Shown piece by piece: positions 1-31,305 of a DNA stretch of 31,305 bases. Made by a program: the position numbers and the translations under genes. The stretch is from a virus: IMG/VR virus record IMGVR_UViG_3300037585_000313, positions 1-31,305 of that record; one strand, 5' to 3'. A model generated the notes under the pieces. It was not told the DNA's origin. It did not search any database and was given only the letters and a program-made list of their open reading frames with translations. Each line of letters starts with the position of its first letter. Within the stretch, counting starts at the first letter, position 1.

Positions 1-2
1 AC

Positions 3-146
3 GGCCACAACATTTGGAGCGAAGACCCTGACGGCACGCAGCAACTTGCCAAAGGAAACCTTGTCCCTATGTTGGTTAAGGCTATTCAAGAACAGCAGGT
101 ATTGATCGAATCGCTGACGGCAAGAATCGCCGCGCTGGAGAGTTAA
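3..146 (+). CDS. Tail-fibre/tail-spike C-terminal fragment, peptidase S74-like chaperone end (partial)
   Basis: The reading frame is open from the left edge and ends at TAA 144-146, giving about 47 residues. The fragment contains SEDPDGTQQLAKGNLVPMLV and then a helical tail rich in Gln, Glu, Leu and Ala. This is the usual end of the intramolecular chaperone (peptidase S74) domain of phage tail fibres and endosialidases: a short 'D-P-D-G-T/..-L..-LVP(M/L)LVKAIQE' stretch followed by a trimeric coiled coil. In known family members this domain assists fibre trimerisation and is then cleaved off. The catalytic Ser/Lys part would lie upstream of the window and cannot be checked. The following gene starts 3 nt after the stop. 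The identification rests only on the C-terminal pattern. Confidence 0.72.
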   Translation, partial: GHNIWSEDPDGTQQLAKGNLVPMLVKAIQEQQVLIESLTARIAALES

Positions 147-148
147 AA

Positions 149-415
149 ATGGCAGAAGAACCGCGCACCCGGACTACTGAGCAGAAAGCTCAAGATTATA
201 TGGCAATGGGTCACTCAGTTGAGCTAATTGACAAAATCAGGGCTGACTCTGACCCCGGATACAAAAAAGACAGGACGGATGAAGAACTCAAGGACATCGT
301 TACGAGGCACGTAGGTCATCTTGAGAACATGGTCTCCCGTGAGGATTGGGGGTCTGAAGACATGACGGCTTCAAAGGCAGCGATCATTAACGGAAAGGCG
401 TATATAGCATCATGA
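149..415 (+). CDS. Hypothetical small phage protein (88 aa)
   Basis: An acidic, hydrophilic 88-residue protein with no signal peptide or membrane segment; I do not recognise a family. The ATG at 149 has GGAG at 137-140 with an 8-nt spacing, which supports the start. The last codons overlap the next gene (ATG at 412, ATGA overlap). It sits between the tail-fibre end and the lysis region, so a morphogenesis accessory or fibre-associated role is possible but not shown by the sequence. Confidence 0.7.
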   Translation: MAEEPRTRTTEQKAQDYMAMGHSVELIDKIRADSDPGYKKDRTDEELKDIVTRHVGHLENMVSREDWGSEDMTASKAAIINGKAYIAS

Positions 416-675
416 GCGAAGAAGCACAGCAAACTCCTGCAGTTGTTCAAATTGATGGAACTGACCACAACATAGAGGATCTGAGCACTGACGCTAAGAT
501 CCATTTGGAACAGGTCATACTCATTAAGAGACAGATGGATGAGCACAAGCGAGCGGTACTCGCTAACCAGCAGGCGTTAATTAATCTGCAGGTAGCTCTT
601 GGGTATAGAGAGAGTGCCTTACGGGATTCCATCAGTGTTGTAGCGGAACCGGATGAGGCTGTATCTGTCCAATGA
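412..675 (+). CDS. Small phage protein with 'hydrophilic strand + coiled coil' layout (DUF6447-like, tentative)
   Basis: 87 residues. Residues 10-25 contain VVQIDGTDHNIEDLSTDAK, which resembles the N-terminus of short phage and cyanobacterial proteins of the type 'VxVDGxEYNIDDLSxEAK' (I recall DUF6447). Residues 28-70 form a predicted coiled coil with heptad-spaced Leu/Ile. The family function is unknown. The start ATG overlaps the upstream stop by 4 nt and its own stop overlaps the next ATG (ATGA at 672), so it is probably translated by coupling. The family assignment is from memory and tentative; that the gene is real is well supported by packing and composition. Confidence 0.68.
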   Translation: MSEEAQQTPAVVQIDGTDHNIEDLSTDAKIHLEQVILIKRQMDEHKRAVLANQQALINLQVALGYRESALRDSISVVAEPDEAVSVQ

Positions 676-875
676 GCGAGCTAGACCCTGCAAATAAAGC
701 TCTTGCTGAAATCGAGGCCCACGAACGAGAGTGTCGGCTGAGATACGAAGCGATTGAAGCGAGCCTTAAACGCGGGGAAAAGCGTTTTGACAAGCTCGAT
801 AACATGATCTGGGGAATTTACGCAGCCCTTATCGCGGTAGTTATTTTCCCACAGGTCTTAAAACTTGTGACTTAA
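672..875 (+). CDS. Small membrane protein, XhlA-like topology; candidate lysis accessory or holin
   Basis: 67 residues. Residues 1-46 are a charged amphipathic helix or coiled coil (AEIEAHERECRLRYEAIEAS, then KRGEKRFDKLD). Residues 47-65 form one hydrophobic segment (MIWGIYAALIAVVIFPQVL). This 'coiled coil then C-terminal TM' layout is that of XhlA/hemolysin-like holin accessory proteins. Its position 900-1200 nt upstream of the EF-hand protein, spanins and endolysin fits a lysis cassette. Membrane localisation is seen in sequence; lysis function is inferred from layout and neighbours. Confidence 0.65.
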   Translation: MSELDPANKALAEIEAHERECRLRYEAIEASLKRGEKRFDKLDNMIWGIYAALIAVVIFPQVLKLVT

Positions 876-876
876 C

Positions 877-1098
877 ATGGCTATTAACAGCATCGACCAG
901 ACAACCGGGAACCCTCCAGTGATTGCTTGGAGGCGGGTGGCTAATCGTCAGATGCAAGAGTTGGTCATGGCGTCTGATGGCGCTCCTGTTAAGAAGGTAA
1001 CCGAAGTTTCCGAGACTCAGCTTTATCAGCTACGCGGGAACAGAGTGTCAGTTACCGACATCAGCCGGTCGATGTCTACGATAGACATAAAAGTATGA
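877..1098 (+). CDS. Hypothetical protein (73 aa)
   Basis: A 73-residue soluble protein of mixed composition beginning MAINSIDQTTGNPPVIAW. It has no recognisable motif, signal or membrane segment. It starts 1 nt after the preceding TAA and overlaps the next gene by ATGA, so it belongs to the same transcript and coupling chain. The downstream neighbours are lysis proteins, but nothing in the protein points to lysis. I do not recognise it. Confidence 0.62.
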   Translation: MAINSIDQTTGNPPVIAWRRVANRQMQELVMASDGAPVKKVTEVSETQLYQLRGNRVSVTDISRSMSTIDIKV

Positions 1099-1568
1099 TC
1101 GCTGAACTCTCAGCAGCGTTTGCTGCATTAAAAGCAGTCAACGAAGGCATTCAAAGTCTTCGTGATGCTCACGGGCACGGTCGTGATCTTGGCAGCATCT
1201 TGGGCAGTTGGTCCGAAGCTGCAATGGCAGCTAAAGAGTGCGAGAAGGTTCAGGCCGCTGGGAAGATGTCTTATCAAGAAGCTCTGCGACTTGAGAGTGT
1301 TACCCGTCAAGTAGCCAATTACGACAGAATGCTGCATGACGTGTGCTTGCTGCAGGGCCAAGGAGACTTATACAAGTCGATCAAAAAGAGAATGGCTGAG
1401 GCCGAAGAAAATGCGGCAAAAGAAGTTGCGCGAATAAAAGCCCAGCGAAAACGACGGATTAAATTTTGGAGAGAGATTGGGCAAATATTTTCGATCATGC
1501 TGGGTATATTTTTAATGGCAATGGTTGCGCTTTGGTTATTTTTTACTTTCTTTTACGGGGCTGAATAG
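1095..1568 (+). CDS. Helical protein with C-terminal membrane anchor (157 aa)
   Basis: Residues 1-125 are almost entirely helical and charged, with a basic patch KAQRKRRIKFWREI at about 115-128. A single hydrophobic segment follows (IFSIMLGIFLMAMVALWLFF, about 131-150), and the protein ends within a few residues. A basic region before a C-terminal TM suggests a tail-anchored inner-membrane protein with the long helical domain in the cytoplasm. It lies between two other small membrane proteins upstream of the spanins, so a holin, antiholin or other lysis-timing role is a reasonable inference. I do not recognise the family. Confidence 0.65.
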   Translation: MIAELSAAFAALKAVNEGIQSLRDAHGHGRDLGSILGSWSEAAMAAKECEKVQAAGKMSYQEALRLESVTRQVANYDRMLHDVCLLQGQGDLYKSIKKRMAEAEENAAKEVARIKAQRKRRIKFWREIGQIFSIMLGIFLMAMVALWLFFTFFYGAE

Positions 1569-1886
1569 ATGCCTAAGAAATTAGAACCCAAATCTCAATA
1601 CGCTGAGTTTGACTTAGATGGCGATGGCACGGTTACAGATGACGAGATCCGTCGCTCTCAGGATATGCTTGAACTGGAGATGCGGGAGGAAAAGGCTGAT
1701 ACCCAGCGTCGTATGGCGTGGGTAGCCATGTGCTCCATGTGCGGTTTTGCAATCCTGCCCTTGATGCCTTTTGTCCCTGAAGCACGGTTAGCTACGCTCG
1801 CAAGCCTGAGTGATATGTTATTTCTTTCTCAAGCGTCTGTGGTGGGCTTGTACTTCGGGGCTACGGCTTACATGGCGCGTAAGTAA
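1569..1886 (+). CDS. Two-TM membrane protein with an N-terminal EF-hand; candidate holin
   Basis: 105 residues. Residues 15-26 form a canonical 12-residue EF-hand loop (DLDGDGTVTDDE) with oxygen ligands at positions 1, 3, 5, 9 and 12. Two hydrophobic segments follow at about 48-69 (MAWVAMCSMCGFAILPLMPF) and 80-101, giving a class II holin-like topology with a cytoplasmic N-terminus. It is directly upstream of the i-spanin (1-nt overlap) and two genes before the endolysin, which is the usual holin position. The endolysin lacks a signal peptide and therefore needs a hole-forming holin; this is the best candidate. Calcium binding would be unusual for a holin and is inferred from the loop only. 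Confidence 0.7.
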   Translation: MPKKLEPKSQYAEFDLDGDGTVTDDEIRRSQDMLELEMREEKADTQRRMAWVAMCSMCGFAILPLMPFVPEARLATLASLSDMLFLSQASVVGLYFGATAYMARK

Positions 1887-2284
1887 TGTGGCAGATTTCG
1901 GGGGTCTTAGGGGCCGCACTGGTTCTGTGCGTGGTGTCTTTTAAGGTTTATTACGACCGCACTGAGGCCGAAAAAGTCGCGTTACGTGTTGAACTGCAAG
2001 CCGCAGTAGATAATCAACAAGTGTTGGAAGGTACGATTAAAGCCCAAAATGACCGTATCGTTCGTGCTATAGAGGCGCAAAAACAGCAGCAGGAGCAGAT
2101 TCAAGGGCTGGAGCAGAAAAATCGGGAGGCTGCGACAGAAGTGTCCACCTTGCGCCAGAAGTTCGCTCGGCACGACCTCAACAACCTTTCTATACGGAAA
2201 CCCGGTCTAATTGAGAAAATTGTCAATAAAGCTACGAAAGGGGTTGGCGATGAACTTGCCCAGATCACTGATCCTGCTCGCTAG
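1886..2284 (+). CDS. Inner-membrane spanin (i-spanin, Rz-like)
   Basis: 132 residues. Residues 4-21 (ISGVLGAALVLCVVSFKV) are an N-terminal signal-anchor. Residues 27-105 are a long periplasmic helix/coiled coil rich in Gln, Glu and Lys, and a short C-terminal tail follows. This is the standard Rz layout: the coiled coil spans the periplasm and binds the outer-membrane lipoprotein subunit to fuse the two membranes in the last lysis step. The o-spanin gene starts inside its 3' end in another frame (2250), as in Rz/Rz1 pairs. The ATG overlaps the previous TAA by one base. The identification rests on topology and context; the sequence family is divergent. Confidence 0.82.
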   Translation: MWQISGVLGAALVLCVVSFKVYYDRTEAEKVALRVELQAAVDNQQVLEGTIKAQNDRIVRAIEAQKQQQEQIQGLEQKNREAATEVSTLRQKFARHDLNNLSIRKPGLIEKIVNKATKGVGDELAQITDPAR

Positions 2285-2651
2285 TCTGCTTCTGCCTTCT
2301 TGTGCGCTTTTAGATAGGCCCGAACCTGTCCCGCAAGTTAGACCTGTTGAGATAGTTACGATAGAGAAGCCTGCGCCTGTGTTCCATCCGGTGCTACCAG
2401 AACAGATTGTGTTCCTACCCGTAGAATGGAAGATTCTTACTCCCAGTGAGATGGAGCAGTACATTACGGATCTGAAGGCCGGGGAGGCCCCCGTAAATGT
2501 ATGGTACGGCCTTACAACCAAAGGGTATGAAAACCTGTCTGCCAATATGGCAGATATAAAACGGTACCTACGTCAGATCCTGAACATAGTAGATTATTAT
2601 CAGGACTTGAATCGGACTGAAGAAGTGCCTGAGGAAGAGTTGGTGGACTAA
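2250..2651 (+). CDS. Outer-membrane lipoprotein spanin (o-spanin, Rz1-like)
   Basis: I take the start at ATG 2250, not the in-frame codon at 2211. From 2250 the product begins MNLPRSLILLASLLLPSC, a classic lipoprotein signal peptide with lipobox LPSC and modified Cys at residue 18. AAAGGGG at 2237-2243 is a good ribosome binding site. The mature protein is proline-rich at first (RPEPVPQVRP) and then helical, about 115 residues in all. It is longer than lambda Rz1 but typical of partly overlapping spanin pairs. The first 35 nt overlap the i-spanin gene in a different frame. It acts at the inner leaflet of the outer membrane as partner of the i-spanin. Confidence 0.83.
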   Translation: MNLPRSLILLASLLLPSCALLDRPEPVPQVRPVEIVTIEKPAPVFHPVLPEQIVFLPVEWKILTPSEMEQYITDLKAGEAPVNVWYGLTTKGYENLSANMADIKRYLRQILNIVDYYQDLNRTEEVPEEELVD

Positions 2652-3070
2652 TGGACAAATTGATTGAAATGCTACGTCGCCATGAGGGCGTAGAAGCCCA
2701 TATTTATTTATGTAGTGAGGGGCATGAAACAATTGGTGTAGGCCGTAACGTGTCTAAGTCCGGTCTTGGGTTATCCGATGACGAAATCGACTACCTGCTT
2801 ACTAACGATATAGAACGGGTCCGGACGGAGTTGACTGAGGAGTATTTCTGGTTTCCGGCGCTTAACGAGGCTCGACAGCACGCTATGATTGACCTGTCCT
2901 TCAACATCGGGCAGACCCGCTTGCGGGGGTTTGTAAAAGCTTTAGCTGCGATGGCAGAGGAGGATTTTGATCGAGCCTCTGAAGAGTTCTACGACAGTAG
3001 GTGGGCTACACAGGTAGGGAACAGGGCCAGAGAAATTTGCAAGATGATACGCACGGGTGAATATGCGTAA
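2651..3070 (+). CDS. Endolysin, T4-type lysozyme (GH24 muramidase)
   Basis: 139 residues. It opens with MDKLIEMLRRHEGVEAHIYL, matching the T4 lysozyme N-terminus. The GH24 catalytic pattern Glu-8aa-(Asp/Cys)-5aa-Thr is present as E12, C21, T27 in 'RHEG...YLCSEGHETIGVG'. Cys at the second position is a known active variant of the family. The C-terminal half has the usual 'ALNEARQHAMIDLSFNIG' and 'WATQVGNRAREI' segments. It hydrolyses the MurNAc-GlcNAc bond of peptidoglycan. No signal peptide or SAR segment is visible, so release should depend on a holin. The start overlaps the o-spanin stop (TAATG), placing it at the end of a holin-spanin-endolysin cassette. Confidence 0.93.
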   Translation: MDKLIEMLRRHEGVEAHIYLCSEGHETIGVGRNVSKSGLGLSDDEIDYLLTNDIERVRTELTEEYFWFPALNEARQHAMIDLSFNIGQTRLRGFVKALAAMAEEDFDRASEEFYDSRWATQVGNRAREICKMIRTGEYA

Positions 3071-3272
3071 AGTTGTGTTTCCTCACACGAATGGGGATGC
3101 AGTCGAGCCCCTGCACACTATCGAAGTAGTCTGTGGGTACTGCGGATTTGACCTAGATGAGGCGGAACTAGCTGCGGCAACGTGTTCGGATTGTGGGGAA
3201 CCTTTAGAGCTAAAGCAGAGTGTGTCTATTACTGTAACTACATTGCCCCCTATCTTTGGGCAAACATTATAG
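3063..3272 (+). CDS. Zinc-ribbon miniprotein (69 aa)
   Basis: Two CxxC knuckles are seen, CGYC and CSDC, separated by 16 residues, so a single zinc-binding ribbon is likely. The rest is acidic, with a hydrophobic C-terminal strand. I use ATG 3063; an in-frame GTG at 3057 would add two residues. Either start overlaps the endolysin 3' end. Function is unknown. It separates the lysis cassette from the tail/neck genes and could be a structural stabiliser or a regulatory adaptor, but the sequence does not decide. Confidence 0.68.
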   Translation: MRKVVFPHTNGDAVEPLHTIEVVCGYCGFDLDEAELAAATCSDCGEPLELKQSVSITVTTLPPIFGQTL

Positions 3273-3279
3273 GTGTGTC

Positions 3280-5169
3280 ATGCCACTTAAAAAGATGGTC
3301 TTCAAGCCGGGGGTTAACCGTGAAGTAAGCCGGTATACCAGTGAGCCCGGTTGGTATGAGTGCGACAAGGTTCGCTTTCGTGGTGGGTACCCTGAAAAAA
3401 TAGGGGGCTGGCAACGAATATCTACTTCTACTTTCCTAGGGGTATGCAGGTCGCTATCAAGTTGGGTAACGCTTGGTAGCATCCAGTACATAGGGGTGGG
3501 CACTCATCTCAAGTTCTACCTTGAGGAAGGGGCAGCGTATAACGATATAACTCCTTTACGTGCTACTACTTCCGCCGGGGATGTTACTTTTGCTGCCACT
3601 AACGGGAGCAGTACCCTAACCGTCACAGATTCCTCTCATGGGGCCGTTGAGAACGATTTTGTAGCCTTTACAGGGGCCGCATCGTTAGGTGGGACCATAA
3701 CTGCGGAAGTCCTTAACCAAGAGTACCAAGTAGCTGAACTTGTAAACGCTAATAGCTACAAGATCACAGCCAAGAACCCTTCAACTGGAGTTGCGGTCGC
3801 AGCAAATGCTTCCGACAGTGGAAATGGTGGGGGCTCTATTGTAGGCAAGTACCAGATAACTACGGGGCAAGCCTACGAGGTGCCTGCGGTTGGCTGGGGT
3901 GCAGGTACTTGGGGTGGGGGTACGTGGGGTACAGGGTTATCGTCTACTGAGAATATACGTCTCTGGTCCCAAGCGCAGTTCGGGGAAGATCTTGTATTTG
4001 GTCCTCGTGATGGCCCTGCGTACTACTGGGATGCTACGAACGGCTTATCTACTCGGGCGGTTGCGCTTACATCGTTATCTGGTGCATCCGATGTTCCTAC
4101 TACACAACGTCTGGTATTTGTATCTGACGTAAGTAGGTTTGTGTTTTGCATGGGGACTAACGTGTTGGGAAGCGCGACAACAGACCCTATGTTGATACGT
4201 TGGTCTGACCAAGAGAGTGTTACGAACTGGACTCCTGCGGCTACTAATCAAGCAGGAGATCTGCGCTTGTCTAAGGGTACAGAGATAGTCAGTGCCCGAC
4301 AGTCCAGAGAAGAGATACTAGTGTGGACTGATTCCTCTCTGTACTCTCTGCAATATCAAGGCCCTCCTGCTGTATGGGGGGCTAACCTAGTCGGGGATAA
4401 TGTCTCTATTGCATCCCAAAACGCGGTCGCACACTCTAATGGAGTGTCCCTCTGGATGGGAAAAGACAAGTTCTACATGTATGACGGGCGCACCCAGCCC
4501 CTGCCATGTACGGTTCGCCGGTATGTATTTGATGACTTTAATACGCTTCAGTACGACCAAGTATTCGCGGGTACGAATGAGGCTTTCCATGAAGTGTGGT
4601 GGTTTTATTGCTCTGACGACAGTACAACTATTGATAGGTATGTCGTCTATAACTACCTAGATAAGACTTGGTACTACGGTACGATGGCTCGCACAGCGTG
4701 GATGGATTCCGGCCTGCGGGATAGCCCTTTAGCCGCAACTTATACCTACAACCTCGTAGACCACGAAGTCGGTGCGGACGATAAAGAAACTGGGACTACC
4801 ACCGCAATAACAGCAAGTATTACCTCTGGGCAGTTCGATATTGATGACGGGCATCGGTTTGCCTTAATCAGCCGTGTTATGCCCGATATGGTGTTTGAAG
4901 GGTCCACAGCTACTTCCCCAGCCGCAACTATATCCCTGTTGCCTTTGGCTAACTCCGGGTCCGGTTATAACGATCCAACGTCTGAGAGTGGTAACAGTTC
5001 AGGGGCGGTAACTCGCACGGCCACCTCTCCTGTAGAGCAGTACACAGGGCAGATACACACCCGTGTACGAGGACGGCAAATGTCGCTCAAGGTCGAATCT
5101 ACCGCAGAAGGGGTCAGGTGGCAGTTAGGTTCCCCACGATTTGATATGCGGGTCGATGGGCGACGTTAA
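3280..5169 (+). CDS. Large tail/neck structural protein (P22 gp10 stabilisation-like, tentative)
   Basis: 629 residues from ATG 3280, preceded by AGGTG at 3271-3275; an in-frame TTG at 3256 lacks such support. It begins MPLKKMVFKPGVNREVSRYT followed by EPGWYECDKVRFRGGYPEKI, an N-terminus I associate with conserved structural proteins of marine podovirus-like phages, often annotated as tail or head-stabilisation (P22 gp10-type) proteins. The body is rich in beta-strand, Ser/Thr/Gly and aromatic repeats (for example GWGAGTWGGGTWG), consistent with a beta-propeller or neck hub. It is followed with a 1-nt overlap by the jelly-roll protein. A virion role is well supported; the exact position in the tail is inferred. 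Confidence 0.7.
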   Translation: MPLKKMVFKPGVNREVSRYTSEPGWYECDKVRFRGGYPEKIGGWQRISTSTFLGVCRSLSSWVTLGSIQYIGVGTHLKFYLEEGAAYNDITPLRATTSAGDVTFAATNGSSTLTVTDSSHGAVENDFVAFTGAASLGGTITAEVLNQEYQVAELVNANSYKITAKNPSTGVAVAANASDSGNGGGSIVGKYQITTGQAYEVPAVGWGAGTWGGGTWGTGLSSTENIRLWSQAQFGEDLVFGPRDGPAYYWDATNGLSTRAVALTSLSGASDVPTTQRLVFVSDVSRFVFCMGTNVLGSATTDPMLIRWSDQESVTNWTPAATNQAGDLRLSKGTEIVSARQSREEILVWTDSSLYSLQYQGPPAVWGANLVGDNVSIASQNAVAHSNGVSLWMGKDKFYMYDGRTQPLPCTVRRYVFDDFNTLQYDQVFAGTNEAFHEVWWFYCSDDSTTIDRYVVYNYLDKTWYYGTMARTAWMDSGLRDSPLAATYTYNLVDHEVGADDKETGTTTAITASITSGQFDIDDGHRFALISRVMPDMVFEGSTATSPAATISLLPLANSGSGYNDPTSESGNSSGAVTRTATSPVEQYTGQIHTRVRGRQMSLKVESTAEGVRWQLGSPRFDMRVDGRR

Positions 5170-5786
5170 TGGCGAACGAGATATATAGAGGAGCCCCTCC
5201 TGCTTTACCTCAAGCAACGGACATGTATAACCGCCCATACATGGACCAGCTTAACGGAGTGCTTCGGCTATTCTTTACCCGCTTCACTGGTACGTTAGAT
5301 ACCCTGTTGCGGACTGATGGGGGAGGTAAATTCTTATATTCCCCCCACGGTATGTTCTATAGCACAGCCGATCAGTCGGCTGCAGGCATTAATACCGGAT
5401 ACTCAGTAACTTTTAATACCACTGACACGAGCAATGCGGTCAGTGTCGCTAGTAGCAGTCGTATAACCGTCGATAACGATGGGCTGTACGGGTTCGATGT
5501 GATGCTGCAGGTAGAGAACAACGACGCTGCTGAACAGACCGTCCTTGTATGGCTTGCGTTAAATGGATCAAACAAAGCGTACACAGCACAGAAATACACT
5601 GTAGGTCCGGGGGATTATTCCAGCCTGCATTGTCTGTTCCATGTATCTCTTACAGCAACCCAATATGTAGAGGTCAAGTGGGCTACTAGTGACACAGACG
5701 TTAATCTGCATACGGAGAGCGCCTCATCCCCCCATTCCGGTATACCGTCTGCCTCTGTAGCGGTGTCGTATATTAGTAATATATAA
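5169..5786 (+). CDS. C1q/TNF-like jelly-roll virion protein
   Basis: 205 residues. Residues 18-50 form a short 'MYNRPYMDQLNGVLRLFFTR' trimerising or attachment segment. About 55-205 is an all-beta domain with the pattern of the many marine phage jelly-roll proteins: 'HGMFYSTADQSAAG..TGYSVTFN', 'GLYGFDVMLQVEN', 'VLVWLALNGS', 'VEVKWATSDTDVNLHTE', 'HSGIPSASVAVSYIS'. Such modules are commonly trimeric and exposed on the virion as receptor-binding or decoration proteins. The start is coupled to the upstream stop (TAATG). A 63-nt spacer follows, the longest gap in this part of the operon. Confidence 0.75.
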   Translation: MANEIYRGAPPALPQATDMYNRPYMDQLNGVLRLFFTRFTGTLDTLLRTDGGGKFLYSPHGMFYSTADQSAAGINTGYSVTFNTTDTSNAVSVASSSRITVDNDGLYGFDVMLQVENNDAAEQTVLVWLALNGSNKAYTAQKYTVGPGDYSSLHCLFHVSLTATQYVEVKWATSDTDVNLHTESASSPHSGIPSASVAVSYISNI

Positions 5787-5790
5787 GCTC

Positions 5791-5849
5791 TAGTTGCTCC
5801 TAGTATCAAGTCCTCTATACTTACCGCACCCTTATTAGAGGAGCGACTG
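5791..5849 (+). promoter_or_regulatory. Hairpin able to mask the ACP ribosome binding site
   Basis: Bases 5791-5801 can pair with 5839-5849: nine Watson-Crick pairs and two G-U pairs, with a 37-nt loop. The 3' arm holds most of the Shine-Dalgarno AGAGGAG (5837-5843) and ends directly against the TTG start at 5850. An alternative 7-bp pairing (5811-5817 with 5836-5842) covers the same Shine-Dalgarno. Two mutually exclusive anti-SD arms in a 63-nt spacer, in an operon that otherwise overlaps its genes, suggest translational control. Pairing is seen in sequence; function is inference. Confidence 0.45.
5794..5821 (+). promoter_or_regulatory. Weak sigma-70-like promoter candidate ahead of the ACP gene
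   Basis: TTGCTC at 5794-5799 and TATACT at 5816-5821 are separated by 16 nt. The -10 element is five of six to consensus; the -35 is poor. If used, transcripts would start near 5828 and lack the 5' arms that mask the ribosome binding site, whereas read-through transcripts would carry them. The evidence is a motif match only. Confidence 0.25.
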
Positions 5850-6152
5850 TTGGACTTTTTAAAGCTTTTTAACGCTGTTGCGTTATCCCAGAAGAGCATA
5901 CCTTCCGATTATGTACCCGCAACTGCACTCAACGATGTAGTAGATGAAGATACGCTTAACCTAGATAGCTTGGACGTTGCAATGACGTACTTTGTCCTAG
6001 CTGAAGCCTATGGCATACCCGAGGATGGTGATGAGGAATTACCTAAAGGTATGACCGTTCAGGACCTTTACGATCACCTGCTGAAGGAGAAAACCGTTGA
6101 TCCTGAAGACACCTATGAGTCCGTAGAAGAGTTACTGGAGGATTTAGGGTGA
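5850..6152 (+). CDS. Acyl carrier protein-like protein (phage-encoded)
   Basis: 100 residues. The phosphopantetheine attachment motif of acyl carrier proteins is present as LNLDSLDVAMTYFVLAEAYG (residues 36-55), with Ser40 in the invariant D-S-L at the start of helix II. A helix IV-like 'MTVQDLYDHLLKE' (68-80) corresponds to the 'TVQAAIDYI' element of E. coli AcpP. The protein is strongly acidic, as ACPs are. The C-terminus (81-100) is an extra acidic helix. The start is TTG at 5850, chosen because AGAGGAG (5837-5843) is correctly spaced and no in-frame ATG occurs before the motif. The stop overlaps the ketosynthase start (GTGA). It would need a phosphopantetheinyl transferase from the host, since none is seen here. 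It probably carries the chain extended by, or delivered to, the neighbouring ketosynthase. Confidence 0.82.
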   Translation: MDFLKLFNAVALSQKSIPSDYVPATALNDVVDEDTLNLDSLDVAMTYFVLAEAYGIPEDGDEELPKGMTVQDLYDHLLKEKTVDPEDTYESVEELLEDLG

Positions 6153-7264
6153 TCTATATAACGCATTACCGCACCGCAAGTACTACCGAAAAAACCCTTA
6201 TTGATGACGTTCCGTACCCTCAACACGCCCATATCCTCCCTAAGACCTTCAAACGGGCTAAACGTGGGATGTCCTACCCTCCTCATAAACTTTTAGAGGG
6301 ACTTCTGGATGAAGATCTCCTTAATTACGTCCGTGACAATCCAGTTAAGGGTAAGACCGGATTCCTGTTTGCCGCAGGTAATCAAGGATGGATGGGCAAC
6401 AATGGGCGCTACGACAAAGACCCTTCTGCGCAACTGCACTACAAGATAAAGGTACCTTTTATCGTGCTATCTAATATCTATGCAGGGCGCATAGCTGGCA
6501 TGTTTGGGGTACACGATCACGTATCTACGGATGCTAGTGCCTGTGCGTCCAGCCTGAAAGTCCTCATGGATATGCAGAACCTGATGAATAACTTTGGGTT
6601 TGACCGGGTTGTAGTGTTTACCGGAGAAGACAGCGTAAACAATCTTGTCTTAGAGTTTTTTGGGGAGGCGGGAGCCAGCCTGCAGTACAAGGATGAGGAG
6701 GACATGCAGCCTTCCGCTTTCGATGAGCGGAACCAAGGGTTTCATATTGGGCAGGGGGCAGCGGTTATGGTTTTTGAGAAAGAACATCCCAACATGGCTG
6801 ACCCTGCGGCTATGTTCCTCGGGGCGTATAGTTCCGCCGAAGATAACACCAACCCGCTGGGGCAACGGTCTGATGGGAGTGGGTACAGCAAAGCTATAGA
6901 AGGTGCCCTCTATATAGCCAATCTGCCCCCAAATTGTGTAAAGTTAGTGAAGACGCATGGCACTGGTACGCCAGTAAACAATGCTGCGGAAAGAACGGCT
7001 TTATTGCGATCCCTAGGTCCTGACTTTATAGCGACCTCATACAAGCCCTTGGTAGGGCATACAATGGGAGCAAGCGGCCTGCTGGAAACAGGTTTACTGT
7101 TGGACGACATGAAGCGTAACTACGTGCCCAAAATACTTAACCGTACGGCCTACGATCCTGTGTTCCTTTCGGAAAGCGCAGAGGTCCCGGCTGGGCCTTT
7201 CCTCAGTCTAGCTGCTGGCATGGGTAATATTTACTCTGCCGCGCTGTTCCTTCCGGCGTCTTAG
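6149..7264 (+). CDS. Beta-ketoacyl-ACP synthase II-like enzyme (ketosynthase, phage-encoded)
   Basis: 371 residues from GTG 6149, coupled to the ACP stop. The thiolase-fold ketosynthase signature motifs are all visible in order: nucleophile Cys132 in DASACASS (127-135), preceded by 'NIYAGRIAGMFGVHDHVSTD'; 'FDERNQGFHIGQGAAVMVFE' (191-210, the FD..R.GF..GEG.. motif); His270 in KTHGTGTPVNNAAE (268-281); His304 in KPLVGHTMGASG (299-310); and a Gly-rich C-terminal 'GMGNIYSAALF'. Cys-His-His is the triad of the decarboxylating FabF/FabB type, not the Cys-His-Asn of FabH. The length is somewhat below the usual ~410. The expected reaction is Claisen condensation of malonyl-ACP with an acyl thioester. 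No ketoreductase, dehydratase, enoyl reductase or acyltransferase gene is seen in the window, so these would come from the host or not be needed. Confidence 0.87.
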   Translation: MIYITHYRTASTTEKTLIDDVPYPQHAHILPKTFKRAKRGMSYPPHKLLEGLLDEDLLNYVRDNPVKGKTGFLFAAGNQGWMGNNGRYDKDPSAQLHYKIKVPFIVLSNIYAGRIAGMFGVHDHVSTDASACASSLKVLMDMQNLMNNFGFDRVVVFTGEDSVNNLVLEFFGEAGASLQYKDEEDMQPSAFDERNQGFHIGQGAAVMVFEKEHPNMADPAAMFLGAYSSAEDNTNPLGQRSDGSGYSKAIEGALYIANLPPNCVKLVKTHGTGTPVNNAAERTALLRSLGPDFIATSYKPLVGHTMGASGLLETGLLLDDMKRNYVPKILNRTAYDPVFLSESAEVPAGPFLSLAAGMGNIYSAALFLPAS

Positions 7265-7265
7265 T

Positions 7266-7757
7266 ATGCAGATAGTGAACAGCAAAGAACGACTTTTGGA
7301 GGGGCCTGTGATCCTCGGTATGGCTGCTAGTAACGATAAGCAGACCACGGATCAGTATTCCCCCGACCAGTACCTAGCATTTATTGCCTCTGAGATGACG
7401 ATACCCGGCACTGATGCAGTGCAGATCGGTAATACGGTCTTTATAGGGCACAAGGGGAAGGGTAAGAACAAGCGCAAGATGGTCGGGCGTGCGTTTAACG
7501 TAGATACAGGGCGTAACTTCATTCTGAATGGGTTCAAGTACTTTACTTACCTACAGAAGAGAAAGATCACGCACTATATGACTACGTTTCGTACCCCCGT
7601 GTTCCTGAATGCGTTTAAGTTGTTTGACCGTAGGGCGCAGCAGCAAAACTCTGACACCTTATTCAGTATAGGTAAGGTTAAGGGTACGGATGAGTATGTC
7701 GTGTATATCCACTTGGGTAAGAAGCCCCTCATGGGACCGTTACTTCGGAATAGATAG
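7266..7757 (+). CDS. Unknown 163-aa protein, possible GNAT-like fold (acyltransferase or T7 gp13-type)
   Basis: It starts 1 nt after the ketosynthase stop and ends directly before the 2076-residue protein. The predicted pattern is strand (NTVFIGHK), strand (KMVGRAFNVD), helix (ILNGFKYFTYLQKRK), strand (THYMTTFR), helix (VFLNAFKLFDRRAQ), strand (TDEYVVYIHLGK). This order, with 'TPVFLNAFKLFDRR' in the place of the N-P..A..LY.K.GF element, is compatible with a GNAT fold. T7 gp13, required for internal virion proteins, occupies an equivalent genome position and has been noted to resemble GNATs. No confident acetyl-CoA loop is seen. Alternatives are an ACP-dependent acyltransferase partner of the two preceding genes, or a purely structural morphogenesis factor. 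Confidence 0.4.
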   Translation: MQIVNSKERLLEGPVILGMAASNDKQTTDQYSPDQYLAFIASEMTIPGTDAVQIGNTVFIGHKGKGKNKRKMVGRAFNVDTGRNFILNGFKYFTYLQKRKITHYMTTFRTPVFLNAFKLFDRRAQQQNSDTLFSIGKVKGTDEYVVYIHLGKKPLMGPLLRNR

Positions 7758-10700
7758 ATGGCCGCTGTAGAACGCTTCAGTAAGAAAGTATTCGATATAG
7801 TCGAAGGTGCGGTTGACTGGGTAGTTGATCGTGTTGAAGACATCGGTGATTTTGTTGTAAACGACATTATAAGGCCGGTGGGGCGGTGGGTAGACGATTT
7901 CGCGCATGGGTTCTTTGAGGACCCTTTAGCAGCCACTCTCAGGATAGCCGCAATCGCGACTGGGCAGTTATGGGCTCTCCCTTTGATAGATGGAGTGGAG
8001 ACCTACCGTGCGGGAGGTTCACTGGGGGATGCTCTGAAGGCCACCGCAATATCCTATGTGTCCGCTAAAGTTGGGGGTGAGGTAGGAGATTTTGTCGGAG
8101 AAGCCGTAGGGGACAAAGTTGGTAGCCAGCTTGTTGCCGATATGATTGCTGGTGGAGCAGAGGGAGCTACTAATGCGGTCATATACGGGGAAGATCCTCT
8201 TGAAGCCTTTCTTAGAGGGGGGCTCGCACCGGCTATAGATGCAGCGACGGGCGTCATTGCAGACCGACTAGACTGGGAAATAGATATTGTCAACGAAAAC
8301 GGGGAGGTAACCGGAACTAGACTTCTGCCTAGTGCAGTACAGAATGTAATAGGGACTTCTTTAGCGGCTGCGTTGACTGGTGAGGATGTTAATTCAGACA
8401 TTATTAACCGTGCTATTAGCCGTAGCCTTATAACTACGCAATTTATACAAGGGGTAGCAGGGCATTTAGGTATCGATTTAGAGGACCCTAGGAAATTAGC
8501 CTACATAGCCGCAGCTTCACAACGTGTTGTAGGAAGTATTTTAAGTGGGGAAGGTGGGGAAGCAGCGGGTAGGGCTGCATACAACACTTTCAAAGCCTAC
8601 ACCACAAAGGAGTTCCATGATTTATTAGATGAGACTGATTTTGGAGTTTCTTTCGGAAATATTTTAGATAAATTTTCCGGAGATTACGGAGAAACTGAAG
8701 CACTAGCTGCCAGATCAGACGGACTCTATCAGGAATGGAAAGACAAGTACCCTAATTACGAAGAGGACTCCGAAACATTACAGACGCTACGTGACAAGTG
8801 GATGCCGCAGATAGAGCGGATACGGGAGCTAACTCGCCTTCATGATGAGGGTGGTGGCGACATGCATCTACAAGGGCTGATAGATGAAATAAACAAACTT
8901 ACTGCGGAACTTGCTGCAGACATAGATACCGACCTAGATGCGTATCAAGCTGCACTAGAGTCTGTTACCGCTGCAGATGCAGATCCGTTAGTTAAGGAGT
9001 ATGACCTTGCTCTGGGTGAGTACAAAGATTCTTTGGAAAACCTAAACAACAGTAGCGAAAACCTCGATGAGGCTCTTATAGCGCAGGAAGAAGAAATAGG
9101 TACTGCTTTTGCTATTGCGCTAGATCCTAATTTTAACGCAGCAGAATATGCTTATCTAAATAAACTTGGGGAAGCTCTTAGTGAGTCGCAAGTCGCCCAA
9201 CATTATTTGGAAAATGTACATAATAGCCCTGTTACTAATATAGAAGACTTCCAACGTAGATTGCACAAAAATTGGAACACACTTGTAAACAATGTTTTAA
9301 GTGCTACCGATAAAGATGCATTCAAACTTAGAGGGGGAAGTCCTTCTGCACACGCGCAACAGGCTTTAGGAGCACTGTGGGATAAGTTTGTAGCGGAGAA
9401 TGGGACCGGAACCGATATTCTTGGAGCTATTGCACAGGTAAATAGTTCTTTCTCTGCCGATCAGATTGACCCTTCTGTACAGGAAGACTTCTTAGCGGCT
9501 TGGAACGAGATTATCACCGAAGCAGGGGACAATCTTCCTCCCGGTGAATCTGCCAGCATATTTGCAGCCGAGATACAGGATTCAGAAGACGCTCCAGTTG
9601 ATTGGGCCGGTATCGTTTCGGCTACTCCTATAGATCTACTAAATCTTCCGGTAGGCAGAGGGCCAGATGGAAGTTTAATACAGCTATCGGAATACGAAGA
9701 GCGGTACAACGGGATGAATGGTCGAGAGACTGTCATACGTACGATGGTTAGTCCGGGGGTTTTTAAGGAAGAAATAACAACTTTCGATGCTAACGGTGAC
9801 CCCACAACTTCTACCCGTATCGTAGATTTTTCCGAGAATCTACGGGAATCCCTTAGTCCTGAAGATAGTGCGCTTGTATTTATGGCTGCGGCTTCTCAAG
9901 GCGACGGGGAGGAGGTTGCAGAACTCCTAGATATGGATCAGTCCCTCGTTGACCAATTAAGCAACGTCATGGACTACTTCGTAAACAGTGACGAGTGGGA
10001 GTTTGAAGCCCGTAGCGAGATTTTCGACGCTACGTTTACGTTGGATAACACCAACGTACAGAACATTATGGCTAATACCTTTAGGGGTATAGGTGGTGTT
10101 TTTGAAGCATTCGGCACCACGTACGATTTTATTAGCTCTATTGAGCCTGTAGGTAGTGATAGCTGGCGACTCGGGGAAATTGAAGAGAGCGCGTTCACTC
10201 GGTTTGCTCAAGATCTTGCTGCAATAGGGGAAGGTGGACTCACAGAAGAGTACACAGCCGATAAAGAAGCCTTTGACGGACGGGTATCCGCCGCGATAGA
10301 GGGGAAGACTTACCGTGATACTTATGAAGCAAACATAGCTGCCGGGTTCACCGTAGAACAAGCTACAGCAGCAGCGATAGCCGCACGGGATGCTATGTCC
10401 ACAACGGAGCGTTCTCTTGAAGTTATTGAGGGGCTTTTCGGGGCTATAGAAGACCACCCCACAATGTTTCTCGCTGAGTACATAGGTGTAGAACTTTCTC
10501 AAGAACTTGTTCCCCTCCTAATTGGCGGGGCCGCAGGGGTAGCAGCTAAGGGCGCTGCTAAAATAGTTGGGCGTAGTGATGAGGTAGCTGAGCTTCTTGC
10601 AGGAAATGTATCGCTAAACGCCGCTCTTATGTCCGACGTAGCTGAAAGTTTTGGATCGGCTGCTGGCGGGGCCTACGAACAAGCCCTAGATGTGGCGCTT

Positions 10701-13700
10701 CGTTCTGGGCTGGGAGAGGAGGAAGCTCGCGCCTATGCGACCAATATTAGTTGGAACGCTGGCCTGCTTCAGGCGACCGCTGTTCTTGCGCTAAACAAGG
10801 TTGGGGGAGATGCTTTAGAACAAAACATATTCGGGCGGAATTTGCCAGATGCCCCGGAATACAACCCTTTAACAGGGGATATCGCTGGGGATAGCGTTAC
10901 TTTGCTTGGGCGTAGCATCGATGCGTTGGTAGACCGGGTAGGGGAAGGAACTTCGATATTCTTTAAGGAAGGTGCTACCGAGTCTGTTGAGGAGGGACTT
11001 GTTGCCAATTATGTAAGTGGGCAGTTGGCCTTGTTAGACCCTAATATTGATGTTACAGGCGATGTTTCTGGCGCTGTTGTAATGGCGTTCCTCGCTGGAG
11101 GCGGTACAACCGGTTCGATATACGGGTTGTCACAAACCGGTGATCTAGCCTCTAACCTGATTATTGCTACCGACGAAGACGTACGAGACATATTAGACAA
11201 TTTTGAATCCGCCTATGATGCTTATGTAGCAGACGGAAGCCTTCCAACAGCGTTTACAACACTGTATGACAATGCCGCAGCGGCGTTAAATAGCGCAGGT
11301 ATAACCGCTACTACATTAATCAATAACATCCTAGGCACTGTTGCCCAAGATGAAATAACGACTACGGCAGATGTAAGAGACGCTATAGCCGACCGGGCTG
11401 CTGAAGACGGAGAGTCTGCGTATAGCGCGTTTACTGTTGGGGACATAAACAACCTTGTCAGTGAACCGCCCGAAAATTTAAACGGAGAAATCGATGCCAT
11501 TATCGATAAAGAAGCCGTAGACGATGAGGTTGACCTAGACGAAGAGGTTGACGAAGAGGTTGACCTAGACGAAGAGGTTGACCTAGACGAAGAGGTTGAC
11601 CTAGACGAAGAGGGTGACGATGCAATTTCTCTAGGTGGCTCAGGTATTACTGGTGAAGGCTCCATTGATTTGGATCTTGACGTTGCAGATGACGAGGGTA
11701 CAGGTTTTACCGCCCCCATGACTGGCACCAGTGGTCAAACAGAAGGCCCACCTTTATCTGAAGATGACGAAGAAGAAGACGATGAGGTTGACCTAGACGA
11801 TGAAGTTGACCTAGACGAAGAGGTTGACGAAGAGGTTGACGAAGAGGTTGACCTAGACGAAGAGGTTGACGAAGAGGTTGACCTAGACGAAGAGGTTGAC
11901 GATGAAGAAGCCCCCTTCCGCTACATGGGAGCGTCGTATGCACTGGCTGAGCTAGGGAGTAGCTTAGAAGAAGCTAGGGCTGATTTAGTTGCGTCACTCA
12001 CTGATAACGGTGGGGATCTAGAGGACGCTTTAAGTACTCTGGCTGATAAGTTAGAAGTAAGTCCGGAGGGCCTTACCGGCCTTATAGGTGACTGGGCCTC
12101 AAGCGTAGCCGCAGACGTATCTCTCGGTGCAGATCTTGAAACAAGTCTGGCTGAGTTAGGGACTGATATATCCAGTGTTGAGACTCGGTTAACTACGTTA
12201 ATCAACGCTAACGACGGTGATGTCGATCAAGCTGTAGCTGATCTAGCTGCAGAGCTAGGTACAACCGAGACCAACCTTTCTAACACCATAGGTAATCTGG
12301 CTACAAAAGTAGCTACAGATATAGCGGGTCTGACAACAAGTCTGGCTGAGTTAGGGACTGATATATCCAGTGTTGAGACTCGGTTAACTACGCTAATCAA
12401 CGCTAACGACGGTGATGTCGATAAAGCTGTAGCTGATCTAGCTGCAGAACTAGGTACAACCGAGACCAACCTTACTAATCTTGTAGGTGATTTAGCTACA
12501 GACGTAGCTGCAGATATAGCGGGTCTGACAACAAGTCTGGCTGAGTTAGGGACTGATATATCCAGTGTTGAGACTCGGTTAACTACGCTAATCAACGAAA
12601 ACGACGGTGATGTCGATAAAGCTGTAGCTGATCTAGCTGCAGAACTAGGTACAACCGAGACCAACCTTACTAATCTTGTAGGTGATTTAGCTACAGACGT
12701 AGCTGCAGATATAGCAAGCCTTGAAACAAGTCTGGCTGATCTCGGGACTAGCGTAAGTGAGGTTGAGACTGAGCTAACTAAGCTAATACAAGATCAAGGG
12801 CTAAGCACCGACGAAGCTATAGCTACACTAGCTGGAGATTTAGATACAACTGCAGACAACCTTACTAATCTTGTAGGTGATTTGGCTACAGACGTAGCTG
12901 CAAATATAAAAAACCTAGAAGCAGGTCTGGCTGATCTCGGTACTGATATAGATGGAGTCGAGGCCCGGTTAACTGAGCTAATACAAGATCAAGGGCTAAG
13001 CACCGACGAAGCTATAGCTACACTAGCTGGAGATTTAAATACAACTGCAGACACCCTTACTAACATCATAGGTGGTCTGGCTGCAGACGTAGCTGCAGAT
13101 ATAGCAGGTGTTACAAAAGACGTTGCAGACGTTGCGGATGTACTGGGTACGCCGGGGCGGGATGACGACCCTTCTACCCCCAATGTCGATGAGTCTGTTG
13201 ATCCTACCGGGTTGTTTGCGGACATCGCTGCTAAAGAAGAAGCGGGGATGCAACGTGACGCGGCTATTGAATCCGCCTTATCTGACCTTTCGGTTGACCT
13301 AGATATATCTATTGAGGAAGTCCTTGAGAGGATAGACCTCGCTGAGACTACTCTTGGAGAATCTTTAACAGGTACCGAAGCGGCTTTAGCGAGCGATATT
13401 GATGCAGTCGCGGATCTAGTAGGTAAGCCCCGACAGGATGTAACCGCAACGGATATTGATTTCGTTGCTGATGTCATAGCGCAGAATAAAGTTCTAACAG
13501 AGAACCAGCTTGCGCTGTACGATGTCACCGGGGACGGCCAGATCACTATTGAAGACCAGCAGATGCTGGATGATCTGCTTGCCGGACGCCCAGTTGATGT
13601 AGCTACTACATCTCCGTTTGCGGGGCCCACAGGTATTTACGCAGCGATAGATGCTAATACCCAAAGAGAACTTGATGCGCTAACTGAAACTAAAATCGAC

Positions 13701-13988
13701 TTACAGACTGACTTTAACAGGCAGCTTCAGCAGGAACAGAAGGAAAACCTCCTTATGGATGTCTTGTCGGACCCTGCTTCGATGAGGCGAGAAGTGTCTG
13801 TTACTACGCCACCCCCAACGAATATTGATTACCTATACGACTTTGGTAGTATTTTTGCCAACCCCCAGCAAGCAGGGCTGTTTGCCAGTCCTTATGGAAC
13901 TGACCCCCAAGGCAGATCCCTTGCTACTCAATTAGGTGCCACAACAGATCAACTACTAGGGCTAGTTGGCCCCAGAGGTAGAGGTTAG
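7758..13988 (+). CDS. Giant internal virion/ejection-type protein with tandem repeats (2076 aa)
   Basis: 2076 residues. Residues 1-330 are Ala/Gly-rich and amphipathic (RPVGRWVDDFAHGFFEDPL near 35-55). About 330-1250 is mostly helical, with hydrophobic stretches such as LVPLLIGGAAGVAAKGAAK and VVMAFLAGGGTTGSIYGL. Two highly acidic blocks of DEEV/DLDEEV repeats lie at about 1254-1287 and 1339-1384. Six tandem 65-68-residue repeats of alternating helices follow (1395-1787), each opening with SLAELG-like text. A dockerin/EF-hand-like loop DVTGDGQITIED sits at 1922-1933. Size, position before other ejection-type genes and helical content suggest an internal virion protein, analogous in role to T7 gp15/gp16 or a tape-measure-like element. 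It has no recognised catalytic domain. The assignment is inferred from context and composition. Confidence 0.65.
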   Translation: MAAVERFSKKVFDIVEGAVDWVVDRVEDIGDFVVNDIIRPVGRWVDDFAHGFFEDPLAATLRIAAIATGQLWALPLIDGVETYRAGGSLGDALKATAISYVSAKVGGEVGDFVGEAVGDKVGSQLVADMIAGGAEGATNAVIYGEDPLEAFLRGGLAPAIDAATGVIADRLDWEIDIVNENGEVTGTRLLPSAVQNVIGTSLAAALTGEDVNSDIINRAISRSLITTQFIQGVAGHLGIDLEDPRKLAYIAAASQRVVGSILSGEGGEAAGRAAYNTFKAYTTKEFHDLLDETDFGVSFGNILDKFSGDYGETEALAARSDGLYQEWKDKYPNYEEDSETLQTLRDKWMPQIERIRELTRLHDEGGGDMHLQGLIDEINKLTAELAADIDTDLDAYQAALESVTAADADPLVKEYDLALGEYKDSLENLNNSSENLDEALIAQEEEIGTAFAIALDPNFNAAEYAYLNKLGEALSESQVAQHYLENVHNSPVTNIEDFQRRLHKNWNTLVNNVLSATDKDAFKLRGGSPSAHAQQALGALWDKFVAENGTGTDILGAIAQVNSSFSADQIDPSVQEDFLAAWNEIITEAGDNLPPGESASIFAAEIQDSEDAPVDWAGIVSATPIDLLNLPVGRGPDGSLIQLSEYEERYNGMNGRETVIRTMVSPGVFKEEITTFDANGDPTTSTRIVDFSENLRESLSPEDSALVFMAAASQGDGEEVAELLDMDQSLVDQLSNVMDYFVNSDEWEFEARSEIFDATFTLDNTNVQNIMANTFRGIGGVFEAFGTTYDFISSIEPVGSDSWRLGEIEESAFTRFAQDLAAIGEGGLTEEYTADKEAFDGRVSAAIEGKTYRDTYEANIAAGFTVEQATAAAIAARDAMSTTERSLEVIEGLFGAIEDHPTMFLAEYIGVELSQELVPLLIGGAAGVAAKGAAKIVGRSDEVAELLAGNVSLNAALMSDVAESFGSAAGGAYEQALDVALRSGLGEEEARAYATNISWNAGLLQATAVLALNKVGGDALEQNIFGRNLPDAPEYNPLTGDIAGDSVTLLGRSIDALVDRVGEGTSIFFKEGATESVEEGLVANYVSGQLALLDPNIDVTGDVSGAVVMAFLAGGGTTGSIYGLSQTGDLASNLIIATDEDVRDILDNFESAYDAYVADGSLPTAFTTLYDNAAAALNSAGITATTLINNILGTVAQDEITTTADVRDAIADRAAEDGESAYSAFTVGDINNLVSEPPENLNGEIDAIIDKEAVDDEVDLDEEVDEEVDLDEEVDLDEEVDLDEEGDDAISLGGSGITGEGSIDLDLDVADDEGTGFTAPMTGTSGQTEGPPLSEDDEEEDDEVDLDDEVDLDEEVDEEVDEEVDLDEEVDEEVDLDEEVDDEEAPFRYMGASYALAELGSSLEEARADLVASLTDNGGDLEDALSTLADKLEVSPEGLTGLIGDWASSVAADVSLGADLETSLAELGTDISSVETRLTTLINANDGDVDQAVADLAAELGTTETNLSNTIGNLATKVATDIAGLTTSLAELGTDISSVETRLTTLINANDGDVDKAVADLAAELGTTETNLTNLVGDLATDVAADIAGLTTSLAELGTDISSVETRLTTLINENDGDVDKAVADLAAELGTTETNLTNLVGDLATDVAADIASLETSLADLGTSVSEVETELTKLIQDQGLSTDEAIATLAGDLDTTADNLTNLVGDLATDVAANIKNLEAGLADLGTDIDGVEARLTELIQDQGLSTDEAIATLAGDLNTTADTLTNIIGGLAADVAADIAGVTKDVADVADVLGTPGRDDDPSTPNVDESVDPTGLFADIAAKEEAGMQRDAAIESALSDLSVDLDISIEEVLERIDLAETTLGESLTGTEAALASDIDAVADLVGKPRQDVTATDIDFVADVIAQNKVLTENQLALYDVTGDGQITIEDQQMLDDLLAGRPVDVATTSPFAGPTGIYAAIDANTQRELDALTETKIDLQTDFNRQLQQEQKENLLMDVLSDPASMRREVSVTTPPPTNIDYLYDFGSIFANPQQAGLFASPYGTDPQGRSLATQLGATTDQLLGLVGPRGRG
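11519..11907 (+). repeat. Acidic microrepeats (12-nt and 18-nt units) inside the 2076-aa gene
   Basis: Two clusters (about 11519-11619 and 11773-11907) are built from the 12-nt unit GACGAAGAGGTT (DEEV) and the 18-nt unit GACCTAGACGAAGAGGTT (DLDEEV), nearly identical at nucleotide level. They are separated by about 50 codons of Gly/Thr/Asp-rich sequence. Both units keep the frame, so slippage changes length without disrupting the protein. The products are polyanionic linkers flanking the start of the 65-residue repeat array. Confidence 0.9.
11940..13118 (+). repeat. Six tandem 65-68-residue coding repeats in the 2076-aa gene
   Basis: Copies begin at 11940, 12144, 12339, 12534, 12729 and 12924. 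The first is 204 nt; the other five keep an exact 195-nt period. Each begins SLAELG or a variant and has a segment like VETRLTTLI, then AVADLAAELGTTETNLTNLV and VAADIA. Copies at 12339 and 12534 are almost identical in DNA over about 170 nt (GCT to GAA the only codon change), implying recent duplication or homogenisation. The first and the last two copies have diverged. The heptad-like content suggests stacked helical hairpins. Confidence 0.92.
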
Positions 13989-13996
13989 AAACGACT

Positions 13997-14773
13997 ATGA
14001 TGTTATTTAACGACCCTCAGGCGGATGAAGATAAAAAAGATGATAGAAGTTGGTTCGCTAAGATGTTGGACGGCGGTAAGGCTTTTGCGGATACCGACCT
14101 AGGTAGCACACTGCTTGGTGCAGGAATATCTAAGTTACTGGACAACCAAGGTATGTTGGACCCCGATATTCGCCCTGTTGGCTACCGAGGTGGGATACCT
14201 AAATATACGGCTGTGCGTCAGGGTGTTCCTATGGGGGGCGGGGCGGGTGTCGCAGGGCTGGCAGGAACTGCAGAGTCGCCAATGGCTGCACCTGTTACCC
14301 AAACTTATGCGTACGACCCAAATCGGCGTCCCGGTAGTTCTGGGCAAAGATATTTTTCTGATATTCAGTACGCTAAAGCTCCCGGTATTGCCGCTGCTAA
14401 TCAACAAGCCATCGCACAAGCGGAAGAGCTACGCAAATTCAACCTTGCAAATCCTGCCAGACAGTCTAGGCCACCCCCCGTGTCTACTATGCGTCATGGG
14501 GGTATAGTCGCACTTGCTCAAGGTCGGTATCTCGGTGGAAATTCCGATGGTATGGCCGATGCAGTTCCGGCAACGATTAACAACAATCAACCCGCTGCAT
14601 TAAGTGATGGGGAGTTTGTTGTACCTGCTGATGTTGTCAGTCACCTTGGTAATGGAAACTCCAATGCTGGGGCAAAAACCCTTGACGAAATGATGGCTCG
14701 TGTACGGCAACAACGTACGGGCAGATCCGCCCAAGGTAAACAGATTAACCCGCGTAAAGCGTTACCTGCGTAA
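13997..14773 (+). CDS. Virion-associated protein with 'GEFVVPADVV' motif (258 aa)
   Basis: 258 residues starting at tandem ATGs (13997/14000) after GAGG at 13981. The N-terminus is acidic; the middle is Gly/Pro-rich and looks disordered. Residues 168-215 carry MRHGGIVALAQGRYLGGNSD, then GMADAVPATINNNQPAALSDGEFVVPADVV. This 'G.SDGM.D.IPA.I....PA.LS.GEFVVPADVVS.LG' pattern recurs in many phage structural proteins from marine samples and is of unknown role. A basic C-terminal tail follows. It lies between two internal-virion-type genes, which supports a particle component or assembly factor. No enzymatic motif is seen. Confidence 0.68.
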   Translation: MMLFNDPQADEDKKDDRSWFAKMLDGGKAFADTDLGSTLLGAGISKLLDNQGMLDPDIRPVGYRGGIPKYTAVRQGVPMGGGAGVAGLAGTAESPMAAPVTQTYAYDPNRRPGSSGQRYFSDIQYAKAPGIAAANQQAIAQAEELRKFNLANPARQSRPPPVSTMRHGGIVALAQGRYLGGNSDGMADAVPATINNNQPAALSDGEFVVPADVVSHLGNGNSNAGAKTLDEMMARVRQQRTGRSAQGKQINPRKALPA

Positions 14774-14785
14774 AGGTATATTTCT

Positions 14786-15745
14786 ATGGCTACTGGAATT
14801 GCAACTGGAACTGGGGTAGACCCGAAACAAACAGCGGGTAGTGGTGTAGGTTTAGGTCCCGATCCTAATGTAGGGCAACACACCGGATCAGAATCTTCCC
14901 TGTCTAGTTGGGCGGGGCCGTATGTCACTGACATATTGGGTAGAGGGCAGGCTTTGGGGGATATGCCCTACCAAGCCTATACCGGACCGCTTACGGCTGG
15001 CCCTTCGGCGCTACAGCAGCAGGCTGCTACAGGTATTGCAGCTTTAGGGGTCCCCACGGATGCATCAGGTGCTGCCCTACAGCCCTACCAGCCTCAGTCA
15101 TTTACGGCTGATGGCACTGCACAAACTTTTATGAACCCCTACATCCAGCAGGCTCTGAACCCGCAATTGGATGAGCTTCGGCGGCAGACCGATATTGCGC
15201 GTACCGCACAGAACGCCAAGTTAGCCCAAGCTGGAGCCTATGGGGGGTCTCGACAGGCGCTGGCAGACGTAGAGTTGACTAGGGCCATGCTCGACAAGAT
15301 GGCTGGGGTAACTGGCGAGGGGTACCGGGATGCTTATTCTCGTGCAGCAGAACAGTTCAACTTAGAACAGGACCGCGCCCAAACTGCCCGAGACCGTGCC
15401 CTAGAATATGGAATTGGGGTATTGGACGCCCAATCGCAGGCAGGGCGTGAGATGCGGGATATAGAACAGGAAGGTATCGCCGCAGATTACCTGCAGTTTG
15501 AGGAAGAACGTGAGTTTCCTTACAAGCAGACACAATACATGCAGTCGCTTCTCCAAGGATTGCCTCTTGCAGCCCAAAGTTTTTCGTATTCTGAGCCTAG
15601 TGAACTATCCACACTCCTAGGTGGCGCGGGGGGCATTATGGAGCTACTGAATTGGGGCAGGAAAGATGAGAAGAGTGCTAAAGAAACAGCGGAAGATGCT
15701 GTGGGGGAGAAAATAGTAAATACGGTAGGGGGACTGTTTACATGA
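14786..15745 (+). CDS. Virion ejection-type protein (319 aa)
   Basis: 319 residues, with AAAGG at 14772-14776 and spacing of 9 nt to ATG 14786. The central region 'FMNPYIQQALNPQLDELRRQ ... AKLAQAGAYGGSRQALADVE' (about 113-170) matches a motif widespread in podovirus and marine phage proteins that are thought to leave the capsid with DNA. A long helical segment follows (about 170-255), and the C-terminus contains LSTLLGGAGGIMELL. The Ala/Gln-rich helical build fits P22 gp7/gp20-like ejection proteins. The next gene starts within its stop (ATGA). Confidence 0.66.
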   Translation: MATGIATGTGVDPKQTAGSGVGLGPDPNVGQHTGSESSLSSWAGPYVTDILGRGQALGDMPYQAYTGPLTAGPSALQQQAATGIAALGVPTDASGAALQPYQPQSFTADGTAQTFMNPYIQQALNPQLDELRRQTDIARTAQNAKLAQAGAYGGSRQALADVELTRAMLDKMAGVTGEGYRDAYSRAAEQFNLEQDRAQTARDRALEYGIGVLDAQSQAGREMRDIEQEGIAADYLQFEEEREFPYKQTQYMQSLLQGLPLAAQSFSYSEPSELSTLLGGAGGIMELLNWGRKDEKSAKETAEDAVGEKIVNTVGGLFT

Positions 15746-17394
15746 TTAACCAAGGAATTGCTGCAACGGTTGATGACAAGGTAGATGCCTACCGCGCTAA
15801 CCCAGATGCGCTTGCTCAACGGGCCAAAGGTAGTCAGGACCTTCTCGACTTGCTCGCACTACAGCAGGTAAACAAAGAGAAAGAAGCTGCCAAACGGCAG
15901 ATTCAACTGAACACGCAGCCTCCCCAAGACACTATTCTGGCACAGCTAGAAGCTGAAGCTGTCGGGCGCACTAAAGAAGACATGGTGAACCAGATTGGCG
16001 GCATCATGCGGACGCAGAACCAAGCCCAAGCAAAGAACATGCAGAGAGTGGGTAAGGAAGGTGCTGCAACCCCCCAACAACTTGCCGGTGTCCAACAAGG
16101 ATTAGGGCAGGTTGCAAGCCGGATAAACCCTAATATAGCCCGTGCCCGTGCAGGGGGGATTGTTGGGTTCAGTAATGGCGGACTGGTACAGGATATACAG
16201 GACGCTATCGTAAGAAGGGACAAACAGAAATTAATCGACCTTGGTGGGTACACCCTTGAAATGTTTGGGGACAACCCCGATGCCGCTAGTATAGCTAGAG
16301 TGGTTAGGGAAAAAGGTAGGCAAAGCGGCTTCGCTGAGCCTCCAACAAGAACATCTTCAGTGGAAGAACAGCCTCCAGTGGGGGGACAGCCTCCAGTGGG
16401 AAGACAGGGTTTTGATCCCGGCTCCATCAACATTCCGAAATTGGATGCGTCTAAAGGGATTCCTTCTGTTCTTGAGGAAGGGGAAACCCTAGAAGGACGT
16501 ACAAGTAAAGTTTTCGGGCTTGGTGATGAAGGTATAGCAGGTTTTGGCCCCAAGGCGCAGGACCAAGCAGGTCTTGAAGCCGTACAAAAATACAAAACCG
16601 ACGCTAACTTAGACGAAAACAGAGCGAATTTGCGGAGACTGCAGGCTGAACGTGCCGATCCACAGGCTCGTGATCGTGATCGACTTATCGCAGGTCTACT
16701 GGGAGCTTCAGGAAGAGCTTCTACGGCTCTTGCAGGGGCAGGCGCTGCTTCGATGCAGTATAGGCAACGCGCTGCAGATGATGAATACAACGTAGCCACG
16801 CAACTGGCGGGTCTTGATCGTCAGACCAGCCAAGATATGGCTACCATAAGTCAAAACGCCAAAAACGGAATGGCACAGAGACAAAAAACATACGCAGAAT
16901 ATCTCGGGACCATAACCGAAGCTGAATACAAACGCGCTGTAGCCGAAATGAGCGATCAGACCCAACGCGATATTGAAAACGCTAGAAATGAAGTAGCTAA
17001 AATTGAGCAGGAGATGCTTAACCTACGGGAGGCAGAGACAAGCCGTAGGATGAGTCAGCGGGATAAAATGACGTACCTCGACTCAGCCTTAGAACGAGTC
17101 CAGACACTGCGTCAAGCCCTGCAGGCGAACATACTTGAGGAGTTTAAGGCACAACGGGAGCCCTATATTGGCCGATTGTCGCAGCTTGTGAATGCATCCA
17201 CCGAGGAGGATATAGCTGAACGCGAGCAGTTAAACAAAGAAATCGCAAAGTTAGATGAAACGGCCCGAACACAGATGATGACGGCAGATGAAGTAGCAGA
17301 TCTGATAAAGCAAGAACAAGCAATTGTAGCCGAGATGGAGCGTACAGTAGGGAACAGCCAAAGTTTTGGGCCTGTTGAGGTCGTAAACCCTTGA
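15742..17394 (+). CDS. Internal virion protein candidate (550 aa, coiled coil)
   Basis: 550 residues. Residues 1-110 are Gln-rich and helical. About 133-150 holds 'ARAGGIVGFSNGGLVQ', a Gly-rich motif I associate with marine phage structural proteins. About 195-230 is a Pro/Gly linker with a short tandem repeat (EQPPVGGQPPVGRQ). From about 260 to 540 it is a long, strongly charged helical or coiled-coil region, for example EMSDQTQRDIENARNEVAK. It is translationally coupled to both neighbours (ATGA start; its TGA overlaps the TTG of the next gene). A role in the ejection or core complex with the two giant proteins is inferred from context; I do not recognise a named family. Confidence 0.64.
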   Translation: MINQGIAATVDDKVDAYRANPDALAQRAKGSQDLLDLLALQQVNKEKEAAKRQIQLNTQPPQDTILAQLEAEAVGRTKEDMVNQIGGIMRTQNQAQAKNMQRVGKEGAATPQQLAGVQQGLGQVASRINPNIARARAGGIVGFSNGGLVQDIQDAIVRRDKQKLIDLGGYTLEMFGDNPDAASIARVVREKGRQSGFAEPPTRTSSVEEQPPVGGQPPVGRQGFDPGSINIPKLDASKGIPSVLEEGETLEGRTSKVFGLGDEGIAGFGPKAQDQAGLEAVQKYKTDANLDENRANLRRLQAERADPQARDRDRLIAGLLGASGRASTALAGAGAASMQYRQRAADDEYNVATQLAGLDRQTSQDMATISQNAKNGMAQRQKTYAEYLGTITEAEYKRAVAEMSDQTQRDIENARNEVAKIEQEMLNLREAETSRRMSQRDKMTYLDSALERVQTLRQALQANILEEFKAQREPYIGRLSQLVNASTEEDIAEREQLNKEIAKLDETARTQMMTADEVADLIKQEQAIVAEMERTVGNSQSFGPVEVVNP

Positions 17395-20300
17395 CCACCT
17401 ATACAGTCCAAGGTCTGGATGGGACCCGTTACAAAATAAACGGGCCTCCGGGGGCTACTGAAGAGCAAGTAGTCGCAGCTATACGCGCAAGTCTGGCTGA
17501 GCAGGAACTGGCTAGGCAGGAAGAAGAAAGGCAGCGTGCCCCTGTTGAGGACGAACGCCCAGCACGTCGCGCTCTTGTTGAAGCCGAACGCCCCGCACGT
17601 CGCGCTCCCGTTGAAGATTCTACTTGGTACGAAAACCTCGCTGCGGGTGCAGGGGCTGGTGCTGTTGGTACGTTTGAATCGGCTGCGCTTGGTACGGCTG
17701 CGCTGCTTGAGGAGGAGGAAGAACTAGCAGCCAGAGAAAAGATTCAGGGTATAGCCTCGCAGTTCACACCTGAGTTTGGTGATCCTGATAGCTTCGCGTA
17801 CACCGCAGGTACGGGTATAGGTTCCCTAGCGGCGTTCTTCTCGCCCCTTGCGCTTCCCTTTGTAGTTCCGGGGGGCGGTCTTGCAACCGCTGTCGCTGGG
17901 GGAGTAGGTCTGGCGGGAGCAACCGCACTCGGAGTAGCAGGTGGAGCCGGTGAGGCCAGCGAGCGTGCCCGTGCCGCAGATGCCACTGAAGACGAACGTA
18001 ATACGGCAACACTACTTGGTGCCGGTGTCGGTCTATCTGAAATACTTCCGTGGATGAAAGTTCTGGGCCGGGTACCGGGAGTAAGAAATCTTCTTAGTAA
18101 GACTGATATTGCAAAGACTAATGACCTAGCTAAACAGCCTTCGGGTCTTCTGGCTACGCCTATACGTATCGCAGGGAAACTAGTCAAGAGAGGTGGAGCA
18201 GAAGGTGCCCAAGAAGTTTTTGCGGAGGTCGCGCAGGACGCCATAGAGAAATATGGGTATAACCCGGACCATCAGTTCTTTGATGGTGCAGGATTGGAAG
18301 AACTGAAGAAATCCGCTCAAGCGGGTGGCGTAGCAGGCGCAGTTGCACAAGCTGCAATTATGGCGTTTGGAGGTAGAAGGCGTACGGCTACCCCATCTGC
18401 TTCTGACGAGGTTACCGAAGGGACCGGTACCTTAGCTACTCGGGGCGAACTGTTTGATGAAACAGTTGAGGACGACATTGGTAGCCTTGTAGCTGCTTAT
18501 GATGAGACTACAGGTCCTCCTGAAGCTATTCCCGAACAGAGGGAATTAGATTTCGGTTTAGACCCGGAACCGGTAGACAGACCGGAAGCCCCTAGTAGAG
18601 GGCCTACTCCCGCATTGGATGTTAGGGAACCTGCGACAGAAGAGGGTACTGCCGAATCCCAAGTTGCGGAAACGTCTCCGCGTAGGGTGCTGAGTGTAGC
18701 GCAGGAAGAACTTCGTGCACTTGAAGATATAGCAGCAGAAACAGACCCCGAAATCAGGGGTGCCGCGCTGGATGCTAAACGTATTAGCAAGGAAGACCCC
18801 GCAGCACTACCCGAGCGCATTGCTGCTGTACGTAGCACCATAGACGAAGCCACCAGAGCACTGCCTCCAGAGCAGACCGATCTGTTCTCTACACAGGGGG
18901 AATTAAACTTAGGTCCGTTGGAGACCCGCGAGTTAGACGACGCCACTATCGAGGAACTGAGTGCTGTAAGTGACGCTGATCTGGAAGGGGATAGATTTCT
19001 AACAGAACAAGCGCAACCCGAACAACCCCGGCCAGCACCTGAAGTAGTTGACGCTAAGTTCTTAGATGACCTTGGAATCCCCAAGAAAGGGAAGGCTGCT
19101 GAAGCCCTACGTAAGGACGTAGAAGGTAAACCCCTTAGCGCTCCTGAGGTGCGGGAGAACCTTACGCAGTTTGCTAATAACAGGCGCGTTGGGGCAGCTA
19201 CCAGAGCGAACATCATCCGCAATATAGAGGGCACACCGGAAGGTCAGACAGACCTTTTCATGCCCCCGCCACCTACCCCTGCGGTAGCTCCAACCCCTGC
19301 GGTAGCTTCAACTCCTGAGGTAACCACTACTCCTGAGGTAGCTCCAACCCCTGCGGTACCCGTTACTCCTGAGGTAGCCACTACTCCTGAGGTAACCACT
19401 ACTCCTGAGGTAACTCCTTCCCCTACAGGAAAGAAACGAAGAAATCAAGGGACTCAAGTACGTGGTTCCGATCCTTCTGTAACTCCTAGGAGAATACAGA
19501 CTAAGAGAAGGATGCCCCCGGAAACGCCGCCCAGCAAAGTAAAGCAGCCTACGGAAGAGGTAGCCAAGAAAAAGGCTAAAGACGACGCAGCCGAGAAAAA
19601 AGCCGCAGCCGAGAGAGAAGCCGAGGAGAAAGCCAAGAGAAAGGCCGAGAAAAAAGCCGCAGCAGCTAAGAGAAAAGCCGCAGCCGAGAGAAAAGCCAAG
19701 AAAAAAGCTGAAGAAGACCTAACGCTCCCTAAGTATAGGGACCTCTATAAGACTTTAGGTGAGTATTTTGCTACACGATTCAAGGGGGTACGCAAGGAAT
19801 ACGCTACGAAGGAAGATATAGCCAAAGTAAAAGCTATAACGACAAGGCCGACGACGGCAGGTAAGGGAGCCCTAGCGTTAGCTAATACTAAGGCTGTCAC
19901 CGTGCTCAATTCTCTCGATGGGTACTTTGGTAAGACCCCCCGAGTTAGTGATGCTGTTTCATTGGCTATATACGACGTAGTTACCAAACAACCGCAGTAC
20001 AGACCGCCTACCGCCGACGTGGCCCCGGAAGAGAAAAATGCCATAGAGGCAGAAGCTGAATTTTTCAAGCATATGAGTGCTAAATCCGGAGCGCGTGTAC
20101 TTGCTTGGGTCGAAGCTAATCTGTCCCCACAGTTCAATACGTGGGTGCGGGAGCAGCGGGAAGCAGTAGAGCTAGATATAGCGAGGCGCGTTGCTGAAAC
20201 AGAAGCTGTAGATGCGACTCTTGAATCCGCGAAAAAACGGAACAAAGCCATTGCTCGCAAGAACAGAGCCGAGGCAAGGCAGAATAGGACAGAGGCAGAG

Positions 20301-23300
20301 CAAAGGGAGAGAGACGCTAAAGCCGAGTTCCTTAGACAACAACGTAGCGGGAAAGAGCCGGGGCCAAGTACAGCATATCTCGATTCAACCGCGGAGGAGA
20401 ACCTAGAGACGTTAGATCTTTCTGATCCGGATCGTCAGAATCGGGCACGGAGCCCAGTAGATGATTACTATGGTTTTGATTTACCGAGCAACGCTCTCGG
20501 TGCCTTGAATATCCCCCTTCACCCAGCAGTTGTGTCTGCCTTGAGCCGAGGAAACCTCCGTACTGCGTTACTCACGCTTGCGGATATGGCTCCGAACACC
20601 CGTGTGCAGAATGTGGCGCAGAAGCTGGTTAAGGTTGTAGGCACGACCAAGGTTGAAATTGTACCCAACCTCAAGAATACAGCGGGTAAACGTTTAGCAG
20701 GGGTGTTCGATCCCACCACTAACACAATACGTCTCTCAAAAGCCGATGGATTAAACGCCCATGTACTACTCCATGAGATGGTGCACGCAGCCACGGCAGA
20801 GACGATAGCCAATAAGAAACACCCGTTAACCCGGAAGCTGCAGAAGCTCTACGACAGCGTTAAGAACAAACTTCCTGATGCCTATGGTATGACCGGGCTG
20901 GAAGAGTTCGTAGCTGAAGCGTTAGGTAATCCCAGTTTCCAGTCCGATCTTGCCTTAGTCTATCCTGATGGCAGTGCAGTAAGCGCACTGAAGCGATTCT
21001 TCAACACCGTGGGGAATTATGTACGCAAGCTGGTAGGTATGCGTCCTAAGCCTGTACTTAATCGTTCAGCAATGGCTGAGGCTGACAGGCTTATTGAGGG
21101 GATCTTATACCCTGCTCCGGAGAGTCGTTCCGGGGCGGAACTTGCGATGGACCCCAGAGGGGTTCTGGACGTAATAACCAGTGGCAAGGTAACCCCTCCG
21201 AAGCTACCCGAAAAGGATAGGTTCAACTGGTTACGTCGCGGTGCTGTAGGGGCTAAGGATATAGTACGTAAGTTACCTGCAATAGGTACATTTGGGCTGT
21301 TTAGTTTCCACTCTATCCGTGACTTCGCCGGGAAACTTAGTCCCGAGCTAGGGGCTAAAGCGGAGGCCCTAGAGAAGCTAATAAACGCTCAACGACGTAA
21401 GACGGAACTTTCCGATGAGCGTGTGGGTAAGGTCGCTAAGCACCTAGTAGAGTGGGTGAAGACTGCGACAACGGAACAGTATGTAGCCTTACGTGATGTT
21501 ATCTACAGCCAGACTCATGGGGCAACCATATGGCAGGTAGATCCGACTTTATCCAGAAGCGCAGCGAAGAATAAATACGACGCTGAGAAGTTCGCCATAT
21601 GGGAAGCCCAGCGTACTGATTGGGAACGCTTGGGGGATGATGGGCAGCGTACGTATAAACGTATGCGTAACGAGTACAAAAGACTGTACTCCGATCTCAT
21701 CGCTACTATAAATGGACGGCTTGATGCGCTTAAAGATGGGGTAGACCCCAAGGACAAAGCTGCCAAAGCCGAACGGGCTCAGACTATAAAGCAGGTAAAG
21801 GACCGGCTAAACAAAGCCTTGACGGCATCGGGGGGGTTGGACGTGTACTTCCCGCTCCTGCGTTCCGGAGAGCATATCGTTACCTACGAATTAGTACCTG
21901 AAGCTGTAGTAGAAGGCGGGGACTCGTTTGTAATAGAACGCTTTGAATCAGCCGGTGACGCAGATGCTCATGGAAGAGCACTGAAGAATGACCCACGAGT
22001 CCGTAAGGTAAAAGTAACTACAGATGAGGAGTATTACGGTCCTGCAGGGCATAAGAAATATTCTAGGGATGCTCCCGATGGCGCACTCGTTAATGATGTG
22101 CTGCAGCTACTTGATAAAGGTAAAGTCCCGTCTGAAGTTAAAGATAGCGTCGTACAACTTTTTGTCGATGCACTTCCTGAGACAGCACTAGCTAAATCTT
22201 TACAGAAACGTAAAGGGACCTTAGGTTACATACCTGACGCAATCGAGGCGTTCGATAAAAAAGCGTTCTCCCTAGGACGCCAGATCGTTCGTATGCAGGA
22301 GACGGCGAAACTTAAAACCCTTGAAACCGAGATAAGAGAGACAGCCGCAGCCGTATCTACCACTAGTAGTTTTTATTTACTACCACTGACCCCGACCAAA
22401 GTTGCCGACGAGCTTATAAAGCGTTCTGAGTTTGCAAGGACAGGTGGGAAGAACAAGATCCTAGACGCCATAGCAAAACGGGCCAATCAGGTGGCTTTCC
22501 TAATCACTATCGGGTTTAACCCGTCTTCGGCTTTGGTAAACGCTAGTCAGGTACCTCTGGTTGGGCTACCTATGCTTGGAGGCAAGTACGGGTACGCAGA
22601 AGCGACTGCTGCTATAGCTAACGCCACCAGACTTGTGTTCACTGCTCAGAAAGGCGCTCCTGATGCACTTAGACGCCGCCTTAGCATTGCCCACGGAGTA
22701 GATGCGTTCTACGTAAAAGATGATAGCGGCAGGCTAAAACTAAGGACTGATTTAGATCTTAGTCCGGAACAGACAAGAGAATTACGAGAGATACAGCCTC
22801 TGGTACAGGGTGCGCTCGATCAAGGCATGTTGACTAAATCGTTCCTCCTTGACGTGCTAGGACTACATGAGGGGCAACGTCCTACCCGTAAGAAATCCGC
22901 TGGGGGTATGCTCGACAAGATGGTCGAGATGTCCGCTGTAGCTTTTAACCAAGTAGAGCGGTTTAACCGGCAGACTATGCTGGTCGCTTCGTATTCACTC
23001 GCTAAAAAAGATATAGCAGCTAAAAATCCTAAACTGTCCGCTAGGCAGGTGTCTGCCCTCGCAGTAGAACAAGCCATAAAGGACACCACTGAATATAACG
23101 GTGGTGCTTTCCTAGAGACTGCCCCCCGAATATCTCAGGAACACCTTGGGCGAGTAGCGTTCATGTACAAGACCTACGGTCTGAATATGTACTACATGAT
23201 GCTCAAGACGGCGAGTGCTATGTTCAGAGGAGACCCTGCAGCGGCAAAACAAATGGCGGGTCTGTTCGGTACCAGTGCCTTCTTTGGTGGTATAGCCGGG

Positions 23301-24086
23301 GTGCCTCTATACGGGTTGGTTAGAAGTATGGCTGACCTGTTCTTCCTTGATGATGAGGAAGAAGACTTCGACAATTTTATGGCCCGTCTCTTACCCGATG
23401 TGGTTCGGACCGGACCTGTCAATGCTGCGCTAGGTGTAGATGTAGGGTCTCGTACGAAACTATCTGATCTGGTAATTGCAGAATCGAGGTTCGTCCCCAG
23501 AGGAGAAAGTCCTGACGATGCAGTAGAGAGAATGTGGTTTGAGACATTGGGTGTTGCCGGTAGCGTAACCAAACGGGCATTGCGTTCTGCAGAACTCTTC
23601 GGGGAAGAAGGGATTGCCTCTTCCCGAGCTTGGGAACAAGCGTTGCCTACAGGTGTCGCCAATCTGCTGAAGGCAAACCGACTAACGGTTGAAGACGGCT
23701 ACCGGACCCGAAATAGAGATCTTATCTATGAGACATCTCTAGGCGAAAATTTTGCCCAGTCTATGGGGTTCAGTCCAACAGGTTATGTTGAGGTCCAACG
23801 CAGGACATCTCTTGCTGCGAAGATAGATGGAGCACTTACAGATAAGATGAACCGTCTCCGAAAACGTTACCGCATTGCGTTAAGTATGGGAGATATGGAA
23901 GCCCTAGATGAAGCCATGAAGGACATCAGGGATTGGAACGCCACGGAAGCGCAGAAGGATGCGAAGCTACTCATAACCATGAAGTCATTACGTAGAAGTG
24001 TAGATAGTGCAAACCGACTACGTAAAACCATGGACGGTGGGTACACGCCTCGATTCCCAAGGTACATAGAGCAGGCTACAAATTAA
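17391..24086 (+). CDS. Giant ejected polyprotein-like virion protein with HExxH zincin domain (2231 aa)
   Basis: 2231 residues from TTG 17391 (TTGA overlap; GAGG at 17377-17380). The N-terminus TYTVQGLDGTRYKINGPPG resembles the short N-terminal signature of phage polyvalent/internal virion proteins. A hydrophobic, Gly/Ala-rich segment lies at about 135-185. A Pro/Thr repeat region (about 625-680) is followed by a Lys/Ala/Glu coiled coil (about 720-778). A zinc metallopeptidase motif, HEMVH at 1128-1132, has 'LEEFVAEAL' at 1170-1178 likely supplying the third ligand (E1172 or E1176). The C-terminal part contains LITIGFNPSSALVNASQVPL and a second hydrophobic stretch 'GLFGTSAFFGGIAGVPLYGL' before an acidic patch LDDEEEDFD. 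Likely roles are DNA ejection, envelope penetration and a peptidase delivered to the host. The architecture is seen; function is inferred. Confidence 0.72.
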   Translation: MTTYTVQGLDGTRYKINGPPGATEEQVVAAIRASLAEQELARQEEERQRAPVEDERPARRALVEAERPARRAPVEDSTWYENLAAGAGAGAVGTFESAALGTAALLEEEEELAAREKIQGIASQFTPEFGDPDSFAYTAGTGIGSLAAFFSPLALPFVVPGGGLATAVAGGVGLAGATALGVAGGAGEASERARAADATEDERNTATLLGAGVGLSEILPWMKVLGRVPGVRNLLSKTDIAKTNDLAKQPSGLLATPIRIAGKLVKRGGAEGAQEVFAEVAQDAIEKYGYNPDHQFFDGAGLEELKKSAQAGGVAGAVAQAAIMAFGGRRRTATPSASDEVTEGTGTLATRGELFDETVEDDIGSLVAAYDETTGPPEAIPEQRELDFGLDPEPVDRPEAPSRGPTPALDVREPATEEGTAESQVAETSPRRVLSVAQEELRALEDIAAETDPEIRGAALDAKRISKEDPAALPERIAAVRSTIDEATRALPPEQTDLFSTQGELNLGPLETRELDDATIEELSAVSDADLEGDRFLTEQAQPEQPRPAPEVVDAKFLDDLGIPKKGKAAEALRKDVEGKPLSAPEVRENLTQFANNRRVGAATRANIIRNIEGTPEGQTDLFMPPPPTPAVAPTPAVASTPEVTTTPEVAPTPAVPVTPEVATTPEVTTTPEVTPSPTGKKRRNQGTQVRGSDPSVTPRRIQTKRRMPPETPPSKVKQPTEEVAKKKAKDDAAEKKAAAEREAEEKAKRKAEKKAAAAKRKAAAERKAKKKAEEDLTLPKYRDLYKTLGEYFATRFKGVRKEYATKEDIAKVKAITTRPTTAGKGALALANTKAVTVLNSLDGYFGKTPRVSDAVSLAIYDVVTKQPQYRPPTADVAPEEKNAIEAEAEFFKHMSAKSGARVLAWVEANLSPQFNTWVREQREAVELDIARRVAETEAVDATLESAKKRNKAIARKNRAEARQNRTEAEQRERDAKAEFLRQQRSGKEPGPSTAYLDSTAEENLETLDLSDPDRQNRARSPVDDYYGFDLPSNALGALNIPLHPAVVSALSRGNLRTALLTLADMAPNTRVQNVAQKLVKVVGTTKVEIVPNLKNTAGKRLAGVFDPTTNTIRLSKADGLNAHVLLHEMVHAATAETIANKKHPLTRKLQKLYDSVKNKLPDAYGMTGLEEFVAEALGNPSFQSDLALVYPDGSAVSALKRFFNTVGNYVRKLVGMRPKPVLNRSAMAEADRLIEGILYPAPESRSGAELAMDPRGVLDVITSGKVTPPKLPEKDRFNWLRRGAVGAKDIVRKLPAIGTFGLFSFHSIRDFAGKLSPELGAKAEALEKLINAQRRKTELSDERVGKVAKHLVEWVKTATTEQYVALRDVIYSQTHGATIWQVDPTLSRSAAKNKYDAEKFAIWEAQRTDWERLGDDGQRTYKRMRNEYKRLYSDLIATINGRLDALKDGVDPKDKAAKAERAQTIKQVKDRLNKALTASGGLDVYFPLLRSGEHIVTYELVPEAVVEGGDSFVIERFESAGDADAHGRALKNDPRVRKVKVTTDEEYYGPAGHKKYSRDAPDGALVNDVLQLLDKGKVPSEVKDSVVQLFVDALPETALAKSLQKRKGTLGYIPDAIEAFDKKAFSLGRQIVRMQETAKLKTLETEIRETAAAVSTTSSFYLLPLTPTKVADELIKRSEFARTGGKNKILDAIAKRANQVAFLITIGFNPSSALVNASQVPLVGLPMLGGKYGYAEATAAIANATRLVFTAQKGAPDALRRRLSIAHGVDAFYVKDDSGRLKLRTDLDLSPEQTRELREIQPLVQGALDQGMLTKSFLLDVLGLHEGQRPTRKKSAGGMLDKMVEMSAVAFNQVERFNRQTMLVASYSLAKKDIAAKNPKLSARQVSALAVEQAIKDTTEYNGGAFLETAPRISQEHLGRVAFMYKTYGLNMYYMMLKTASAMFRGDPAAAKQMAGLFGTSAFFGGIAGVPLYGLVRSMADLFFLDDEEEDFDNFMARLLPDVVRTGPVNAALGVDVGSRTKLSDLVIAESRFVPRGESPDDAVERMWFETLGVAGSVTKRALRSAELFGEEGIASSRAWEQALPTGVANLLKANRLTVEDGYRTRNRDLIYETSLGENFAQSMGFSPTGYVEVQRRTSLAAKIDGALTDKMNRLRKRYRIALSMGDMEALDEAMKDIRDWNATEAQKDAKLLITMKSLRRSVDSANRLRKTMDGGYTPRFPRYIEQATN
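19264..19426 (+). repeat. Pro-Thr-Val/Glu pentapeptide repeats (15-nt units) in the 2231-aa gene
   Basis: About eleven 15-nt units encode PTPAVA/TPEVT/TPEVA variants, for example ACTCCTGAGGTAACC. The repeat gives an extended, rigid spacer between the N-terminal hydrophobic part and the Lys/Ala/Glu coiled coil. The units keep frame, so copy number can drift without frameshift. Confidence 0.85.
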
Positions 24087-24119
24087 AAAACCCCCCTGTA
24101 CCTAGTGGTAGAGGGGGGT
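24083..24119 (-). terminator. Rho-independent terminator of the minus-strand replication operon
   Basis: The palindrome 24090-24119 has an 8-bp ACCCCCCT/AGGGGGGT stem, a G-G mismatch, a 4-bp TACC/GGTA stem and a TAGT tetraloop. On the minus strand it is followed at once by six T (24090-24085), the canonical arrangement. On the plus strand no U-tract follows, so termination of the structural transcript here would be less efficient, although the stem is strong. It lies in the 82-nt gap between convergent genes. Confidence 0.88.
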
Positions 24120-24168
24120 AAATGGTTGGAGATAGACATGCTTTAACTGGCCGTCCGGTATTAATATA

Positions 24169-24396
24169 TCACAATGTACGCCAGACTCTAATACCCAGTT
24201 GCTCCCCTTCTATTCTCGGTTCACACCTGACCGACCACCCTTTGTCTGAAATTACTTTCTTAACCTGTACTTCCGCTAGGTGAGTGTTGATGCACGGTAC
24301 AAATACCGACGTGCCTATACTCATCCCATCCCAGTTAACAATGATCTGAACCCCATCAGGATGCAGGTCGAACGTTCGGAGTATTGGCGTTAGCAT
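24169..24396 (-). CDS. Hypothetical small protein, last gene of replication operon (75 aa)
   Basis: 75 residues with clean composition (GVQIIVNWDGMSIGTSVFVP, then QVKKVISDKGWSVRCEPRIE and GIRVWRTL). The pattern 'G.SVF(V/I)P.....A...V......KGW.....RIE....G.RVWR' looks like a compact alpha/beta protein family I associate with phage replication modules; function unknown. The start at 24396 overlaps the primase-helicase 3' end by 41 nt in another frame, and no strong Shine-Dalgarno is seen, so translation is probably coupled. The terminator lies 50 nt beyond its stop. Confidence 0.62.
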   Translation of the reverse strand: MLTPILRTFDLHPDGVQIIVNWDGMSIGTSVFVPCINTHLAEVQVKKVISDKGWSVRCEPRIEGEQLGIRVWRTL

Positions 24397-27184
24397 CTAT
24401 AGACTCTACGTCGAACTTCATAATTATTACGTCAGACGACGGTAGCTGCATATTGGTCCCTTTAGTCAGTCGGACCTTCCCCCGTTTACCTTCGCAGTGT
24501 TTTATGACCTCGTTTATAAGGTGCGCGTAGTTAACTTGCAGAGAACCACACCATTCCTTGAGGGGTTTAGGCTTAACGTAGAACAGCTTAGTGTCAGTCT
24601 CGTATCGAGCAATGAGCTTCCCTCGTGCAATCTGCTCCGGTATCACTAGCTCATCCAATCCGTTGCCATGAACGGAGCGGTTATCCAGCGTGCTTTTGAT
24701 CTGCAGAATGTAGCTTATATTTTCAGTGAAGAAATCATTCATAACGTCCAGCACTGATCTGCTCATACCCTGAATGTTGCTTTTATTCTGGGGGATCAAG
24801 TCAGACATGACCCATGAAAATACTCGCTTGGGATCAAAATTAATTAGTCCAGCCTTCTTCGCGATAATCAGCCCGGTCATACATGCTGTAATAGCAGAGG
24901 ACCAGAACCGATTTTCTGCTGTTAGCCCTCCGTGGTTATCCACACGCTGCTGTACAGTCGTAAGTAGTTGGCGATACGCATCTAAATTTTGCATCAGGTG
25001 TTGTAGGTATATCGGACCCACTAGGCCATAGTTATCGTATAGCCCCCGCTCAAACTTATCCGTTATATTTTTATCCTTCACCTCGTCAAAGATCCGGTTC
25101 ACTTTGCATTCCAACACCCGTTGGGCCTCGGCTTTCGCTGCGAGTTTATCTAACGAGATATTTTCTATGATGCTGTTGTTACCGGTAAACACCGCCAGTG
25201 TTTGCCACGGTGCCCCCGTGTACCGTTCAACATTTGAATTAGGCGACATCCGCCCCCGTTGCTTACCCCCGCTGAACTGATACACCATGTCGGAGGCTTC
25301 CTTCGGGCTCATGTTAGTTATCTCATCAACAGCTACAGGTATATTGTGGTACACCTCGGCTCGATTCATTTTGTAACTTAACGTGTCATCCTTCGTGAGC
25401 ATAAGCTGCTCCGGATGGCCCCACACTCCGTTGATCGCCAACAGCATCGCTGTCTTACCTGTACCACTGTCATCGTTATGGAAATGAATAGCGGCACACT
25501 TCACGTTCATTAGTTCCATCAACGGACTGCCGAAACTAATACCCATAGCGAACTGCTGTAAGAGAAACCTATCGTCGTCCCATAGTTTTATGTTCTTTTT
25601 CCAATCCTCCAAAGTACCTTTTGGTTCAAACATCGGGAACAGCCCCATCGTCTGTACGGACGGCGGGTTAAACTCTATGCTATCGCGCATTACTTTCTGG
25701 CTACCCAGTACAAATGCACTGAGCGAATCGTCGGTCCACCCTAGTTGTTTATAGGCTTCCTCTGCGACACCTGTGGCTTGTAGTTCGTTTATCCAGTTAG
25801 TTGTGTAGGCCATAAGATCGTCTATCCGAAGTACCGCTACCCCCTGACTAGCAAGGGCTCGCCTCAATTCTTCCCTAGATGTGACTGCGCTGATTGGTAG
25901 TGTGAACTCCCGTACGCCATCTTGGGGGAGATGTAGCCGCAGCACCACTGACTCCCCGACTTCTGCATCCAATACACGCTTAACAACGTACAAATCATTA
26001 TGATAAATCTGCCGTTCCTGTATTTCCCCGTCGTCATCCCGCTGCCGTATGTAGATACCTCCGTTGGCACCTCGCACGTACGGGGCCGGGTATTTCGGGA
26101 TAGCGTACTCGTCCTCCACCGGTCCAGACTCGGTATATAGTCCGGTCTCCTCATCGACTTCGGCGGTACGTACGTTACGCCCAAGTGCTATAGGGGATTT
26201 TATCTTGCCCCAGTGAGGGCAATCCCCGCATACACCTTCGTTAAACTCATCGAATTTAGCGCATGTATACGGGCCTTTAATAAGGCTGACCTTGTAGGTG
26301 GTCTCTTCGGGGGAATACTCTGGATGGTTTCTGGAGATTATTTGAGACGCTTCAACGGAATCTTCGCAGAACTTTGCGATTGATAACCCCGCTCTCCACA
26401 GCGGCTCAACCATAGTCTCCTGATCTTTTATTATGCTACGTAGTTGAGCGCACCCCTTACCGTCTTTTATCTTCAGTAAAATATCTCTGAAGCTATACTT
26501 GAAGTTGCCTATGAGGTTATCCATAAGCGCACTTCGTTCTTCCCTCGCGGCAGGAACTGGTATCAGGTCCCGCCCAAGCAATTCAGAGAATGTATCGAAG
26601 TCTACTGGCTCACTGAGGTCTCCCCCGGCCAACAGTCCTACAGGCACCCCTGTAGTTTTTTTATAGTTGTGTGTGTCAGGCACTCGGAGTATGCGCGCAC
26701 CGTCTGATGTAACGGCTGGGTCAGCGCCGAACTTATTATCTGCACATAGTCGTTTCAGATGGTCCGCAACAGGGAACCAGTCGTCATACGGGATAGCTTC
26801 TGTAAATGCCCAATAGACATGCACCCCGTACCCACTACTGAGTATGAATGGTCGGGGTAACTTAAACCGTGTACAGAACTTACGTAGGGCTCTTACTGCT
26901 TCGCCCTTGGAAGAGAAATCTTTACCGGGACCGCAGTCCAGATCGAGAAATAGCGATTGAAGTTGGGCTATGTTGTCTACCCGTCTTGATCCGGGTTCCC
27001 TAAACGTGGCTAGGGCGAAATAAACATCGTACCCCTGTTCATCAAATCGCTCGGCCTCTTCTATTAAATCTTCAATAGACTCATAGAACTTTTGGACAGG
27101 CTGCTGCTCTGTCCGTTTTGATGCAAACAGGCAATAGTGACCTGAATCACTAAGGACCGTCTGTAGAAATGTTATTGTGTGCAC
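24356..27184 (-). CDS. Primase-helicase: AEP-type primase domain fused to DUF927-like helicase (942 aa)
   Basis: The N-terminal archaeo-eukaryotic primase domain has metal-binding D81/D83 in LFLDLDCGPGKD, the SGYGVHVYW motif (S117-W125, His122) and 'DPAVTSDGARILRVPDTHNY' (155-174). A PriCT-like zinc element follows, with C308, C319, C322 and H324 in 'TCAKFDEFNEGVCGDCPHWG'. The C-terminal helicase domain shows Walker A DDSGTGKTAM (571-580) and Walker B VAVDEIT (617-623). It should prime and unwind at the phage origin. The start is GTG 27184 with a weak AGGT ahead; the length and N-terminus (TITFLQTVLSDSGHYC) fit relatives I recall. A 222-nt structured non-coding island precedes it. No separate DNA polymerase is in the window. 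Confidence 0.88.
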   Translation of the reverse strand: MHTITFLQTVLSDSGHYCLFASKRTEQQPVQKFYESIEDLIEEAERFDEQGYDVYFALATFREPGSRRVDNIAQLQSLFLDLDCGPGKDFSSKGEAVRALRKFCTRFKLPRPFILSSGYGVHVYWAFTEAIPYDDWFPVADHLKRLCADNKFGADPAVTSDGARILRVPDTHNYKKTTGVPVGLLAGGDLSEPVDFDTFSELLGRDLIPVPAAREERSALMDNLIGNFKYSFRDILLKIKDGKGCAQLRSIIKDQETMVEPLWRAGLSIAKFCEDSVEASQIISRNHPEYSPEETTYKVSLIKGPYTCAKFDEFNEGVCGDCPHWGKIKSPIALGRNVRTAEVDEETGLYTESGPVEDEYAIPKYPAPYVRGANGGIYIRQRDDDGEIQERQIYHNDLYVVKRVLDAEVGESVVLRLHLPQDGVREFTLPISAVTSREELRRALASQGVAVLRIDDLMAYTTNWINELQATGVAEEAYKQLGWTDDSLSAFVLGSQKVMRDSIEFNPPSVQTMGLFPMFEPKGTLEDWKKNIKLWDDDRFLLQQFAMGISFGSPLMELMNVKCAAIHFHNDDSGTGKTAMLLAINGVWGHPEQLMLTKDDTLSYKMNRAEVYHNIPVAVDEITNMSPKEASDMVYQFSGGKQRGRMSPNSNVERYTGAPWQTLAVFTGNNSIIENISLDKLAAKAEAQRVLECKVNRIFDEVKDKNITDKFERGLYDNYGLVGPIYLQHLMQNLDAYRQLLTTVQQRVDNHGGLTAENRFWSSAITACMTGLIIAKKAGLINFDPKRVFSWVMSDLIPQNKSNIQGMSRSVLDVMNDFFTENISYILQIKSTLDNRSVHGNGLDELVIPEQIARGKLIARYETDTKLFYVKPKPLKEWCGSLQVNYAHLINEVIKHCEGKRGKVRLTKGTNMQLPSSDVIIMKFDVESIDANANTPNVRPAS

Positions 27185-27405
27185 AAACCTGCTGTCCCCC
27201 GTGCTGCAATACGGTGAGTTTGTGCAGTAGTTGTTACGATTGGTGTCTTACCTACCGCACCGGGAGAGACGCGGTGGCGCACGACACACTTCATCGTAAC
27301 TATTTCAAAGAGAGTGGTAGGGCGAATGACCTCCTACCAAAGACTGACGCTACTGCTCGCCTTTCCCAACTTGTGCGCCCTAGGTATAGAACGACCTCAC
27401 GGGGG
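27180..27405 (-). other. Structured non-coding island upstream of primase-helicase
   Basis: The 222-nt gap (27185-27406) holds no convincing gene and stands out in an operon otherwise packed to overlaps. It contains inverted repeats: 27180-27188/27218-27226 (9 bp, covering the GTG start of the primase-helicase), 27233-27240/27293-27300 (8 bp, with nested 27243-27247/27283-27287 and ACCGC/GCGGT 27254-27258/27271-27275), 27315-27321/27333-27339 (7 bp), and an outer CCCCCGTG/CACGGGGG pair at 27196-27203/27398-27405. Candidates are a replication origin, an mRNA leader controlling the primase, or a small RNA. The only minus ORF of note (27172-27294, 40 codons) is weak. Confidence 0.55.
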
Positions 27406-27406
27406 T

Positions 27407-28138
27407 TCAGTCGTCCCAATCGTCAATTATTGCAGCAAGATCTTCCTTCTCTTCCGCAGGCTTACTGGACTTAGCCTTCTTACGGACTACAGGTTCTTCA
27501 ACCTTCTCCTCTTCGGCTTCCTCCTCTTCAGCCTCTTCTCCGAATATATCATCAGAGCCTTCAGCCACCTCTTCTACCGGTTTAGCTGTAAAAGGATTAT
27601 CACTAGCAGTGAAACCCTCGACTTTACTAAACGGATTACGTTCCATCTCTGGGGCTAAATCAATAACCTGTATTGCGCGTAGCCGAAGGCTAACCCCATG
27701 CCCCATAGTCCCTGAGTATGGGACCAACTCACAGTGTATGTTCACGGTGCTGCCCGTTGTGAGTCTAAACCCATCAGGCAGTCTGTTGGTTTGAGCATCG
27801 TACCCCTGCGGTTTAGCCGTAGGATTACCTGAGTACGCCGCCTTTAGCTTGGCTCTCCCGATGAACTTACCGTCATCGTTCTTCTGCCATGTAGGCTTAC
27901 TGAGGGCAGGCCAGCCTTTCTGCTTACGCTCGCCGTACGCGCTTTTCATAGCGGTAAACAGGGCCTTAGCGGTTGCCTGTGGCATGAGAAAATCCAGCGA
28001 GTACTCCGCGTTATCATCCGTTGCAGAACACGGTACGGATGAATTCTTACCAGTGTCGAACCGGTATGGCTGATCGAGTTTAGGGTAACGCGCTTCAACA
28101 TTCTCGATCATAAATGTTGAGTTTTTTACTTCCGCCAT
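27407..28138 (-). CDS. Single-stranded DNA-binding protein (DUF2815 / T7 gp2.5-like OB fold)
   Basis: 243 residues from ATG 28138, which has GGAG 9 nt upstream; in-frame codons further up to 28174 would overlap the previous gene and lack this site. Residues 1-175 are a beta-rich OB-fold-like domain (FMIENVEARYPKLDQPYRFD, then EYSLDFLMP, INIHC-type strands and LRLRAIQVIDL). From about 190 onward the tail is long, disordered and very acidic (GEEAEEEEAEEEKVEE), ending DDWDD. An acidic C-terminal tip with an aromatic residue is the protein-interaction tail of T7 gp2.5-type SSBs, binding polymerase and helicase partners. It lies directly between the Cys-cluster protein and the primase-helicase. 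Confidence 0.76.
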   Translation of the reverse strand: MAEVKNSTFMIENVEARYPKLDQPYRFDTGKNSSVPCSATDDNAEYSLDFLMPQATAKALFTAMKSAYGERKQKGWPALSKPTWQKNDDGKFIGRAKLKAAYSGNPTAKPQGYDAQTNRLPDGFRLTTGSTVNIHCELVPYSGTMGHGVSLRLRAIQVIDLAPEMERNPFSKVEGFTASDNPFTAKPVEEVAEGSDDIFGEEAEEEEAEEEKVEEPVVRKKAKSSKPAEEKEDLAAIIDDWDD

Positions 28139-28142
28139 GTGT

Positions 28143-28802
28143 CTAATCTCCGTTGGCATAGCCCCCTTCGACAACCGAGAACGGCATAGAAGAGGGTTGG
28201 GGTACTACAGTTTCAAACTGTAATAGTTTTTTAGTGTCCGGATCGTTCTTCAGATCCCGAACGTTATTGAACTCATCCTGCTCCAGTGGGCGCACCGCCC
28301 TGAAAAATAACTTAGGAGTGTGGCTACTTCGGTCAAACGACATCTGAGTCACTACACTAATCGCAGACACGTTCCTTGCTGCTAGGAATTTAGCGTACGC
28401 CTGTAACGGCATACCCGAACTGTCTGACCCAAACACGCTCGTCGCGGATAGTTGTAGGGCATAGACATCCTGATACTCATCCATGCTCACGACTATGCGC
28501 TGACTGTACCTACAGGCACGACCCCCATTGCTCCCAGACCCACGTATATCTTTAGGGCAATCTATACAACGCACCGCTTCCCGTTGGGCTTCCGGTACAT
28601 TGGGGGATGGGCGTGCCGTATCGTCTGACCAGCATGTAGGCGCTTTCGGTGCAGACGGGTCGAACTCTCCAGCATAGTACTGCCGACTGACCGGTGCTGC
28701 ATCTACGATAACGACATCTAACTCCGGATCATCGAATACATGGGTTTCGTGCCCACTATCAATTATCCGGAATTGATTGTCCCGTAGGCTCAACCGTTTC
28801 AT
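28143..28802 (-). CDS. Conserved phage replication-module protein with Cys cluster (219 aa)
   Basis: 219 residues. A four-cysteine cluster C57, C79, C82, C97 ('PTCWSDD...RCIDCPKDIRGSGSNGGRACRYS') probably binds zinc. Flanking regions are beta-rich, with hydrophobic strands (LDVVIVDAAP, RIVVSMDEY, KLFFRAV). This 'TCWS.....C..CP....GS.......C' arrangement recurs next to SSB genes in phage replication modules; I know no established activity. ATG 28802 overlaps the HTH gene stop (TAATG), and 4 nt separate its stop from the SSB start. A replication or DNA-binding accessory role is inferred from the pairing with SSB. Confidence 0.66.
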   Translation of the reverse strand: MKRLSLRDNQFRIIDSGHETHVFDDPELDVVIVDAAPVSRQYYAGEFDPSAPKAPTCWSDDTARPSPNVPEAQREAVRCIDCPKDIRGSGSNGGRACRYSQRIVVSMDEYQDVYALQLSATSVFGSDSSGMPLQAYAKFLAARNVSAISVVTQMSFDRSSHTPKLFFRAVRPLEQDEFNNVRDLKNDPDTKKLLQFETVVPQPSSMPFSVVEGGYANGD

Positions 28803-29035
28803 TAGATGTCGTCGTCTATATTAATATCAGTAGCTACGTCACCGGTGATAGATTCCTCGCTGTCTTCCAACAGGGTCTTTTCTATCTTCGCTATGTCGAA
28901 TCTGTAGGTGTTCCCCACCTTCAGATAAGTGCTCCTCGGGATACTCTTATTGCGTATCCATGTGCGGATAGTCGAGACACTAACGTTGAAGTGGTCAGCC
29001 ACAGCATCAATCTGGGCAAATCTACTAGAGGTCAT
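28802..29035 (-). CDS. Small HTH DNA-binding protein (MerR/excisionase-like, 77 aa)
   Basis: Residues 5-55 form a winged-helix unit: 'IDAVADHFNVSVSTIRTWIR' is the helix-turn-helix, and 'IPRSTYLKVGNTYRFDIAKIEKTL' supplies the wing and following helix, as in AlpA/Xis/MerR-like proteins. Residues 58-77 are an acidic tail. ATG 29035 has AGGA about 10 nt upstream. It is the second gene after the promoter with a palindromic spacer at 29469-29497, so it is a candidate autoregulator of that operon. An excisionase role is possible but no integrase is in the window. Confidence 0.75.
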   Translation of the reverse strand: MTSSRFAQIDAVADHFNVSVSTIRTWIRNKSIPRSTYLKVGNTYRFDIAKIEKTLLEDSEESITGDVATDINIDDDI

Positions 29036-29040
29036 ATCTT

Positions 29041-29433
29041 TTATTTCCTACGTACACTGACAGAGTATTCTGTGCTGGCGTTCAGCCCTTGTGGGACTAG
29101 CTCCTCATTTTCGGTGAGCCACTCCTTAATGTTGCCTTGGTGTACCCGCTTCTCCAGTAACTCAGGGCACCCGTGTTCCAGAATGAACTCATGGAACTTC
29201 TCCCAATCGCTCGTCCAAAATTTAGTTTTCGTGGTACGGTAAAACGATCCGGATTCAGTTTTAACGCTCGTTACGTTGTTGGCGTTACAGTGTTCCAACA
29301 GGGCGTCCTTGATCTTGTCCTGCTGGTCAATCAACCCTGCGTCTTTCTCCGTAAACGCACGTTTGAGTTTTTCACGCTCGTCACGTATACGGATAAACAC
29401 TCTCGTTAGTGTATCAACATCGCAGTCTGACAT
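29041..29433 (-). CDS. Conserved phage hypothetical protein (130 aa)
   Basis: 130 residues from ATG 29433; an in-frame TTG at 29442 is an alternative and neither has a strong Shine-Dalgarno. Residues 8-50 are a charged helical hairpin (LTRVFIRIRDEREKLKRAF, then KDAGLIDQQDKIKDALLEHC). A short beta section follows with 'SVKTESGSFYRTTKTKFWTS' and then 'FILEHGCPELLEKRV..GNIKEWL'. This pattern is common in phage early regions, sometimes next to SSB or recombination genes; function unknown. It is the first gene after the strong minus-strand promoter, with a leader of about 30 nt. Confidence 0.66.
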   Translation of the reverse strand: MSDCDVDTLTRVFIRIRDEREKLKRAFTEKDAGLIDQQDKIKDALLEHCNANNVTSVKTESGSFYRTTKTKFWTSDWEKFHEFILEHGCPELLEKRVHQGNIKEWLTENEELVPQGLNASTEYSVSVRRK

Positions 29434-29468
29434 CCTGCCCAACCGTTCTAATTCGTTGTAGGGCAGAG

Positions 29469-29497
29469 ACTATACTAGCGTGCTCTACGCTAGTCAA
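29469..29497 (-). promoter_or_regulatory. Sigma-70 promoter with palindromic spacer (putative operator)
   Basis: On the minus strand TTGACT (29497-29492) and TATAGT (29474-29469) are separated by exactly 17 nt, each five of six to consensus. The spacer and edges hold the perfect inverted repeat ACTAGCG/CGCTAGT (29494-29488 and 29480-29474) with a 7-nt centre, a likely repressor or activator site. The promoter overlaps the SNF2 gene stop and would drive the 130-aa, HTH, Cys-cluster, SSB and primase-helicase genes. A protein bound to the palindrome would directly block RNA polymerase. Confidence 0.72.
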
Positions 29498-31022
29498 GCA
29501 GATCTTTGTATAGATCGATGATTTTTGAGTGTACGTCGATTCTATTATCAAGCAGTGCGTAGACACGCGACTCTACAGGGGACCCCTGTAGTTTAACTAC
29601 CGTGCATTTATGATCCTGCCCCGCCCGGTGCACACGGGCATTGGCTTGGGCATATGTCTCAAGGGATGCGGTCGGACCCCACCACACAATCGTGTTCGCT
29701 GCTGTCAGGGTAACACCGTGCGCTGCAGCTTGCGGTTGTATCAGTAAGACGCGAGGCTCTTCACTAGTCTGGAACCTGTTAAATATATCGGTTCTCCTCC
29801 GAGCGTTAACGGCCCCATTGATTACCTCTGTAGGTACCCCATCCGCAGTCAGCTTCTCATGCAGTAAAGATATTGCATGTCTGAACGGTATAAACACGAG
29901 TACCTTTTTACTGCTCTCTTCGATCACTTCCATCAACACCTTGTAGCGATGCTTGATGTCGAACTCCAGTACCTCTCCGGTGTCGGTGTAAATAGCCCCG
30001 GCGCTTATCTGAAGGAGCTTATTCATATTCACGGCGGCGTTGGCTGCTGTAACGTCCTCTCCCGCTGCTTGTAATATAAATTTATCTTTCAGTTGTTTAT
30101 AATACGTAGACTGCTGCCGCGTTAGTTCAACCTTCCGGTTCACGTACACCATGTCAGGTAGGTCAAGGCACTCCTCTTTCGTGAACCGTATCGCTGGCTG
30201 CAGAGCATCGAATACTGTCTCTGTCGCGGTATCTTTAGGTATCCATTTGAACTGCGTAACTTTCACCATCACCTGATCGCGGAATGACCCAAAAAATCTA
30301 GGGACACCCTTTGGGTTCACCATCTTGGCGAGCCCATATGCATCAACAGGGGACTGAGCCGCAGGTGTACCTGTCATCATCCACACCCATACGTCTGGGC
30401 CAACGAGCTTGTTAAGGGTCTTCCAGCGTTTGGTCTGTGCATTTTTATAGTGGGTAGCTTCGTCCACGATAACCAGATCGAATCCACCTGCTATGAGGTC
30501 ATCCAGCACCGTCTCTACGCCATCATAGTTAATGATTACGAACTCGGAGCCTTGCGCTATGATTTCTTTACGCTTGTTACGTGACCCGTGCGCTACGTCC
30601 ACCGTGCGGTGCATAGCGAAGGTGAACAGGTCAGCTCGCCATGCACTGTCCATAATCGAGAGTGGGCATACCACCAGCACTCGACTAATAACACCCTTAT
30701 TAAGCAGGTAGTCTGCGGCCCAGATTGCACTGGCTGTTTTCCCGGTGCCCTGCTCGTTAAAGCAGAACGCCTTTTGGTGCAACGTAAGGAAAGACGACGT
30801 AGTTTTCTGGTGGCTATACGGTGTGACGTTGCCCGACCACTTGTACTGCCCGAGAATGGGGGACGGTACATTTATATCTAGGTTCTTTAGGACACGAGTC
30901 TCATCGACGCCCCAGTTTACGACGACCTTATCACCGACTTTCTTACTCTTCGGGATAACCTCCGTTACTCTGTCAGGGTTCCGTAGCTTCAACAGCACCG
31001 CTGCGTTCTTAAATATTTCCAT
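29490..31022 (-). CDS. SNF2-family DEAD/H-box helicase (510 aa)
   Basis: 510 residues. Motif Q-like PYSHQ (68-72), Walker A NEQGTGKT (89-96), motif II DEATH (187-191) in 'LVIVDEATHYKNAQTKRW', motif III MTGTP (216-220) and motif VI QANARVHRAGQ (459-469) are all present and intact. This is the compact two-RecA-domain SNF2/superfamily 2 translocase common in phage replication modules, using ATP to move on duplex DNA or remodel DNA-protein complexes. No extra nuclease domain is visible. The start ATG 31022 overlaps the previous stop (TAATG), so it is coupled to the HNH-like gene. Confidence 0.92.
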   Translation of the reverse strand: MEIFKNAAVLLKLRNPDRVTEVIPKSKKVGDKVVVNWGVDETRVLKNLDINVPSPILGQYKWSGNVTPYSHQKTTSSFLTLHQKAFCFNEQGTGKTASAIWAADYLLNKGVISRVLVVCPLSIMDSAWRADLFTFAMHRTVDVAHGSRNKRKEIIAQGSEFVIINYDGVETVLDDLIAGGFDLVIVDEATHYKNAQTKRWKTLNKLVGPDVWVWMMTGTPAAQSPVDAYGLAKMVNPKGVPRFFGSFRDQVMVKVTQFKWIPKDTATETVFDALQPAIRFTKEECLDLPDMVYVNRKVELTRQQSTYYKQLKDKFILQAAGEDVTAANAAVNMNKLLQISAGAIYTDTGEVLEFDIKHRYKVLMEVIEESSKKVLVFIPFRHAISLLHEKLTADGVPTEVINGAVNARRRTDIFNRFQTSEEPRVLLIQPQAAAHGVTLTAANTIVWWGPTASLETYAQANARVHRAGQDHKCTVVKLQGSPVESRVYALLDNRIDVHSKIIDLYKDLLD

Positions 31023-31303
31023 TATCTACGGCGACGTTTCGGCGGTTTACTGAGTGACCCGCCATGTGCACGGTTTGCACTGCGGCTTGCAATACGCACC
31101 CCATCGGCGTTAGATCCGCCCCGACTTAACGGCTTGTTATGGGATACGTCTTTGCCCTCACGGCGATCCGCTTTCCCATTTTTGTTAGCGTCCTTACCGT
31201 TTTTATCTATCTTGCGACGTGCACGTTGACGTTCCATCCGATCAGAATGTTCGCCCCGTGCCTTCTGTTGCTGGTATTCTTTTTTGTAGTCTCGCCTACG
31301 CAT
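31022..31303 (-). CDS. Small basic HNH-like protein (93 aa, start near window edge)
   Basis: Very basic protein: an N-terminal helix (RRRDYKKEYQQQKARGEHSD, then RMERQRARRKI) and a C-terminal 'KDVSHNKPLSRGGSNADGVR' followed by 'RSANRAHGG'. The arrangement 'GKDV(D/S)H..PL..GG.N....(L)R..S...NR' is that of small phage HNH-type nuclease-like proteins. His54 is in the right place, but Asp before it is Ser here and only Asn/Arg ligands are visible, so activity is uncertain. ATG 31303 lies 2 nt from the window edge; a more upstream start cannot be excluded. Confidence 0.6.
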   Translation of the reverse strand: MRRRDYKKEYQQQKARGEHSDRMERQRARRKIDKNGKDANKNGKADRREGKDVSHNKPLSRGGSNADGVRIASRSANRAHGGSLSKPPKRRRR

Positions 31304-31305
31304 TG

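Follow-up and report, generated by a model that had tools for sequence, protein, structure and literature searches.

The nearest counterparts of the locus described here are found in bacteria and in other phages. The toxin-activating acyltransferases HlyC and CyaC have a GNAT-like fold, take their chain from acyl-ACP and acylate a neighbouring protein, relying on the acyl carrier protein (ACP) of the host. In Salmonella SPI-1, a dedicated ACP, IacP, is linked to the acylation of SipB, a translocon protein whose membrane insertion is thereby promoted; a conserved SipB Cys is crucial, and the accessible text of that account names no ketosynthase or GNAT partner (PMC5279801). In cobaviruses and in T7 (gp13), GNATs lie beside internal virion proteins, with a proposed role in virion morphogenesis and no ACP or ketosynthase companions noted (PMC6775973). 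Finally, acpP, fabF and fabG of Rhodobacteraceae prophages and the ACP of Alteromonas phage R22Y have been described as fatty-acid AMGs, and the accessible parts of these accounts link neither the prophages nor R22Y to a GNAT or to a virion operon (PMC8224337, PMC11705849).

The window analysed here is a 31,305-nucleotide viral DNA stretch (IMG/VR record IMGVR_UViG_3300037585_000313, positions 1 to 31,305). The parts of its cassette come from known superfamilies, and acpP and fabF have been called phage AMGs before; what appears to be new is a module of ACP, beta-ketoacyl-ACP synthase (KS) and GNAT-fold protein within a virion operon. No such phage module is described in the literature searched, a partial selection, in agreement with the original prediction, which knew of no characterised system of this form. 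With FabF/FabB (KAS II/I) the KS shares two-domain homology and the Cys-His-Lys-His set, but it is only 24-30% identical to cellular ketosynthases, falls in a virus-only clade and has its own ACP partner in the virion operon. That dedicated ACP also sets the cassette apart from HlyC and CyaC. IacP-SipB may be the closest working analogy for the logic of the cassette, as opposed to its family membership: in both, going by the accessible text on IacP, an ACP outside the housekeeping set has a genetic link to a delivery protein that inserts into membranes, although in the cassette this acceptor is putative.

The cassette in its virion operon

Three tightly packed genes on the plus strand (positions 5850-7757) form the cassette, in the order ACP, KS and GNAT-fold protein (X), and a long virion gene follows directly:

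5850..6152, plus strand: ACP, 100 aa, with Ser40 in NLDSLDV (family profile, Pfam, AF2 model, invariance)
5967..5969, plus strand: codon of ACP Ser40, the predicted 4'-phosphopantetheine site (sequence, invariant column)
6149..7264, plus strand: KS, 371 aa, of a virus-only clade, with Cys132, His270, Lys299 and His304
7266..7757, plus strand: GNAT-fold protein X, putative acyltransferase, 163 aa (AF2 and Foldseek, adjacency to KS)
7758..13988, plus strand: 2076-aa virion-operon protein with a hydrophobic, lysine-poor, amphipathic N-terminus, candidate acyl acceptor

The ACP gene starts at a TTG with GAGGAG just upstream, and the KS gene begins at a GTG that overlaps the ACP stop codon (GTGA). 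The original prediction had both reading frames and their coupling right, and it correctly named Ser40, Cys132, His270 and His304, which are invariant in the family alignments together with Lys299. Its two-gene cassette stands as an ACP-KS pair but not as the whole unit, since the GNAT-fold gene belongs to it as well. This third gene, the fixed gene that follows it, and the KS N-terminus and GMGN loop that differ from FabF had gone unmentioned.

The cassette occurs in hundreds of genome fragments from aquatic phages, amid virion-building genes. A survey of ACP-KS synteny, proposed with the prediction, finds an ACP profile match adjoining the KS in 144/144 loci, which is not chance. X adjoins the KS in 134 of 136 KS loci, and conversely the KS is present in 119 of the 122 loci retrieved with X as query. 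Two contigs (L069, L070) have ACP and KS with no recognisable X directly after. One other contig (L315/L319) has X and the downstream protein without an adjoining ACP or KS, so that its GNAT may draw on CoA or on an ACP of the host, or have no acyl donor at all. In this locus (L315:3706-4450) an 81-aa ORF (MIIYDPRGQTFVSWASLMCELF...) occupies the place of ACP and KS, upstream of an amphipathic protein of the same type.

A long ORF starts right after X in the 250 loci with a readable ORF, at gaps that are nearly all -4 to +2, and the N-terminal profile of its product is found in 247 loci. The gene keeps its position, and its product the type of N-terminus, in KS-less and GNAT-only loci as well. 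This N-terminus is hydrophobic, acidic and lysine-poor, of the type M[S/G/A]xVVxxVxDVV... Position 2 is S, G or A in 135/152 distinct N-termini, a figure inflated by related sequences, and phage proteins often have a small residue there (MANEI and MSELD occur in the window). Methionine aminopeptidase would expose such a residue, which hints weakly at an N-terminus open to acylation. Lysine acylation in this region is disfavoured: the first 60 residues hold 1.5 Lys on average, so an N-terminal or other acylation site is more likely. Farther along, the repeat region of the 7758-13988 product matches a tape-measure PHROG. Codons ~1200-1770 encode repeats of acidic EEVDLDEEVD and, in several nearly identical copies, of 'AELGTDISSVETRLTTLINANDGDVD', and these give apolipoprotein, PEP and tape-measure profile matches that probably reflect coiled-coil composition.

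The surroundings are virion and lysis genes, away from metabolic genes, as predicted, with replication genes farther off:

3256..5169, plus strand: phage 'stabilization'/virion structural protein (phrog_3287, 1.8e-69)
5169..5786, plus strand: 205-aa variable protein (phrog_3614, 3.3e-4), often unrecognisable in distant relatives
14786..15745, plus strand: DNA-ejection-protein-like ORF (phrog_4287, 7.5e-5), two genes beyond 7758-13988
24356-27184, minus strand: DUF927 primase/helicase
27407-28174, minus strand: Gp2.5-like ssDNA-binding protein
29490-31022, minus strand: SNF2 helicase

The 3256-5169 protein is common to HTVC023P, DSL-LC04, CRP-901 and others, in which neither the KS nor the ACP of the window has a match. 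Lysis genes lie just before the structural genes, at 1886-2284 and 2651-3070 (Rz-like spanin, phrog_739, 8e-12; phage lysozyme, 2e-12). The 2231-aa protein encoded at 17391-24086 is perhaps a giant internal, injected protein: over its C-terminal third it matches phage proteins of very large size, DarB-like antirestriction proteins (phrog_10089, 4e-39) among them. The replication genes occupy 24169-31303 in the opposite orientation.

Carrier protein and ketosynthase

Profile searches place both proteins in the families first proposed for them. The product of ORF 5850-6152 is a true acyl carrier protein, with a predicted helical-bundle fold. Its single-sequence matches are weak (NCBIfam 0.015, PDB 0.19); the profile of the 31-member family meets ACPs throughout the 60 PDB matches listed (best 8e-7), and 11 of the 31 members match Pfam PP-binding (best 4e-5). 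The AF2 model (pLDDT 92.5) sets the carrier Ser at the start of helix II (helix 40-53), and a Foldseek search with it returns mostly ACP structures at weak E-values (best 0.15). D39-S40-L41 is invariant in the family alignment even though identity falls to 25%. The carrier Ser is kept in 282/282 ACP loci, corresponding to 168 unique sequences, with some loci re-fetched from one contig. SEDSM and PPDSM motifs, present in some loci, are not the carrier site.

Judged by its sequence, ORF 6149-7264 is a genuine ketosynthase of the KAS I/II type in the thiolase superfamily. It matches Ketoacyl-synt_C (PF02801, 7.9e-16) and ketoacyl-synt (PF00109, 1.4e-10) over the Pfam cut-offs, a FabF-like NCBIfam model (1.4e-30) and, as the best PDB entry, FabF 1ox0 (1.1e-21); the NCBIfam equivalog cut-offs of named enzymes are not reached. 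Two-domain homology to FabF/FabB spans residues about 68-338, with the motifs HGTGT and GHTMGASG, and the part N-terminal to it is unmatched by Pfam domain models. FabF has the loop GFGG where this protein has a C-terminal GMGN. With its different N-terminus and loop, the KS is by these features not a plain FabF.

C132, H270, K299 and H304 are invariant in the KS family alignment, in which identity goes down to 50%, and the catalytic Cys, His and Lys+His are intact in 272/272 KS loci of at least 340 aa (183 unique sequences, some loci again being re-fetched from one contig). Loss of Ser40 or Cys132 in close homologues, named beforehand as a result that would tell against the prediction, was looked for and is seen in none of these ACP and KS loci. 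Between close pairs the dN/dS of KS is 0.03-0.07. Because the catalytic residues are totally conserved despite divergence, a purely structural role of KS and ACP is unlikely, and so is the structural reuse of the fold that had been offered as an alternative.

The GNAT-fold protein and relatives without a ketosynthase

The window X protein has no significant match to a Pfam or PHROG family, nor do 29 family members to Pfam. Its AF2 model, built from 29 sequences, has a pLDDT of 93.7 and the order aabbb-a-b-a-bb, and the matches listed at the top of a Foldseek search against the PDB are GNAT acetyltransferases (prob 0.91-1.00, TM ~0.5). On the strength of this model X is probably a GNAT-fold protein and a putative acyltransferase, called divergent because the TM of these matches is moderate.

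What would X use as a donor? In GNATs the beta4-alpha3 loop binds the CoA pyrophosphate. The corresponding motif, [QR]xxGx[GA], is absent in 267/277 X loci, and among the 10 with a match those inspected are misplaced or chance-like; in place of R/QxxGxG/A stands a short loop with a D80-T81 that is invariant in the X alignment. X is for this reason termed GNAT-fold rather than a proven CoA-using GNAT enzyme. Such a loop would fit a non-CoA donor such as ACP, a reading preferred here over lost catalysis, although X could alternatively be a catalytically dead GNAT. Among the 29 members there is no Pfam match to the autoinducer-synthase (LuxI) family or to the HlyC family, and the X alignment has no invariant His; X is accordingly not counted as a member of the HlyC/CyaC group.

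Three contigs (L224, L236, L328) lack the KS through two different deletions that left remnants, with ACP and X intact. L224 and L236 share one deletion (L224:1881-2742, L236:2607-3468), and the remnant in L236 (MSKPTKGALFIAKAHKNDVRL...) is 87% identical in DNA to an internal piece of KS over 61 bases. In L328 (3971-4865) the remnant MIYMTQ-DDSVFLSSDAPVPEGMGNIYSAALFSREV consists of both KS ends fused. The remnants are short, in-frame and situated between the ACP and GNAT genes, and these loci keep a complete ACP with NLDSLD and an X with the D-T loop. Between L224 and L236, dN/dS is 0.145 for the ACP (8 nonsynonymous, 13 synonymous) and 0.022 for X (2.5 and 27.5), about the same as in KS-bearing pairs, the comparison being of one contig pair with few substitutions. 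A KS elsewhere in the 41-kb record of L236, possibly incomplete, was sought, and none was found.

ACP and X therefore appear to go on working without a phage KS, and a host KS may stand in after its loss. With KS deleted while ACP and GNAT remain intact, ACP and GNAT look like the core of the module, and KS like an accessory lost by some phages. These relatives also make a small polyketide-like product, one of the outcomes first envisaged, less likely than the loading and transfer of an acyl group.

Proposed acylation and its alternatives

Why would a phage place such genes among those for its particle? The cassette nearly always stands directly before one particle-protein gene, which suggests late modification of the phage's own parts or of a host molecule. 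Tentatively, and with a chance somewhat short of even, ACP, KS and GNAT are read here as a late acylation module in which the acyl group would pass from ACP through the GNAT to an acceptor, possibly the adjacent virion or ejection protein, with KS as accessory. Host AcpS would put phosphopantetheine on Ser40 of the ACP, no phage PPTase having been found. Host fatty-acid enzymes would then charge the ACP with an acyl or malonyl group, and the phage KS, whose identity and active site are clear, may extend the chain or set its length. Going by its predicted fold and gene coupling, the GNAT-fold protein would shift the chain from ACP to the acceptor.

The likeliest acceptor would be a virion or ejection protein, above all the product of 7758-13988, where a lipid on the lysine-poor amphipathic N-terminus would aid entry into the host envelope. 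It is gene order that points to this protein, and in phages such order is often a matter of assembly modules; where GNATs stand next to internal virion proteins, they may also serve another role. The fuller proposal, that a large group of aquatic phages lipidates its own ejection or internal virion protein through a self-encoded ACP-KS-GNAT and so aids insertion into the host envelope at DNA delivery, is possible but leans towards the unlikely. Should a virion protein be acylated, this large group of aquatic phages, known here only from metagenomes, would have a dedicated pathway of lipidation that serves genome delivery; should the product be a small molecule, the virion genes would harbour a viral route of biosynthesis. 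Either way, a virus-only ketosynthase clade and a GNAT-fold family without sequence annotation gain a candidate role.

The second outcome is the subject of the best-surviving alternative. LuxI, FeeM and OlsB use acyl-ACP and have a GNAT-type fold, and a GNAT of this kind would release a signal, an aminolipid or an N-acyl amino acid from acyl-ACP and so change the membrane or the signalling of the host in late infection. KS, a dedicated ACP and GNAT would make a plausible make-and-release set, and the KS catalytic residues are conserved; against this, X matches neither an autoinducer synthase nor any other family, the cassette is locked in place before one virion-operon gene in 250 loci, and KS is dispensable. 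An N-acyltransferase of that type is unlikely here.

A further alternative would make ACP and KS fatty-acid AMGs that raise fatty-acid synthesis or membrane fluidity in the host, next to a GNAT that is an unrelated, gp13-like morphogenesis neighbour. There is precedent for both halves, in the acpP/fabF/fabG and acpP AMGs, as far as the accessible text on them goes (PMC8224337, PMC11705849), and in the GNATs near internal virion proteins (PMC6775973). The distribution of KS speaks against it. IMG/VR holds 99 relatives of the window KS, and at least 569 when searched with the KS alignment. In the phages collection the sole true member is MW202545.1, metagenomic and recorded as complete (KS 53%, ACP 32% identity), where KS is annotated as 3-oxoacyl-ACP synthase and the ACP and GNAT as hypothetical proteins; phrog_35856, of unknown function, is a homologous phage KS (6e-31). 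Among prokaryotes, represented by one genome per species for 84,980 species, a single close relative turns up, a Balneolaceae-binned contig (L083, 49%), which is probably phage because ACP, KS and X all stand on it among phage-like genes; the other matches are 24-30% identical. In a tree made by a quick method, whose tool warned that long branches meet, 36 phage KS form one clade (support 100) on a stem of ~3.6 changes per column. As far as sequences can tell, KS is thus a long-resident, virus-only phage gene and no recent pick-up from a host, and a host-acquired AMG is set aside as the main reading.

Neither PPTase (PF01648), FabD (PF00698) nor an SDR reductase (PF13561) was detected in 20 related records including MW202545.1, in a search that matched the control genomes and in which absence from fragments is not proof. 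The host must then supply phosphopantetheine transfer and malonyl or acyl groups, and a fatty-acid role sits poorly with these gaps, with the distance of KS from metabolic genes and with the persistence of ACP and GNAT after KS loss, where the two genes of an AMG pair should both have decayed. The AMG alternative is accordingly doubtful. Records labelled 'phage' from Listeria, Enterococcus, Staphylococcus, E. coli and Acinetobacter carry FabF/FabB-like sequence at 22-30% and were taken as bacterial; the unannotated records OR848703, OR846615 and MT835553 (FabF-like, 22-30% to the query) are probably bacterial contamination.

ACPs also have partner roles apart from synthesis, in complex I and with MukB and SpoT. 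A scaffold or chaperone function, with ACP, KS and GNAT binding each other or virion proteins in assembly or regulation and acyl chemistry beside the point, would suit genes inside a virion operon and the morphogenesis role proposed for T7 gp13 (PMC6775973), but is improbable given the unbroken conservation of the KS Cys, Lys and two His (272/272) and the ACP Ser (282/282), needless for a scaffold.

The cassette also bears on the unexplained GNATs beside the ejection genes of T7-like phages. Roseobacter phage CRP-901 has a GNAT (gp34, phrog_1249; L163:12957-13391) directly before a DNA-ejection-like protein, without ACP or KS. Unlike X, it is a conventional phage acetyltransferase, and no profile similarity between the two was detected. 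This arrangement suggests a wider pairing of GNATs with ejection proteins.
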